Part shown: one piece after another, positions 1-64,000 of the stretch | Position numbering within the stretch: the stretch's first letter is position 1 | Layout of the letters: the number at the start of each line of letters is the position of its first letter | From: Candidatus Accumulibacter sp. ACC003 | Lineage (GTDB): Bacteria; Pseudomonadota; Gammaproteobacteria; Burkholderiales; Rhodocyclaceae | DNA length: 64,000 nucleotides | NCBI RefSeq assembly: GCF_907163085.1 | Contig: NZ_CAJQTX010000009.1 | Location: 577,346 to 641,345 of the forward strand | Direction: 5' to 3' | The notes under the pieces: generated by a model | What the model saw: only the letters and a program-made list of their open reading frames with translations | What the model was told of the DNA's origin: nothing | The model's database searches: none | Made by a program: the position numbers and the translations under genes

Positions 1-1
1 C

Positions 2-508
2 CTGCATTCGCCGCGAGTGCAGGTGGTCAATGCCGACGCGCTGCAGTGGCTGGAGGACAACGACGAGCTGTTCGATTTCGTCGTCGTCGATTTTCCCGAC
101 CCGTCGAACTTTGCCATCGGCAAGCTTTACAGTTCGGCTTTCTATCGCCTGCTCGAGAAACACCTCGCCGGCGACGCGCTGGCGGTGATCCAGTCCACCT
201 CGCCGCTCTACGCTCGGCAGTCGTTCTGGTGCATCGTCAACACCATCGAGAGCGTCGGCCTGGTGGCGACGCCCTACCACGCGCTGGTGCCATCGTTCGG
301 CGAATGGGGTTTCGTCCTCGCCGGTCGCCGCGCCTACCGACCGCCGCTTGCGTACAGCGTAGACACCCGCTTCCTGACACCGGCGACGACGCCGACGTTG
401 TTCCTCTTCGCCAAGGACATGGCGCGCGTCGACGCCGAGGTCAACCGCCTGAACAGCCAGGTGCTGGTTCGCTACTTCGAGAACGAGTGGCGGCAGGTAA
501 TCCGCTAG
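2..508 (+). CDS. Spermidine synthase-like aminopropyltransferase, C-terminal part (5' cut by window edge)
   Basis: The reading frame is open back to the first base, so the gene starts outside the window and only about 168 C-terminal residues are seen. The fragment carries the end of a class I methyltransferase-like fold: an acidic NADA motif near its start and a V-V-D-F-P-D-P-S-N stretch matching the conserved Asp-containing loop of spermidine synthases. A Q-S-T-S-P segment follows. The family transfers an aminopropyl group from decarboxylated SAM to putrescine. The next gene, an FAD oxidoreductase, starts 4 bases after the stop, so the two are probably co-transcribed. Without the N-terminus it cannot be said whether this is a cytosolic SpeE or the longer form with membrane segments. 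Confidence 0.8.
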   Translation: MHSPRVQVVNADALQWLEDNDELFDFVVVDFPDPSNFAIGKLYSSAFYRLLEKHLAGDALAVIQSTSPLYARQSFWCIVNTIESVGLVATPYHALVPSFGEWGFVLAGRRAYRPPLAYSVDTRFLTPATTPTLFLFAKDMARVDAEVNRLNSQVLVRYFENEWRQVIR

Positions 509-512
509 GGTC

Positions 513-2162
513 ATGGATCGCCGCCGCTTCCTCGGCTCGGTCGCTGCTGCCGGCGCCGCTTCTCTGACCGGCTGCGACGGCGCCCGCCCGCCGCTGCCGC
601 CTGGCGAGCTGCTCGGGACTTCGTTGGCAACAGGCCACCGGCTGCGCGATCGCCAACTGGCGACGCCGGGCGAGACCCGCGAAGTGCCGGTGCTGATTGT
701 CGGCGCCGGCATCGGCGGCCTTGCCGCCGGCTGGAAACTGGCGCGATCGGGCTTCGCCGATTTTCTGCTGCTCGAACTGGAGGACGAGGTCGGCGGCAAC
801 GCTCGTGCCGGTCGCAACGCCGTCAGTGCCTATCCCTGGGGCGCGCACTACCTGCCCTTACCGACGCGCGAGGCGACAGCGGTACGCGAACTGCTCGCCG
901 AACTCGGCGTCCTGCAGGGCGATCCGCGCGCGCTGCAGCCCGAGTACGACGAGCGCTATCTGTGCGCGACGCCGCAGGAACGACTTTATCGCGACGGCCG
1001 CTGGCACGAAGGCATCGTTCCGCAAGCCGGCGGCGCCGCCGAGCGCGCGCAATACGCGCGCTTCTTCGCGCAGATGGAAGCCTTCCGGCACCGCCGCGAC
1101 AGCGCCGGCCGACGCGCTTTCGCCCTGCCGATGGCGCTGTCGAGCCGCGACGCCGATTTGCTGGCGCTCGATACGATCAGCATGCGCGACTGGCTGCTGG
1201 CGCAGGGCTTCACCTCACCCGAGCTGCACTGGTACGTCAATTACGCGTGTCGTGACGACTATGGTTCGAACAGCGCCACCGTCTCGGCGTGGGCCGGCAT
1301 CCACTATTTCGCGTGCCGCGACGGCGAAGCGCGCAACGCCAGCAGCGATACCGTTCTCACCGCGCCAGCCGGCAACGCCTGGCTGGCGGCCGGCATGCGG
1401 CGCTCGATCGACGAGCGTGTCGGCGAGCGCTCATTGACCGGCGCGCTGGCGTTTCGCGTCGCACCGGCCGACGATCGCCAGCCGGCCGGCAAGCTGGCGA
1501 TCGACGTCTGGCTGGCGGACGAAGGTCGGACGCTGCGGGTGTTCGCCGAGCAACTGATCTGGGCGGCGCCGCTGTTCCTCGTGCCCTACGTGTTTATCGG
1601 CGAGCCGGCGCTGCATGCCGCCGCGCGCGCCTACAGCTACGCGCCCTGGCTGGTTGCCAACCTGACGCTGTCGCGCTTCCCCAAGGACCGCCATGGTGCA
1701 CCGGCGGCCTGGGACAACGTGCTCTACGACGGCAGCGGCCTCGGCTATGTCGTCGCCACGCACCAGCAGATGCGACTCTGGCCAGGCGCCACGGTACTGA
1801 CCTGGTACCGGGCCTTCGACGACTTCAGCCCGCCGCTCGGCCGCGCCGCGCTGCGCGATACGACGCGCGCGGCCTGGGCCGAACAAATCCTCGCCGAGCT
1901 CGAACGACCGCACGCCAACATCCGGCAGCTGACGACGCGCCTCGACGTCTTCCGCAACGGCCACGCGATGGCCCGGCCCGTCCCCGGTCTGATCACCGGC
2001 GCCGCCCGCCAGCAGTTCACCGTCGACCGCCGGCGACTGCTCTTTGCGCACGCCGACGTCAGCGGTTTCTCGCTCTTTGAAGAAGCGCAGTATCGCGGCG
2101 TCCTGGCCGCCGAGCGGACGCTGCGCCGGCTCGACGTGCCTTTTGAAACTTCGCTGGAGTGA
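513..2162 (+). CDS. Exported FAD-dependent oxidoreductase (amine-oxidase-like)
   Basis: This 549-residue protein begins with a twin-arginine signal (R-R-R-F-L-G, residues 3-8) followed by an alanine-rich segment and a lipobox-like L-T-G-C with Cys21, so it is probably exported folded and may be lipidated. The dinucleotide-binding motif G-A-G-I-G-G lies at residues 64-69, followed by the usual acidic end of the second strand (L-L-E-L-E-D-E). That places it with NAD(P)/FAD-binding oxidoreductases of the flavin amine oxidase type. It sits 4 bases behind a spermidine-synthase-like gene, which makes a polyamine or modified-amine substrate a reasonable guess, but no substrate can be read from the sequence. 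Confidence 0.8.
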   Translation: MDRRRFLGSVAAAGAASLTGCDGARPPLPPGELLGTSLATGHRLRDRQLATPGETREVPVLIVGAGIGGLAAGWKLARSGFADFLLLELEDEVGGNARAGRNAVSAYPWGAHYLPLPTREATAVRELLAELGVLQGDPRALQPEYDERYLCATPQERLYRDGRWHEGIVPQAGGAAERAQYARFFAQMEAFRHRRDSAGRRAFALPMALSSRDADLLALDTISMRDWLLAQGFTSPELHWYVNYACRDDYGSNSATVSAWAGIHYFACRDGEARNASSDTVLTAPAGNAWLAAGMRRSIDERVGERSLTGALAFRVAPADDRQPAGKLAIDVWLADEGRTLRVFAEQLIWAAPLFLVPYVFIGEPALHAAARAYSYAPWLVANLTLSRFPKDRHGAPAAWDNVLYDGSGLGYVVATHQQMRLWPGATVLTWYRAFDDFSPPLGRAALRDTTRAAWAEQILAELERPHANIRQLTTRLDVFRNGHAMARPVPGLITGAARQQFTVDRRRLLFAHADVSGFSLFEEAQYRGVLAAERTLRRLDVPFETSLE

Positions 2163-2235
2163 GCCGTTGGCTGGCGAGCACAGCGATTGGCGGCCGAGCG
2201 GTGGTGCGCTCGGCAGGACTTTCGACGCAAGCTTG

Positions 2236-3867
2236 TCAGATACGGAAAAACCCTACGGCTTGGCGAAGATCATTCGCCGTCGTGGACAGATCCGTCGCGG
2301 TGCTGGACAGTTCGCCCGCGGCGGCACTGTTCTCCTCCGAGCCGCCGGCAATGCTCTCGACAGCCGCGCTAATTCCGCAACTGCCCTGCCGCTGCGCCTC
2401 GACGTTTTGCGCGATCAAGCCGATATCCGAGACCAGCGTTCGCGTTTCGGCGGCAATGGCTTCCATCGTCTCCCTGGCCGCCTTCACGGCGCTGATGCTC
2501 GCCCGCGCCCGATCCGATCCCGCGCTCATTCCGCGAGCGGCACTCTCGATGCCCGAGCGAATATCGGCGACCATGGTCGCGATCTGGTCGGTTGATTTTG
2601 CCGTGCGTTCAGCCAGCTTGCGGACTTCGTCGGCGACAACGGCAAAGCCGCGTCCCTGTTCGCCTGCCCGAGCCGATTCGATGGCCGCGTTGAGTGCCAA
2701 CAGGTTGGTTTGATCGGCGACCGCGCGAATGACGGTGACGATGCCCGATATTTCACGGGAACGCTCACCCAGCAAGCTCACGGACTCGGCGGTGGCCTGC
2801 ACATCGGCGGCGAGATTCTCCACGACGGCCGCCGTACTGACGATTTCCGCGCTCCCTTGAGCGCAGCGCACGCCGGCCTGCTGCACCCTGATTCGCGCCA
2901 AAGCCGCTTGTTCGGCCATCGCCGAGATGCCGCTGGACATCTGCTCCACCGTGCCAAGCACCGCCGTCACCGAGCCGCTCTGCGTCCGCGCGCTGGCTGC
3001 AACGCCGGTCATCGTCGATGACAGCTGCGCCGCCCGGCGGCTCACGGTTTCTGCTGCAGCGCGAATCTGGCTGACGGTTACGGTCAGCTTCTCGGCCGTG
3101 TCATCGAGCGTTCGCAGCAGGTCGCCGACCTCGTCGGCACGCTTGCTGAGGCTCGCTTGAGCGGCCAGGTCGCCATTGGCGATGTCATTCAGTCGCCGCC
3201 GCGCCTCGCCTATGCCGGCCAGCAACGAACGTCCGAAAACGAAGTTGCCAGCAGCAGCAAGCACAGCACTGAGAACGAATACCAGCAGCAGAACCCCCAG
3301 ACCTCTCTTTAAGCTCGCCGCGGTCACTGTTTCAACGATTTCCTGTTCGCGCGTACTCATCGCGACGACGTCGTCGATGGCTTTGCGGTGTTCGGAATAC
3401 TGCGCCTCGATTTTCTTCAAGGCGCTATGCACCGCCAGCGAATTGTCACTATTGACCGCCGGAATGAACTCCTCCTCGGCGATCTTGTAAAACCGCTGCG
3501 CCGGTGCGTGCGCGTCGCTCAGGAAACGAGTCTTGATGTCTTCGGGTAACTGCTGCGCAAGCCAGAACTGGTGACGTGTTTCGTACTCCTTGTGCAATTT
3601 GCCGAAGGTGCTGATCAGATCGTCGCGCTCCGACCGTCGATCCGGGTCGGAGAGTTGTAGAACGGTCAGGTAGGATTCGACGATGTAGTTCGGGGGCGGC
3701 AGGATATCGGCCACCAGATCCTTGTACAACACGATGCGATCGTAGTTGGCGCCTCCGACCTTGGATTGTTCGATGGTGTGCCACGCCCAGGCACCAAAGA
3801 CCAGGAAGCCGGTGGCCAGGGCGAGCGCAACCAGGAAGAGTTGGCTGCGCAAACGAAAAGCGGTCAT
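2236..3867 (-). CDS. Methyl-accepting chemotaxis protein
   Basis: A transmembrane chemoreceptor of 543 residues. The frame is open further upstream, but the start at 3867 is chosen because it directly precedes a transmembrane helix (L-F-L-V-A-L-A-L-A) and has a GGAA ribosome site about 9 bases ahead. A periplasmic helical sensor of about 150 residues follows, then a second membrane helix, a HAMP region and the long cytoplasmic coiled coil. The signalling tip is intact ([14 protein letters not shown]) and is followed by [12 protein letters not shown], the site of CheA/CheW contact. No che genes lie nearby, so it is an orphan receptor. The ligand is unknown. Confidence 0.93.
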
Positions 3868-4038
3868 TAGATTAATTCCAGTGGCAGCGTGGGCGTGCGC
3901 AGTGGCGCGACGGCTCTGCATTGTCGCAGATCCGCGCAGCCGCGAACTGCATCGTGGCGGCAAAACAAGGTTCAGACGACGACGGCTGATCGGGTCGCCG
4001 CGCGGCCCTTGATTGACTCATTACCTGACGCCGCGTAC

Positions 4039-4062
4039 ATTACTGACCGCTCAGTCATTAAT
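4039..4062. promoter_or_regulatory. Palindromic operator upstream of the TetR-RND operon
   Basis: Nine-base arms ATTACTGAC (4039-4047) and GTCATTAAT (4054-4062) are inverted repeats with one mismatch around a 6-base spacer. The site lies 8 bases before the tetR start. TGAC...GTCA half-sites of this kind are typical TetR/AcrR operators, so autorepression of the tetR-adaptor-pump operon is likely. Confidence 0.7.
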
Positions 4063-4070
4063 ATGCCGCA

Positions 4071-4778
4071 ATGAGACCTGACGCCACCCGATCCGAGTCG
4101 AATCCTCCTGCCGACAGCCTGCCGCCGCGCCGCCGTCGCAAGGACGCGCGCCCTTCGGAGTTGACCGCCGCGGCGCTGGCGCTGTTCGTCGACAAGGGCT
4201 TTGCGGCGACGCGCCTCGACGATGTCGCGGCCCGCGCCGGCGTCTCGAAAGGGACGCTCTACCTGTATTTCGACAGCAAGGAAGCGCTCTTCAAAGCCGT
4301 GATCGAGGAAGGGATGGTCGCCGCGCTAACCGCCGCCGAACAGCGTTCGTCCGATTTTCAGGGCTCGGCAGCCGATCTCCTGCAGCAGTTGCTGTTCGGC
4401 TGGTGGGAGCAGATCGGCAAAACGCCGATGGCCGGCGTCAGCAAGCTGATTGCCTGTGAATCGAAAAATTTCCCGGAGGTGGCGCAGTATTACCACGAGC
4501 GGGTAATCAACCGCGGCCGCGCGCTGTTGCGCGCCGCGCTGCAGCGCGGCGTCGCCAGCGGCGAGTTTCGCGCGCTTGACCTCGACAGCGCCGTCGAGGT
4601 GATCATGGCGCCGCTGCTGCTACTGGCGATCTCGCGTTCATCGCGCTGCTTCGGCGAGCAGCAAACGTCACCGGAAGCCTACTTGCAGACGCATTTCGAG
4701 CTGCTGCTGCGCGGTCTGTGCGGCACCGAATGCGTGCCCGCGGCGCCGCGCGGAGCGGTGACGGGAAGTGGCGCATGA
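4071..4778 (+). CDS. TetR/AcrR family transcriptional repressor
   Basis: A 235-residue regulator with a basic N-terminal tail and then the TetR helix-turn-helix at about residues 30-75. The recognition segment V-A-A-R-A-G-V-S-K-G-T-L-Y-L-Y-F is intact. The C-terminal ligand-binding half (about residues 85-215) is family-variable. The gene is the first of three; its stop codon overlaps the adaptor start by 4 bases (ATGA), and the second and third genes overlap in the same way. A palindromic operator sits directly upstream. By analogy it represses the operon until an efflux substrate binds. Confidence 0.92.
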   Translation: MRPDATRSESNPPADSLPPRRRRKDARPSELTAAALALFVDKGFAATRLDDVAARAGVSKGTLYLYFDSKEALFKAVIEEGMVAALTAAEQRSSDFQGSAADLLQQLLFGWWEQIGKTPMAGVSKLIACESKNFPEVAQYYHERVINRGRALLRAALQRGVASGEFRALDLDSAVEVIMAPLLLLAISRSSRCFGEQQTSPEAYLQTHFELLLRGLCGTECVPAAPRGAVTGSGA

Positions 4779-5893
4779 AAGCAGTCGCGGTCGTTCCGGG
4801 CAGCTGGCTTCGCCTCGGCGTGGTCGTGGCCTTGCTGGCCTTGCTCGCGGCCTGTAACCAGGAAGTGTCAGCTCCCGAAATGATCCGTCCGGTGCTGACG
4901 CGCGTCCTCGGTGACAGCGCCGGCGACGAGCTCGTCAGTTACTCGGGCGAGGTTCGCTCGCGCCACGAAACGCCGCTGGCCTTCCGCATTCCCGGCAAGA
5001 TCAGCGCGCGCCTGGTCGATGCCGGCGCGCTGGTCAAGGCCGGGCAGGTGCTGGCCCGGCTCGATCCAGGCGATACAGCGCTGTCGGCGTCAGCGGCCGC
5101 CGCGCAAGAGCAACTGGCGAACGCCGATCTACGGCGTTTCCGCGATCTGCGCGACAAGAACTTTGTCAGTCAGGCGGCGCTCGAGAGCAAGGAAACCGCT
5201 TTCAAGGCCGCGCAGGCTCACGCCGACCTGGCGCGCAACCAGGAAGCATACACGGTCCTACGCGCCGATCACGCCGGCGTCGTCGGCGTAATCACCGCCG
5301 AGGTCGGGCAGGTGGTCGCCGCCGGCCAACCGGTGATGCGGCTGGCAAGCGCCGACACGCTTGAAGTGGCAATCGCGATTCCCGAGGGACGGATGCCGGA
5401 AGTGCGCGCGCTCGAGGACGCCGAGGTGAGCCTGTGGGCCGACCCGCAGGCGCGCTATCACGGCCGCTTGCGCGAATTGTCGCCGGTCGCCGACCCGGTG
5501 ACGCGCACCTACGCGGCGCGCGTCTCGATAAGCGATCCCGACGCCCGGATTCTGCTCGGGATGACCGCCAAGCTGCGTTTTCTTCGTCCACAGGGCCAGG
5601 CACGACTGGCGGTGCCGCTGACGGCTATTTTCCAGCACGACGGACAGCCTGCGCTGTGGGTGGTGATGGCCGATCAGCGCGTCGTTTTGCGACCGGTAAG
5701 CGTCGCCAGCTACCGTGAAGACAGTGCGCTGCTGAACAGTGGCGCGCAGGCAGGCGAAAGAATCGTCGTCGCTGGCGTCCATAAGCTGAGCGCCGGCGAG
5801 CGCGTGCGTGTCGTCGATCAGCCGCTGCCGCCCACCGATCCGCCGACCGCTCTGGCCGCCACCCCGGGGCGATTACCAACGCCGCTGCAATGA
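4775..5893 (+). CDS. RND efflux periplasmic adaptor lipoprotein
   Basis: A membrane-fusion (HlyD/AcrA-type) subunit of 372 residues. The start at 4775 is preferred over upstream in-frame codons because it overlaps the tetR stop and begins a signal peptide ending in a lipobox (L-A-A-C). A lipoyl/barrel-sandwich hybrid region with the typical D-A-G-A-L-V-K-A-G-Q-V-L-A-R-L-D phrase is followed by an alpha-hairpin, the second lipoyl half (G-V-V-G-V-I...V-G-Q-V-V-A-A-G-Q) and a beta-barrel. It bridges the inner-membrane pump encoded next to an outer-membrane channel. No TolC-type gene is present in the operon, so the channel must be encoded elsewhere. Confidence 0.93.
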   Translation: MKAVAVVPGSWLRLGVVVALLALLAACNQEVSAPEMIRPVLTRVLGDSAGDELVSYSGEVRSRHETPLAFRIPGKISARLVDAGALVKAGQVLARLDPGDTALSASAAAAQEQLANADLRRFRDLRDKNFVSQAALESKETAFKAAQAHADLARNQEAYTVLRADHAGVVGVITAEVGQVVAAGQPVMRLASADTLEVAIAIPEGRMPEVRALEDAEVSLWADPQARYHGRLRELSPVADPVTRTYAARVSISDPDARILLGMTAKLRFLRPQGQARLAVPLTAIFQHDGQPALWVVMADQRVVLRPVSVASYREDSALLNSGAQAGERIVVAGVHKLSAGERVRVVDQPLPPTDPPTALAATPGRLPTPLQ

Positions 5894-8800
5894 GCCCTCC
5901 CAACCTGTCCGAATGGGCGCTGCGCCACCGTTCGCTGGTCGCCTACCTGATGGTCGTCCTGATGCTCGGCGGCGTCGTCGCGTACTTCAAACTGGGCCGC
6001 GCCGAAGACCCCGATTTCACTTTCAAGGCGATGGTCGTGCGGACGCTGTGGCCCGGTGCGACAGCGCACGAGGTCGAACTGCAGGTCACCGAACGCATCG
6101 AGAAGCGCTTGCAGGAGGTCCCCTGGGTGGACGTGCTGCGCTCGCAGACGCGCGCTGGCGAATCGCTGATCACGATCCTGCTGAAGGACTACACACCCAA
6201 GAAAGAGGTACCCGAAGCGTGGTATCAGGTGCGCAAGAAGATCGGCGACCTGCGGCACACGCTGCCACAAGGCGTGCAGGGCCCGTTCGTCAACGACGAG
6301 TTCGGCGACACCTTCATTACCATCCTGGCGCTGACCGGCGACGGCTTCGACCTGGCGGCACTGCGCCGGCACGCCGACCGCATCGCACGTGAGTTGCGCC
6401 GCCTGCCCGACGTCAAGAAGACCGAGCTGGTTGGCGTCCAGGAAGAGAAGATCTACATCGAGGTGTCGCACGCCAAGCTGGCGACGCTCGGGCTGAACCC
6501 GATGACCATCGTCGACGCACTGCGCAAACAGAACGCGATGACGCCGGCCGGCTTCTACGAAACGCCCTCCGATCGGGTGCGAATTCGCGTCTCCGGCGAC
6601 TTCGAGTCGATCGCCAGCATTCGCGAAATCGGCATCGAGGCCGGTGGGCGACTATTCCGCCTGGGCGACATCGCGAACGTCAAACGCGGCTTTGCCGACC
6701 CGCCGACGCCGCGCATGCGCGTCCACGGCGCCGACGCGATCGGCATCGCCGTGGCCATGAACAAGGGCGGCGACGTGATCCAGCTCGGCCAGCGCCTGCA
6801 CGCCGAAACCGCTCGCCTGCAGCAGGAACTGCCGCTGGGGATCGACATTCACGTCGTCGCCGATCAACCCGAGATCGTCAGCCAGTCGATGACCCTGTTC
6901 ATGTCGTCGCTGGCCGAGGCGGTGCTGATCGTTCTGGCGGTTTCCTTCCTCAGTCTCGGGATGCGCACCGGCGCCGTCGTCGCGCTGTCGATTCCGCTGG
7001 TCCTGGCGGTGACCTTCCTGTTGATGGCCGTTTTCGGCATCGATCTGCAGCGGATTTCGCTCGGTGCGCTGATCATTGCCCTGGGGCTATTGGTCGACGA
7101 CGCGATCATCGCCGTCGAGATGATGGTCGTCAAAATGGAACAGGGCTGGGATCGTTTTCGGGCGGCAACCTTCGCCTACACCTCGACCGCTTTCCCGATG
7201 CTCACCGGCACGCTGATCACCGCCATCGGCTTCATGCCGGTGGGCCTGGCCAAGTCGGGAGCCGGCGAATACACCTTCTCGATCTTCGCCGTGGTGAGTA
7301 TCGCGCTGCTGGTGTCGTGGCTGGTGGCGGTGGTGTTTACCCCCTATCTGGGCTATCTGCTGCTCGACCCCGACAAGCTCCGGCGCAAGGCGCAGCAGCA
7401 CGGCGAAGATACTTACGGGACGCCTTTCTACCGGCGCGTGCGAGCCAGCATCGAGTGGTCGCTGTGTCATCGCTGGCTGGTCATCGGCGCCACCACCATC
7501 GCCTTCGCGGCGGCGCTGGCGGTGCTCGCGCTCGGCGTCGAGAAACAGTTCTTCCCGGCCTCGAGTCGCCCGGAGTTGCTGGTCGACCTGTGGCTGCCGA
7601 ATGGCGCGTCGCTGCCAGCGACCGAGGCGCAGACCCGGCGGGTCGAGCAGCTGCTCGCCGAACCCGAAATGGCGAAGTCGGTCCGCTATTACGCCAGCTA
7701 CCTCGGCAACGGCAGCCCGCGCTTCTACCTGCCGCTGGACCAGCAGTTGTTCAACGACAACTTCGCGCAGTTTGTCGTCACCACCCGCGACCTCGAATCG
7801 CGCGAAGACCTCAAGCGCCGCCTCGAACAGCGCTTTGCCGACGCTGGCGGCGATTGGAGCGGCCTGCGGACACGCGTCCTGCGTCTCGAAAATGGTCCGC
7901 CGATCGGCTTCCCGGTGCAGTTTCGCGTCTCCGGCGAGGACCTCGGCGAGTTGCGGCGCGCAGCCGGCGAGGTCGCCGCGGTGATGCGCGCCAATCCGCA
8001 CCTGCAGGAAGTGAACTTCGACTGGAACGAGATGAGCAAGGTGGTCCGCATCGATATCGACCAGGACCGGGCGCGCGCTCTGGGGATCAGTTCGCAGGAA
8101 CTCGCCGGCTTCCTCAATTCGATGCTCACCGGCATCACCATCACGCAAATGCGCGAGGGCGATCAGTTGATCGACGTCGTCGCGCGCGCTGCCGGCGACG
8201 AACGCGCCAGGATCTCGGCACTGGCCGACATCAACATCCATACCGCCAGCGGCCGCTACGTGCCGCTGGCGCAGCTGGCCAGGATCAACTACGCGCTCGA
8301 GGACGGCGTCATCGCGCGCCGCAACCGCTTGTCTACGGTGACCGTGCGCGCCGATATTCGCGACGGCATCCAGGCGCCGGTGGTGACCGCGCAGATCGAT
8401 CCGCGGCTCGACGCCCTGCGCGCCCGCCTGCCCGCCGGCTTCCGGATCGAAGCCGGCGGCGCCACCGAGGAGTCGGCCAAGGGCGAAAATTCGATCAAGG
8501 CGGTGATGCCGCTGATGCTGGTCGGCGTCATCACCTTGCTGATGATCCAGTTGCAGAACGTCGGCCGCAGCGTTCTGGTACTACTCACGGCGCCGCTCGG
8601 GCTGATCGGCGTCGCCGCCGCGCTGCTGATCTTCAAGGTGCCCTTCGGCTTCGTCGCCAACCTTGGCGTGATCGCCTTGTCGGGGATGATCATGCGCAAC
8701 GCAGTCATCCTGGTCGATCAGATCAAGCAGGACGAAAAAGCCGGCGCGGCGGCCTGGGAGGCCGTCGTCGGCGCCACCGTCCGGCGCTTCCGGCCGATCA

Positions 8801-8991
8801 TGCTGACCGCCGCGGCAGCGATTCTGGCGATGATTCCGCTGACCCGCAGCGTCTTCTGGGGACCGATGGCGGTGGCCATCATGGGCGGCCTGATCGTCGC
8901 CACGCTATTGACCCTGCTCTTTCTGCCGGCGCTCTACGCCGCCTGCTATCGCGTACAGCGAGTCGACGGCACGACGGCGGTCGCCGCCTGA
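5890..8991 (+). CDS. RND multidrug efflux permease (AcrB/MexB-like HAE family)
   Basis: A full-length inner-membrane proton antiporter of 1033 residues with the duplicated RND layout: TM1 at the N-terminus, a large periplasmic loop, TM2-6, TM7, a second large loop and TM8-12. The paired aspartates of TM4 needed for proton translocation are present in G-L-L-V-D-D-A-I-I-A. The start overlaps the adaptor stop by 4 bases, so the two are translated together. The sequence (R-A-E-D-P-D-F near the N-terminus) is closer to the shorter, less studied HAE/MMPL-like pumps than to AcrB itself. The substrate is unknown. Confidence 0.94.
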   Translation: MSPPNLSEWALRHRSLVAYLMVVLMLGGVVAYFKLGRAEDPDFTFKAMVVRTLWPGATAHEVELQVTERIEKRLQEVPWVDVLRSQTRAGESLITILLKDYTPKKEVPEAWYQVRKKIGDLRHTLPQGVQGPFVNDEFGDTFITILALTGDGFDLAALRRHADRIARELRRLPDVKKTELVGVQEEKIYIEVSHAKLATLGLNPMTIVDALRKQNAMTPAGFYETPSDRVRIRVSGDFESIASIREIGIEAGGRLFRLGDIANVKRGFADPPTPRMRVHGADAIGIAVAMNKGGDVIQLGQRLHAETARLQQELPLGIDIHVVADQPEIVSQSMTLFMSSLAEAVLIVLAVSFLSLGMRTGAVVALSIPLVLAVTFLLMAVFGIDLQRISLGALIIALGLLVDDAIIAVEMMVVKMEQGWDRFRAATFAYTSTAFPMLTGTLITAIGFMPVGLAKSGAGEYTFSIFAVVSIALLVSWLVAVVFTPYLGYLLLDPDKLRRKAQQHGEDTYGTPFYRRVRASIEWSLCHRWLVIGATTIAFAAALAVLALGVEKQFFPASSRPELLVDLWLPNGASLPATEAQTRRVEQLLAEPEMAKSVRYYASYLGNGSPRFYLPLDQQLFNDNFAQFVVTTRDLESREDLKRRLEQRFADAGGDWSGLRTRVLRLENGPPIGFPVQFRVSGEDLGELRRAAGEVAAVMRANPHLQEVNFDWNEMSKVVRIDIDQDRARALGISSQELAGFLNSMLTGITITQMREGDQLIDVVARAAGDERARISALADINIHTASGRYVPLAQLARINYALEDGVIARRNRLSTVTVRADIRDGIQAPVVTAQIDPRLDALRARLPAGFRIEAGGATEESAKGENSIKAVMPLMLVGVITLLMIQLQNVGRSVLVLLTAPLGLIGVAAALLIFKVPFGFVANLGVIALSGMIMRNAVILVDQIKQDEKAGAAAWEAVVGATVRRFRPIMLTAAAAILAMIPLTRSVFWGPMAVAIMGGLIVATLLTLLFLPALYAACYRVQRVDGTTAVAA

Positions 8992-9417
8992 TGGCGGCCG
9001 TTTAGCGCGCCACCGCGGCAGCGGCGGTGCGGCGCCACGCGTTGCGGCCAGCGCATCGCGATTCCTCGGCGAAGCACAGCCAGCGATTTGGCGCGTTCTT
9101 CGCGTCGCCGCAAACGTCGCCAGCCCGCTGGCCAGGCGTTGCGGCTCGTTCCGGCGCCGCTTTCCGCAACCGGACCTGCGCGCGTAAACACCTGATCAGC
9201 AAGATATTGTTCCATCTTGGCGGGATGGTTTTCGCAATACACAAGCGCCCTCGCATAAATAAAAGATGTGCCATAATCGTGCCGCCTTCTTGCCACCGTG
9301 CCAGCGCTGTGTGGTTTTTTGGTACAGCGGCCGAGAACAATGCCCGACGAAGAGGCAGGTGGCCAGCGACCGGGTCCGCGAGGACCGTATTTTCAGCTGT
9401 CAAAGGAGGATTGTCCC
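8992..9417. other. Intergenic region before the TRAP operon, with a weak promoter candidate
   Basis: No gene is supported in these 426 bases. The first part is GC-rich with imperfect inverted repeats around 9005-9035 and 9139-9170 (TTGCGG/CCGCAA arms). These could end RND transcription but lack a T-run. The second part becomes AT-richer; TTCGCA (9231-9236), 17 bases, then CATAAA (9254-9259) is a plausible but weak sigma70 promoter for dctQM. An AAGGAGG ribosome site lies at about 9403-9409. Confidence 0.35.
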
Positions 9418-10005
9418 GTGAATGCTTTACTCAAGCTGTCGACTCTGATCGACGGTCTTACCGAACGCGTCGGCAAGAGCATCATCTGGCTGGTTCTGAT
9501 CGTTACGCTGATCGGCGCGGGCAACGCCGTCATGCGCTACACCATCGACTACAGCTCGAATGCCTTTCTCGAGATCCAGTGGTACCTGTTCTCGGCGATC
9601 TTTCTTCTTGGATCGGGCTACACGCTGATGCGCAACGAGCACGTGCGCATCGACCTCATCGCTGGCCGCTTTTCGAAGCGCGGACAGGCGTGGATCGACG
9701 TCTTCGGGATCATCTTCTTTTTGCTGCCGATGGCCATCGCGATCATGTACATGTCGTGGCCGATCTTCCTCCTCGCGTTTCATAACAACGAGCAATCGAG
9801 CAACGCTGGCGGACTGACGATCTGGCCGGTACGCCTGCTGGTACCGATCGGCTTCTTTCTGCTGGTCATTCAGGGCGTCTCGGAATTGATCAAGCGAATC
9901 GGTTTTATCCAGGGACTTTGTCCCGATCCGACCGCCAAGCCCCACAAACCGACCGCTGAAGAAGAGCTGGCGCTGGCCATCAAGGCCCGGCAGGGAGAAC
10001 TCTGA
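9418..10005 (+). CDS. dctQ: TRAP transporter small permease subunit (DctQ)
   Basis: A 195-residue inner-membrane protein with four predicted helices. The GTG start at 9418 is chosen over the longer upstream frame because an AAGGAGG ribosome site ends 9 bases ahead and the protein then begins right before the first membrane helix. The family's E-I-Q-W-Y-L-F motif is present in helix 2, and the G-Y-T-L-M-R-N-E-H-V-R-I-D phrase follows. It pairs with the large permease whose start overlaps its stop. TRAP systems take up organic acids with a sodium or proton gradient, using the periplasmic binding protein encoded convergently just downstream. Confidence 0.93.
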   Translation: MNALLKLSTLIDGLTERVGKSIIWLVLIVTLIGAGNAVMRYTIDYSSNAFLEIQWYLFSAIFLLGSGYTLMRNEHVRIDLIAGRFSKRGQAWIDVFGIIFFLLPMAIAIMYMSWPIFLLAFHNNEQSSNAGGLTIWPVRLLVPIGFFLLVIQGVSELIKRIGFIQGLCPDPTAKPHKPTAEEELALAIKARQGEL

Positions 10006-11519
10006 TGACCGAGTTCCTGATCCACAACATGGCGCCGATCATCTTCGCGTCGATGGTCCTCTTCCTGCTCGTCGGTTTCCCGGTAGCCTTCGCGCTGGCC
10101 GCCAACGGCATCTTCTTCGGTTTGATCGGCATCGAGCTCGGTCTGCTCGGGCCGCAGCTGTTCCAGGCGCTGCCCGACCGCATTTTCGGCGTCATGAGCA
10201 ACGACACCTTGCTGGCCATCCCCTTCTTCACGTTCATGGGTCTGATCCTCGAACGCTCGGGAATGGCCGAGGACCTGCTCGACACCATCGGTCAGCTGTT
10301 CGGACCGCTGCGCGGCGGTCTCGCCTTCGCGGTGATTTTCGTCGGCGCGCTGCTCGCCGCGACCACCGGCGTGGTCGCCGCATCGGTGATTTCGATGGGA
10401 CTGATCTCGCTGCCGATCATGCTGCGCTACGGCTACAACACCAAACTGGCGACCGGTATCATCGCCGCGTCCGGAACGCTGGCGCAGATCCTGCCGCCAT
10501 CGCTGGTGCTGATCATCATGGCCGACCAGTTGGGCAAGTCGGTCGGCGACATGTACCAGGGTGCATTCATTCCAGCGATCGTGCTGACCTTCATGTATGT
10601 CGGTTACGTGGCGCTGGTGGCGATCTTCAGACCCGACTGGGTGCCGGCGCTGCCCGCCGCGGCCCGGACGCTGCACGGCGGCAAATTGTTCGTGCGCGCG
10701 CTGACGACCATGGTGCCGCCGCTGATGCTGATCTTCCTGGTACTCGGCACGATCTTCATGGGCATAGCGACGCCAACCGAGGGCGGCGCGATGGGCGCCA
10801 CCGGCGCACTGATCATGGCCCTGGTGCGTCGGCGACTGTCGCTGGCGCTGCTCAAGCAGGCGATGGAATCGACCGCCAAGCTGACCACCTTCGTGATCTT
10901 CATCCTGGTTGGTGCGCGCGTCTTCTCGCTGACTTTCTATGGCGTCGACGGGCACCGCTGGGTCGAGCATCTGCTTACCGGACTGCCGGGCGGCGAGGTC
11001 GGCTTCCTGATCGTGGTCAACGTGCTGGTCTTCCTGCTGGCGTTCTTCCTCGACTTTTTCGAGCTCTCGTTCATCGTCGTGCCGCTGCTCGGGCCAGTCG
11101 CACAAGCGCTGGGGATCGACCTGATCTGGTTCGGGATTCTGTTGGCGGTGAACATGCAGACCTCGTTCATGCACCCACCTTTTGGTTTTGCGCTGTTTTT
11201 CCTGCGCTCGGTGGCGCCGGCCTCGGTCAAGACTACCGACATCTACTGGGGTGCGATTCCCTTCGTCTGCATTCAGGTGATCATGGTCGGCCTGCTGATC
11301 GCCTTCCCGCAATTGGTAACCTTTGGCCTCGACAAGAAGGTCAAGGTCGATCTCGACACGGTCGAAATCGACATCCCGACGTCGGACTATGGCGGCAGCG
11401 GCGGCTACGGCGCTCCGGCGGTGCCCGACGCACTCGACGCGCCGAAGCAGGACAAGCCCAGGCCCGGAGCGGCCGCTACCGACGCCATTCTCGACATGCT
11501 CAAGGAGCAGGGCAAGTAG
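10005..11519 (+). CDS. dctM: TRAP transporter large permease subunit (DctM)
   Basis: A polytopic inner-membrane transporter of 504 residues, longer than the roughly 430 usual for DctM. The core (about residues 1-445) has the expected repeats, including P-P-S-L-V-L-I-I-M and the helix with T-P-T-E-G-G-A-M-G-A. The extra length is a C-terminal cytosolic tail of about 60 residues that is acidic, then glycine/proline/alanine rich (G-G-S-G-G-Y-G), ending in a short predicted helix. The start overlaps the dctQ stop. Together with DctQ and the binding protein at 11657-12799 it should import a carboxylate or related anion. Confidence 0.94.
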   Translation: MTEFLIHNMAPIIFASMVLFLLVGFPVAFALAANGIFFGLIGIELGLLGPQLFQALPDRIFGVMSNDTLLAIPFFTFMGLILERSGMAEDLLDTIGQLFGPLRGGLAFAVIFVGALLAATTGVVAASVISMGLISLPIMLRYGYNTKLATGIIAASGTLAQILPPSLVLIIMADQLGKSVGDMYQGAFIPAIVLTFMYVGYVALVAIFRPDWVPALPAAARTLHGGKLFVRALTTMVPPLMLIFLVLGTIFMGIATPTEGGAMGATGALIMALVRRRLSLALLKQAMESTAKLTTFVIFILVGARVFSLTFYGVDGHRWVEHLLTGLPGGEVGFLIVVNVLVFLLAFFLDFFELSFIVVPLLGPVAQALGIDLIWFGILLAVNMQTSFMHPPFGFALFFLRSVAPASVKTTDIYWGAIPFVCIQVIMVGLLIAFPQLVTFGLDKKVKVDLDTVEIDIPTSDYGGSGGYGAPAVPDALDAPKQDKPRPGAAATDAILDMLKEQGK

Positions 11520-11566
11520 CCGGCAACGTCTGCCGACCCGCACGGCAGCCAGCCGTGCGGCGCGCG

Positions 11567-11600
11567 AAAAAAAACGGCGGCCATTGGCCGCCGTTTTTTT
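11567..11600. terminator. Bidirectional rho-independent terminator between dctM and dctP
   Basis: An A8 run, then CGGCGGCC, a short ATT-centred loop, GGCCGCCG and a T7 run. The stem is perfect, and the A and T runs allow termination from both sides. It serves the convergent dctQM and dctP genes. Confidence 0.92.
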
Positions 11601-11656
11601 CGCCGAAAAGGAGCCGGTGTCCGGCTCCCTGCGACGGGCGCTATTTCAGAGGCAAC

Positions 11657-12799
11657 TTACTTGATGGTCGCCAGGTAGTTCGAGTACGAACCTTCGGCGA
11701 TGCGGAACCAGAGCACTTCGTCGTCCATGAACTTCTTGTAGTCGTCGTAGATTTTCTTGAACTCGGCATTCTTCGCCGACGTTTCGGCGTAGACCTCCAT
11801 CGCCGCCTTGTGCGACGCGTCCATCACGGCCTTCGGAAACTGCCGCAGTTGCGTACCCGAACCAACCAGCTCCTTGAGCGCGATCGGGTTCTTGGCGTCG
11901 TACTTGGCCATCATGTCGACGTGTGCGTCGGCGCAAGCCATGTGCAGGATCGCCTTGTACTCCGGCGACAGCTCGGCGTACTTGGCGCTGTTGACATAGA
12001 CCGACAGCTGCGGACCACCTTCCCACCAACCCGGATAGTAGTAGTACTTGGCGACCTTGTTGAAGCCGAGCTTCTGATCGTCGTAGGGGCCGACCCACTC
12101 GGCGGCGTCGATGGTGCCCTTCTCGAGTGACGGATAGATGTCGCCGCCCGGGATCTGCTGCGGAACCGCTCCCAGCTTGGTCAGCACCTCGCCAGCGAAT
12201 CCCCCGATACGAATCTTCAGCCCCTGGATGTCGGCGACCGTCTTGATTTCGTTGCGGAACCAGCCGCCCATCTGCGTGCCGGTATTACCGCAGGGAATTG
12301 GCACGATATTGGACTTGCCGAAGAACTCACCCAACAACTTGCCGCCGTTGCCGTAACGCATCCAGGCATCGAGCTGGCGGTTGTTCATTCCGAAGGGAAT
12401 GGCGCAGTCGAAGGCGTAAGTCGGATCCTTGCCGAAGAAATAGTACGACGCCGTATGCGCCATTTCCACGGTGTTGTCCTTGACCGCGTCGAACACTGCG
12501 GGACCGGGAACGATTTCGCCGCCGGCGAAGACCTGGATCTGGAACTTGCCGCCGGTAGCTTCGGCGACGCGTTTGGCCATCACCTCAGCGCCACCATAGA
12601 TGGTGTCGAGACTCTTCGGGAAACTCGAGGCGAGGCGCCAGTGAATCTCGGCACCGGCGCCTGGCGCGGCGGCCGGAGCCGCTGCTGGAGCCGCCGCGGT
12701 GCTTGCCGCGGGTTTGGCTTCCTCCTTCTTGCCACACGCCACCAGGCCCAAAGCGGCTGCGCCCGCCCCTGCTTTTGCTAAAAAATTTCGTCTTTCCAC
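11657..12799 (-). CDS. dctP: TRAP transporter substrate-binding lipoprotein (DctP/TakP type)
   Basis: A 380-residue periplasmic binding protein. The GTG start at 12799 has a GAGGAG site 7 bases ahead. The N-terminus combines a twin-arginine motif (R-R-N-F-L) and a lipobox (V-A-C), followed by an Ala/Pro linker. The mature part resembles the TakP/lactate-binding branch: the R-I-G-G-F-A-G motif carries the conserved carboxylate-contacting Arg, and I-D-A-A-E-W-V-G-P-Y-D-D contributes the metal/carboxylate pocket. A 2-oxo or hydroxy acid is therefore the best guess for the cargo. The gene is transcribed towards dctQM rather than with them. Confidence 0.92.
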   Translation of the reverse strand: MERRNFLAKAGAGAAALGLVACGKKEEAKPAASTAAAPAAAPAAAPGAGAEIHWRLASSFPKSLDTIYGGAEVMAKRVAEATGGKFQIQVFAGGEIVPGPAVFDAVKDNTVEMAHTASYYFFGKDPTYAFDCAIPFGMNNRQLDAWMRYGNGGKLLGEFFGKSNIVPIPCGNTGTQMGGWFRNEIKTVADIQGLKIRIGGFAGEVLTKLGAVPQQIPGGDIYPSLEKGTIDAAEWVGPYDDQKLGFNKVAKYYYYPGWWEGGPQLSVYVNSAKYAELSPEYKAILHMACADAHVDMMAKYDAKNPIALKELVGSGTQLRQFPKAVMDASHKAAMEVYAETSAKNAEFKKIYDDYKKFMDDEVLWFRIAEGSYSNYLATIK

Positions 12800-12841
12800 A
12801 ACTTGTCTCCTCTAGTGTTCTTGTAAAGTTGTTGCCAGGCG

Positions 12842-12847
12842 ATTATA
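12842..12847 (-). promoter_or_regulatory. Probable -10 box of dctP
   Basis: A perfect TATAAT on the minus strand, 42 bases ahead of the GTG start. The matching -35 is weak (an ATTTCA-like hexamer at 17 bases), so activation by a regulator is possible. Confidence 0.5.
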
Positions 12848-13066
12848 GCGAAAGGAATCGGCGATGAAATACGGATTTACCGATAGCTCGCTTCGAGCGA
12901 TGGATGGCTAACGGGAGCATCGATAAGGCCGTAGGGAATCGCTTTCCGAGGTGCCCTTGGCGCTGGCCACGACAGGCAGTCGGCAAAGCGAAAAGGGCAC
13001 TCGTCTGCGCCCGGGTGGCCGCCGGCCGCGCTACGGCGGGGTACAGCGAAGCGCAGCGCGCACCGG

Positions 13067-14431
13067 CTAACGGCCGGCGATCTTCATCTGTTCGACGAGC
13101 AGCGAACCGACCTGCTTCGATCCCCGCACCAGGACATCGTTGCCGACCGCCGCGATGTTCCTGAACATGTCGCGAAGATTGCCGGCGATGGTGATTCCTT
13201 CGACCGGGTAAGCAATCTTGCCGTCCTCGATCCAGTAGCCGGCGGCGCCGCGCGAGTAGTCACCGGTGACGTAGTTGACGCCATGCCCGAGCAACTCGGT
13301 GACCAGCAGGCCGCGCCCCATTTTCTTGAGCAGACCGCGAAAATCGCGCTTGCCGGGACGGACGATCAGATTGTGACAACCGCCGGCGTTGGCGGTCGTC
13401 ACCATGCCCAGTTTGCGCGCCGTGTAGGCGCTCAGGAAGTAGCCCTGCAGCCGGCCGTCGACGACCAGTTCGCGGTCATGCGTGGCGACGCCGTCGCTGT
13501 CGAAATAAGAACTCGCCAGGGCGCCTGCCAGGTGTGGTCGCTCGCTGATTTGCAGTTTTTTCGAGAAAACGCGCTTGCCCAGGCTGTCGACCAGGAAAGA
13601 CGTCTTGCGGTACAGGCTGCCACCGCTGACGGCATGCACAAAGTGGCCGATCAGCGACGAGGCGAGTGGTGCTTCGAAAAGAACCGGTACCTTACAGGTC
13701 TTGATCTTGCGCGCGCCGAGACGCGACAGTGCTCGCCGGGCGGCGTGCTCACCGATCGACTCGGCGCTGCCGATGGCCTGCGGATCGCGAGCAATCGAAT
13801 ACCAGTCGTCACGCTGCATGCGCTCATTCTCGCCGGCAATCATCGAGCACGACAGGTAATGCCGCGAGGTCGGGTAGCCGCCGATGAAACCCAGGCTGTT
13901 GGCCGAAATGAAATGCCCTTCCTGGGTCGAGACGCTGGCGCCTTCGGAGTTGCTGAGCTGTGGGCCGACGGCGAAAGCCGCCTGCTCGCAACGCTGCGCA
14001 AGCTCGACGGCGCCTTCGACCGAGAGCAGCCAGGGGTGGTAGAGATCAAGGCTCGGCAAGCGCTCGCTGGCGATCGCCAGCAGCTCGGCAGCGGGCAGGC
14101 CGGCACAGGGATCGGCGGCGGTAAAGCGGGCGATGTTCAGTGCCGCGTCTACGGTTTCGCGCAGCGCCGTCGGCGAAAAATCGGAGGTGCTGGCCTGCCC
14201 TTTTCGCTGCCCGAGGTAGACCGCGACGGCAATCGCCTTGTCGCGGTTGTATTCGATCGTTTCGATCTCGCCGCGGCGAACCGTTACCGACTGACCGAAG
14301 CCGTCCGAGACGTCGACCTCGCAGGCGCTCGCGCCGTTCTTTTCGGCATGCGCAAGAACGTCTCGCGCCAGTTGCTGCAGGGTGTCGACACGGTGACTGA
14401 AGCGCGATTCGCTAACGGCTGAACGGGGCAT
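13067..14431 (-). CDS. pmbA: PmbA/TldE metalloprotease subunit
   Basis: A 454-residue member of the TldD/PmbA family. TldD and TldE form a heteromeric protease that trims unfolded or peptide substrates; TldE lacks the zinc site and shapes the chamber. Family features include the C-terminal G-V-N-Y-V-T-G-D-Y-S-R-G-A-A-G-Y-W motif and I-T-I-A-G-N-L-R-D-M-F. The start at 14431 is preferred to an upstream in-frame ATG because it matches the usual N-terminal length. It is divergent from darP. The partner tldD is not in the window. Confidence 0.93.
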   Translation of the reverse strand: MPRSAVSESRFSHRVDTLQQLARDVLAHAEKNGASACEVDVSDGFGQSVTVRRGEIETIEYNRDKAIAVAVYLGQRKGQASTSDFSPTALRETVDAALNIARFTAADPCAGLPAAELLAIASERLPSLDLYHPWLLSVEGAVELAQRCEQAAFAVGPQLSNSEGASVSTQEGHFISANSLGFIGGYPTSRHYLSCSMIAGENERMQRDDWYSIARDPQAIGSAESIGEHAARRALSRLGARKIKTCKVPVLFEAPLASSLIGHFVHAVSGGSLYRKTSFLVDSLGKRVFSKKLQISERPHLAGALASSYFDSDGVATHDRELVVDGRLQGYFLSAYTARKLGMVTTANAGGCHNLIVRPGKRDFRGLLKKMGRGLLVTELLGHGVNYVTGDYSRGAAGYWIEDGKIAYPVEGITIAGNLRDMFRNIAAVGNDVLVRGSKQVGSLLVEQMKIAGR

Positions 14432-14547
14432 GGGGCGGTGACCAAAAGCAAAAGTCGCTATCATAGCAGTTCCCCGGAGACCACCCGTTCCGGCTTTTCA
14501 CCCCCTGCGCAGGCCAGTGGCCACCGCGATAGACGAGTCAGCAGACA

Positions 14548-15099
14548 ATGGACACCCCCGAAGAAGAGCAGACTGCGCCATCCAAGACGCAGCGCAAGCG
14601 GGCCATGGAGGCTCTCCAGGAGCTCGGCAAGGAACTCGTCGACCTGCCGGCCGACCGCATGAAGCGGGTCGAGATGCCCGACGATTTGCGCGAGGCGGTG
14701 CGGGCGACGCAGCGCATGACGCGGCACGACGAGGCGCGGCGCCGACAACTGCAGTACGTCGGCCGGCTGATGCGCGACGTGGACCCGGAGCCGATTCGCC
14801 GCTCGCTGGCGGTCGTTCGCGGTGACTCCGTCGACGAGACGGCGAAACTGCACCGCATCGAGCGCCTGCGCAGCGAATTGCTGGCCGACGAAGGAGTCCT
14901 CTACGGAATTGCCGAAGCCTGCCCGTCGGTAGACCTGCAGCGTCTGCGCTCGCTACGCCGTGCGGCGCTGCTCGAACAGACGCAGGGCAAAGCACCGCGC
15001 AGCTACCGCGCGCTCTTCCAGCTGCTCAAGGAAATGGATGGCGCGACGCAGGCCAAATCCGCCGACGAGGATCATGACAATGACGACGATCAAGGCTGA
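14548..15099 (+). CDS. darP: DarP/YjgA ribosome-associated protein (DUF615)
   Basis: A 183-residue, highly charged helical protein. The N-terminal K-T-Q-R-K-R-A-M-E-A-L-Q-E-L-G and the C-terminal S-Y-R-A-L-F-Q-L-L-K motif match the DUF615 family, which binds late 50S precursors and helps 23S rRNA maturation. It lies back-to-back with pmbA, a pairing common in gamma- and betaproteobacteria. Its 3' end overlaps the start of mog by about 20 bases, so the two are co-transcribed. Confidence 0.92.
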   Translation: MDTPEEEQTAPSKTQRKRAMEALQELGKELVDLPADRMKRVEMPDDLREAVRATQRMTRHDEARRRQLQYVGRLMRDVDPEPIRRSLAVVRGDSVDETAKLHRIERLRSELLADEGVLYGIAEACPSVDLQRLRSLRRAALLEQTQGKAPRSYRALFQLLKEMDGATQAKSADEDHDNDDDQG

Positions 15100-15688
15100 C
15101 CGCGAACTGCTGATCGGCCTGCTGTCGATCAGCGACCGTGCCTCGCAAGGCGTCTATCAGGACCAGGGAATCCCGGCTCTCGAGGAGTGGTTCGAGCGCG
15201 CGCTGCGCAGCCCGTGGCGGACGGTCACGCGCCTGATCGCCGACGACCAGGCGTCGATCGAAAGAGCCTTGATCGAACTGGTCGACGCGCTCGGCTGCCA
15301 GCTGGTCCTGACTACCGGCGGCACCGGCCCGGCGCTCCGCGACGTCACGCCGGAGGCGACCCTGGCCGTCGCCGACAAGCTGATGCCCGGTTTCGGCGAG
15401 GAGATGCGGCGGATCAGCCTGAACTTCGTGCCGACCGCGATCCTCTCGCGGCAGCTCGGGGTGATCCGTGGCCAGGCGCTGATCCTTAATCTACCGGGGC
15501 AACCCAAGTCGATCAGGGAAACGCTGGAGGGCGTGAAAGCAGCCGACGGCACGGTGCTGGTCAACGGCATTTTCGCCGCCGTTCCCTACTGCATCGACCT
15601 GTTGGGCGGTCCCTACGTCGAAACCGCCGACGAGGTCGTCAAAGCCTTCCGACCCAAGTCGGCGCTCCGGCCAGCGCCAAAAGACTGA
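15080..15688 (+). CDS. mog: Molybdopterin adenylyltransferase
   Basis: A 202-residue MoaB/Mog-type enzyme that adenylates molybdopterin before metal insertion. The hallmark T-T-G-G-T-G-P motif is followed by R-D-V-T-P-E-A-T, and the substrate loop L-P-G-Q-P-K-S appears near residue 140. Two ATG codons, 15074 and 15080, are candidates; the second is preferred because GAGG lies 9 bases before it rather than 3. It overlaps the end of darP. No other molybdenum cofactor gene is adjacent. Confidence 0.93.
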   Translation: MTTIKADRELLIGLLSISDRASQGVYQDQGIPALEEWFERALRSPWRTVTRLIADDQASIERALIELVDALGCQLVLTTGGTGPALRDVTPEATLAVADKLMPGFGEEMRRISLNFVPTAILSRQLGVIRGQALILNLPGQPKSIRETLEGVKAADGTVLVNGIFAAVPYCIDLLGGPYVETADEVVKAFRPKSALRPAPKD

Positions 15689-15700
15689 GGGCGGCGCGCC

Positions 15701-17230
15701 TCAAGAAAGCTTCTGGACGTGGAAACGACCGATTTCGAAGTCGCTGCCGGTCTCTTCCAGGTCCACCGGCCGCAAGGAAAACAGCCGGCCGTCGTGGCTG
15801 AACTCGACCGCTTCACGGACGTTGAAGCCACCGAGCGGCAAGACGATGCGCTCGACGCCCGCCTGGCCACCATCACACAACCAGATCCCGGGAATGGCGA
15901 TCGCCGCCGAGAAGCCGCTGCGGCGCGGTCGCAACTCGATGCTTTGCGCCTGCCTGGCTAGCACCTGCACGCCCAGGTTGGCGCGCCGGGCGGTATTCCG
16001 GCTGAAGCGGCGGGCCACCCCGAGCAACCAGTTTTGGCCGCCTTCCGGCTGCGCGCAGAGCAGCGCGCCAAGCTTGGCCTGTACCGCCGGTGCGTCGTCC
16101 AGGTAGGCGCGGAAGCCGCCAAGACTGACGTTCTCGACGACCCAGTTTTCGATATTTGGCACATCGGTCGGACTTGGCTGAACTCCGGAGAACACCGTAT
16201 AGCTTTCGTCGAAACCACGCAGCACCAGCATTCGCGTCGTCACCGCGTGTCGCCGATGCTGCCGCTGCGGCGGTCGCAGGGCCCAGTGCAGGCGCAGATG
16301 ACGCAGGACCGGCAGCAACACACGCTGAGTATACTTGCCACCAAGATTGAGGTCCGGCGGCACCTCACCCTGCTCGACAACGTGGATCAGTTCGTCGAGC
16401 GCCTGCGGCGCCGTCGCTGGCGAGAAGTAGCGTAGGCCCGATTGCTGCGCCGTCGGCGGCCGCGCCAGTCGCAGCGGCGCCAGACCATTGCCGGCGTCGA
16501 CCCAGTACACGCTGTCGGCAGAGCAATGCGGCGACAACACGAAGTGTGGCAGGAAGTGGGCAATCAGCCGGTCTGCCAGCTCGATCTGCAAGGGCATCAA
16601 GCTGTCCACCGACGAGGTCGCAAAAACCACCGCATGCAGGTATTGCTGCGCAACGCTGCTCAGGCCGCTCTGCGCGGGATAGAGCTGTAGGGATTTCTGC
16701 GTGTGGGCAGCCGGCTCGGCCGCCAGATAGTTTGTCCCCAGGGACTTCCAAATGTCTTCGGCACTGCTGCGGTAGCGATACGCCAGCCACTTGAGCTGCG
16801 CGCAGCGAGCGGCTTGCGTGCGCAGCATGGCCAGTGGCACGGACGCTCCGAAGGCCTCGCTGCCCTTGCTTTTGGGGTCGAGTCGGGCGCGTTCGAGGCA
16901 GCCGTTGTAAAGCGCGGCAATGTCGTGCCAATAGCCATAGTTTCTCGCCCACTGGCGCTCCTCTTCGACTCTCGACAGGCGTGGCGCCTGCAGGTAGTCG
17001 CGCAGCAGCGGCCGCAGATGCGCCTGCGCGGCTTCGTCGAGCTGGCGAAGCACGTCGAAATAGCGGTCCAGGCGAAAATGCTCGGCGTGCTCCAGCGACT
17101 CGAACCAGCCCCGCACCTCGTCGATGGCCTTGGCCGGTTTGTCGAGGTGCAGCTCGGCAAGGATCCGCTTCAACTCTTTCGGGTCAGCGAGCGGATGGTC
17201 GGGACGTTGCGGAAAGAAACTGAGGCGCAT
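15701..17230 (-). CDS. Uncharacterised protein with a degenerate PilZ-like C-terminal domain
   Basis: This 509-residue soluble protein has no family I can name with confidence. The start at 17230 is chosen because the frame upstream runs through the promoter of the divergent thyA gene. Residues 1 to about 330 are helical and rich in Leu/Arg. The C-terminal part looks like PilZ: an arginine cluster (R-Q-H-R-R) is followed by E-N-V-S-L-G-G, close to the N/D-x-S-x-x-G motif, then G-V-A-R-R-F and L-G-V-Q-V-L-A. PilZ domains bind cyclic di-GMP through those two motifs. Here the Asp is replaced by Asn, so binding is uncertain. Confidence 0.6.
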   Translation of the reverse strand: MRLSFFPQRPDHPLADPKELKRILAELHLDKPAKAIDEVRGWFESLEHAEHFRLDRYFDVLRQLDEAAQAHLRPLLRDYLQAPRLSRVEEERQWARNYGYWHDIAALYNGCLERARLDPKSKGSEAFGASVPLAMLRTQAARCAQLKWLAYRYRSSAEDIWKSLGTNYLAAEPAAHTQKSLQLYPAQSGLSSVAQQYLHAVVFATSSVDSLMPLQIELADRLIAHFLPHFVLSPHCSADSVYWVDAGNGLAPLRLARPPTAQQSGLRYFSPATAPQALDELIHVVEQGEVPPDLNLGGKYTQRVLLPVLRHLRLHWALRPPQRQHRRHAVTTRMLVLRGFDESYTVFSGVQPSPTDVPNIENWVVENVSLGGFRAYLDDAPAVQAKLGALLCAQPEGGQNWLLGVARRFSRNTARRANLGVQVLARQAQSIELRPRRSGFSAAIAIPGIWLCDGGQAGVERIVLPLGGFNVREAVEFSHDGRLFSLRPVDLEETGSDFEIGRFHVQKLS

Positions 17231-17414
17231 GGGGAACACGACCTTGTCGAGAGCCGGCGAGGGAAGACGGCGAATTGTAAACCAGGACGCGGTCGAAATT
17301 TGATCGGCTGTTGCCGCCTGGCGGTGAGCAGGCGATCTGGCGCGGGCAACTGCTGCTGTTTGGCGACGAGCTACTACTCTACAATTCGGGCTGACAGATC
17401 GACCGGTAGAACGC

Positions 17415-18236
17415 ATGCAACAATATCTTCAGCTGATGCGCCACGTCCTCGAACACGGCAACACCAAGGCTGACCGCACCGGCACCGGCACCTGCTCGGT
17501 GTTTGGCTGGCAGATGCGCTTCGACCTCGGCGACGGCTTCCCGCTGTTGACCACCAAGAAGCTGCACCTGCGGTCGATCATCCACGAGCTGTTATGGTTC
17601 CTGCAGGGCGACACCAACACCGCCTACCTGCGCGAGAACGGCGTCCGCATCTGGGACGAATGGGCTGACGAGAACGGTGAGCTGGGCCCGGTCTACGGCC
17701 ACCAGTGGCGACACTGGCAAACGGCGGACGGGCGTGAAATCGACCAACTCGCGCAACTCGTCGCCAGTCTGAAAAACAACCCCGATTCGCGTCGCCATCT
17801 GGTGACTGCCTGGAATCCTGGCGACGTCGAGCGCATGGCGCTGCCGCCCTGCCACGCCCTGTTCCAGTTCTACGTCGCCGCCGCGACCGCCGCCGACGTC
17901 GATCGTCGTCCAAAGCTTTCCTGCCAGTTGTACCAGCGCAGCGCCGACATTTTCCTCGGTGTGCCGTTCAACATCGCTTCGTACGCCTTGCTGACGCTGA
18001 TGCTGGCGCAGGTCTGTGGCTACCAGCCCGGCGACTTTGTGCACACCCTGGGTGACGCGCACCTCTACAGTAATCACGTCGAGCAGGCGCGGCTGCAATT
18101 GACTCGTGCACCACGCCCACTGCCGAGCATGCGCCTCAATCCGGCGGTAGACGACCTGTTCGCCTTCCGCTTTCAGGACTTCAGCCTGATGGCTTACGAT
18201 CCGCATCCGCACATCACGGCGCCGATTGCGGTTTGA
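17415..18236 (+). CDS. thyA: Thymidylate synthase
   Basis: A 273-residue enzyme making dTMP from dUMP with methylene-tetrahydrofolate. The catalytic cysteine is residue 146 in L-P-P-C-H-A-L-F-Q. The N-terminal R-T-G-T-G phosphate loop, the [17 protein letters not shown] segment and the C-terminal I-A-V end are all intact. The gene is followed 42 bases later by folA, which regenerates the folate it oxidises, so the pair forms a functional operon. Confidence 0.97.
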
Positions 18237-18278
18237 GGCCATGATCAACGATAGAGGGCAGCGCCGCCGGGGTCGCCG

Positions 18279-18803
18279 ATGATCCTCTCGCTGATCGCCG
18301 CAGTCGGCAGCAAGCGGGCCATTGGCCTGCGCCAGCAACTGCTCTGGCACCTGCCGGAGGACCTGCGCTACTTTCGTGAAACGACTCGCGACAAGACCGT
18401 GATCATGGGCCGAAAGACCTGGGAATCGCTGCCGGCGGCCTTTCGGCCATTGCCCAGGCGGCATAATATCGTCGTGAGCCGCGACCCGGCCCTGCTGACA
18501 GACGGCGCCACTCGCGCCGCTTCGATCGATGAAGCGATGGCAGCGGCGATCGCCATTGCCGGCGACGCCAGCGAGGTCTTCGTGATTGGTGGCGCAGAGC
18601 TTTATCGGCAAACCTTGTCGCTGGCAAAACGGCTTTACCTGACCGAAGTCGCCGATGACCGTCCCGGCGACTGCTTCTTCCCCGAAATCGCGCCCGGCGA
18701 GTGGCGCGAGGTGTCGCGCCGCGCCGGCAATGTCCAGCCAGCAGATGCCGCTGCGACTGAGCGACCACCGGCCTTCGATTTCGTGGTTTACGAACGCCGC
18801 TAG
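18279..18803 (+). CDS. folA: Dihydrofolate reductase
   Basis: A 174-residue enzyme reducing dihydrofolate with NADPH, pairing metabolically with thyA just upstream. The N-terminal A-I-G-L...L-L-W-H-L-P-E-D-L motif places the catalytic acid at residue 27/28. M-G-R-K-T-W-E-S-L-P and the G-G-A-E-L-Y NADPH-binding motif follow. It is the last housekeeping gene before the BREX island; brxA ends on the opposite strand 85 bases later. Confidence 0.96.
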   Translation: MILSLIAAVGSKRAIGLRQQLLWHLPEDLRYFRETTRDKTVIMGRKTWESLPAAFRPLPRRHNIVVSRDPALLTDGATRAASIDEAMAAAIAIAGDASEVFVIGGAELYRQTLSLAKRLYLTEVADDRPGDCFFPEIAPGEWREVSRRAGNVQPADAAATERPPAFDFVVYERR

Positions 18804-18888
18804 AATCGCGTCGCGCGAGCGCTACCGGCCGGATTAACGCAAACGGCCATGACTCTCGTCATCGGGTGAGCTTGAATTGTCATGACCC

Positions 18889-19608
18889 TTAGTCGCGGAG
18901 CGAAACAAACTGAGTACCGGCTCCTTCAGATCGAAGCTCCAAATAGGAGCTATTCGAGACCATGTAAGCCAGCGACTGGTCGAGAACGAACGGAAAAAGC
19001 ACGGCCATCGATTGCAGCGACGCTATTGACACGGACCTCCCGGCGTAGCGCAGCGTGGCTTCCACGAGCCACACTGCTACAGGCTCGTTTTCGGTTAGCG
19101 CAATCGGGGAGCAACGAATTAAGCGTTTACCTTTTTCCACTCGCTCTATAGCGCCCCAGCCAGCCTGCGACTGTAGAACCATATTGCTCATGCGATAGAT
19201 ACCTTCGCGCTCACCGTAAATCTCGCTCATCCGCCGATGCACCTCTGCGGAACTACAGTCGCCCTGCAGCGCAGACAGGCGGCCCACCAGTTCGGCAACC
19301 TTGCCGAAGAACGGGTAGGTTGCGATCGCCATTCCCCAAGCCAACGCTGCGACGGAGACACTCGGATTTGCCTTGAAGATCTCGGCGCCACGATTGGCGA
19401 AATCGACAAGGTCCACTCGCGGTTCAAGCCAAAGTCGGTTCAGAACCGTACGAGTCTTCTTTCTGGCAGCCAAACCAAGGCCGGCGACATCCAGCAGATC
19501 ATTCAGCTCATCGAGCTTGGCCAACCCGGCACGCACCTTCAACGCTGCAGCTACCCAGTCGAGCTGGATGAAGCGGTCGAAGCCAATTTGTGGGGCGGTC
19601 AGACTCAT
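18889..19608 (-). CDS. brxA: BREX protein BrxA (DUF1819-like)
   Basis: A 239-residue protein at the end of the BREX operon, starting 4 bases after the pglZ stop. Its size, position and N-terminal helical pattern (L-V-D-F-A-N-R-G region, then A-L-A-W-G-M-A-I-A-T-Y-P-F-F) fit the small DUF1819/BrxA proteins that close type 3 BREX loci. BrxA proteins in other BREX types are small DNA-binding proteins; the exact role is unsettled. The call rests on context more than on a diagnostic motif. Confidence 0.75.
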   Translation of the reverse strand: MSLTAPQIGFDRFIQLDWVAAALKVRAGLAKLDELNDLLDVAGLGLAARKKTRTVLNRLWLEPRVDLVDFANRGAEIFKANPSVSVAALAWGMAIATYPFFGKVAELVGRLSALQGDCSSAEVHRRMSEIYGEREGIYRMSNMVLQSQAGWGAIERVEKGKRLIRCSPIALTENEPVAVWLVEATLRYAGRSVSIASLQSMAVLFPFVLDQSLAYMVSNSSYLELRSEGAGTQFVSLRD

Positions 19609-19612
19609 TCAG

Positions 19613-21607
19613 TCAACTCACATACCTGACTTTGATAAAGGGCACCAACAGTTCTTCAACCGAGATGCCGCCGTGTACCACGGCAGGTTCGCCTCGCTGC
19701 ATGAAGGCTGTACGTCCGCCGGCGAATAGGGCCATGAAGTTCGCAGGCAGTCCAGCGATATCCAGACGGTAGCTGCCCGGATTGGCCGCAGCCGATTCTG
19801 TGGCCAAGGCATCACTGCGGTAAGTTCGGACCCGCTCGCCGCGCATCTCGGCGGCTACACCTTGGTTGGGCCGACCCTGGCCGACCGCCTCCACATTCCC
19901 GTGGTCGGCAGTCAGGTAGACGTTGAAGCCCTTGTCGAGCAGCAGCGAGAACAGACGATCGACGAAACCCGTCTCACACCAGCCCTCGATTTGGGTGGCG
20001 ATGCCACGTTTGCCGAGCACCGAACCATGCACGATCTCATCCACGGTGTCGACCACGATGCCAGCGATCTTGATCAACGGTTCAGACAGGCCCGCGTCCA
20101 GATCAGCCAATTGGTCGATACGCTTGATGCCCTTGCGGTATAGGACCTCATTGACGCGCAAGCCTTGGTCCTGCCAGAACCGGGACCACTGGTTCGGCTC
20201 TGGTGAAGTTGTGTCGATCGTGTCCGCGAACTCTCGTGGTTTGAGCCCTGAGAACAGCGCCTGTCGGGACACCGACGTCAATGTCGGCAGCCAGGCAAAA
20301 CAAGCGCTCTCGTCGAAGCCGAGCTTCGGTGTGCGTCTGGCCAGAGACTCCCGGATCTGGACCCACTGGTCGACGGCAAGGCCGTCGAACACCAGTAGTG
20401 CGATCTTGCTCTCGCCAGAGCTGCGTCGCATGGAAAGAAAGCGCGGCACGTGGTGAACCATGACCGGACCCTTCGCCACGGGCAGGGATGGCAAGTCAGC
20501 GTAGTGCTTGGTTACCCACTCCCGCAAGCGCTCATCGCTAGCGAGTTGCAGCTCGCTGATCAGGGTCTTCAGCCCTTCGGCACGAGCCGAGTCCAAGCCG
20601 TGGAAGCGGGCGATGACCTCACCCAAGCGTCGGGCCAGGTTGGCCCAGTCGCGGCATGAGGATTCCAGCGTTGGCAGTGACTGGAGAATGCCCTTGATGC
20701 CCTCCGCTACGAGGTTGCGCAGTGCCAACGGGTCTCGCACGATGCCGGCCTTCGCCCACTCCGGAATGCGGGCAGGCAGACCCTGAACGGCAAGCGGGTG
20801 GAGCAGCCCATCCAGGAACATCGAGTCGATGATTACCCGCACGTCCGGGTGCTCAAACGGCACTTCTGCGGTAGCCACAAGATCCGTCGGCCTAGGCTCC
20901 CCGGTACGTATCCCGGTCACGCCAAGGCGCGACAGGTAGCGATACCATGCATCCTGGATCACGCGAAGTAAGGCGCTTTTCGACCCGAACAGTTCGCCGA
21001 TCGGCAAACCCTTGAACTCCGCATGCTCGCCAAGCACATGGGCCACATGCGCAGCCAGGACCGCCGGCAAAGGGGAATCACGGTAGTGCAGTCGCAACAA
21101 CTCGCGCCACAGGTCCTCGGGCCGCGAAATCAGATGCGGGCTGATCTTGAAGATGTGCGTCAGGATGAACTCTTTGGTCGCCAATTCACCGAGTGCCTGT
21201 GGTGCGTGCTTGGCCTGCGCAGCGAACAGCGCCTCATGGTGTTCACTGCCGATCTGCCGAACGACTGAGTAGCTGAGTTTCGGGAACAGGTCGGCAAGAC
21301 TCAGGCTCACGCGACGCGCTTGCCTGAGGTAGTCCCAGGGCAGATCACTCGTGTTGGTGCCGCGCAGGTGCAGCACAAGTGACCTGGCTGGCGCGGTGTC
21401 CCCACGGTCCCATGCGCAGCGATAGCGATCTTCATACTCAGCACGGAACGCGACCGAGTCTTCGAAGGGCATCAGTTCGAAGCCACGCTCGCGCAGGCTT
21501 GAAAGTAGCTGCTCATCCAACAGCACATCGTCGGGGTCGGCGGCGACCCACAAACGGGCCAGGTCGGCCGGAAACTCCTTGAGGATGCGGTCAATCCATG
21601 GGCTCAT
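19613..21607 (-). CDS. pglZ: BREX phosphatase-domain protein PglZ
   Basis: A 664-residue protein with an alkaline-phosphatase-superfamily (PglZ) domain in its C-terminal half. The metal-binding L-L-V-F-D-G-L-A-V-D places Asp408 at the strand end. A T-L-T-S-V-S-R nucleophile region follows, then T-A-D-H-G-N with Asp568 and His569, and H-G-G-I-S-V-E-E at the C-terminus. PglZ is one of the two core proteins of all BREX systems and is needed both for host methylation and phage exclusion. Its start overlaps the brxHII stop by 4 bases. Confidence 0.93.
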   Translation of the reverse strand: MSPWIDRILKEFPADLARLWVAADPDDVLLDEQLLSSLRERGFELMPFEDSVAFRAEYEDRYRCAWDRGDTAPARSLVLHLRGTNTSDLPWDYLRQARRVSLSLADLFPKLSYSVVRQIGSEHHEALFAAQAKHAPQALGELATKEFILTHIFKISPHLISRPEDLWRELLRLHYRDSPLPAVLAAHVAHVLGEHAEFKGLPIGELFGSKSALLRVIQDAWYRYLSRLGVTGIRTGEPRPTDLVATAEVPFEHPDVRVIIDSMFLDGLLHPLAVQGLPARIPEWAKAGIVRDPLALRNLVAEGIKGILQSLPTLESSCRDWANLARRLGEVIARFHGLDSARAEGLKTLISELQLASDERLREWVTKHYADLPSLPVAKGPVMVHHVPRFLSMRRSSGESKIALLVFDGLAVDQWVQIRESLARRTPKLGFDESACFAWLPTLTSVSRQALFSGLKPREFADTIDTTSPEPNQWSRFWQDQGLRVNEVLYRKGIKRIDQLADLDAGLSEPLIKIAGIVVDTVDEIVHGSVLGKRGIATQIEGWCETGFVDRLFSLLLDKGFNVYLTADHGNVEAVGQGRPNQGVAAEMRGERVRTYRSDALATESAAANPGSYRLDIAGLPANFMALFAGGRTAFMQRGEPAVVHGGISVEELLVPFIKVRYVS

Positions 21608-24435
21608 ATCGAACCCACCCGAAGCATCATCACCGCGTTGAGATCCGGCACGCAGGCATCTGCATCGTCCAATGCCGTCATGCGCGTCTGGTGCTCGGCA
21701 TCCAGCCGCTTACGGCGATGCTCGCGAACGGCTGGCAAGCCAATTCGACCAATGGCCTGATAACGGGCGTCATAGGCGTACTTGGCGCGCTCTCGATCTT
21801 CCTTCAGCCGCGAGCGGTGCTCCTCGAGCAGTTCAGAGAACAAGCTCTCACCTTGAGTCTTGGCAGCAGTCATGGAGGCCTCGAACCAATGCACAGCCTG
21901 CTCGCTGCTGGCGGCGCTCTTGATCTCGATCGCTTCAGTCAACAGCAGATTCCAGATGCGCCTGGCCGTGGGTACAAAGGTTCGCCCGTCGTCCGTTGCG
22001 AAAACCGGCAGGAAGCGCTTGCGGCTGAGGCCCTCAGCGGCAAGGCTGATCTCCCAAAGCGACCAGACACCCTGCACCGTCTCAGGCAAGCCGGTGATCT
22101 TGACGAACGGCAGCGGTTGCCCGATCACGCAGCGTGGCAGTTCGCTGATCACAGCTCTGGCGCGAGGGTCCTCCAACGTGACCCATTCCCAATCGGGGTT
22201 CTGCTCCGCGGTCCTGGCGTCGAAGCAAACCTGCGTCGATTCGCTGCCGTCGTCCCACTTGATGCGCCATGCGTCGCCTTTCTTCACGGCACTGCCGCCG
22301 TGGGCCGTAAGACCTGTGGTGATGGCACGTTCCAGCCAGAACTGCGCTGGGTGGTCGCGCCATTTGCGGGCCTCAATAGCATCCAGCGTATGGGCATCTG
22401 CCAGCAAGTCGGTATTCTGTCGCTCGTCGGCGACCTTGTCGCGGACCTGGGTGATCACGGCGTCGCACGCCTTTTCGATCGAATCCGGATCCTGCAGACC
22501 CTGCACGAACAGCTCGTCGAAGATCGGCTCAGCTTCGACCGAGTCCATCACGTCAGATGCCTTGTCCACGCCGAACTCTTGCGCGATGACTTCAAGCTTG
22601 CTTTCCAGTACCTGGCGGACACGGTGCTCGACAGTGTCTTCAAGGACAAAGTTGATGGCGCGCACCACATGGCGCTGGCCGATGCGGTCCACGCGGCCGA
22701 TACGCTGCTCGATTCGCATCGGATTCCACGGCATGTCGAAATTGACGACGACGTGACAGAACTGCAGGTTCAAGCCTTCACCACCAGCATCAGTTGAGAC
22801 GAGAACCCGGACGTCGCGCGAAAAGTCCTGTTGCGCCTTAGCGCGCGTATCGAGATTCATGCTGCCGTTGAGCAGGGTCACCGAGAAGCCACGGATTTCC
22901 AGAAAACCCGCCAGCATTGCCTGTGTCGGCACGAACTCCGTGAAGATCAAAACCTTCATGGTTGGGTCGTTCTCTTCCTGCTGCAGCTTGTAGATCAGTT
23001 CCAACAGGGCTTCGGCCTTGGCGTCCGTGCCTTGGGCTTCGGTTTCGCGGGCCAGAGTCAATAGCAGGTCAACCTCGGCCTTCTCCTGCACCGAGCCCGA
23101 CGTCCGCACAGCGATGTCCACTTGGCTCTGACCGTCCAACTCCGCCCACTCGTCCATCTCGGTCGAATCGAACAGCGATGCCTGGGGCTGGGGTTCATCG
23201 AGCAGGGCTTGCCGCTTCTCCAACGTGGTTCGAATGGCAGCGGTGCTGGACGTCACCAGCCGCTGCATCAGGATCATCAAGAAACCGATGTGCCGCTGCT
23301 TGGCCGCCAATGCTCGATTGTAGCCATGGCGCACGTAGTCGGTGACCGCCTCATACAGCCGTTGCTGGGCGCCGTGCCGGTCTTGCCACGCCACGGCCTG
23401 GAGCCGTGTGATGCGAGGCTTGAATAGCGCCTGGCCTTCCGCATCGATGGCGTCGCGCTTCTCGGTGCGAATGACGAACGGCCGCACGCGATCACGGCTG
23501 ACGCTGCCCTCATCGGGGAAGGAGTCGCGGTCGATCAACTGCATCAAACGCAGAAACTGGTCGGTCTTGCCTTGGTGCGGCGTGGCCGACAGCAGCAGCA
23601 AGTACGGCGCTGCTTCGGCCAGTGCGGCCCCCAGCTTGTAACGCGCCACCTGGTCGGTGCTGCCGCCCATGCGGTGTGACTCGTCGATAATCACCAGATC
23701 CCACGAGGCCGCAATCAAGTCCTCGAATCGCTCGCGGTTGTAGTTGTTCAGCTGCTCCAGGCTCCAGCCTTTGCGGCCTTCGATCGGCTTAACCGAATCC
23801 AGTGAGCAGATTACCTGGTCGTGCAGCCGCCAGAGGTTTTCCTCATCCTCAGTTGCGTTGACTCGCCACTGCCGGAAGGCAGTGAGTTCGGCCGGGTCGA
23901 CGAATTGCAGCTTCTCACCGAAGTGCAGCCGCATCTCGGCCTGCCACTGGCGCACCAGCCCCTTGGGCGCCACCACCAACACGCGCTTGGCCATGCCGCG
24001 CAATTTCAGCTCGCGTAGGATCAGCCCAGCCTCGATGGTCTTGCCCAAGCCCACCTCGTCCGCCAGCAGGTAGCGGATGCGGCCACGGCTCATGGCGCGG
24101 TTGAGTGCGTAGAGCTGGTGCGGCAAAGGGACTACGCTGGACTGGATGGGCGCCAGCAAGAGCTTGTCTTCCAAGGCGTCCAGCAGCTTGGCTGCCGCTG
24201 CGGCGTGGAGGATGTGCTCGACCGTTGGCTGAATGCTGTCGAGCTTGGCCAAGTCCTGCGGTCGCGCACGTACCACCGCGTCCCTGGTGGGCAGCCAGAC
24301 GCGGTAGGCGGTTTCGCCCCATATATCCTGCCTGTCCACCACACGGCAGGGCGCGGCGTGGCGCGTATGCAAGCACCAGTTGCCGACGACCCAACTCACG
24401 TCAAGGCGCTCCCACGGCGAGGCGCCGCAATCCAT
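21604..24435 (-). CDS. brxHII: BREX SNF2-type helicase BrxHII
   Basis: A superfamily 2 helicase of about 943 residues. The P-loop A-D-E-V-G-L-G-K-T has its Lys at residue 132 and the Walker B is D-E-S-H at about 251-254. Motif III S-A-T-P-H-Q-G and the C-terminal helicase motif Q-R-I-G-R-V-D-R-I-G-Q are intact. The frame opens at 24510, but that start would bury 110 bases in the upstream DUF4276 gene; the ATG at 24435 leaves a 35-base overlap and is preferred, though its ribosome site is weak. A SNF2 helicase between pglX and pglZ marks the type 3 BREX layout. Confidence 0.9.
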   Translation of the reverse strand: MDCGASPWERLDVSWVVGNWCLHTRHAAPCRVVDRQDIWGETAYRVWLPTRDAVVRARPQDLAKLDSIQPTVEHILHAAAAAKLLDALEDKLLLAPIQSSVVPLPHQLYALNRAMSRGRIRYLLADEVGLGKTIEAGLILRELKLRGMAKRVLVVAPKGLVRQWQAEMRLHFGEKLQFVDPAELTAFRQWRVNATEDEENLWRLHDQVICSLDSVKPIEGRKGWSLEQLNNYNRERFEDLIAASWDLVIIDESHRMGGSTDQVARYKLGAALAEAAPYLLLLSATPHQGKTDQFLRLMQLIDRDSFPDEGSVSRDRVRPFVIRTEKRDAIDAEGQALFKPRITRLQAVAWQDRHGAQQRLYEAVTDYVRHGYNRALAAKQRHIGFLMILMQRLVTSSTAAIRTTLEKRQALLDEPQPQASLFDSTEMDEWAELDGQSQVDIAVRTSGSVQEKAEVDLLLTLARETEAQGTDAKAEALLELIYKLQQEENDPTMKVLIFTEFVPTQAMLAGFLEIRGFSVTLLNGSMNLDTRAKAQQDFSRDVRVLVSTDAGGEGLNLQFCHVVVNFDMPWNPMRIEQRIGRVDRIGQRHVVRAINFVLEDTVEHRVRQVLESKLEVIAQEFGVDKASDVMDSVEAEPIFDELFVQGLQDPDSIEKACDAVITQVRDKVADERQNTDLLADAHTLDAIEARKWRDHPAQFWLERAITTGLTAHGGSAVKKGDAWRIKWDDGSESTQVCFDARTAEQNPDWEWVTLEDPRARAVISELPRCVIGQPLPFVKITGLPETVQGVWSLWEISLAAEGLSRKRFLPVFATDDGRTFVPTARRIWNLLLTEAIEIKSAASSEQAVHWFEASMTAAKTQGESLFSELLEEHRSRLKEDRERAKYAYDARYQAIGRIGLPAVREHRRKRLDAEHQTRMTALDDADACVPDLNAVMMLRVGSI

Positions 24436-25060
24436 CCCGCAGTTTTCCAAAACTGGGAGAGAGGTTCCGTTCCGGATCCATGAACGGACCAATCCGATCG
24501 GCCCATTCATGCTTTACCTGCCCCGGCAATGGCCAGCCGGCTTTCTTTATCGCCGCCGATCCGCCTGAATGCACGGCATCGGCGAGCAGCTCCCACGTAT
24601 CACATGCGCTGTCTTGAAGATACTTGCCAAGCACATCCAGTTTGGCACGTGGATAGGCCGCCAACAAAGCATCCCGGTCACCCAAATACCAGGCTTCGAT
24701 TTCCTCGATCGCGAGCCTGAACAGCGTATTGGGCGCTGGGCTGCAGGCTGCGGCGGCCAATTCCAGTTCGCCCAGGAAGGTAGCACAGTCGCGTTTGTCA
24801 GTATCGAGCACGACCACAACGGCATCGACTCCTGGCGTCTTGCCATAGCCCCGCAACAGCTTTGGCAACTGATCAAGCAGGATTCGCTTCGCGGGATCAG
24901 CTTTCGTCACCAGGCCTTGCGGAATTCTGCCGATGCCTTTGTAGGCATGTAAACGCCAGCTATGCGGCTCGCCTTGGGGTCCCAGCAGCCGAGGTAGCAA
25001 CACTCGCAGCAAGGTCTCCCCTGAACTGTCCTCGACCAAAATCTCGATGTGCATGCTCAC
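24401..25060 (-). CDS. DUF4276 family protein, Toprim-like putative nuclease
   Basis: A 219-residue protein of the DUF4276 family. A Toprim-like pattern is visible: an acidic residue at the end of the first strand (I-L-V-E-D, Glu10), a D-T-D motif at 86-88 after a run of valines, and A-I-E-E-I-E-A-W at 117-124. Toprim domains use exactly such Glu and DxD residues to bind metal in OLD nucleases and in AriB of PARIS. The start overlaps the end of the preceding ABC-type ATPase by 4 bases (ATGA), so they are a translated pair. Nuclease activity is inferred, not shown. It is not a standard BREX component. Confidence 0.8.
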   Translation of the reverse strand: MSMHIEILVEDSSGETLLRVLLPRLLGPQGEPHSWRLHAYKGIGRIPQGLVTKADPAKRILLDQLPKLLRGYGKTPGVDAVVVVLDTDKRDCATFLGELELAAAACSPAPNTLFRLAIEEIEAWYLGDRDALLAAYPRAKLDVLGKYLQDSACDTWELLADAVHSGGSAAIKKAGWPLPGQVKHEWADRIGPFMDPERNLSPSFGKLRDGLRRLAVGAP

Positions 25061-26286
25061 CTCGCGTCGAGATAGTCGCTATACCAAAGGCCACCCAAAG
25101 GTAAGCCTTCAGCCACGAGGTTATTCACATCTACCAACTCGGAGACGCGACGCACGGTGGAATAGCCATCCGTGCCTTTCTCCAGGATCCACACCTCTTC
25201 AGGTGCCAGCGCGTCAACAAAGTAGGGCTGGTGCGTGGTTACGAAGATCTGTGGTGCGTTCTTCTTGCCAGTGGCATGCAACCGGAACTCCTGGGCCAAC
25301 GCCTCCAACAGCTTGTGATAGAGGCCGTTCTCTGGCTCTTCGATGCAAATGAACGGTGGCGGGTCAGGGTCTTCCAACAACAGCAGGTAAGCAAAAACTT
25401 TCAGCGTGCCATCTGACATCTGCTGGGCGAAGAATGGGTCGCCAAAAGCGCCATCGTTAAAGCGTAGCAACACGCGTTTGTCTTCAGTCACCTGCGTGTC
25501 GATACTGGCAATCCCGGGAATTTTGGCGGCAATGCGTTCGAGGATGGATTTGAATCGCGCTTTGTGCTCGCGCTCCATGAACTGCACAACGTTGCCAATG
25601 TTATCGCCGTGGATGTTCAAATGCCGCTGCGGGCCAGCGCTCGGCAGACTACGCGCCGCATCCGGGTAGAAGTAAGAGAGATACCAGCCTTTGAGGAAGT
25701 CTCGAAAGCGCTTGATACGCGGATGCTCCTTGAGGGTGCCCAGGGTGGCGATGCCGAGTTGCCGTGTGTCGGTCAGTTCGACGGGGGTCTGGGCACGATC
25801 CTCCTCGCCTTCAAGCTCAACGGCTTCTTCACCCGCCCATACAGTGCCCTTGCCGTGGTGCAGTCGCAGAAAGGGGTACGGCCGGCCGTGCTTCTGGCCC
25901 TTGCGACGCTGCTTGAGCAGCTCGGCTTCGACAAAAGGCCTACCCGATGAGTCCAGCGCAATCGCCAATTCATAGGTGATCGGCCGCTCATTGGGCGCTT
26001 CGCGGTAATAGATTTCAAACCGGATAGGCTCATCTATCCCCAATGAACGAAGACGATCAAATCCCCCTCGTTGTTTCATGTCGCAGGCGCTTTCCACATC
26101 GGCAGACAAACAATCCGCAACGAACCCGAAGGCATCGAACAAGGTGCTCTTGCCCACGCCGTTCTTGCCAATAACCACAGCGAAAGGCGTCAATGGCTCC
26201 CCGGCTTGCTGACCGGAAAGCTTGCCCAGCGTCACGTCGCGCAATGCACGATAGTTCTGTACCCGAAACCCTTCGATGACAGCCAT
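25057..26286 (-). CDS. ABC-type AAA ATPase (OLD/PARIS AriA-like), partner of DUF4276
   Basis: A 409-residue SMC/ABC-style ATPase. Walker A is G-K-N-G-V-G-K-S-T at residues 40-48. A degenerate signature, M-S-D-G-T, begins near 290, Walker B is I-C-I-E-E-P-E-N at about 313-320, and the switch histidine is in V-T-T-H-Q-P. The layout matches the ATPase half of OLD-family and PARIS systems, without a fused Toprim; the Toprim-like part is the next gene. The ATG follows the pglX stop with no gap. It probably senses an invader or a counter-defence protein and controls the DUF4276 effector, which is inference. Confidence 0.85.
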   Translation of the reverse strand: MAVIEGFRVQNYRALRDVTLGKLSGQQAGEPLTPFAVVIGKNGVGKSTLFDAFGFVADCLSADVESACDMKQRGGFDRLRSLGIDEPIRFEIYYREAPNERPITYELAIALDSSGRPFVEAELLKQRRKGQKHGRPYPFLRLHHGKGTVWAGEEAVELEGEEDRAQTPVELTDTRQLGIATLGTLKEHPRIKRFRDFLKGWYLSYFYPDAARSLPSAGPQRHLNIHGDNIGNVVQFMEREHKARFKSILERIAAKIPGIASIDTQVTEDKRVLLRFNDGAFGDPFFAQQMSDGTLKVFAYLLLLEDPDPPPFICIEEPENGLYHKLLEALAQEFRLHATGKKNAPQIFVTTHQPYFVDALAPEEVWILEKGTDGYSTVRRVSELVDVNNLVAEGLPLGGLWYSDYLDAR

Positions 26287-29088
26287 CTATCTGTCCTCCA
26301 TGCGGGTAAGCGCCTGGTCGTACCAGAGCAGCAGTTTCTCGTCTTCCTGCAGGGCCTCTTCCGGAACTTTCTGCGCGACGGCGATGATGGTCGCGTAGTC
26401 CCGGTTCCCCCACGCGTGCTTGAAACCGGTGCGCATGGCTTCAAGCCGGAAGGTTTTCAGGCGGCGACCAGTAAAGGAACGGTAGGTCTCAAACTCCTTG
26501 AGTAGCGCCCTATCCCTGATCATTTCCAGGTCACGCGCCTTGCTCGGGTCGGGCACATACCAGCGGTCAGTCGCCTTGGCTTTCAGGCGAGGGTCAGACT
26601 TTGCCAGATTGCGGAACTCCTGCCAATTCGTCGAGAGATAGCTGTGAATCTGCGAAGGAATCTCAAAAGCGTCCTTGCCTTTGGGGTCGTAGCAGAGGAA
26701 GTTGCTTTCCAGCAAATATGAGAGTTCGGGCTTGGCCTCGTGCTTCTTCCAGCCGGCCCCCAGTTGTTTGATGAACTCGGGATGAATTTCCTGATAGGTC
26801 GAGGGCTTTTTCTTCAGGAAGTCGGACAGCCAGTCGATAGCGGAGCGTTCATCGGCGATAAACATTTCCATCTGCGGCGCTTTGGTGGTTTGCATCCGCT
26901 TCTTGTCGTATTCACTGACCTGCTCGGGCAGGAAGACCATGCCATCCCGTTCCGCAAAGCGCTGTGACAGACCACCCTGGAATTCCTGGCTGGAGAGCGG
27001 TACCGGGAAGCTATGCCGGACAAACCAGGCCACCAGCCGGTCGAAAATAATGCGCGGATCGCGCTCGGCGACGAACTCGATTTGCCCATTCTTGAGCTTT
27101 ACGGTTGGCAGGTATTTCAGGTGAGTGCGGACAAAATCCCAAGCCGACTCCTCGCTGCCACCCTCCTTGGCGAAGCGCTCTTCCATGCCACCGTTGGGCT
27201 TATAAGCGGAGATTACTAGGTCTTGCTTGACAGACGTTGTATTCGTCACGGCGTTGAAGCTACCTTGCTTCTTGTCGAGGGCCGAGACGTTGGCAACCAC
27301 AAAGCCAGCTTCCTGGAGAGCGGTTTGGATAGCGTTCCAGACAGTTGACTTGGTATTCGAAAATTCAACCGTCATCCATCGGCCAGGCTTGAGAATTCGG
27401 AATGCCTCCTGAAAGCAGCGGGTCATCAAATGGCGATAGTTCCCTATATCTTTTTTCTGCGTTTTGTTCTCAATTGCTTCGTGCTGGATGTTCGTATAGA
27501 CCTTCAGCCATGCCTCCCAAAGAAAGTTCAGTTCTGAATACATCAGGTTAGAACCGAATGGAGGATCTAGAAAAATGTAGTCAACCTGCGCGCCCTCAGC
27601 ATATAGATCAGTTGCTGAAGAAGTTGATATGAAAGTGCACCCTGATCCGCAACTTATAATTCCTCGCTTTGTTGCGGCGAGACGGCTTTCGAGTATATTC
27701 AGCCAGTTTTGCTCACCAGAAACGGAGGGAAGATAAAGTGTGCCGGCTGTGTGAGGTTTCATTGGTCCGGTATCTTTCTGAATCCACCGAAGCGGTAAGA
27801 AGCGAGCTGTCTTTAGACCCACAGTGTATCCGCCAAGAAGAGCTAGTCTAGTAAGGGGCAAACGTGATTTTTGATACATTGCCGCAAAGGCGGTTAGGTT
27901 CCGACGCGTATAAAGATGGTGAACATGCGAAAGACCGATTCTCAGAGGCTCACCAGTCTTATCCCCTGCTGGAATAAGGTCTGTTGGAAGTTCGAGGCCA
28001 ATCTTTCTCGATTCAATCCTTTCGATGACATTTAGGTCAAAGGTGTCCGGCGTCTTCTCGAATCTTTTCTTGCCAACATTATAATTAATAAGGACAGGTA
28101 CTTGCTTTGCTTGCCTCACCGTCGTATTTATCTCGATGTCAAACTTTGTCACCCATGCGCGATCCAGATTCCGTTTTGTCACTTCAGATGAGCAATGCGG
28201 ACACGCAAACTCATCGCGAACCTGACCAGCGACCTTGTCTACAGCAGCGCTCCAAAATACAACCTCGCCTGCACAGTAAGGGCAGATAAATACGTCTGAC
28301 CAGACGGTGTAGTTGATCCGCCCCACCGTTGTGCCATCACTGTGAAATGTTTCATACATCCAGCCATATTCAGATTCCACCTGAAACAGTATTGATTTAG
28401 CGTCCTTTTCAAACTCATAGACATCCCCCGGAGAGTTGTAATTGGAGGCAATAAAGGTCGCAGCGGGCGAAAGATCATTGAGAATCGCCGTTCGTGCCCC
28501 GATCTTTGAAAACGGTTTCCAAATATCCACGCCATTTTCCTTTTCGGACGCAAGGATGGTTCCATCCGCCTCGACTCTATAACCGAGCGATTGCACTACT
28601 GATCTGTCAGCGCAAAGCTGAGCTGCAACCCCGGTCATGCCCGTCCCACAGAATCCATCGAACACCACATCGCCCGGCTGCGTGTAATGAAGGATGTACC
28701 GCATGATGGCCTTATGCGGCACCTTGGTGTGGTAGCTATGGGCGTTGTAGATCGGGTCGTTCTTGCCCTCGCTCACATCCGTCGCAAACGGCTCTTTGTT
28801 ATACGGGATCGATGGGTCATAGGGCTTGCCGTAATGCTTGATGAAATCCTCAATGAAGGGATTCGGGCAGGCGGTGTAATAGGGCGGATCGGACAGCGCC
28901 AGAATGTCCTCGTCGGTGCCGATGGGAAATCCTTCGATCTCGTGAAAGGCTGGCTCTTTCAGCTTTTCGCGAAGGATCACCAGGTAGTGCCCACGCCGGG
29001 CTTCGTCGTTTGGGAATGTCTGGCCGAGACATTCCACTGGGCCGGATGGCTTAGGCTCCTCGGCGAACAGGGAGTGGGAGGTTGTCAT
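26287..29088 (-). CDS. pglX: BREX type 3 DNA methyltransferase PglX (PglXI)
   Basis: A 933-residue DNA methyltransferase. The SAM-binding motif F-D-G-F-C-G-T-G-M-T-G is at about 143-153. Two D-P-P-(Y/F) motifs are present, D-P-P-Y at 67-70 and D-P-P-F at about 508-511. A zinc ribbon (C-P-Y-C ... C-P-H-C) lies between. The C-terminal third is a helical region likely used for target recognition. PglX methylates host DNA so that BREX spares it. The start overlaps the upstream AlbA_2 gene by 4 bases. The middle of the gene (roughly 27230-28640) is AT-rich compared with both ends, a sign of mosaic origin. Confidence 0.9.
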   Translation of the reverse strand: MTTSHSLFAEEPKPSGPVECLGQTFPNDEARRGHYLVILREKLKEPAFHEIEGFPIGTDEDILALSDPPYYTACPNPFIEDFIKHYGKPYDPSIPYNKEPFATDVSEGKNDPIYNAHSYHTKVPHKAIMRYILHYTQPGDVVFDGFCGTGMTGVAAQLCADRSVVQSLGYRVEADGTILASEKENGVDIWKPFSKIGARTAILNDLSPAATFIASNYNSPGDVYEFEKDAKSILFQVESEYGWMYETFHSDGTTVGRINYTVWSDVFICPYCAGEVVFWSAAVDKVAGQVRDEFACPHCSSEVTKRNLDRAWVTKFDIEINTTVRQAKQVPVLINYNVGKKRFEKTPDTFDLNVIERIESRKIGLELPTDLIPAGDKTGEPLRIGLSHVHHLYTRRNLTAFAAMYQKSRLPLTRLALLGGYTVGLKTARFLPLRWIQKDTGPMKPHTAGTLYLPSVSGEQNWLNILESRLAATKRGIISCGSGCTFISTSSATDLYAEGAQVDYIFLDPPFGSNLMYSELNFLWEAWLKVYTNIQHEAIENKTQKKDIGNYRHLMTRCFQEAFRILKPGRWMTVEFSNTKSTVWNAIQTALQEAGFVVANVSALDKKQGSFNAVTNTTSVKQDLVISAYKPNGGMEERFAKEGGSEESAWDFVRTHLKYLPTVKLKNGQIEFVAERDPRIIFDRLVAWFVRHSFPVPLSSQEFQGGLSQRFAERDGMVFLPEQVSEYDKKRMQTTKAPQMEMFIADERSAIDWLSDFLKKKPSTYQEIHPEFIKQLGAGWKKHEAKPELSYLLESNFLCYDPKGKDAFEIPSQIHSYLSTNWQEFRNLAKSDPRLKAKATDRWYVPDPSKARDLEMIRDRALLKEFETYRSFTGRRLKTFRLEAMRTGFKHAWGNRDYATIIAVAQKVPEEALQEDEKLLLWYDQALTRMEDR

Positions 29089-30950
29089 TGTTCTGGTTCC
29101 TGTTCGGTTGCGACACCAGCTTGCCCGTGCATCGCCTTGAGTTTTACCCCGACATCTGTGAGCACGTATTGCTGCTTGGGGGAGCGTGGCTTGTCAGGGA
29201 GGGTCAGGCGCAGCACGCCGCCGGCCAGCAGTGGCTCCAGATGAGTCGTTACAAAGTGCGGGCGATGCTTGAAGCCCGTGTGGGTCATAAATTCCGCCAT
29301 CGAACGAGGCACGTCGGCAAAGCCGATGAGCCGCCACTGCATGTCGGACAAGCGATCAAGTGACCGATCAAGCTCGCCTGCACCTACGCCAGCTTGATCG
29401 GTAGCTTGATCGGTACTCTTTTCGCCGCCAAGTTCTGCTGCAACGTGTTGATTTTCTGGTGGAACGCTGGGCTTTCCGGCCAAGAAGTGAGGTCGCAAAT
29501 GCTCGGCCAGGCCGAATACGTTGCCGGTTTCTCCCTGCGCCACCAGCAAGGCTTGTACGGTAAGCCGCTGGACAAGCTGGCGGGCGTCCGTACCGGAAAG
29601 GCCGGTGAGCGCCTTCACGTCGGCAATGTCAATCTGGCCCTTGCGGGTCAGGTAAGCGAAGACATCGGCTTCCTGCCCGGAGAGGCTCACACCCAAGCTG
29701 GCCTGTGCCAGAAGCTGGGCTTCGGTAATGAGTTTTTCCTTGCGCAGACGCAAGCGGAAGCTTTTTTCGGCCTTGTGGTTCTCGATTTCCGGTGGCATGT
29801 AACCCAGCCTCCGCCAGCCGTCGAAGATGGCGCGCACGCCGGTGCCGCCCTGGTCGGATAGGCCGATACGACGGAAGGCGTTGACGATACTGGGGTTGCG
29901 AACCTCCTTGTCGCCGGGGTCGAGCAGTTGCTCGCGCGAGCCGAAGGCGTCACCGGGATTGAAGAACTCGGTCTGGTCTCGGAAGAAGCGAATGACAGGC
30001 ACGCGGGTGGTGTCGCCAAAGTCCTGATGGATCAGCAGATTGATGGCGGCTTCGCGGAAGGAGATGTAGTCCGGCGGATCGTCGTCACGGCGCAAAGTGC
30101 TGGCATCCACGGCAAAGGGGCGCTCGCTGTGGCGGAAGTAGAAATCGACGATGGACTGCCACGCCTTGATGAGATTGTCTTCGACGGTAAGGCGGTCGGC
30201 CCAGCGCACGGCGGAGTCGTAGTCAGCGCTGGCGTTGCGGTAGAACTGCACGTCCGTCACCATGCGCGGCAGCACCTGGCGGACGTATTCGCCGCTGCCC
30301 AACACCAGAATGGCGGCGCGGGTGGGGCGCAGCACGCCGCCTTGCTCAACCAGAAAGCCCCAGTTCCGCAGGAAGGTGGTGTCGTCAGCCGCCGTATCCT
30401 TGCCGGGGTTGCTGGCGGCGAAACGGGTGCGATACCAGCGCACGGAGGGTTCGTCAAAGCAACGGCTGGTATCAACATCCAGCGGTTCGGCGTCGTAGCG
30501 AATGTTTGATGCGTCGCGGATGAAGCGCAGCAGTTCGTCGCGCGTGCAGGTGTCGTCGCGTCCACCACGGCGGATGTATGCCTTGTGCGGTGTGCGATCA
30601 ATGAAAGCGGGTTTTTCGTTGCGTTTAGCCTCGGGCACATAGAAGGCCAGAACCGTGCCTTCAGCCAAGGAATGAACTGATCCATTGATCGGCAGGAATA
30701 CGCTGATCTTGTTCTGATCACGTACCCAGCCGAGAAAAGTGTTCTGCACTTCGTCGGCATTGGTCACTCCGGTAATGGTGAAGGAGCCGTTGGCCTGCTT
30801 GACGCCAAATACCAAGTGCCCGCCCGCCGTGTTGGCGAAGGCGCTGACGGTTTCCAGCGAATCCTTGGGCGCGGCCCACGCCGCTTCCTTGAATTCGATG
30901 TCGCTCCACTCAATCGACTGGAGGCGTGCCTGCAATTCTTTTCTATCCAT
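29085..30950 (-). CDS. AlbA_2 (Schlafen-type) ATP-binding protein inserted in the BREX operon
   Basis: A 621-residue protein of the COG2865 type. The N-terminal AlbA_2 domain shows I-E-F-K-E-A-A-W followed by V-S-A-F-A-N-T-A-G-G-H-L-V-F-G-V. A GHKL-like ATP-binding region follows (R-E-A-A-I-N-L-L-I-H-Q-D and G-G-T-G-V-R-A-I-F), then winged-helix segments towards the C-terminus. Between them is a short repetitive linker (T-D-Q-A twice, later L-D-R-S-L-D-R) encoded by inverted 12-base repeats. Such proteins occur in several BREX and phage-defence loci as accessory regulators or effectors. It starts 104 bases after brxC ends and overlaps pglX, so it is part of the operon. Confidence 0.82.
   Translation of the reverse strand: MDRKELQARLQSIEWSDIEFKEAAWAAPKDSLETVSAFANTAGGHLVFGVKQANGSFTITGVTNADEVQNTFLGWVRDQNKISVFLPINGSVHSLAEGTVLAFYVPEAKRNEKPAFIDRTPHKAYIRRGGRDDTCTRDELLRFIRDASNIRYDAEPLDVDTSRCFDEPSVRWYRTRFAASNPGKDTAADDTTFLRNWGFLVEQGGVLRPTRAAILVLGSGEYVRQVLPRMVTDVQFYRNASADYDSAVRWADRLTVEDNLIKAWQSIVDFYFRHSERPFAVDASTLRRDDDPPDYISFREAAINLLIHQDFGDTTRVPVIRFFRDQTEFFNPGDAFGSREQLLDPGDKEVRNPSIVNAFRRIGLSDQGGTGVRAIFDGWRRLGYMPPEIENHKAEKSFRLRLRKEKLITEAQLLAQASLGVSLSGQEADVFAYLTRKGQIDIADVKALTGLSGTDARQLVQRLTVQALLVAQGETGNVFGLAEHLRPHFLAGKPSVPPENQHVAAELGGEKSTDQATDQAGVGAGELDRSLDRLSDMQWRLIGFADVPRSMAEFMTHTGFKHRPHFVTTHLEPLLAGGVLRLTLPDKPRSPKQQYVLTDVGVKLKAMHGQAGVATEQEPEQ
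29351..29414. repeat. Four 12-base repeats forming a long inverted repeat inside the AlbA_2 gene
   Basis: AGCTTGATCGGT occurs at 29391-29402 and again at 29403-29414. Its exact reverse complement is at 29363-29374, and a 9/12 version lies at 29351-29362. Around a 16-base loop this gives a 24-base-pair stem with three mismatches. The repeats encode in-frame tetrapeptides. Confidence 0.85.
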
Positions 30951-31054
30951 GATCAGCTTGGCCCGTAGCGCTAAGGCGCCGTCCCGCCAGCGCCGACTTT
31001 CCAGTTCGGATGGTGCAAATGGATTTGCGACCGAGTTTTTGTGGCTGAATCGTT

Positions 31055-34000
31055 CTACTCCACCACGAACCGCAACTTGCTGGCGTCCTTGCCCTTGCAG
31101 CGCTCATTAAGGAAGCCTTCGAACCGCTTGCGGAGGTCTTCCGGCGTGGCTGGCGAGCCACCTTGTAGCAAGGCCTTCTTGATGTCGTCGCCACTGACGC
31201 CGATCTTCTCCAGTCCTGATAGGGCTTCCTGCACGGCGCTGACGAAATCCGGGGTCACGGGGTCGGCCAGCTTCTTGGCCGCCACAAATCTCTTGACTAG
31301 CTCTCGTGCTGATGGCTTCAGCAGGTCAAGGTTGGCCTGAATGATCGGGTCGTCCAGGTTGTCGAGCAGCGTCTGCTGCCAGCCGTCGAGAAGCCGGTCC
31401 AGTTCCTCATCCATTTGCTTGAGCACATTGGCGGCCGGCAGGAAGTCGCCTTGCTCATTGGCAGGGCGGAAGCTGCAGTGCGGGCAGTAGGGACTGGCAG
31501 TTAGCGCCGAATCCACCAGTGACGCGCAGCTCTTGAGCTTGTCGAGCTTGTCATCGAAGGCGGTGAGTTGGCTGGTGGGCATCAGCGCGATTCCTGCCAG
31601 GGCGCGCATGGCGACCAGCCGCGAGTCTTTGCGCAAGGCAGACTTGGTCTTGTCTTCGGCCACGCCCAGGCGAGCCTTGCTGTGCTGGGTAATGTAGGCG
31701 TTAAGGTAGTCCTTCTTGAGCTGGACCAGGGTCTGCCGGTAGTTGGCTACATGCTGCGCGTTGCGGTCCAGCGCGAGTTTGTCCAGGATGTCCTTGCGGG
31801 TGCTCTGCGCCTGCTTGACCCAGGGGTGATCGCTAGACAGCACCATCTCGGCTTGCGACAGATAGGCGGCTGTGCTGCCCAAGTCCGTCACCAGTGCCAG
31901 CAGCTTCTCGACGGCGGCCAAAACATCGAGGTTCCTCCTCTGAGCGTCGATGTCGTGCGAGCCAATGCGCAGGTTCTTCAGCTTGCCGACCGTGTTGTAC
32001 GGCGTCAGACCCTCGGTGAAAGTCTTCAGCGCTTCCAGGCGGGTGCGCCAGTCACGGATCTCGTCATCGGTGAGCAGAGGCTTGCCCCAGAAGGTGACCT
32101 TGCCTCGCAGATCCGTACCCGCCGTTAGGACACGGCTGACCAGCTTGGAGACGGCTTCGAGAAGCTGCTTGACGGGTTCCTCAGAGCCTTGCGCGGCCAG
32201 TTGCGCCAAGCCGGGCGACAGGCCGAGTAGTTCGAACAGTGAACGCAGAACGGCGACGTTGATCTCTTTCGGCGCTTCGACATGCTTGAACTGCTTGAGC
32301 TCTTCGAGCCCGCGCTCGGCCAGCAGGGTGATCTTGCCGGAGTCGATCTTGTCGCCAGTGATCGCCAACACGATGTCGCCGGAGTAGACGAGGCCGCCCA
32401 GCACGGCCACCAGCAGGTCAGGCTCCAGGCGGAATTTCACCGGGTGGAAGTACTCCACGTCGGTTTGTCCGTTCAGCAGCTCGCTACGGTTCAGCACCTG
32501 GCCATGCCCCTTGGCCTTCAGGCGGCTCAGTACTTCTTGAGCGTAGCGTGATCGGCCTGGCTCGATGCGGTCACCGTCCAGCATCTCCAAGGCGTCGAGC
32601 ACGGCATTGGCGTCTTTGGTGCGGGTGCCGCCGGCCAGTGCCTTCAACGCATTACTCACCAGTTGCTTGCGGTTGGACTCGGTGACCAGCACCGGGAACG
32701 TGGGGTACTCGGGCGAGACTTCTGCAAACTGCTGGTTGAGCGCCAGGCCAGAGACGACGTTGACGATGTCGCGGAAGTTGGCACGTTCGTCAGAGCCCAG
32801 GCGCAGCTTGTCGCGGATGGAGACGCCCTTGGCCCAGTCCTGGAGGGTTTTGGTCTTACCCTGGCAGGTAACCTGGAACGCGGTCATCTGTTTTTCCTGT
32901 AGCCACTTGCTCATGTCGCGCAGGGCGTCCTTGGCTTTGTCCAGGTAAACGCTTTTTGCACCACCACTGGCAGTGGAGGCAAGGTCCTGCGCTGCGGCAT
33001 AGAACGCCAAGTGACGCTTGATGGCATCGTCGAGACCCTTGAGTCGTATGAACACTTCGTCCGACTTATTTCCGTCACGGAAGCGTGGCGGCTCAAAGGG
33101 CTGGATGAAGTAGATGTAGAAGTCGCGTTCGGGCTGGGCGGTGGGTCGATCGTTGGGTGCTCCGAAGAACAGATAACCGTTGCGATCGACACGGCGGTCT
33201 TGCCATTCGATCTGGTACTGCCAGATCTGGTGGCCCGTCACGTAGTTGTTCTCGTCAGTACGCTCCATCAACTGCTTAATAGCGCCGTAGTAGGCACGGT
33301 CCAGCACATCGTCAGACAAGGCCTCGGCACGCTTGTCGATCTGTGCGTCGTAGTCGACGTCCTTTTTCAGGTCGAGGTAGTACTGCTCGGTGTCCGGGGC
33401 CTTGGAGATGAACTGGCCGTTGACCGTCTTGACGATCTCCCGCAGGGTGGTCTGCACAGCGGTGAGCAGGTCGTCGGCTGGGTCACCTCCCAGGTCTTCA
33501 ATGCCGGGTTGGTACAAGCAAAGTGTGTCTCGCAGCTCGGCAGCGGTTGGCCCGACCGGGACGTAGATGTCGCCGCCTGTGGTTAGCCGATGCACCGACA
33601 GGCCTGCGATCACGCGCTGCGCCATCGGCTTGTACGCCGGGCGGACGAAGGCCTTCAGCACGCGTTCAGCCAGGACTTCAGACACCTTCAGGACGGGGCC
33701 GATACTGGGGTCGGAGCGCAGCACCGAGTTGGAAGTCACGGTCTCCCAAAACTTGTCGTAGCCGATCAATCCTGGGCGATCGCTGGGAACTTCGTCATTC
33801 AGTACGGCTTGAATCTGGTCGCGCAAGGTGACCAGGGCGCCGCGCTTCTCAGTGAAGATCAGCCGCTCGAAGGTACCGATGTACTCGGGGTGGACAGGGA
33901 ACAGCCGCACGTACTCGTCCATGCGCTCATTCATCGAGCTGTAGAACTTGGCAAACCTGGTGAGGTAGGTCCGGATCTTGTTCTGCTGGTCAGTCGTCTT

Positions 34001-34780
34001 CTTCAGCAGGCGCTCGGCGACCACGAAGCTGACGTCTTGCCGAGCCAGAAGCACCTGGGTGAATCGGTCTTTCACACGACGCAGGCTATCGGCGACGTGC
34101 TGGAAACGGTTGCTATCGAAGATGGCTTCCTGCACGCCGGCAACGAAGCGGAAGCGCAGGTGCTTGCTGACTTCACCGATCTCGCGCAGGAAGGACAGAT
34201 CCAGAACCAGATCGTGATCTTTGCGCGACCGCAGGTAGTCAAGAAACTCGTCGACCACCAGCAGCACGCCGTGGTTGGGGTGAACCTCGGTGAACGCGGC
34301 CATCATCTCCTCGAACGCCGCTTTGTTGTTGACCACCTTGTCGGCCGCCGGGAACGAGTAGCTGACGCCGTTCTTTTCAAGGAAGACCTCAAGCTCCTGG
34401 GTGATGATGTCCCGCAGCGACATCTGGCTGGATATCTCGATGCGGTGGACCTTGAACTTGCCCGCGATCTTTCCCGCGGCTTCGGCAACCTTGGGGTGAC
34501 GGATCATGGGCTGGTAGGTCGCATCCTCGGCCACAAGAGATAGCACCGACATCAAGTGCGACTTACCGGTGCCGTAGTTGCCAACCACCAGCACGCCCAT
34601 GTGGTCGACGGACTCGTCGAAGGAGAGCTGCGAAATCATCTGCTTGGCGATCCGCTCGGCCATGTCGTTGGACATGACGTAGGTCGACACGAGCTTCTTG
34701 GCCTCGTCGGGTCGATTGGCATCGAGCAGTTGTATGACCGATTCGATCGGTTCGAATTGAATGAGATCGCCGTAGCGCAT
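31055..34780 (-). CDS. brxC: BREX ATPase BrxC (PglY-like)
   Basis: A 1241-residue AAA-type ATPase, the usual size for BrxC. Walker A is G-N-Y-G-T-G-K-S at residues 67-74 and Walker B is L-V-V-D-E-F near 175. The central part is long and helical, and a single C-P-H-C near residue 1090 suggests a partial zinc site. BrxC/PglY is a core BREX component required for exclusion, acting with PglX and PglZ. It begins 18 bases after brxF. The N-terminal sequence follows the type 3 branch rather than the type 1 BrxC, as does its pairing with BrxF. Confidence 0.92.
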   Translation of the reverse strand: MRYGDLIQFEPIESVIQLLDANRPDEAKKLVSTYVMSNDMAERIAKQMISQLSFDESVDHMGVLVVGNYGTGKSHLMSVLSLVAEDATYQPMIRHPKVAEAAGKIAGKFKVHRIEISSQMSLRDIITQELEVFLEKNGVSYSFPAADKVVNNKAAFEEMMAAFTEVHPNHGVLLVVDEFLDYLRSRKDHDLVLDLSFLREIGEVSKHLRFRFVAGVQEAIFDSNRFQHVADSLRRVKDRFTQVLLARQDVSFVVAERLLKKTTDQQNKIRTYLTRFAKFYSSMNERMDEYVRLFPVHPEYIGTFERLIFTEKRGALVTLRDQIQAVLNDEVPSDRPGLIGYDKFWETVTSNSVLRSDPSIGPVLKVSEVLAERVLKAFVRPAYKPMAQRVIAGLSVHRLTTGGDIYVPVGPTAAELRDTLCLYQPGIEDLGGDPADDLLTAVQTTLREIVKTVNGQFISKAPDTEQYYLDLKKDVDYDAQIDKRAEALSDDVLDRAYYGAIKQLMERTDENNYVTGHQIWQYQIEWQDRRVDRNGYLFFGAPNDRPTAQPERDFYIYFIQPFEPPRFRDGNKSDEVFIRLKGLDDAIKRHLAFYAAAQDLASTASGGAKSVYLDKAKDALRDMSKWLQEKQMTAFQVTCQGKTKTLQDWAKGVSIRDKLRLGSDERANFRDIVNVVSGLALNQQFAEVSPEYPTFPVLVTESNRKQLVSNALKALAGGTRTKDANAVLDALEMLDGDRIEPGRSRYAQEVLSRLKAKGHGQVLNRSELLNGQTDVEYFHPVKFRLEPDLLVAVLGGLVYSGDIVLAITGDKIDSGKITLLAERGLEELKQFKHVEAPKEINVAVLRSLFELLGLSPGLAQLAAQGSEEPVKQLLEAVSKLVSRVLTAGTDLRGKVTFWGKPLLTDDEIRDWRTRLEALKTFTEGLTPYNTVGKLKNLRIGSHDIDAQRRNLDVLAAVEKLLALVTDLGSTAAYLSQAEMVLSSDHPWVKQAQSTRKDILDKLALDRNAQHVANYRQTLVQLKKDYLNAYITQHSKARLGVAEDKTKSALRKDSRLVAMRALAGIALMPTSQLTAFDDKLDKLKSCASLVDSALTASPYCPHCSFRPANEQGDFLPAANVLKQMDEELDRLLDGWQQTLLDNLDDPIIQANLDLLKPSARELVKRFVAAKKLADPVTPDFVSAVQEALSGLEKIGVSGDDIKKALLQGGSPATPEDLRKRFEGFLNERCKGKDASKLRFVVE

Positions 34781-34798
34781 GGGTTGCTCTCTTCCCAG

Positions 34799-35269
34799 TT
34801 ACTGAATTTCGAAGGGGACCAGGCCGGCCAGGCCGTAGTCGCGATGTTCGGGATGCCCAATGTCGGCATAAGTCAGGCGGCCCGTTCGTGCGTCGCCCTG
34901 CAATTCGCCTGGCCAAACGGCCACGACGCGTTGGGCGTGCGCGTGTCGTTTCAACAGATCGAGGGGGTCGAGCTGGAGCGAGCGGTCGAACAAGATCTCG
35001 ATGTGGTCCAGCAACAGCAGGTCGCCGCTGGCGTGCTGATCAGCCAGCTCACGCAAGATGGTTGTGGTCTGCAGATGGCGTTGCCTCTGCGGGATTGCCG
35101 CCAAGCGGCGACCCAGTTCCGCACCGACGTTCATGGGAGCAGCCTTTACCCGCGTTGCAAACGTGACCAGCAGTACGGTCTTGGCAGTGTCCGAAGCTCC
35201 AACCAGAAGGATAAGCTTGCTGTGGAGGGCAGCAACATCGGTGGCCAAGCGTTCAAGTTTCTCAAGCAT
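34799..35269 (-). CDS. brxF: BREX type 3 ATPase BrxF
   Basis: A 156-residue P-loop protein at the head of the operon; BrxF is the marker of type 3 BREX. The P-loop is at residues 24-31 (G-A-S-D-T-A-K-T) and a Walker B-like L-L-L-L-D-H-I-E lies in the middle. The second glycine of the canonical GxxxxGK(S/T) is replaced by alanine, so nucleotide binding may be altered. The C-terminal P-F-E-I-Q tail ends 18 bases before brxC. Confidence 0.87.
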   Translation of the reverse strand: MLEKLERLATDVAALHSKLILLVGASDTAKTVLLVTFATRVKAAPMNVGAELGRRLAAIPQRQRHLQTTTILRELADQHASGDLLLLDHIEILFDRSLQLDPLDLLKRHAHAQRVVAVWPGELQGDARTGRLTYADIGHPEHRDYGLAGLVPFEIQ

Positions 35270-35628
35270 TGATGGCCTACCCGCCAGCCGCGCCGCGTGA
35301 GGGCGAGTTGTTATTTTGCTTGCGCTTTTGCCATCGTTATCTTGATGGTATAGGGATCGAATCTTATCCCTGTAATGCCCTCCCTACAAGCGAAGATGGC
35401 GCTCGGGCCTGGTTATCGCTAGCCGTTCAGCCATCACCGCCAGCGGCTACCTCATTGCCCCTATATCGGTTCAGTATCACCAGGTTGTTGTGGGCCTAGA
35501 TGATGCTCTCTTCATCATTACCAAGCCGCTTTCGGCCAACCGTGCCGGCCCCGGCACCTGTATCTCGCCAGCCGCCGCCTGGTGATCAGCGGCCTGGCGG
35601 TTGCCAGCCGATCGACAAGGCGAATAAG
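35270..35628. other. Divergent intergenic region between brxF and dciA
   Basis: About 360 bases without a supported gene; a 76-codon open frame here has no recognisable features. It must hold the BREX promoter (minus strand) and the dciA promoter (plus strand). It is less GC-rich than the dcw side. An inverted repeat at 35352-35371 is the only striking element, and no clear -35/-10 pair could be fixed. Confidence 0.5.
35352..35371. promoter_or_regulatory. Inverted repeat upstream of the BREX operon, possible operator
   Basis: Arms AGGGAT (35352-35357) and ATCCCT (35366-35371) around an 8-base spacer, 82 bases upstream of brxF. On the minus strand a TATACC -10-like hexamer overlaps one arm. 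An operator for a BREX regulator is plausible but unproven. Confidence 0.4.
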
Positions 35629-36102
35629 ATGCGTCGATTGATTATCCATAAACCTCTGAGGCGCGCGATGGCCGACTCGCTCGGGAACTATCTGGAAGCA
35701 GCCGACGATAGCAGCAAGCTGCTGGTGCACGCGCGCCTGCTGGGCAGGGTCGCCGAGATCTACCAGCAGATCGCGCCGCCCCATCTTGGCCAGGCGAGCA
35801 CCCTGGCCAATTTCAAGTCGGGGATCATGGTGGTCCATGCCAGCAGTGGCGCGGTCGCCACCAAACTGCGCCAGATGACGCCGAGGCTGGTCGACGAAAT
35901 GTTGCAACGGGGGATCGAGTGTCGGGGGCTTGAGGTGAAGGTGCGCGCGCTGGACGCTCGTCCGGCGCCCCGGCTTGCCGCCCAGAAGCCGCTCAGCGTC
36001 AGGACCAGTCAGGCCCTGAGCGCGCTGAGCGAGTCGCTACCGGTGTCACCCTTGCGTGGCGCGCTCGAGAAGCTGCTGGCGCGCGCGCCTAGAGAGGAAT
36101 GA
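35629..36102 (+). CDS. dciA: DciA-like helicase-loading protein (DUF721)
   Basis: A protein of about 157 residues of the DUF721 family, which loads the replicative helicase DnaB in bacteria lacking DnaC. The KH-like segment G-I-M-V-V-H-A-S-S-G-A-V-A-T-K-L-R-Q-M matches the family's conserved core. Two starts fit: 35629 with AAGG 8 bases ahead, and 35668 with GAGG 6 bases ahead; the longer form is listed. In Betaproteobacteria this gene usually lies next to lpxC, convergent with it, as here. The last 14 bases overlap the small membrane protein on the other strand. Confidence 0.78.
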   Translation: MRRLIIHKPLRRAMADSLGNYLEAADDSSKLLVHARLLGRVAEIYQQIAPPHLGQASTLANFKSGIMVVHASSGAVATKLRQMTPRLVDEMLQRGIECRGLEVKVRALDARPAPRLAAQKPLSVRTSQALSALSESLPVSPLRGALEKLLARAPREE

Positions 36103-36277
36103 CCGCCACCCGCTCGACGATCAGCAGCGCGAAGATCAATAGCGCGACGATCAACGAATAGCGAAAGACTCGCCAGGCGAAGTAGAGGTAGCGCGCGTCT
36201 TTGGTAAACAGAAAGATGAGCACGCCGGCGGCAACGGTGATTACCGTCAATACCGCCAGCAGGCGCATCAGCCACAT
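36089..36277 (-). CDS. Small two-helix membrane protein downstream of lpxC
   Basis: A 62-residue hydrophobic protein with two predicted helices separated by a charged T-K-D-A-R-Y-L-Y turn. It begins 4 bases after the lpxC stop, so it is probably translated from the dcw message. I do not recognise the family. Its hydrophobic pattern and tight linkage argue that it is real. Confidence 0.6.
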   Translation of the reverse strand: MWLMRLLAVLTVITVAAGVLIFLFTKDARYLYFAWRVFRYSLIVALLIFALLIVERVAVIPL

Positions 36278-36281
36278 CGGA

Positions 36282-37208
36282 TCAGACCGCCGGCAGGGTC
36301 AACCAATGCGCCAGCGACTGCGGAGCGAGGTCGCGGTTTTCGAAGCTGACGTATTCCCAGGCGTCGGGAGTCGCCAGCAACTCGCGGGCCAGCGCGTTGT
36401 TCAGTGCGTGCCCCGACTTGTGCGCGACAAACGAAGCCAGCAAGGGGTTTCCGAGCAGATAGAGGTCACCGATGGCGTCGAGCACCTTGTGCTTGACAAA
36501 CTCGTCGCTGTAGCGCAGACCCTCGGCATTGAGCACCCGGTACTCGTCGAGGACCACCGCGTTGTCGAGGCCGCCGCCTTGTGCGAGACCGTTCTCGCGC
36601 AGCCATTCGACTTCATGCATGAAACCGAAGGTGCGCGCCCGCGCTACTTCGCGGACGTACGAGTTGTCGGCAAAATCGATGACCACCGACTGGCCCGTGC
36701 GATCGATCGCCGGATGATTGAAGCCGATCGAAAACGACAGCCGATAGCCGTCGTAAGGCTCGAAACGCGCCCACTTGTCGCCGGCCTGGTCGGTTTCGCG
36801 GACCTCGATCGGTCGTTTCACGCGGATGAACTTCTTGGCCACGGGCTGTTCCTCGATCCCGGCCGACTGGATCAGGAAGACGAACGGTGACGCCGAGCCG
36901 TCGAGGATCGGTAGTTCGGCCGCATCCAGATCGACGAAGGCGTTGTCGATGCCGAGGCCGGCAAAAGCCGACATCAGGTGTTCGATGGTGCCGACCTTGA
37001 CGCCGTCGCGCTCCAGACACGAGCACATCCGCGTATCGCCGATCAGCAGCGCCGAAGCCGGCAGGTCGACCACCGGCTCGAGATCGATGCGGCGAAAGAC
37101 GATTCCGGTAGCGGGCGCAGCCGGGCGCAGGCAGATGTTCACCTTGACGCCGGAGTGCAGACCGACGCCGGCGGCGCGGATCACTGACTTGAGAGTTCGT
37201 TGCTTCAA
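36282..37208 (-). CDS. lpxC: UDP-3-O-acyl-N-acetylglucosamine deacetylase
   Basis: A 308-residue zinc enzyme making the committed step of lipid A synthesis. The N-terminal [16 protein letters not shown] is diagnostic. The zinc ligands are in E-H-L-M-S-A and [10 protein letters not shown], and the substrate Tyr/Phe loop is present. It is the last enzyme gene of the dcw cluster, 96 bases behind ftsZ. The gap could hold a secondary promoter, but none was fixed. Confidence 0.97.
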
Positions 37209-37304
37209 TATGTTCTTGACAGACGGTGGAACCGGTGAATTCTAGCACAGCCAGCGCTGTCCCGGAACTCACCGGCGCCGCAGAGGAGGTGCAGCCAGGC
37301 GCGC

Positions 37305-38486
37305 TCAGTCAGCCTGTTTTCTGAGAAACGCCGGGATATCCCAGCGATCGACACCGCTGTTGGCCAGCGCTTCGACGGTCGCGCTGCGGCCCTTGCGGAA
37401 GACCGCTGGCGTCTGGTCGAGGCTCGAGTAATCGATCCCCTGGTGGCCGCTGCTGGCGTAGCGACCGTCGGTGCCGGTGGCCTGCGTCAGCGAGCTGTTG
37501 ATCACTTCGAAGCTCTGTCTCTTGGCCTGCGCCTGACCGAGGCCGGTAGCAACGACCGTGACGCGAATCTCGTCGCCAATGCTTTCGTCGTAGACCGCGC
37601 CGAAAATGATGTGTGCGTCGTCGGCGGCAAAAGCGCGGACGGTGTTCATCACCTCGTTCACTTCCTTCATCTTCAAGGAGCGCGTGGCGGTGATATTGAC
37701 CAGGACGCCCTTGGCACCCGACAGGTTAACGCCCTCCAGCAGCGGCGACGCGACGGCTCTCTCGGCGGCAATCCGCGCGCGGTCGACGCCGGCAGCGTTG
37801 GCCGTGCCCATCATCGCCATCCCCATCTCGCCCATCACCGTTCGCACGTCCTCGAAGTCGACGTTGACCAGGCCGGGAAAGTTGATGATTTCGGCAATAC
37901 CGCCCACCGCATTGCGCAGGACGTTATCGGCGGCCTTGAAGGCATCGTCCATCGATACGTCATCGCCAAGGACGTCCATCAAGCGGTCATTGAGGATGAC
38001 AATCAGCGAATCGACATTCTTTTGCAGCTCGGCGATACCCGCCTCGGCAATTTTCAGGCGCTTGCCCTCAAAGCCAAAGGGCTTGGTGACGACGGCGACG
38101 GTCAGCACGCCGAGCTCGCGCGCCACCTCGGCGACGATCGGCGCAGCACCGGTGCCGGTTCCGCCGCCCATACCCGCGGTGATGAACACCATGTGGGCGC
38201 CGGCCAACGATTGGGCAATCGTCTCGCGCTCCTCTTCGGCGGCGCTACGCCCGGCCTCCGGTTTGGCGCCGGCGCCGAGGCCGCTCTTGCCAAGCTGCAG
38301 CTTCTGGACTGCAACGCTGCGGTTGAGTGCCTGCGAGTCGGTATTGGCGGCGATGAAGTCAACGCCATTGACGCCCTCGCGGATCATGTGATCGACGGCG
38401 TTGCCACCGGCGCCACCGATGCCGATCACCTTGATGACGGTATCGCGCTCGCCGCCACTTTCTTCTCTATCGATTATTTCAAACAT
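37305..38486 (-). CDS. ftsZ: Cell division protein FtsZ
   Basis: A tubulin-like GTPase of 393 residues that forms the Z ring. G-G-G-T-G-T-G is the tubulin signature and I-G-I-G-G-A-G-G-N-A the first nucleotide loop. The C-terminal tail ends in W-D-I-P-A-F-L-R-K-Q, the peptide bound by FtsA and ZipA. The start at 38486 is chosen because GAGGAG precedes it and the upstream in-frame ATG gives an unrelated extension. It lies 64 bases after ftsA. Confidence 0.98.
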   Translation of the reverse strand: MFEIIDREESGGERDTVIKVIGIGGAGGNAVDHMIREGVNGVDFIAANTDSQALNRSVAVQKLQLGKSGLGAGAKPEAGRSAAEEERETIAQSLAGAHMVFITAGMGGGTGTGAAPIVAEVARELGVLTVAVVTKPFGFEGKRLKIAEAGIAELQKNVDSLIVILNDRLMDVLGDDVSMDDAFKAADNVLRNAVGGIAEIINFPGLVNVDFEDVRTVMGEMGMAMMGTANAAGVDRARIAAERAVASPLLEGVNLSGAKGVLVNITATRSLKMKEVNEVMNTVRAFAADDAHIIFGAVYDESIGDEIRVTVVATGLGQAQAKRQSFEVINSSLTQATGTDGRYASSGHQGIDYSSLDQTPAVFRKGRSATVEALANSGVDRWDIPAFLRKQAD

Positions 38487-38550
38487 TGTCGTCTCCTCTG
38501 CAAAAAGCCTGCTAACTGCCAAAAATTGATAACTGCTACCCTGCGTGCGA

Positions 38551-39780
38551 TCAGAAGTTCTTGCCGAACCAGGACTTCATTCGCCCGAATACCTGCTTGA
38601 CGTCTCTTGTTTCTCGTACTTTCAAGCCACGCTTGCGTTGCGTCTGCGCTTCGAGCAGCAGACCACAAGCGGTAGCGAAGCGGGGGCTCTGCACGACGTC
38701 GGCGAGAGCACCCTGATACTTGGGTATGCCGAGGCGCACCGGCATGTGGAAAATCTCTTCACCGAGTTCGATCATCCCCGGCATCACCGACGCGCCGCCG
38801 GTCAGGACGATTCCCGAAGACAGGACGTCCTCGAAACCCGAGCGCCGCAGCTCGGCCTGAATCAGTTCGAACAGCTCCTCGACGCGCGGCTGGATGACGT
38901 CGGCCAGCGCCCGCCGGGACAACTTGCGCGAAGGGCGGTCGTCGACGCCGATGACGTCGATGGTGTCTTCCGGGTCGGCCAGATCGGCCAGCGCGCAGCC
39001 GTAGCGGCGCTTGATGTCTTCCGCCTCGCGGGTGGGCGTCCGCAGGGCCATGGCGATATCGTTGGTCACCTGATCGCCGGCAATCGGGATGACCGAGGTA
39101 TGACGGATCGCGCCTTGCGTCCAGACGGCCAGATCGGTGGTGCCACCGCCAATGTCGATCAGGCAGATGCCGAGGTCTTTTTCATCCTCGGAGAGCACCG
39201 CGCAGCTCGAGGCGAGCGGCTGCAGAACCAGGTCGTTGACCTCCAGACCACAGCGCCGCACGCACTTGACGATGTTCTGCGCGGCGGAAACCGCGCCGGT
39301 GACGATATGCACCTTGACTTCGAGGCGGAAACCGCTCATGCCGATCGGCTCGCGGATGCCGTCCTGGTCGTCGATGATGAACTCCTGCGTGAGGATGTGC
39401 AGGATTTCCTGATCGGCCGGGATCGGCATCGCGCGCGCCGTTTCAATGACCCTTTCGACGTCCATCGTGGTCACCTCGCGGTCCTTGATGGCGACCATGC
39501 CGTTTGAGTTGAAGCTCCTGATGTGGCTGCCAGCGATACCCGTGTAGACGTCGCGAACCTTGCAGTCGGCCATCAGTTCAACCTCCTGCAGGACGCGCGA
39601 AATCGTCGCCACGGTCTCTTCGATGTTGACCACCACGCCCTTCTTGAGCCCTCTCGATTCCTGCGAGCCCATGCCGATCACGTTTACCCGACCTTCGGGC
39701 GTGAGTTCAGCCACCAGCGCGACAATCTTCGACGTACCGATATCGAGTCCGACGATCAGATCCTTGCTATCCCTGCTCAT
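38551..39780 (-). CDS. ftsA: Cell division protein FtsA
   Basis: A 409-residue actin-like ATPase that anchors FtsZ to the membrane. The N-terminal L-I-V-G-L-D-I-G-T-S-K and the phosphate-2 motif I-D-I-G-G-G-T-T-D are intact, and the C-terminus ends in a basic amphipathic helix (G-R-M-K-S-W-F-G-K-N-F). Its start overlaps the ftsQ stop by 4 bases. Confidence 0.98.
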   Translation of the reverse strand: MSRDSKDLIVGLDIGTSKIVALVAELTPEGRVNVIGMGSQESRGLKKGVVVNIEETVATISRVLQEVELMADCKVRDVYTGIAGSHIRSFNSNGMVAIKDREVTTMDVERVIETARAMPIPADQEILHILTQEFIIDDQDGIREPIGMSGFRLEVKVHIVTGAVSAAQNIVKCVRRCGLEVNDLVLQPLASSCAVLSEDEKDLGICLIDIGGGTTDLAVWTQGAIRHTSVIPIAGDQVTNDIAMALRTPTREAEDIKRRYGCALADLADPEDTIDVIGVDDRPSRKLSRRALADVIQPRVEELFELIQAELRRSGFEDVLSSGIVLTGGASVMPGMIELGEEIFHMPVRLGIPKYQGALADVVQSPRFATACGLLLEAQTQRKRGLKVRETRDVKQVFGRMKSWFGKNF

Positions 39781-40529
39781 TTCTTTCCTTTGCGTTCTTG
39801 ACCCACGCTTGCCGCAAAGCGCAGTGCGAAGCCGTTGGGATACCGCATATCCACCGCCAGCGGCCGGCCATGGCGGGTATCCGACAGCGTCGGGTAGTAG
39901 TCGACGAAACGTTGCAGGCGGACGCGGATCGGCGCCTTGGCCTGTTCCCGCCCGAGTTCAACCAACATCCCATCCTCCAGTTCGAGCGCCCACGCCAGAC
40001 GCGGCGACAGCGTCACCTGTGCCAGCGGCTGCTCGATGGGTTTCAAGAGCTGCACAAACTCCTGGTGACGACGCAATACTTCGGCCGCCGACCCAACCGG
40101 GCCGCTGAGCCGCGGCAGCTGCCGGTCTCCGGACAAGGAGGCCGCGAAGACCTCGCCGAAGGTATTGACCAGTTCGCCGTTGCCCTCGCCCCAATGCGCC
40201 ACGGCCTGTTGCTCCTCGATGCGCACGCCGATCCGCGCCGGCCATTCCCGCCACAGCTCGGCGTGGCGTACCCAGGGCAGGCTCTCGAGTGACTGACGCA
40301 AGGCTTCGAGATTGACGGTGAAGAAGCTGCTGCGCAGCAGTTCGCTGAGCGCTTGCTCCAGCTCGAGACGCTGCACTTCTCGCAACTCGTGTTTTACCCG
40401 CACCTCCTGGTGCGGCAAGACGTGCAGGCGCGACGCGCCCCAGATCACCGCGGCGGCCAGCAGCGTCGCCCCTGCGGCCAGATACAGCAGGTCGGCAAGC
40501 GCCGTCATCAAGTGCGGTTTGTGCCACAT
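39777..40529 (-). CDS. ftsQ: Cell division protein FtsQ
   Basis: A 250-residue bitopic membrane protein with one N-terminal helix (about residues 12-32), a POTRA domain (about 40-110) and a beta domain. The D-x-x-x...L-P-W-V-R-H-A-E-L-W-R-E-W-P segment is typical. It recruits FtsB/FtsL to the divisome. A second in-frame Met at residue 8 is an alternative start. It begins 3 bases after ddl. Confidence 0.94.
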   Translation of the reverse strand: MWHKPHLMTALADLLYLAAGATLLAAAVIWGASRLHVLPHQEVRVKHELREVQRLELEQALSELLRSSFFTVNLEALRQSLESLPWVRHAELWREWPARIGVRIEEQQAVAHWGEGNGELVNTFGEVFAASLSGDRQLPRLSGPVGSAAEVLRRHQEFVQLLKPIEQPLAQVTLSPRLAWALELEDGMLVELGREQAKAPIRVRLQRFVDYYPTLSDTRHGRPLAVDMRYPNGFALRFAASVGQERKGKK

Positions 40530-40532
40530 CGC

Positions 40533-41468
40533 TCATCCCAGGGTGGCAAGTGCAAGGACACGAACGACCAGTTCGTCGTAGGTGATGCCCGCCGCTCGCG
40601 CCGCCATCGGCACCAACGAGTGGTCGGTCATCCCGGGCGAGGTATTGACCTCGAGGAAGTAGGCCTGGACGCTGCCATCGGCGCGGGTCTGATCCATCAG
40701 AAAGTCGACGCGACCCCAGCCACGGCCGCCAAGAACGCGAAACGCCGCGAGAGCCTGCTCGCGAAGCTCGCGTTCACGGCTTTCCGGCAGACCGCAAGGG
40801 CAACGGTAGACGGTATCGTCACGCAGGTATTTGGCTTCGTAATCATAAAATTCGGTGCTCGGTTCGATCTTGACGATCGGCAAGGCCTGGTCGCCGAGAA
40901 TGGCAACCGTGTATTCTCCACCAAGAATGGCGCGTTCGGCGATCACCAGCGAATCGTATTTGCCGGCGACAGCGTACGCGGCGGCCAGCTCGCCGGCGCG
41001 GCAGACCTTGCTGATGCCGATCGACGAGCCTTCGTTGGCCGGTTTGACGAACATCGGCAGACCGAGCTCGGCTTCGACGGCGGCCAGGTCACTATCGGCG
41101 TTGAGTAGCACGGATTGCGGAATCGGCAGGCCCGCGGCGCGCCAGAGCATCTTGCTGCGCCACTTGTCCATGCCCACCGCCGACGCCATCACACCGCTGC
41201 CGGTATAGGGAATAGCCATCAGTTCCAGGCAACCCTGGATCGTCCCGTCTTCGCCGTAGCGCCCGTGCAGGGCAATGAAGGCGCGATCGAAGGCAGCCAG
41301 ATCGTCGAGTTTGCGCAGCGCCGGGTCAAAGGCATGCGCATCGACACCCTGCCGGCACAGCGCCGCGAGAACCCGCGAACCGCTATTCAGCGAGACCTCG
41401 CGTTCCGCCGAGCGACCGCCGAAAAGGACCGCGACCTTGCCGAAATCATGAACGTTCAAGGTATTCAT
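40533..41468 (-). CDS. ddl: D-alanine--D-alanine ligase
   Basis: A 311-residue ATP-grasp enzyme that makes the D-Ala-D-Ala dipeptide used by MurF. The N-terminal [13 protein letters not shown], the [10 protein letters not shown] loop and the C-terminal [10 protein letters not shown] metal site are all intact. It is the DdlB form by position, between murC and ftsQ. Confidence 0.96.
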
Positions 41469-41469
41469 C

Positions 41470-42858
41470 CTAGCCAGCCACCAACTTGCCGGCGAGCGAG
41501 CCGATCGAGCCGGCGCCCATGGTCATCACCACGTCGCCATCACGCACCATGTCGCGAATCGCTTGTGGCAGATCGCCGACGTTCTCGACAAACAGCGGTT
41601 CGACCTTGCCGGCGACGCGCAGGGCTCGCGCCAGCGCACGCCCGTCGGCGGCGACGATGGCCTGTTCGCCAGCCGCGTAGACTTCGGCCAGAACCAGTGC
41701 GTCAACAGTGCTCAGGACGCTGACGAAATCCTCGAAGCAGTCGCGCGTACGGGTGTAGCGGTGCGGCTGAAAGGCGAGCAAGAGACGACGGCCGGGAAAG
41801 GCGCCGCGGGCGGCGGCAATCGTCGCGCGCATCTCGACCGGATGGTGGCCATAGTCGTCGACGACGCTGAAGGACGTGCCGTTGGCCAGATGGACGTCCG
41901 CGTAGCGCTGGAAGCGCCGACCGACGCCCTTGAAATCGGTCAGCGCCTTGACGATCGCCGTGTCGGCAACGCCCAACTCGCTGGCCACGGCGATCGCTGC
42001 CAGGGCGTTCAGGATGTTATGTCGTCCGGGCAGGTTGAGGGTCACCGGCAGGCGGCTGATGGTGCCGTTGACGCGCACGCAATCGAAGCGCATCTGACCT
42101 TCGTCAGCGCAGATATTCTCGGCATAGACGTTGGCCGAAGCGTCCAGGCCGTAGGTGACGATTTGCTTGCTGACCTGCGGCATGATTTCGCGGACGTTGG
42201 CGTCGTCGGCGCAGAGCACCGCCACACCGTAAAACGGCAGGCGCTGCAGGAAATCGACGAAGGCCTGCTTCAGCCGGCTGAAATCGTGGCCGTAAGTCTC
42301 CATGTGATCGGCATCGATGTTGGTGACGATCGAGATCACCGGCGAAAGAAACAGGAACGAGGCGTCGGACTCGTCGGCTTCGGCCACCAGAAAGTCGCCC
42401 GAACCGAGCCGGGCGTTGGCGCCGGCCGCGTTGAGCAGGCCGCCGATGACGAAAGTCGGGTCCATCCCACCCTCGGCAAGAATCGAAGCGGCGAGGCTGG
42501 TGGTGGTGGTCTTGCCGTGCGTTCCGGCGACGGCGATCCCCTGTTTGAGGCGCATCAATTCAGCCAGCATCTGTGCGCGCGGCACCACCGGCAGATTGCA
42601 CTGCCGGGCCGCGACGACCTCGGGGTTGTCGGCCTTGACCGCCGACGAGACCACTACCGCGTCGGCACCATTGACGTTTTCGGCGGCGTGCCCGACGACG
42701 GTACGCACGCCGATACTCGCCAGACGCCGGGTGGTCGCGTTGTCAGCGAGATCCGAGCCACTGACCGCGAAGCCCAGATTGGCCAGAACCTCGGCAATGC
42801 CGCTCATCCCGGCGCCGCCGATACCGACGAAATGAATTCTCTTTACTTTGTGTTTCAC
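41470..42858 (-). CDS. murC: UDP-N-acetylmuramate--L-alanine ligase
   Basis: A Mur ligase of 462 residues adding the first amino acid of the peptide stem. [12 protein letters not shown] lies at the N-terminus and the ATP loop is G-T-H-G-K-T-T-T. The frame extends upstream, but the GTG at 42858 overlaps the murG stop (GTGA) and gives the family's usual N-terminus. It ends 1 base before ddl. Confidence 0.97.
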
Positions 42859-43925
42859 TTGACCAGTTCCTCGCACATCCGTGCCACGTCTGCCGTCGCT
42901 GCCGGCTTGGCCAGCGCGCGTGCGCACTCGGCCATGGCCAGCAATTGGCTGCGCGGGTAATCGCGCAGCCGGCTGATTGCCGCGGGCGTCATCTGCGGCT
43001 GTGGCAGCAGAGTCGCCGCGCCGGCCGCCGCCAGGAATCTGGCGTTGCTCGTCTGATGATCGTCAACCGCGTAAGGGAAGGGAACCAGGACGCTCGCTAC
43101 GCCAGTCGCCGCCAGCTCGGCAACGGTCAGCGCGCCGGCCCGGCAGAGCACCAGGTCGGCCCACTCGTAGGCCGCCGCCATGTCGTCGATGAAAGCGACG
43201 CACTGCGCCTGTACGCCGGCCACCTGATAGTTCTCGCGCAGTTGCGCAAGGTGCTTCTCGCCGGCTTGATGGATGACCTCCGGGCGCTGTGGCGGGTCAA
43301 TCAGCGCCAGACCCCGGGGGACCGTCTCGTTGAGCGCCGCGGCGCCCAGGCTGCCGCCAAGAACCAGCAAACGCAGCACTGGCTGGCGACCGGCGAGGCG
43401 TTCGGCGGGTGGCGCCACGCGGCTCATCTCGGGCCGCAAGGGATTGCCCACCCAGACGCCTTTCGGCAGCACGTCGGGGAAGCCACAGGCGACCCGGTCG
43501 GCGAAGCGAGCGAGTAGGCGGTTGGCCAGACCGGCCACCGAATTCTGCTCATGAATGATCAGCGGGTAGCGCAACAAGGCGGCGACGAGGCCACCCGGAA
43601 AGCTGATATAGCCGCCCATGCCGAGAACGACGTCGGGTCGAACGCGGCGAATTTCCCGCCGCGCCTGCCAGCACGCCGAGAGCAGATGGAAGGGAAGCTG
43701 TAGCTTGCGGAGCAGGCCCTTGCCACGTAACGCAGCAAAGCGCACCCACGCCATTTCGTAGCCGCGCTCGGGAACCAGCCTGGCTTCCATGCTACCAGGC
43801 GCACCCATCCACACCACGTTCCAGTTGCGGCTACGCAGCAGGTCGGCGACCGCCAGGCCCGGGAAAACGTGCCCACCGGTGCCGCCAGCCATCACCAGCA
43901 GCGTCTTGCCGAGCGGCGCACTCAT
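42855..43925 (-). CDS. murG: UDP-N-acetylglucosamine transferase MurG (lipid II synthesis)
   Basis: A 356-residue peripheral membrane glycosyltransferase converting lipid I to lipid II. The [10 protein letters not shown] loop near residue 15, the H-E-Q-N-S-V-A-G motif, and the C-terminal S-R-A-G-A-like [11 protein letters not shown] are seen. The open frame runs far upstream, but the ATG at 43925 overlaps the ftsW stop by 4 bases and is the correct start. Confidence 0.97.
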
Positions 43926-45082
43926 ACCTTCGCTCCGCGCATCAACTGGCGATTTTCCCAGTCGATCCGTAGCAGCACCGCGACGGCAACGCAATTGGCG
44001 AGGATCCCCGAGCCGCCGAAGCTCATCAGCGGCAGCGTCAAACCCTTGGTCGGCAAGAGGCCGCTGTTGACGCCCATGTTGATGAAACTCTGGACGCCCA
44101 ACCAGACGCCCAGTCCCTGCGCGACCAGCGCCGAATAGAGGCGGTCGAGAGCGACCGCCTGGCGACCGATGGCAAAGGCCCGCTGCACCACCAGTCCGAA
44201 CAGGATGATCACCACCACAACGCCGACGAAACCGAGTTCTTCGGCGATGACGGCCAGCAAGAAGTCGGTGTGCGCTTCCGGCAGGTAGAACAACTTTTCG
44301 ACACTGGCACCAAGGCCGACGCCCATCAATTCGCCGCGACCGAAGGCGATCAACGCGTGTGACAACTGGTAACCGCGTCCGAAGGCGTCCGCCCAGGGGT
44401 CCATGAAACCAAAGATGCGATCGCGTCGATAGGGTGACAGGATGATCAGCGCCGCGAAGGCGGCGACCATGACGATGATCAGCACGACGAACAGGCGCGC
44501 CCGCATGCCGCCGAGGAAAAGAATGCTGAAGGCGACCGAGATGATCACCACGAAGGCACCGAAGTCGGGTTCCTTGAGCAGCAGGAAGCCAACGGCGACC
44601 ATCGCGCAGGCCATCGGCAGGAAAGCCTTCTTCAGGTCGTGCATGTGCGGCATCTTGCGCGCCGTATAGTCGGCGGCGTAGAGAACGGCAAACAACTTCA
44701 TCAGCTCGGACGGTTGCAGGTTGACAATACCCAGCGGCAGCCAGCGCTGCGCGCCGTTGACCTCGCGGCCAACGCCGGGGACGAGAACCAGCGCGAGCAG
44801 CAGGAAACCGCCGACGAACAGCCACGGCGACCATTGTTGCCAGGTCGACATCGGCACCTGAAAGGCCACGACGGCAGCGACCAGTCCGATGATCACAAAA
44901 ACGGCATGGCGAACCAGGTAGTAGGCTGGCTGATTGCCGGTGCCGCGCGCCGCCTCGGCCGTCGCCATCGACGCCGAATAGACCATCACCATGCCGATCA
45001 TCAGCAGGATCAAAGTGCTCCAGAGCAGCACCAGATCGATTTCCGATGGCAGGCGGCGCGGCGCATCGAGAGTTCGCAGCAT
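43922..45082 (-). CDS. ftsW: Septal peptidoglycan polymerase FtsW
   Basis: A 386-residue SEDS-family membrane polymerase with about ten helices. Conserved elements are S-E-L-M-K-L in the middle, the E-L-G-F-V-G-V loop, and the final G-G-S-G segment. FtsW polymerises lipid II at the septum with FtsI. The ATG at 45082 shares one base with the murD stop (TGATG); the upstream extension is an artefact. Confidence 0.97.
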
Positions 45083-46449
45083 CAGGCGGCCTCGCTTTCG
45101 ATGGCGCGAACAGCGGCGATAAAGACCGCGGCGCGATGCGCGTAGTCGCGGTACATGTCCATGCTGGCGCACGCCGGCGAGAGCAGGACGGCGTCGCCGG
45201 GCAGCGCGTGCTCGGCACACCAGCCGACCGCATCGGCCATCTCGGCGCAGTCATGCAGCGGCACCCGACAGCCGGCGAGGACGGCGGCGATGCGTGGCGC
45301 GTCACGACCGATCAGCGCCACCGCCCGCGCGTGCTGGTCGATCGCCCGCCGTAGCGGCGAGAAATCCTGCCCCTTGCCGTCGCCGCCGAGGATCACCGCG
45401 ACCTTGCAGCCGAGGCCGTCGATGGCGGCCAGCGTGGCGCCGACGTTGGTCCCCTTGGAATCGTCGAAGTAGTTGACGCCGTCGATCTCGGCGATCCATT
45501 CGACGCGGTGGGCCAGGCCCGCGAAGCGCACCAGTGCCGGCAGAACGGTCTGCGGACTAATACCGATTGCCTCGCACAAGGCCAGCGCCGCCAGCGCATT
45601 GGCGGCGTTATGAGTACCAACCAGCTGCAGCTCGGCGAGCGCGACAAGGCGCTCACTGCCGCGCACCAGCCAGGCATCGGTGATGCCGTAGTCGTCCGCC
45701 CGCAGCGGCGTATCCAGGCCGAAGCTGAGCACCCGACGGTCGCTGCGCGCGGCGGCAAGGCTACGCCGATCGTCGCGATTGACGACCATTACGCCGCCGC
45801 CCTGAAAAACCCGTTCTTTGGCTGCGGCGTAGTCATCAAGGCCCGCATAGCGATCAAGATGGTCCTCGGAGACATTGAGCAGCGTCGCCGCAGCGGCCGC
45901 CAGCGAGTGCGTCGTTTCAAGCTGAAAGCTCGACAGCTCGAGCACCCAGACCGCTGGCAGCTGGCCACTGTCGATGGCGGCCATCAAGGCCTCGAGTGCC
46001 GCCGGGCCGATATTGCCGGCGACGGCCGTGCGCCGACCCGCCGCCCGACAGAGCGCGCCGGTGAGCGCTGTGGTGGTGGTTTTACCGTTGCTGCCGGTAA
46101 TCGCCACGAGCACCGCCTGCGGCGTCAGCTCGCGCACCGCCCAGGCGAACAACTCGATCTCGGAGACCAGTGGTACGCCACGCGCGTGCGCCTGCTCGAT
46201 CAATGGCTGCTGTACCGGCACGCCGGGGGAAATCGCCATCAGTTCGACGCCAGCGAAGGCTTCTGCTGTAAACGGGCCGGTAAACAGCTGCGCCGCGGGG
46301 ACCGCCGCACGCAGCGCGGCAGCCTGCGGCGGCGCGCTGCGGCTGTCGGCGACGCGCAGCTGCGCGCCCTGCCGTGCCAGCCACTTGGCCATCGCCAGGC
46401 CGCTTTCACCGAGGCCGATGACGAGGATCAATTTGCCCTGAAGTTCCAT
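45082..46449 (-). CDS. murD: UDP-N-acetylmuramoylalanine--D-glutamate ligase
   Basis: A 455-residue Mur ligase adding D-Glu. The N-terminal [10 protein letters not shown], the ATP loop T-G-S-N-G-K-T-T-T and D-D-S-K-G-T-N-V-G are intact. It begins 1 base after mraY ends and touches ftsW at its stop. Confidence 0.97.
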
Positions 46450-46450
46450 G

Positions 46451-47539
46451 TCAACGCAACTTCAAACTGGACAAGCCGATCAACACCAGCATGATGGTGA
46501 TGATCCAGAAGCGGACGACAACCTGCGTTTCCTTCCAGCCACCGAGTTCGAAATGGTGGTGCAGTGGCGCCATGCGAAAGATCCGCCGGCCACCGGTTGC
46601 TTTGTAGTACAGCACCTGCGCGGCGACCGACAGCGTTTCAGCGACGAACACCCCGCCCATGATCGCCAGCACGATCTCCTGGCGGACGATGATCGCCACC
46701 GTCCCGAGCGCCGCGCCCAACGCCAGCGCACCGACGTCGCCCATGAAGACTTCGGCCGGATAGGCGTTGAACCACAGGAAGCCAAGCCCGGCGCCGGCCA
46801 TGGCGCCGAGGAAGATCGCCAGTTCGCCGGCACCGGGGACGTAAGGCAGGAACAGGTAGCGGGCATAGACGGCGTTGCCGGCGACGTAGGCGAAGATCGC
46901 CAGGGCAACGGCGATCATGACCGTCGGCATGATCGCCAGACCGTCGAGGCCATCGGTCAGGTTGACGGCGTTGCTGGTACCGACGACAACCAGATAGCTG
47001 AGGACGATGAAACCGACGATTCCCAGCGGATAGGAGACGGTCTTGAAGAAGGGCACGATCAACTGCAATTGTTCCGGGCCGCTGGCGCTCAGCGCCAGGT
47101 ACAGGGCGACCAGCAGGCCGAGCGCCGATTGCCAGAAGTACTTCCACCGTGACGCCAAGCCGCGCGGGTCGCGATTGACGACTTTCTGCCAATCGTCGTA
47201 CCAACCGATACCGCCGAAGCCAATGCTGACGAGCAGGACCACCCACACGTAGCGATTGCCGAGGTCGCCCCACAGCAGCGTCGTGATGCTGATCGAGATC
47301 AGGACCAGCGCGCCACCCATGGTCGGCGTTCCCGACTTGACGAGGTGCGTTTGCGGGCCGTCCTGACGGACCGCCTGGCCGATCTTCTTGGCTGCCAGCC
47401 AGCGGATCAGCGGCGGACCGGCGACGAAGGAGATGATCAGCGCGGTCATCACGGCGAGCACGGTGCGCAGCGTGATGTAGGAAAAGACGTTGAAGGCCCG
47501 GACGTCCTGCGCCAGCCATTGCGCCAGTAGTAGCAGCAT
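46451..47539 (-). CDS. mraY: Phospho-N-acetylmuramoyl-pentapeptide transferase
   Basis: A 362-residue ten-helix membrane enzyme making lipid I. The family's aspartate sites are visible in L-T-D-G-L-D-G-L-A and in G-D-V-G-A-L-A-L-G, and the H-H-H-F-E-L-x-G-W loop is near the C-terminus ([11 protein letters not shown]). Its ATG shares its first base with the murF stop. Confidence 0.97.
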
Positions 47540-48924
47540 CAGTCGTTTCCTCCGGCTGCTGGCAGGGTAATGGCATCGGCCACACGTTCCATGCGCATGA
47601 AGCGCGAACCCTTGACGAGGACGGTCGTCTCCGGCGTCAGTTCAGCCGTCAGAACGCTGATCAGCTCGTCGATGCTGCGGAAGTGCTCGCCACCGCTGCC
47701 GAAGTTGTGCGCGGCGAGGGCGCTGGCCTCACCAAGGGTCAGCAGACGGTCGACTCCCTGGCTCTTGGCGTAACCGCCGATTTCGTCGTGGAACTGGCCG
47801 CTCATTTCGCCGATCTCGCCCATGTCGCCGAGCACCAGCACGGTCTTGCCGATGGTTGCCGCAAGCACGTCGATGCCGGCGCGCACCGAGTCCGGGTTGG
47901 CGTTGTAGGTGTCGTCGAGAAGCACCGCATGATGTACGGCGGGCCGCTGCTGCAGCCGTCCCTTGAGACCACGAAAAGCGCTCAGGCCAGCCTGTACCTC
48001 GGCCAGCGAAACGCCGGCCGCCAGACATGCGGTGGCTGCTGCCAGAGCGTTACGGGCATTGTGTTGCCCGGGAACGGCAAGGACGACGTCCACCTGACCG
48101 GCGGGGGCGAGCACCCGCAGGCGACTCTCCAGTCCATGCAGATGGCAGCTGCCGCTGACGTCGGCCGCTTTCTCGAAAGCAAAAGTCATCACCCGCAGAC
48201 CACGACTCTGGCTACGCCACAGCCCGGCCCAGACGTCGTCGGCGTTGAAGACGGCCACGCCAGCGTCGTCAAGACCGCTATAAATGCTGCCTTTTTCGGT
48301 GGCGATCGCCTCCAGAGAACCCATCCCCTCGAGATGCGCGCGCTGGGCGTTGGTCACCAGCGCGACGCGCGGGCGAGCGATGCCGGCCAGATAGGCGATT
48401 TCGCCGGGATGATTCATGCCCATCTCGATGATCGCCGCGCGGTGCGTGGCGTTCATTTTGAGCAGCGTCAGCGGCAGGCCGATATCGTTGTTGAAGTTGC
48501 CATGCGTCGCCAGGACGGCGTCGCCAAAAGCGACCTTCAAGATGCTGGCGATCATCTCCTTGGTCGTCGTCTTGCCGTTGCTGCCGGTGACCGCCAGCAG
48601 CGGCAAGGTGAAGCGGCCGCGCCAGTCGGCGGCCAGCGCGCCGAGCGACAAGCGGGTCTCGGCGACGCGAATCAGCGGCAGGTCGGCGACCGCCAGATCG
48701 TCGGCGTGGTAGTCGGCGGCAACGACCGCGGCGACCGCGCCACGCGCCTTGGCCGCAGCCAGGTAGTTGTGGCCGTCGAAATTTTCACCGCGCAAGGCGA
48801 CAAACAACTCGCCAGCGGCAATTCCCCGACTGTCGGTGGAGACGCCGCTGAAAGTCACGTTCGGGCCGGCGAGCTGGCCGGCCGTCGCGCGGGCGGCGGC
48901 CAGGAGATCCATCATTACGGTCAT
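47539..48924 (-). CDS. murF: UDP-MurNAc-tripeptide--D-alanyl-D-alanine ligase
   Basis: A 461-residue Mur ligase attaching the D-Ala-D-Ala made by Ddl. The N-terminal G-V-S-T-D-S-R-G-I, the ATP loop [11 protein letters not shown] and [10 protein letters not shown] are diagnostic. It overlaps murE by 4 bases. Confidence 0.97.
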
Positions 48925-50438
48925 TCGACGATCTCCGGACGTTTGGCAAGTGCGGCGCGTGCTTGCGCGACATCCGAAAACGGACTGCGCACGCCGCCGA
49001 TCTCCTGATACGACTCGTGTCCCTTGCCGGCGAGCAAGATCACGTCGGCCGGATGTGCAGCAAGGATCGTGCGCTTGATCGCCGACGCGCGATCGGCGAT
49101 GACTTCGGCGGCCGGCGCGCCGGCGCGGATATCGTCGAGGATCGCTTGCGGCTCCTCGCTGCGAGGATTGTCGCTGGTCAGCACGACTCGATCAGCAAGC
49201 CGCGCGGCGACCGCGCCCATCAGTGGTCGCTTGCCGCGATCGCGGTCACCGCCGCAGCCAAAAACGACTACCAGAGCGGCACCGCGAACGCCGGCGATGG
49301 CGCGCAAGGCAGCCAAAGCACTGGCCAGGGCGTCCGGCGTGTGCGCATAGTCGACGACCACCAGTGGTTCGTTATGGCCGCCAAGCTTCTCCAGGCGGCC
49401 AGCTGGCGAGTGCAGGCCCGCAAAGCGCTCGGCGACGGCTTGCGGCGTCAGGCCAGCGTCGATCAATACGGCGGCGACGGCGAGCAGATTGGCGACGTTG
49501 TAGCGACCCAGCAAGCCCGTTTCGACCAGCGCTCGACCGTTCGGAGCGCACAGGCGAAAGCGCAAGCCGTCGATGGTTTCCTCGACGTTCTCGGCGCGGA
49601 TCGTTCCCTGCCGATCGTCGGGCGCGTCCTGCTGCGTATAGCCGACGACTTTGGTGGCGCTGGTCAGCGCCGCGAGCTGGCGGCCGAAAGGGTCGTCCAG
49701 ATTGCAGATCGCCAGGCGCAGACGCGGCCAGGTGAACAGCCTGGCCTTGGCCTGCGCGTAGGCGTCCATGCTGCCGTGGTAGTCGAGGTGATCACGCGTC
49801 AGATTGGTGAACACCGCGACGTCGACGCGCACGCCGTCAAGACGACCTTCGGCAATACCTATCGAACTCGCTTCGAGCGCGCAGGCCTGGCCATGGTCGT
49901 CGGCAAAAGCCGCCAGATAGCGCATCAAGGTCGTTGCTTCGGGCGTCGTGAAGCCGGTTTCGACGAGCTCGCCGGGCAAGCCGGCACCGAGCGTGCCAAT
50001 GGCCATGCAGCGGCGCGGGTGACTGGCGGCCAGCCACTGCGTGACGCTGGTCTTGCCGTTGGTGCCGGTAACTGCGACCAGCGACAGCCGTTCGCTCGGA
50101 TGGCCGTAGATGGCACTGGCCAGGGGACCGCACAGTTGCCGCAAACCGCTGACCGGGAGATTGGCAAGCGGCCAGCCGCCTTGCCAGGCAAACGAGTCGG
50201 CATTGGCCGCCGTCGCCTCCCAGAGAACCGCGACGGCACCGTTGGCGATCGCCTCGGCGATGTGCAGGCGGCCATCGGCCAGATCGCCGGGATACGCCAG
50301 GAAGACGTCCCCGGGCTGCACCTGGCGGCTGTCGTCGGTGACGCCGCCGGGCAGCACGCCGAGCGCTGCCAGCCGCTGCAGGATCGCGCCGGTGGTATCG
50401 GCAACGGCGGCGTCCAAGGCGGTCGTCGACGCGCTCAA
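48921..50438 (-). CDS. murE: UDP-MurNAc-dipeptide--2,6-diaminopimelate ligase
   Basis: A 505-residue Mur ligase for the third stem residue. T-D-D-S-R-Q-V, the ATP loop T-G-T-N-G-K-T-S-V and the DAP-specific D-N-P-R-S-E-E-P motif are present, so meso-diaminopimelate is the substrate. The best-fitting start is a TTG at 50438 overlapping the ftsI stop (TTGA); no ATG sits close enough to give the same N-terminus. Confidence 0.95.
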   Translation of the reverse strand: MSASTTALDAAVADTTGAILQRLAALGVLPGGVTDDSRQVQPGDVFLAYPGDLADGRLHIAEAIANGAVAVLWEATAANADSFAWQGGWPLANLPVSGLRQLCGPLASAIYGHPSERLSLVAVTGTNGKTSVTQWLAASHPRRCMAIGTLGAGLPGELVETGFTTPEATTLMRYLAAFADDHGQACALEASSIGIAEGRLDGVRVDVAVFTNLTRDHLDYHGSMDAYAQAKARLFTWPRLRLAICNLDDPFGRQLAALTSATKVVGYTQQDAPDDRQGTIRAENVEETIDGLRFRLCAPNGRALVETGLLGRYNVANLLAVAAVLIDAGLTPQAVAERFAGLHSPAGRLEKLGGHNEPLVVVDYAHTPDALASALAALRAIAGVRGAALVVVFGCGGDRDRGKRPLMGAVAARLADRVVLTSDNPRSEEPQAILDDIRAGAPAAEVIADRASAIKRTILAAHPADVILLAGKGHESYQEIGGVRSPFSDVAQARAALAKRPEIVE

Positions 50439-52186
50439 AGTCCGGCCTTCACGATTGGGCTCTGCGGACTCGGCTCAAGCTCCAGCGGCGAGTCCGGGGC
50501 GACGCCGAGCGTCCGCAGGGCGCTGCTCATCACCGCCGCAAACACCGGCGCAGCGACCAGACCGCCATAATATTGTCCGCCAGCGGCTTCGTCGATCATC
50601 ACCGCGACGATCAGCCGTGGGTCCGACGCCGGCGCGAAACCGACGAAGGACGAGACGTACTTGTTGGCGTAACGTCCGCCGGCAAGCTTGTGCGCGGTGC
50701 CGGTCTTGCCGGCCACCCGGTAGCCGGGAATCTGCGCCTTGGGAGCCGTGCCACCCGGCTGGACGGCCATCTCGAGCATCGCCCGAACTTCACGGGCCGT
50801 TTGCGGGCTGAATACCTGCGTGCCACGCGGCGGCGGCGAATCGAGACGGGTAAGCGACAAGGGAATCAGATCGCCATCGCGCGCGAAAACCGAATACGCA
50901 CGAGCGAGTTGAATCAGCGACACTGAAATGCCATGACCGTAGGACATGGTGGCCTGCTCGATCGGTTTCCACGTCTTCCACGGGCGCAGGTGGCCGCTGA
51001 CCTCGCCAGGAAAACCCAGGTGCGGCAGCTGACCGAAACCGACGTCATCGAACATCGTCCACATCTGCTGCGACGGCAGCATGGCGGCGATCTTCGCCGC
51101 GCCAACGTTGGACGATTTCTGGATCACCTGCGCGACGGTCAGGGCGCCGTGCGGGTGCGCGTCGGAAATCGTCGCTCTGCCGATGGTCAGCCGTCCCGGC
51201 GCGCAGTTGATGATCGTGTCGAAGCGGACCTTGCCAGTGTCAAGCGCTTTGGCGATGGTGAATGGCTTGAGCGTCGAACCAGGCTCAAAGGTGTCAGTCA
51301 CCGCACGATTGCGGAGCTGGCTGCCGCTCAGGCTCTCGCGATTATTCGGGTTGTAGGTCGGCCAGTTGGCCAGCGCCAGAATTTCACCGCTCCTGGCGTC
51401 GAGCACGACGACGCCGCCAGCCTTCGCCTTGTTGTCGGCGATGGCCTGCTTGAGCTGGCTGTACGCCAGGTACTGGATCTTCGAATCGAGCGCCAGACGG
51501 ATATCGTCGCCGTCTTGCGGCGGTTTGATCGAGCCAACGTCCTCGACGAGCTGCCCACGACGATCCTTGATCACGCTACGACGGCCGGGCTGGCCCAGGA
51601 GCTGGCCATGAAACGCCAGTTCGACGCCTTCCAGCCCCTTGTCGTCTACGCCCGTGAAGCCAACCATGTGTGCCGTCATTTCACCGGTCGGATAGAAGCG
51701 GCGGTACTCCTTGTCCTGGCCGATGCCTGGCAGTTTCAGCGCCGCCACCCGGTCGGCGACGGCCGGTGGAATCTGCCGGCGCAGAAAGACAAAGTTTTTT
51801 TCGCTAGTCAGCTTGCTGGTCAGCTGCTGCACGTCGGTTTCCAGCAGGCTCGCCAGTTGACGAGTTTGCTCGGGCGTCAGCGTTGCCGCTGACGGCACCG
51901 CCCAGATCGATTTCATCGGCGTCGAAATCGCCAAAACGTCTCCGTGGCGGTCGGCAATGCGCCCGCGCGATGCGCTGATCTCGATATCGCGCCGGTAGCG
52001 CGACTCACCCTTCTCCTGCAGGAAATCGGTATTGACGATCTGCAGATAGAAGGCGCGGCCGATCAGCACGACGAAGGAGCCGAGAATCAGCAGGGCCATC
52101 AGCCGCGAACGCCAGGGCGGCATGCGCAGCTCGAGCAACGGACTTTCGGCGAACTTGTGCGCCACTTTTCCCTTGAAACGCATCAT
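50435..52186 (-). CDS. ftsI: Septal transpeptidase FtsI (PBP3)
   Basis: A 583-residue class B penicillin-binding protein. One N-terminal helix anchors it (about residues 28-48), a pedestal domain follows, and the transpeptidase domain carries the three catalytic motifs: S-T-L-K with Ser304, S-S-N, and K-T-G-T. It cross-links septal peptidoglycan with FtsW. Its start overlaps the ftsL stop. Confidence 0.97.
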   Translation of the reverse strand: MMRFKGKVAHKFAESPLLELRMPPWRSRLMALLILGSFVVLIGRAFYLQIVNTDFLQEKGESRYRRDIEISASRGRIADRHGDVLAISTPMKSIWAVPSAATLTPEQTRQLASLLETDVQQLTSKLTSEKNFVFLRRQIPPAVADRVAALKLPGIGQDKEYRRFYPTGEMTAHMVGFTGVDDKGLEGVELAFHGQLLGQPGRRSVIKDRRGQLVEDVGSIKPPQDGDDIRLALDSKIQYLAYSQLKQAIADNKAKAGGVVVLDARSGEILALANWPTYNPNNRESLSGSQLRNRAVTDTFEPGSTLKPFTIAKALDTGKVRFDTIINCAPGRLTIGRATISDAHPHGALTVAQVIQKSSNVGAAKIAAMLPSQQMWTMFDDVGFGQLPHLGFPGEVSGHLRPWKTWKPIEQATMSYGHGISVSLIQLARAYSVFARDGDLIPLSLTRLDSPPPRGTQVFSPQTAREVRAMLEMAVQPGGTAPKAQIPGYRVAGKTGTAHKLAGGRYANKYVSSFVGFAPASDPRLIVAVMIDEAAGGQYYGGLVAAPVFAAVMSSALRTLGVAPDSPLELEPSPQSPIVKAGL

Positions 52187-52467
52187 CGCCGGGTGCCTCG
52201 GCCTGGTTTGTTGGCGGCGGCAAGCAGCGGTTCAGCTTCGGGCGTGTGCATGCCGAGCTTCTCGACGGCGATTTTCTCGATTCGCGGCGCCGTCCCCCAG
52301 GTCGAAAGCTCCAGTTGCAGCTGCCCGAACTCGACGTCAAGCTGGCGCGCGCGCTCCTGCTGGACGTCGAGCGCCTGAAAAAGCTGCCGCGCCTTGTGCT
52401 GCGAGGTGACCAGCCCAAGACTGCAGACGACCACGGCGAGCAACAGAAAGACGTTCAGGCGAGCCAT
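52183..52467 (-). CDS. ftsL: Cell division protein FtsL
   Basis: A 94-residue bitopic protein: one N-terminal helix (A-R-L-N-V-F-L-L-L-A-V-V-V) and a leucine-zipper-like coiled coil. It activates FtsW/FtsI with FtsB and FtsQ. The start at 52467, 1 base after rsmH, is preferred to an upstream in-frame ATG inside rsmH. Confidence 0.9.
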   Translation of the reverse strand: MARLNVFLLLAVVVCSLGLVTSQHKARQLFQALDVQQERARQLDVEFGQLQLELSTWGTAPRIEKIAVEKLGMHTPEAEPLLAAANKPGRGTRR

Positions 52468-52468
52468 C

Positions 52469-53419
52469 TCAGGCCGTCCTTGTGGTGAGCTTTTCGGCAA
52501 CCCGCATCACCGCGCTGCGCGCGCGCGGATTACCGGCGATTTCCGAGACGCTCGCCCTGACCAGCTTGCCGACCAGAGCAAGCGCTGGCGGCGGCAAGTC
52601 CACGGCGCGCAAGGGCAGGCCTTTGGGCAAACGATCGGCCGCCGCCTGCTCGCGCATGAAACGCTTGACGATCCGATCTTCGAGCGAATGGAAACTGATG
52701 ACCACCAGCCGGCCTCCCTGTTTGAGGACCGCCATTGCCTGCGGCAGCACTAGCGTGAGTTGTTCGAGCTCTTGATTGATATGAATCCGTAGAGCTTGAA
52801 AGGTACGCGTCGCCGCGTCCTGCCCGGGCTCGCGGGTCCGCACGGTCGCGCGTACAAGGGCGGCGAGCTCACCCGTGGTTGCAAGCGGCTGCTCTCTCCG
52901 AGCAGCCACAATCTTCTTTGCAATCTGGAAAGCAAACCGTTCTTCCCCATAGTCCCTGATAACCTCCGTAATCTCCTGCGCGCCCGCTCGCTGCAACCAC
53001 TGCGCGGCAGTCTCGCCCTGCGTCGTATCCATCCGCATATCGAGCGGTGCATCGTGGCGGAAACTGAAACCCCGCCGCCCATCGTCGAGCTGCGGCGACG
53101 AAACACCGATGTCGAGAAGCACGCCATCGACGCCTTCGCCGATTTCGATAGCGGCCCGCTGCAGCGCTTCTGCCAGATCGCCGAAACACCGATGCATGAC
53201 GAGCAAGCGCGGGTCGTTCATTTCGCGTGCCCGTTCGACCGCCTCCGGATCACGATCAAGCGCCAGCAGACGGCCGTCCGGGCCAAGCCGTTCGAGGATC
53301 GCCCGGCTGTGGCCACCACGACCGAAAGTACCGTCGACGTAAATCCCTGCGGGCTTGATCTCCAGCGCTTCAACCGCCTCTCGCAGCAGGACCGTCTGAT
53401 GCTGCAACGGCGAACTCAC
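52469..53419 (-). CDS. rsmH: 16S rRNA (cytosine1402-N4)-methyltransferase
   Basis: A 316-residue SAM-dependent methyltransferase formerly called Mra[11 protein letters not shown], the SAM motif [20 protein letters not shown] and the C-terminal [10 protein letters not shown] are intact. The GTG at 53419 overlaps the mraZ stop (GTGA); the upstream extension is an artefact. Confidence 0.96.
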
Positions 53420-53862
53420 AACGCAAGATCCTCCAGGCCCGGCGGCAGGAACTGCTCGCCGAGGGCAAAAACGACTTCCTGCTGTTCTTGCCAACCACTG
53501 TCGGACCAGATTTCGAAATGAGTCCCCTGACCAACCAGCCACACCTGTTTCTCGAGCCGCGCAAATTGCCGAAGCTCGGGCGCGACCAGCAACCGGCCGG
53601 CAGCGTCCATTTCTTCTTCGCGGGCGTTACCGACCAGCAGGCGCTTGATCGCCGCCGATTGTTGGTTGAGACTCGAAGCCGCCAGCACCTTGTCGCGAAT
53701 CGGTTCCCACGCTGGCTCGGGATAGAGGAGCAGGCAACGATGTGGATGCGCGGTAAGCACCAAACGACCGTCGGCCGCCGACATCAGCGCCTCCCGATGA
53801 CGCACGGGAATTGCCAGCCGGCCTTTGACGTCGAGACTTAATGCTGCCGCACCCTGAAACAT
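53416..53862 (-). CDS. mraZ: Transcriptional regulator MraZ
   Basis: A 148-residue protein with two AbrB-like halves, each with a D-x-K-G-R-(L/I) type motif ([10 protein letters not shown] and M-D-A-A-G-R-L-L-V). MraZ forms ring oligomers and represses the dcw cluster from repeats upstream of itself. The start at 53862 skips an unrelated upstream extension. Three direct repeats lie about 50-75 bases ahead. Confidence 0.95.
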
Positions 53863-54206
53863 TTGTTCGAACAGTCCCTTGTTTTCCTGGCGAGAGCACG
53901 CCGAGCTTTCCACTTTCTACCACTTGTACCCACTTTAAGATAAAGATTGCGTCAAAGCAAGGGGTTTTACGTCGCTTTTCCCAATGCCTACAAGGACTTA
54001 TAGGCGATTCTTGAGGCGATCTCGAAGGAGTATTCCTTTATAAAACAGCAACAAAATTGCGGTAGTTAAAGTATTTTCTCAGAAACGAGCGGCAAGTCCG
54101 CGTTAGCGGCGGCGCACGCACACGCGCGACAGGTAATCGTGATCGAATTGGCGGACTTTGGAAACGTCGCCGGGGCGGCAGCGCGAGTGGCGCGAGCTTC
54201 GGAAAA
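53863..54206. other. AT-rich leader region of the dcw cluster
   Basis: No gene is supported between mraZ and rnpB. From about 53935 to 54080 the sequence is clearly less GC-rich than its surroundings. It contains the MraZ box and a small AAGGA/TCCTT hairpin at 54025-54039. It should hold the main dcw promoter, but I could not fix a convincing -35/-10 pair. Confidence 0.5.
53910..53935 (-). promoter_or_regulatory. MraZ box: three direct repeats upstream of mraZ
   Basis: On the minus strand AAGTGG occurs three times with an exact 10-base period (plus-strand CCACTT at 53910-53915, 53920-53925 and 53930-53935). MraZ operators consist of short GTGG-type repeats at one helical turn, so this is very probably the autoregulatory site. 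Confidence 0.85.
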
Positions 54207-54574
54207 GGTGGGAAGCCGGTCGATAAGCCGGGTTCTGTCGTGGACAGCCATTCCTCTAGGCGTACTGTTGCCAGCACGCTCAAGCAGCCTACCCGGAAGC
54301 AGCGCGAGCCACGCCCATGCTTCCCTATTTGGCCTTGCTCCGGATGGGGTTTGCCGTGCCGTCCGTGTTACCACGTCCGCGGTGAGCTCTTACCTCGCCG
54401 TTTCACCCTTACCTGCCCTGCTTGCGCGAGGACATAGGCGGTCTGCTTTCTGTTGCACTTTCCGTCACCTCACGGTGCCCGGTCGTTAACCGGCATCCTG
54501 CTCTGCGGAGCCCGGACTTTCCTCTCGGCGCGAGGTTTTCACCCGTTGCCCAGCGGCTGCCTGGCCGACTTCCC
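54207..54574 (-). ncRNA. rnpB: RNase P RNA (bacterial type A)
   Basis: The minus strand carries the universally conserved GAGGAAAGTCCGGGCTCC block (within 54500-54530), the GTGAAACGGCGAGGTAAGAGC region around 54378-54410, and the 3' ACAGAACCCGGCTTA segment (about 54222-54236). The ends GGGAAG and CTTCCC pair as helix P1, giving a transcript of about 368 bases. The RNA is the catalytic part of RNase P, which trims tRNA 5' ends. The exact ends are estimates. Confidence 0.95.
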
Positions 54575-54580
54575 GCGCTG

Positions 54581-54586
54581 ATTATA
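54581..54586 (-). promoter_or_regulatory. -10 box of rnpB
   Basis: A perfect TATAAT on the minus strand, 6 bases ahead of the predicted 5' end of rnpB. The TAA stop codon of the DUF3025 gene lies inside it. No good -35 hexamer is seen in the GC-rich sequence upstream. Confidence 0.7.
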
Positions 54587-55367
54587 CGCTGCGCCCGGCG
54601 CGGCCCGGCCGGAATTGCCAACAGTCGTCGTAATAGCTGGCGTTTTCGCTAGCCGGTGTCACGCCGGGCAAGCCGAGCAAGGGCAAGGGCTGGAAAACCC
54701 GCGGCTGGACGTGTAATCCGGCCGCCAGCTCACCAGCCAGGCGCTGGTCGATGTCGGCCACCTGTGCGGGCAGCGACCAACAGCGCAGCCAGTCTTCGCT
54801 GACCTCGTAGAGCACGGCCTTGGCGGTCAGGCCGCGAAACGGCTGCAGCAACTGTTCGTAGGTCGCGTGCCCGAAAACGAAGCAGCGCAGGGCGCGATGC
54901 AGGTCGGCGCGGCGCTCCCAGAACAGAGCTTTCCACTCGAAGCCACGCAACAAGGCCAGCAGCGACGGATCGGACGAGACGACGACGACGCCGCATTCGT
55001 CGAAATGGGTCATCGCGTCGCGAGCGCCACCACGGCTGTTGGCGGGCACGGCCAGCGCCGCGGCGTGGCGCGCATTCAGCGCCGCCTTACTCAACGGAAA
55101 GCTCAGCCAGACCAGTGCGTTAAAGAAATCGTGCCAGTTGTCGGGCCGCGTCGCCACCTCGCCGCGCGCCCAGATACGTGCTTCGTAGGCCATACCGTCG
55201 AGCGGCGGCGGCACGAAAGACAGGCGCTGGCCGCTGGCGGTGCGCAAATCACGCCCGGCACTCAGAAGGTGCAGCGCGGCCAGCTCGGGCGCAAAAGCTA
55301 TCTTCTTGAGCAGCGGCGACAGGGGGGCGAACAGGCCGCCCGGCGAAGGCCAGACAGGCCGGGTCAA
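54582..55367 (-). CDS. DUF3025 family protein
   Basis: A 261-residue soluble protein. The family's signature is visible as D-N-W-H-D-F-F-N-A-L-V-W-L-S-F-P-x-x-K followed by L-N-A-R-H. The function of DUF3025 is unknown. It overlaps the lipoprotein gene before it by 4 bases. Its stop codon is part of the rnpB -10 box, so the two genes are tightly linked. Confidence 0.85.
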   Translation of the reverse strand: MTRPVWPSPGGLFAPLSPLLKKIAFAPELAALHLLSAGRDLRTASGQRLSFVPPPLDGMAYEARIWARGEVATRPDNWHDFFNALVWLSFPLSKAALNARHAAALAVPANSRGGARDAMTHFDECGVVVVSSDPSLLALLRGFEWKALFWERRADLHRALRCFVFGHATYEQLLQPFRGLTAKAVLYEVSEDWLRCWSLPAQVADIDQRLAGELAAGLHVQPRVFQPLPLLGLPGVTPASENASYYDDCWQFRPGRAGRSV

Positions 55368-55825
55368 TTCGCCGCCGGCGTGACCGCGTCCGCCGCCGTC
55401 GCACTCTTCGGCGCGGCGACAAAGATCAAGTTGCCGCTACGCATCTGGAAGCTTCCCTGCAAAGCGCCCATCCCCTCGGCCGGCTCTTCGTCGAGTCGCG
55501 CAAAGCCTTGACACGTTCGCGTCTCGACGACGAACATCCGTTTTCCCTGCTTGAAAATCCAGGCATCGTTACCAGGCGAGTAGACCTCAAAGCGGGTGTC
55601 GGCACTTGCCGAACCGATGTCGTGGCGACGCATGCACTCGGGCATTCGCGCCGCGACCACGGCGTACGTAGCCGTTCTTTCCCAGAAAAAATTCTGCACG
55701 CGAATCAGCGTCAGCGAATGCTGACTCGAGTCGATCTCGAAGGCCGCTCGCTGATCCGAGCAGGCGACCAGCAACGGCAGCACGATCAAGAGCGGCAACG
55801 TTTTCCACGACAAAGGCAATCTCAT
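55364..55825 (-). CDS. Small predicted lipoprotein
   Basis: A 153-residue protein with a signal peptide ending in the lipobox L-V-A-C, so it is probably lipidated and sorted to the periplasmic face of a membrane. The mature part contains four further cysteines or short beta-like segments but no domain I recognise. It overlaps DUF3025 by 4 bases, suggesting a shared transcript. Confidence 0.7.
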   Translation of the reverse strand: MRLPLSWKTLPLLIVLPLLVACSDQRAAFEIDSSQHSLTLIRVQNFFWERTATYAVVAARMPECMRRHDIGSASADTRFEVYSPGNDAWIFKQGKRMFVVETRTCQGFARLDEEPAEGMGALQGSFQMRSGNLIFVAAPKSATAADAVTPAAN

Positions 55826-55866
55826 CGATCAAATCCCGGAGCAGCAAACAGAATAATCAAAGGTCA

Positions 55867-56901
55867 TCAGCCGAGCAGCCGCCAGCGTAGCAGCTCGCCG
55901 GCACGTAGCGGAACCAGCGACTCGCCGTCGCCGTAAGCAAAGCTCTGCGGCGTTCGCCACTCCTCCTCGACCAGCGTCACCTGGCCGGCGTTGCGCGGCA
56001 AACCGTAGAAATCGGGCCCATTGAAACTGGCGAAAGCCTCCAGTCGATGCAGGGCGTTGGCTGACGCAAAAGCCTCGGCGTAGAGTTCGAGTGCGGCGTG
56101 GGCGGTATAGCAGCCGGCACAACCGCAGCTGACTTCCTTGGTCGTTTGTGCGTGCGGTGCAGAATCGGTGCCAAGAAAAAATTTCGGGCTCCCGGAAGTC
56201 GCCGCGCGCAGCAGTGCCTGGCGATGGACTTCGCGCTTGAGGACCGGTAGGCAGTAATAATGCGGGCGGATGCCACCGGCAAAAATGGCGTTGCGATTGT
56301 AAAGCAGGTGATGCGCGGTGATCGTCGCCGCCACCCTGGGCCCGCAAGCAGCAACAAAGTCGGCGGCGTCGCTGGTCGTGATATGTTCGAAAACGACCTT
56401 GAGACCCGAGTAGCGCGCCAGCAAAGGTCGCAGGATGCGTTCAATGAACACCTTTTCGCGGTCGAAGACGTCGATCGCCGGGTCGGTCACCTCGCCATGC
56501 ACGAGCAGTGGCAGGCTGGACCTTTCCATCTCCTCGAGAACCGCCGCGCAGCGCTCCAGATCGCTGACACCAGCGTCCGAGTTGGTCGTCGCCCCGGCCG
56601 GATAGAGCTTCACCGCGCGTACGAAGTCGCTATCGACAGCCCGCCGAATCTCATCGACCGTCGTGCCGTCGGTCAGGTACAAGGTCATCAGCGGCTCGAA
56701 TATCGTACCCGCGGGCACGGCCGCCAGAATGCGCGCGCGGTAGGCGGCGGCGGCAACAACCGTGGTCACCGGCGGACGGAGATTGGGCATCACGATGGCC
56801 CGCGCAAACTGCCGCGCCGTATGCGGCAGCACGCTTGCCAACGCCTCACCATCACGCAGATGGAGGTGCCAGTCGTCAGGGCGGGTAAGGGTAATCTGCA
56901 T
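55867..56901 (-). CDS. pyrC: Dihydroorotase
   Basis: A 344-residue class II dihydroorotase of pyrimidine synthesis. Zinc ligands are visible in D-W-H-L-H-L-R-D-G at the N-terminus, the carboxylated lysine in V-K-L-Y-P-A-G, and further ligands in L-V-H-G-E and F-E-H-I-T-T. G-T-D-S-A-P-H carries the catalytic Asp. The start at 56901 ([11 protein letters not shown]) is the family norm; the frame upstream is not coding. Confidence 0.97.
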
Positions 56902-57022
56902 TTGTTGGCTCAGCAAAAGAACTCGATCGTGGAATTCTAGATGATTTCCGCGGCGCCGGCCGCGCGGTCCCGCCGCCGGGCAGATGCCAGCCGCCAGGCA
57001 GCCGCCGCCGCCGTGCGCGAGC

Positions 57023-57862
57023 CTACGCCTGCCAGCGCAAAGCCAGTTGATAGAGAGCGTGCTTGCCGGCGCCGGTGATTGCGTGCGCCAGCCGGCTCGC
57101 CTGACTGACCGACAGGCCATCGTCGAGCAGCAACCTCAAGACCCGCTCGCCCTCGAGGTCGTTGCTGACCGGTGGCGCCCCGGAGAGCAGCAGCACGAAC
57201 TCGCCACGTTGCCGATTGGCGTCTGCCAGCAGCCAGTCGTTGGCGGCGCCCAGCGCGCAGGCATGGACGCTCTCGAACAACTTGGTCAACTCACGCGCCA
57301 GAACCAGCGTCCGTGTCGGCTGAAAAGCGACCGCCAGAGCGGCGACGGTGTCGACAATTCGATGCGGCGCCTCGTAGAAAATCAGCGCGTAGGGCAAATG
57401 CGTCAACTCACTCAGAGCCTCTGCACGCTGCCCGGCCTTGGCGGGCAAGAAACCGTAGAACAGGAAATGGGCTTCGCTGAGACCCGCGGCGGAAAGTGCG
57501 GCGATCGCTGCGCAGGGACCTGGTAGCGGGATCACACGATAGCCTGCGGCGCGCACTCTGGCCACCAGTCGGGCGCCTGGATCGGACACCGCGGGCGTGC
57601 CGGCATCGACCACCAGAGCGACCGATTCACCGAGCGCAAGCCGCCCGATGACCTGCTGCGCAGCGCCTTCCTCGTTGTGCTGGTGCGCCGCCAGCAGGCG
57701 AGCATTGCAGCCGTAGTGCCGGAGCAGCGGCGCGCTGTGACGGGTATCCTCGGCGGCCACCCACGGCACCTGCCGCAGGACTTCGATGGCCCGCTGGCTG
57801 ATGTCGCCCAGATGACCGAGCGGGGTGGGAACGACATATAATGCGGGAAATTCTTCCGTCAT
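57023..57862 (-). CDS. rsmI: 16S rRNA (cytidine1402-2'-O)-methyltransferase
   Basis: A 279-residue tetrapyrrole-methylase-fold enzyme. [31 protein letters not shown] and the Y-E-A-P-H-R motif are diagnostic. It modifies the same nucleotide as RsmH, encoded in the dcw cluster. The ATG at 57862 lies only 16 bases from the preferred start of the divergent yraN gene. Confidence 0.96.
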
Positions 57863-57878
57863 GATGGAGGGCCGGCAG

Positions 57879-58268
57879 GTGGGTGACAAAGATAGCACGA
57901 CCGGACCTGCGGGACACGCCGGCAGCCCGGGAATGATCGCCGAGGAACTCGCCGCGCGCTACCTCGAACGGCATGCGCTGACCATCGTCGCGCGCAATTA
58001 CCGCTGCCGCGGTGGCGAAGTGGACCTGATCTGTCGCGACCGCCGCGTCCTGGTCTTTGTCGAGGTGCGCTTGCGGCGCAGCGCCAGCCATGGCGGCGCT
58101 GCGGCCAGTATCACCGCCGCCAAGCAGGCACGCATCGCCCTTGCCGCACAACACTTCCTGTCGTCGCATGGGGGCCGAGAGCCCGACTGCCGCTTCGACT
58201 GCATCGTTCTCGACGCACTGTCCGATGCGGCGATCGAATGGATCCGCGATGCGTTTTCTGCCGCCTAG
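57879..58268 (+). CDS. yraN: YraN family predicted endonuclease-fold protein
   Basis: A protein of about 129 residues of the UPF0102/YraN family, with a restriction-endonuclease-like fold. The core G-G-E-V-D-L-I-C-R-D and V-F-V-E-V-(R) motifs supply the acidic residues expected of PD-(D/E)XK enzymes. The GTG at 57879 is chosen because GGAGG lies 8 bases before it and an ATG at 57861 would overlap the rsmI start codon. Its cellular role is not established. Confidence 0.87.
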   Translation: MGDKDSTTGPAGHAGSPGMIAEELAARYLERHALTIVARNYRCRGGEVDLICRDRRVLVFVEVRLRRSASHGGAAASITAAKQARIALAAQHFLSSHGGREPDCRFDCIVLDALSDAAIEWIRDAFSAA

Positions 58269-58359
58269 CACGGCGTCGCGGCGCGATCGACCAGGGTCTC
58301 GCTGAGCCTCTGGTGTTAGAATCTGCGCCTCGTCGTTCACCGGAACCGAAGCTCAGCCC

Positions 58360-58953
58360 ATGAACCTGATCACTCGCATCAGCCAGCAATTCAAGGACAG
58401 CGCGCAAACCAAGCTTGACGCCATCGACGCACTGGCCGGGCCGGTCGCGCAGGCGATCGAGGTGATGGTCGGTTGCCTGCTGAGCAACGGCAAAATCCTC
58501 GCCTGCGGCAATGGTGGTTCGGCCGCCGACGCGCAACACCTGGCCGCCGAACTGGTCGGCCGCTTCGAGGCCGAACGGCACGAACTCGCGGCGATCGCGC
58601 TGACCACCGATTCGTCGATCATCTCGGCGATCGCCAACGACTATGGTTTCAAGATGGTATTTGCCAAACAGGTACGCGCACTCGGCCAGCCCGGCGACGT
58701 ACTGGTCGCCATCTCGACATCGGGGAACTCGCCCAACGTCATCGAGGCGGTGAACGCGGCGCACGCCAACGACCTCCGCGTCATCGCCTTGACCGGCAAG
58801 GGCGGTGGCGCCATCGGCGAGCTTCTGTACGACACAGATATCCATATCTCGGTGCCGGCCGAGCGCACGGCACGCATTCAGGAAACACACTTGCTGATCA
58901 TCCACTGCCTTTGCGATGGTATTGATTGCCTGCTCATGGGAGTCGAAGAATGA
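58360..58953 (+). CDS. diaA: SIS-domain phosphoheptose isomerase / DiaA-like protein
   Basis: A 197-residue sugar-isomerase-fold protein. [13 protein letters not shown] is the phosphate-binding signature, and I-S-T-S-G-N-S-P-N and E-T-H follow. The same sequence would fit GmhA (lipopolysaccharide heptose synthesis). The order rsmI-yraN-SIS-BON lipoprotein matches the diaA locus of enterobacteria, which favours DiaA, a DnaA-binding initiator factor, but motif evidence cannot separate them. Confidence 0.82.
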
Positions 58954-59600
58954 ACAAGGCCCTGGCCACCACCCTGCTTCTTGGGGCCACGCTGATCCCG
59001 ATGCTACAGGGCTGCATTACTCTCGTCGCGGCCGGCGCAACGCAGGTAACGTTGTCGGCAGTCGATCGCCGATCTCTTGGCACGCAAACCGAAGACGAAA
59101 CCATCGAATGGAAGGCCTCCGGCGAAGTCAGCGAGAAAGCGGGCAAGGAATCGCATACCAATTTTACGAGCTACAACCGCAAGGTGCTGGTTACCGGCGA
59201 GGTAGCTTCCGAAGCGACCAAGGCCGAAGTCGAACGCCTGGTCGCCGCCATACCGCAGGTCCGCGGCGTCTACAATGAGCTCGCCGTTGCCCCGGCCACT
59301 TCACTGAGCACCCGCAGCAACGATTCCTATATCACCACCAAGGTCAAGGCGCGCTTCGTCGATTCCGGCAAGTTCAACGCCGTTCATGTCAAGGTGGTGA
59401 CCGAAAATGGCGTCGTCTATCTGCTCGGGCTGGTCACCCAGCGCGAAGCCGATGCGGCGATCCAGGTGGCACGAACGACCAGCGACGTGAAAAAGGTCGT
59501 GACGCTGCTGGAGATCATCCCGGCTGCCAAGGCCGAAGAACTCGACGTTCACATCGAGCCCCGCCCGCCCGCCAATCCTGACAGCAGCGACGGCGGCTAA
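58950..59600 (+). CDS. dolP: BON-domain outer-membrane lipoprotein (DolP/YraP-like)
   Basis: A 216-residue lipoprotein. The signal peptide ends in the lipobox L-Q-G-C. Two BON domains follow (about residues 60-130 and 130-205), marked by V-L-V-T-G-E-V and V-V-Y-L-L-G-L-V. DolP supports outer-membrane integrity and division-linked amidase regulation. The start overlaps the SIS gene stop by 4 bases. Confidence 0.9.
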
Positions 59601-59757
59601 GCGCCAGCAGCTCCTCCGCGGTCCGCGCTGGCCGGCGAAAGGCACGGCGCGTCAAGCAAGCGCGTGCGCTGGGCCGGAGCCGGAGCCGGGAAACTCTTCT
59701 CCGCGCTTCGGCCGCTATGACGCGACCGTCATCGCCAGGACAGTAACCTGGAGAAAA

Positions 59758-60126
59758 TCAAGTGCGGTCTTTGGGCGCCACCTGCTTCTTCTTTCCCCAC
59801 ATCGGGTGCGCATGCTGGCGAAGAATGAAGTCGGCAAAGAACTTCATCCAGATCGTCGAACCGGCAATCGCGCTCCAGATGTCGTATGCGACGCCACCGA
59901 TGACGATCATCAGGATCACTGCCACCACGATGCCACCGGCAACCAGGTTGATGGCCGCCGCGTAGGGCGCATATTTTGCGGGGTCGGCGGGTGGCTGACC
60001 GCTTTTCAGTGCCACCTCGGAGAAATCCCGCTGGACGAGGATGCGCCATGCCCGCCGCAGCCAGAAGAAAGCAATCGGGAAGAGGCCGAGAAACAGTATC
60101 CATGTAATCGCGACGCTGATAGTCAT
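59758..60126 (-). CDS. Small membrane protein of unknown function
   Basis: A 122-residue protein with an N-terminal helix (about residues 5-22), a central helix (about 60-82) and a basic C-terminus. I do not recognise the family. It follows the symporter gene on the same strand, but a strong terminator lies in between, so it is probably a separate unit. Confidence 0.6.
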   Translation of the reverse strand: MTISVAITWILFLGLFPIAFFWLRRAWRILVQRDFSEVALKSGQPPADPAKYAPYAAAINLVAGGIVVAVILMIVIGGVAYDIWSAIAGSTIWMKFFADFILRQHAHPMWGKKKQVAPKDRT

Positions 60127-60196
60127 CCACTACTCCTGTTGTTCCGCGCGCTTGCGCGGACGGCAATACACTTCACTTCGCAAAGCAGCAAAGAAA

Positions 60197-60223
60197 AACC
60201 CCGCCAAACGTACCAGCGGGGTT
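60197..60223 (-). terminator. Rho-independent terminator after the symporter gene
   Basis: The minus strand folds AACCCCGC with GCGGGGTT around an 11-base loop, followed by TTTCTTT. It ends transcription of the symporter operon. Confidence 0.85.
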
Positions 60224-60282
60224 CTTCTTGCCCGCTACCGCCGGCCACAGCCGACGGCAGCGGGATCATAAGCTAGTTACGC

Positions 60283-62091
60283 TTAGTGCGAACCACTGAC
60301 CGCCTTCGAGCCGCGTGGAATACGCACGGCTTCGACCATCGCCTGGATGTGCGCCGGCGGTTCCGGGGTCATCTTATCGACCAGGAAGGCGACGCCGAAG
60401 TTCACCAGGGCACCAATCGCGCCGAAGGCTTCCGGCGTGATGCCGAAGAAGCTGTTCGGACCACCGATCAGGTCGAGGTACTCGGTACCCTTGATGAAGA
60501 AGATACCCTTGGCTGCGAAGACGTAGAACAGTGTGATGAACAGGCCGGCGAGCATGCCGCATATGGCACCTTCCTTGTTCATCTTCTTCGAGAAGATACC
60601 CATCATGATCGCCGGGAACAGCGAACTCGCCGCGATCCCGAAGGCCAGGGCTACCGTACCAGCCGCGAAGCCCGGCGGATTAAGACCCAGATAGCCAGCG
60701 ATGACGATCGCCACGGCCATCGAAATCTTGCCCGCCAGCAGCTCGTTTTTCTCGCTGATGTCCGGAACGAAGACGTTCTTGATCAGGTCATGCGAAACCG
60801 CAGCGGAGATGGCCATCAACAAGCCAGCAGCGGTCGACAGAGCAGCAGCCAGACCACCGGCAGCCACCAGCGCGATCACCCAGTCCGGCAGCAGAGCGAT
60901 TTCCGGGTTGGCGAGAACGATGATGTCGGCGTTGACCGTCAGCTCGTTACCCTTCCAGCCGGCGGCTTCGGCCTTGGCCTTGAATGCGTCGCTCTTCGAC
61001 TTGTCGTTGTAGTACTGGATGCGACCGTCGCCGTTCTTGTCTTCGAATTTCAGCAGACCGGTCTTTTCCCAGCGCTTCATCCAGTCCGGACGATCGGCGT
61101 ACACCAATTGCGAGTCAGCCGCGTAAGGATCGGCATTGCCCATCACTACGCCCGGGGTGATCGTGCGCAGCAGGTTGGTCTTGGCCATCGCGGCAACGGC
61201 AGGCGCCGTGGTGTAGAGCAGGCCAATGAAGATCAGCGCCCAACCGGCGGAACTACGCGCAGCAGCGACCGTCGGCACCGTGAAGAAGCGCATGATGACG
61301 TGCGGCAGGCCGGCAGTACCGATCATCAGCGACATCGTGTACACGAACATGTTCAACATGCCACCAGCGTCTGACGTGGTGTAGTTGGCAAATCCGAGAT
61401 CGGTGACCACCAGGTCCAGCTTGTGCAGCAGCGAGACATCCTGGCCAACAATGTTGGAACCCAGACCGAGTTGCGGGATCGGGTTGCCGGTGAGCTGGAT
61501 CGAGATGAAGATCGCCGGAATGATGTAGGCCGAGATCAGCACGCAGTACTGTGCAACCTGCGTGTAGGTGATGCCCTTCATGCCACCGAACACGGCATAC
61601 AAAAAGACGATGCCCATGCCGACGTAGATGCCGGTTTCGCTGGTGACGCCGAGGAAGCGCGAGAAGGCCACACCGACACCGGTCATCTGGCCGATGATGT
61701 AGGTCAGCGAGGCGACCAGCAGGCAGGCAACGGCGACCGTGCTGGCGGACTTCGAGTAGAAGCGGTCGCCAATGAACTGCGGCACGGTGAACTTGCCGAA
61801 CTTGCGCAGATACGGAGCGAGCAGCATCGCCAGAAGCACGTAGCCACCGGTCCAGCCCATCAGGAACAGACCGCCGCCGTAACCCATATTGGAGATCAGG
61901 CCAGCCATCGAAATGAACGACGCGGCCGACATCCAGTCCGCGCCGATCGCCATGCCGTTCATCACCGGCCCGACCTGGCCGCCGGCCGCGTAGAACTCGC
62001 TGGTGCTACCGGCACGAGCCCAGATGGCAATGCCGATGTACAGCGCGAAAGTCGCGCCGACGACCAGGTAAATCGTTGTTTGCAGATCCAT
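60283..62091 (-). CDS. Sodium/solute symporter large subunit (ActP-like, VC_2705 type)
   Basis: A 602-residue SSS-family transporter with about 13 membrane helices. The N-terminal F-Y-A-A-G-G-Q-V...N-G-M-A-I-G-A-D-W-M-S-A-A-S-F is typical of the acetate/pyruvate permease branch. A long loop around residues 330-395 contains D-K-N-G-D-G-R-I-Q-Y, an EF-hand-like calcium loop. This large subunit normally works with a small DUF4212 subunit, encoded just upstream. Acetate or another short-chain acid is the likely cargo. A terminator follows. Confidence 0.93.
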   Translation of the reverse strand: MDLQTTIYLVVGATFALYIGIAIWARAGSTSEFYAAGGQVGPVMNGMAIGADWMSAASFISMAGLISNMGYGGGLFLMGWTGGYVLLAMLLAPYLRKFGKFTVPQFIGDRFYSKSASTVAVACLLVASLTYIIGQMTGVGVAFSRFLGVTSETGIYVGMGIVFLYAVFGGMKGITYTQVAQYCVLISAYIIPAIFISIQLTGNPIPQLGLGSNIVGQDVSLLHKLDLVVTDLGFANYTTSDAGGMLNMFVYTMSLMIGTAGLPHVIMRFFTVPTVAAARSSAGWALIFIGLLYTTAPAVAAMAKTNLLRTITPGVVMGNADPYAADSQLVYADRPDWMKRWEKTGLLKFEDKNGDGRIQYYNDKSKSDAFKAKAEAAGWKGNELTVNADIIVLANPEIALLPDWVIALVAAGGLAAALSTAAGLLMAISAAVSHDLIKNVFVPDISEKNELLAGKISMAVAIVIAGYLGLNPPGFAAGTVALAFGIAASSLFPAIMMGIFSKKMNKEGAICGMLAGLFITLFYVFAAKGIFFIKGTEYLDLIGGPNSFFGITPEAFGAIGALVNFGVAFLVDKMTPEPPAHIQAMVEAVRIPRGSKAVSGSH

Positions 62092-62101
62092 TATTGGCCC
62101 C

Positions 62102-62355
62102 TTATTCTTCGTGAACGTCGAATTGACGGTCGATTTCGCCCATCTTCTTCCGATAGTAGAAGATCAGCGCGATGAATATGTACATCGCCCCCTGTGGGCA
62201 AACCAGAAGCCCAGGGGATAGCCACCCAGATGAATGCTATTCAGTGCCGGCGCGAACAGGATGCCGGCACCGAACGAGACCAGAAACCACACGACCAGGA
62301 TCTTGCCCAACAACCCGAGGGTCGCCGACCAATAGGCCTTTGCGCTGTCTTCCAT
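62102..62355 (-). pseudogene. Symporter small subunit (DUF4212), interrupted by one frameshift
   Basis: The gene starts at 62355 behind a GGAGG site with M-E-D-S-A-K-A-Y-W and reads normally to P-L-G-F-W-F-A. There the expected Q-Q-G-A-M-Y is broken because one C (plus strand) is missing between 62194 and 62195. Beyond it the other frame continues with Y-I-F-I-A-L-I-F-Y-Y-R-K-K-M and ends H-E-E-stop at 62102, 10 bases before the large subunit. With the base restored it would be a normal 84-residue two-helix protein. A sequencing error is likely; true inactivation is possible. Confidence 0.85.
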
Positions 62356-62570
62356 GATTACCTCCTCCAATTTTATTTTGATCAACTTGGCGGCTCCCGA
62401 AGTGCCCAAGGGAACCACCGGGGCGATTATTGATGTCGATTCTTACTGGAAGCTGACATCAGATCAGAAAGTTGGATGGGTCCGCGAACCATCTCGAGAT
62501 CGCGTGGTCGCCTCTGGCGAGGCGCGGACGGGCCTCGGCGCCGGCCCCTTGCAGAACGTCGCGCGAACGG

Positions 62571-64000
62571 CTAGCGCCGCCAGAAAGCCGGCATCAGAAG
62601 CACCAGCAAGGTGAAGATCTCCAGACGCCCGAGCAGCATCGCCCAGGTGCATACCCAGGTCTGGAAGTCGGTCAGGACGGCGTAGGTCGTCGACGGACCG
62701 ACCAGATTGAGGCCGGGGCCGGTGTTGTTCAGGCAGGCGACGACCGCCGAGAAAGCGGTGATGATATCGAGATGCGTGGCGACCATCAGCAGCGTCAGCA
62801 AGACGATGCTGACCACGTAGATGAACATGAAGCCGAGAATGGCGTGCAGCACCGGGTCGGGAATCACCGTCTCGCCGAAGCGTACGGGCTGCAATCCGCG
62901 CGGGTGCATGGCGCGCATCAGTTCGCGAGACACCTGCTTGTAGAGGACTATCGCGCGCATCATTTTGATACCGCCGCCGGCCGACCCCGAGCAGGCGACG
63001 AAACTGCCGAGGAAAAGGATCCACAGCTGCCGAACAAAGGCCACAGTACGTAGTCAGTCGTCGCGAAGCCGAGCGAGGTGGCCAGGGAAACCGAGTGGAA
63101 CGCGACATAGCGCAGCGTCGTCGGGAAATCGGGGTAAATCCCGGTCGGCCATAGGTAGAGCGACAGCGCCAGGATGCTCAGGGCGAAGCGTGCCGAGGAA
63201 TAGTGCGCCTCGATGTCGACGCGATAGGCGCGCAGCGAGCGTTGCGAAAAAGCGAGGAAGTGCGTGCTGAAACTGATACCGGCGAGCAAGGCGAAGACCA
63301 TGACCACCAGTTCGATGTCCAGGCTGTCGAAGTGGCCAAGGCTGGCGTCCTGCTCGAGAAACCGCCGAGACCCATGATCGAGAAGGCGTGCATCATCGCG
63401 TCCCAGCGCCCATCCCCATCTGGTAAAGGGTGGCGCCACAGGCGACGGTGAGAATCACATAGACCACCCACAGGCCCTTGGCGGTTCGGTGATCCGTGGC
63501 GTGATCTTCGAGTCCTTCATCGGACCCGGCGTTTCGGCCCGAAGCATGCCGCGCCCGCCGAACCGAGCAAGGGCAAAACGGCAACGGCAAGACGACGACG
63601 CCGAGGCCCGCCGATCCAGTGCATGAAAGTGCGCCAGAAGTTGATCGACAGCGGCAGCGCGTCAAGCCCCGACAAGACCGTTGCGCGGTTGCGTGAGGCC
63701 CGAGACGGCTTCGAATAAGCGTCGGTCCACGACAGGACCGTCAATGTGCAGGTAAAGAGGCAGCGCCCCGAAAGCCGGCAACAACGACCAGATCAGCGCG
63801 ACCAGCAAGAAACTCTCGCGGACCCGCATCTCGCGCTGCTGGCGGCCCACCGACAGCGACAGCAGCGAACCGCAGGCGACGGTGATCAGTACGGCCTCAT
63901 CGTAGGCGCCGTGCGCGCCGTCGGCGGTCAGCCACGAGATCGCCAGCGGGATCAGCATCAGCAAGCCGAAACCGGTGATCAGACGGCCGAGAACGAACAG
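62571..64000 (-). pseudogene. trkH: TrkH-type potassium transporter, multiple frameshifts, 5' end cut by window edge
   Basis: Pieces of one TrkH/KtrB-family membrane protein appear in order in different frames: L-P-L-Y-L-H-I-D-G and F-E-A-V-S-G-L-T (63964-63662), L-S-I-N-F-W-R-T-F-M-H-W-I-G-G (63744-63517), A-K-G-L-W-V-V-Y (63665-63393), I-M-G-L-G-G-F-S (63471-63178), then L-L-A-G-I-S-F-S-T-H-F (63439-62960) and G-S-A-G-G-G-I-K-M (63044-62571). At least six indels are needed, several at runs of G or C. The frame is open to the window edge. This is either a low-quality sequence stretch or a decayed gene. Confidence 0.8.

Follow-up and report, generated by a model that had tools for sequence, protein, structure and literature searches.

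What are two genes foreign to the type 3 BREX core doing in the middle of such an operon, and do they serve it? The window analysed here, a stretch of 64,000 nucleotides from Candidatus Accumulibacter sp. ACC003, raises this question with an ATPase gene and a DUF4276 gene. The initial annotation had suggested that the pair could be a built-in second line of BREX, firing when a phage blocks the system.

Layout of the operon and its junctions

The host operon is a complete type 3 BREX operon, all six core genes (brxF, brxC, pglXI, brxHII, pglZ and brxA) being found with Pfam, PADLOC and NCBIfam profiles (Table 1). The ATPase and DUF4276 genes lie between pglXI and brxHII on the minus strand, as first described. 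A third non-core gene, of AlbA/Schlafen type, lies between brxC and pglXI and was missing from the initial annotation; relatives of it occupy the same place in loci L121, L166 and L167.

Table 1. Genes of the type 3 BREX operon, in window coordinates.
Feature	Coordinates	Strand	Evidence
brxF	34799..35269	-	NCBIfam BREX_3_BrxF 164.9 bits, cut-off 50
brxC (DUF6079 ATPase)	31055..34780	-	PADLOC BrxC 1768.8 bits; Pfam DUF6079
AlbA_2/Schlafen accessory gene with HATPase_c_4 and Fic-like C-terminal domain	29085..30950	-	Pfam
pglXI methyltransferase	26287..29088	-	PADLOC PglX/PglXI 1386.6 bits
OLD-type ABC ATPase (HEC-01A), proposed sensor	25057..26286	-	PADLOC, Pfam
DUF4276 protein (HEC-01B), putative effector (OLD-type Toprim nuclease)	24401..25060	-	PADLOC, Pfam
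brxHII helicase, probable start GTG 24399	21604..24399	-	PADLOC BrxHI/BrxHII 1415.5 bits; junction sequence
pglZ	19613..21607	-	NCBIfam BREX_PglZ_3 723 bits, cut-off 250
brxA	18889..19608	-	PADLOC BrxA 233.9 bits

The tight coupling described for the pair is borne out at the junctions. The ATPase ATG (26286) comes immediately after the pglXI stop codon TAG, and the ATPase and DUF4276 genes share the four bases GTGA (25060-25057), provided that DUF4276 starts at GTG 25060. At the downstream end, the DUF4276 stop codon (24403-24401) is separated by one base from GTG 24399. This GTG is likely the true brxHII start, because the PADLOC BrxH model matches the longest ORF (start 24510) only from residue 41; the 37-residue N-terminal extension of that ORF was therefore dropped.

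An ABC ATPase and a predicted Toprim-type partner

Judged by its profile matches, the pair is the candidate catalogued in PADLOC as HEC-01, with a HEC-01A-type ATPase (PDLC04182, 637 bits, 2.4e-192) and an adjoining HEC-01B-type protein (PDLC04205, 306 bits, 4.1e-92). The presumed source of HEC-01 is a preprint by Payne and colleagues (10.1101/2024.01.29.577857). The name stands for Hma-embedded candidate, a class discovered by guilt-by-embedding according to the available part of PMC12988326; the window pair is embedded in type 3 BREX instead of Hma.

The ATPase matches Pfam AAA_21 (141.7 bits, cut-off 27) and AAA_15 (51.2 bits), and in PADLOC also the AriA models (116.9 bits) and AbiLi of the AbiL system (2.1e-26). 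Walker A (residues 40-48) and Walker B are intact, as initially noted. An alignment of 34 sequences, window included, shows the signature SDGT (291-294) and H352 to be invariant too. A search of solved-structure sequences with the ATPase gave no match at 0.01.

The sole Pfam match of the DUF4276 protein is DUF4276, just above the cut-off (32.7 against 30.2 bits), its sole PADLOC matches are the HEC-01 models, and NCBIfam gave none. RloB was matched weakly by two of 41 DUF4276 sequences (best E 0.0021), the window protein not among them. No solved-structure sequence matched the DUF4276 profile (E up to 1). In profile-profile comparison, neither OLD Toprim (4%) nor DUF4435 (0.6%) reached significance, though the alignments were in register; the pglZ control gave 1.5%.

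The residues singled out in the initial annotation, E10, D86, D88, E119, E120 and E122, are all present and invariant in an alignment of 41 sequences, window included; in a second set, of 43 sequences, E119 falls just short of invariance. They include the Toprim motifs, with the invariant glutamate (E10) near strand 1 (residues 4-9) and the DxD motif (D86, D88) near strand 3 (80-86). The predicted structure (pLDDT 88) has a Toprim-type core, the absence of which had been named as grounds for refutation, together with an OLD-like helical part. The four best structural matches of the model are all OLD Toprim regions, by a moderate margin (10.2-9.1 for OLD Toprim entries vs 7.6 for unrelated rows). 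AriB chains do not appear among the best 50 rows of this comparison, which excludes nothing.

The best structural match comes from class 2 OLD nucleases and Gabija GajA, which combine an ABC ATPase with a Toprim-plus-helical nuclease; the invariant residues of DUF4276 come in the same order as the catalytic residues of OLD. In those proteins, however, ATPase and Toprim form one chain and the neighbouring gene encodes a UvrD-type helicase, whereas in the window they are two ORFs beside brxHII, and the OLD metal-binding position E404 is not conserved, being G14 in the DUF4276 protein. The literature searched does not mention DUF4276, and no paper joining it with BREX or an ATPase was found there. 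The predicted model offers this family a specific role that can be tested, that of an OLD-type Toprim nuclease.

The initial annotation had also likened the pair to PARIS, and here the outcome is mixed. A division of labour between an AAA_21/AAA_15 ATPase and a separate Toprim-type protein, as in PARIS, is supported at the level of the predicted fold. The definition given in the available part of PMC9122126 requires an AAA_15 or AAA_21 ATPase over 32 or 27 bits, respectively, which the window ATPase exceeds, and a neighbouring DUF4435 protein over 27 bits. The PARIS effector AriB is such a DUF4435 protein, whereas the window effector is DUF4276, and DUF4435 is absent among the 12 families listed for the 41 sequences (E up to 5). 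Membership in PARIS was accordingly rejected.

Occurrence of the pair inside and outside type 3 BREX

Other genomes also carry this pair between pglXI and brxHII, so the co-occurrence asked for in the initial annotation does exist. All eight BREX-3-linked pairs found occupy this one junction, and the ATPase and DUF4276 genes were adjacent in every pair examined. In L032, L033 and L039, brxHII seemed to match at the end of DUF4276; in line with the dropped N-terminal extension, these matches were taken for DUF4276 DNA in another frame. Three of seven viral-contig matches (L137-L139) were removed as unrelated phage proteins.

Most close relatives examined, however, have no BREX-3 gene nearby. 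The view of the pair as a built-in part of BREX is not supported, and it was rejected as a BREX-3-specific component. A BREX-3 location was seen for two of 26 close pairs in the phylum sample, window included, and for five of 42 named relatives, the latter from a search reaching close relatives only. Wide surroundings were taken for 26 matches over 220 bits and one weaker match (L132), and scanned by tblastn with the BREX-3 genes of the window and a few others, so that these counts concern type 3 BREX and would miss other types. They would also miss BREX genes past a contig end, because many contigs are short MAG pieces. The neighbour scan covered 39 of 47 same-strand neighbours; its tally leans away from defence genes, because the three BREX genes in L120 and three genes in L132, including an HsdR-like one, are among the eight that fell outside it.

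We rejected one insertion event followed by inheritance along with BREX-3, since the BREX-linked rows do not form one clade (p-AU 0.0001 for the seven pairs tested; L120 was not among the rows of that tree). The trees were built by a quick method, with L035 filling 42% of columns and with L073 and L132 excluded from the first. Some clustering is present, as the 46-row tree forces just three changes and 18 of 500 shuffles were equally low. Parsimony is unable to separate gain from loss of BREX linkage; we infer that repeated insertion, not loss, lies behind the scattered BREX-linked copies. The pair seems to have entered the pglXI-brxHII spot more than once.

These patterns are probably best explained by a self-contained, mobile anti-phage module of two genes, of OLD/PARIS/Septu type, that adds an independent layer to BREX-3. 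The ABC ATPase would sense something phage-made or phage-changed and would hold or release the separate Toprim nuclease, which would cut DNA or RNA by two-metal catalysis. Such a module would move between bacteria and sit on its own, behind restriction genes, or in the pglXI-brxHII gap, where it would be read with the BREX transcript and act as a second defence. Nuclease activity, ATPase control, co-transcription and anti-phage function are the inferred elements of this account.

Extra genes beside pglX and possible roles of the pair

Gaps of more than 250 bases in type 3 BREX operons are concentrated at the two junctions flanking pglX (23/36 vs 1/60 at the others; Fisher p 5e-12, overstated since the survey rows are related). 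The survey was sampled by PglZ from the phylum of the window and three plasmids, and includes the window and L126, which is below the cut-off; a second pglXI in L125 distorts the size of two gap values. Both sides of pglX are thus where these operons acquire extra genes and where new defence modules may be sought. In type 1 BREX, the accessory genes BrxU and PARIS lie between pglX and pglZ as cargo defence genes beside pglX (available part of PMC11341690). The window pair is likewise inside its operon and beside pglX, but its operon is of type 3, in which brxHII is the adjoining gene and extra genes also occupy the brxC-pglXI gap.

This concentration also suits another account, in which mobile defence genes land and persist in the recombination-prone flanks of pglX with no functional link to BREX. 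The pglXI-brxHII junction elsewhere holds many unrelated modules, such as HEC-03 with Ppl, NsnB/NsnC, a protein of about 500 residues, a small PIN-like pair, an A2 ATPase with a 169-residue protein, or AlbA, and L049 retains a decayed HEC-01 remnant. The gapless start/stop coupling to pglXI and brxHII suggests, on the other hand, selection for shared expression, and we regard mere passenger status as a real but less probable alternative. It is largely compatible with the independent module that we prefer.

A BREX-dedicated guard, set off by phage anti-restriction proteins that block BREX, has the PARIS-like split, the gapless position and the constant junction in its favour. Anti-restriction sensing by OLD-TOPRIM modules in BREX is, moreover, already proposed in print by Rakesh and Krishnan (available part of PMC12839542). 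The location of most examined close relatives outside BREX-3 and the lack of DUF4435 argue against it. PARIS itself is active with neither EcoKI nor BREX in the cell, as the accessible text of PMC9122126 reports, and PARIS also occurs embedded in BREX, where, in a Salmonella system, neither Ocr nor Gp5 elicited a response from it (available part of PMC11341690). This corrects the attractive assumption that a pair of this kind has to guard BREX, and a dedicated guard appears unlikely. A toxin-antitoxin unit stabilising the operon, suggested by the tight overlap of the two genes and by the Pfam domain name 'putative AbiEii toxin', which is no more than a family label, is very improbable in view of the complete catalytic motifs in both proteins and the non-toxic single deletions of PARIS (PMC9122126, same text).

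Beyond the independent module itself, we offer a speculative and rather doubtful extension, in which the middle of type 3 BREX is a plug-in bay. Here pglX and its flanks would recombine as a block between the conserved outer arms brxF-brxC and brxHII-pglZ-brxA, exchanging the target-specifying methyltransferase along with interchangeable sensor-effector modules. If so, each new specificity may bring its own fail-safe.

The BREX-3 operon of the window and its added genes

The type 3 BREX (BREX-3) operon of the window is complete, with the order brxF-brxC-pglXI-brxHII-pglZ-brxA, and carries three non-core genes, namely an AlbA/Schlafen gene and the ATPase-DUF4276 pair. The tight coupling described in the initial annotation was borne out: the pglXI stop codon directly abuts the ATPase ATG, a four-base overlap joins the ATPase and DUF4276 genes, and a single base separates the DUF4276 stop from the probable start of brxHII. 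In the pair-free BREX-3 operon of locus L162, the stop codon of pglXI and the likely start of brxHII overlap, and the pair therefore fills a clean gap. The feature is real, and half of its interpretation stands: the two genes have the look of an ATPase-Toprim defence pair, as proposed. This pair is the PADLOC candidate system HEC-01 and not PARIS.

The two genes are spaced by -10 to +8 bases in all 68 cases and are never parted among these. In all 66 comparisons, DUF4276 was less like its window counterpart than the ATPase was (medians of 66% and 81% identity, respectively), and its frame is broken in two loci (L057 and L069). Relatives of the AlbA/Schlafen gene occupy the brxC/pglXI slot in L121, L166 and L167 and the pglXI/brxHII slot in L045 and L195. 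The operon is flanked on one side by thymidylate synthase and DHFR genes and on the other by a cell-division cluster (FtsZ, FtsA, FtsQ, D-Ala ligase and Mur ligase).

Features of the window (plain positions) and of compared loci (L-numbers)
Feature	Position	Strand	Slot
BREX-3 operon	35269 down to 18889	minus	
AlbA/Schlafen protein, HATPase_c_4 and Fic-like C-terminal domain	29085-30950	minus	brxC/pglXI
ATPase-DUF4276 pair	24401-26286	minus	pglXI/brxHII
Probable brxHII start (GTG)	24399		
Thymidylate synthase and DHFR genes	17415-18803		
FtsZ	37305-38522		
Stub of second HEC-01 copy	L049:3488-3607		directly before brxHII
Two tandem ATPase-partner pairs, then AlbA gene	L045:6907-10660		pglXI/brxHII
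Ppl, 423-residue protein, HEC-03 pair, 228-residue protein (five genes)	L123:7987-14787		pglXI/brxHII
Protein of ~500 residues	L160:12485-13984		pglXI/brxHII
Protein of ~500 residues	L161:10076-11605		pglXI/brxHII
Protein of ~500 residues	L192:12633-14159		pglXI/brxHII
brxC flanked by two different pglXI genes	L125:7620-20000		
N6/N4 methyltransferase gene, 1165 residues	L060:1249-4746		upstream of pair

Settings of the pair

The HEC-01B (DUF4276) model matched in 46 of the 398 genomes of the phylum sample. Close matches (>220 bits) numbered 26, the window's own among them, and their surroundings were scanned mostly for 8 kb on each side or up to the contig end. The view of the pair as fixed BREX equipment was not supported here: a BREX-3 setting was seen in two of the 26 (the window and genome G037) and in five of 42 named loci (L035, L044, L045, L049 and L071). 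PADLOC models matched at 1e-10 at most four of the 39 same-strand neighbours scanned, out of 47 in phylum-sample loci; the eight left out include three BREX genes (L120) and an HsdR-like gene (L132). Among the 25 of 45 neighbours' Pfam families listed, most were housekeeping.

In the named loci, the pair lies downstream of a type I HsdR gene in six (L046 by Pfam, the other five by likeness to it), of an Eco57I/YhcG set in one, and of an N6/N4 methyltransferase or a fragment of one in three; an SbcC-like gene adjoins it or is one gene off in two. The 1165-residue methyltransferase gene (L060) ends 31 bases from the pair, and in L043 and L054 the pair follows fragments of a similar gene; this setting is perhaps a BREX-related system. 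Other upstream genes among those named encode ribonucleotide reductase (L056), release factor RF3 (L070), acetolactate synthase (L061, L064), a His_biosynth protein (L034) and HD phosphohydrolases (L032, L033). Pairs also occur on the IMG/VR viral contigs L133, L134, L135 and L136, and the module may therefore be carried by phage-like elements.

Use of the pglXI-brxHII junction

The search for the same pair between pglX and brxHII of other BREX loci was successful. Eight BREX-3 loci carry it (the window, L035, L044, L045, L049, L071, L120 and L196), within the pglXI-brxHII interval in 8/8 to the extent that contigs reach; in L035 and L049 the contig stops short of pglXI, and in L071 no more than the start of brxHII can be recognised. 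In a tree of 67 rows that included seven BREX rows, the latter required six changes, at least five forced by well-supported branches, and were no more clustered than many shuffles (110/500 equally low). In a 46-row tree that included L196 and left out L120, seven BREX rows required five changes, three of them forced (18/500 shuffles equally low). A single clade of these seven was rejected (p-AU 0.000124). Changes may be gains or losses alike; in our reading of these trees, the pair probably entered the junction repeatedly.

L049 carries the intact pair, an A2-type ATPase with a 171-residue protein, a HEC-01 stub and brxHII, in this order. The stub, comprising the first 40 ATPase codons up to Walker A, is a fossil of a second copy. 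The order in L196 is A2 ATPase, 169-type protein, intact pair and brxHII. In L045, the partner in the first of the two tandem pairs is weakly HEC-01B-like.

Inserts around pglX

BREX-3 operons were also sampled via PglZ, independently of the pair. PglZ exceeded the cut-off in 8/398, 7/369, 7/300 and 2/140 genomes, to which three of six plasmid matches were added; the window's genome was in three samples and genome G331 in two. Gaps >250 bases, counted where both junction genes were visible, occurred in 1/15 operons at brxF-brxC, 11/17 at brxC-pglXI, 12/19 at pglXI-brxHII, 0/22 at brxHII-pglZ and 0/23 at pglZ-brxA. The pglXI-brxHII junction was empty in seven (L121, L162, L163, L166, L167, L168 and L197) and filled by HEC-01 in the window, L120 and L196. 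Other fillings included HEC-03 with Ppl, NsnB/NsnC, a small PIN-like pair (L164; a label from our own motif reading), the A2/169 pair, AlbA, a protein of ~500 residues in three loci, and two proteins of 467 and 703 residues. The region around pglX is a cargo bay of BREX-3 operons, its slot open to many modules, and the pair is a roaming module in this shared slot. In the BREX-3 locus L125, two different pglXI genes lie on either side of brxC.

The kind of module and the backup-layer idea are already in print. At least 1242 taxa are described as having OLD-ABC modules, most prominently TOPRIM-linked, in their BREX or related loci, and at least 1017 as having Schlafen proteins there; such modules are proposed to counter anti-restriction (Rakesh and Krishnan 2026, PMC12839542). 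Of about 9000 genomes having both pglX and pglZ, about 7000 contain genes between the two; PARIS is present in 2.21% of the about 2000 with a known system there, and the embedded PARIS of that study gave no response to Ocr or Gp5 (Went and colleagues 2024, PMC11341690). The type I hsdS-hsdR gap has been suggested as a hotspot of similar kind (RptR paper, PMC12255303). New here are the predicted Toprim assignment of DUF4276, the pair's apparently repeated entry into the pglXI-brxHII junction, and the counts of gaps per junction; none of these, nor the term DUF4276, was met in the literature searched (main texts of papers other than preprints).

Among BREX-3 genes, pglXI is often an outlier in conservation. 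Between the window and L162, brxHII is 91% and pglZ 84% identical versus 50% for pglXI, whereas parts of pglXI reach 98-100% in L045, where other genes are 57-76% alike. This pattern is consistent with operons having exchanged their pglX regions, although part of it is explained by fast divergence of target recognition. A low-conservation stretch at about residues 300-500 of pglXI is common to all rows compared.
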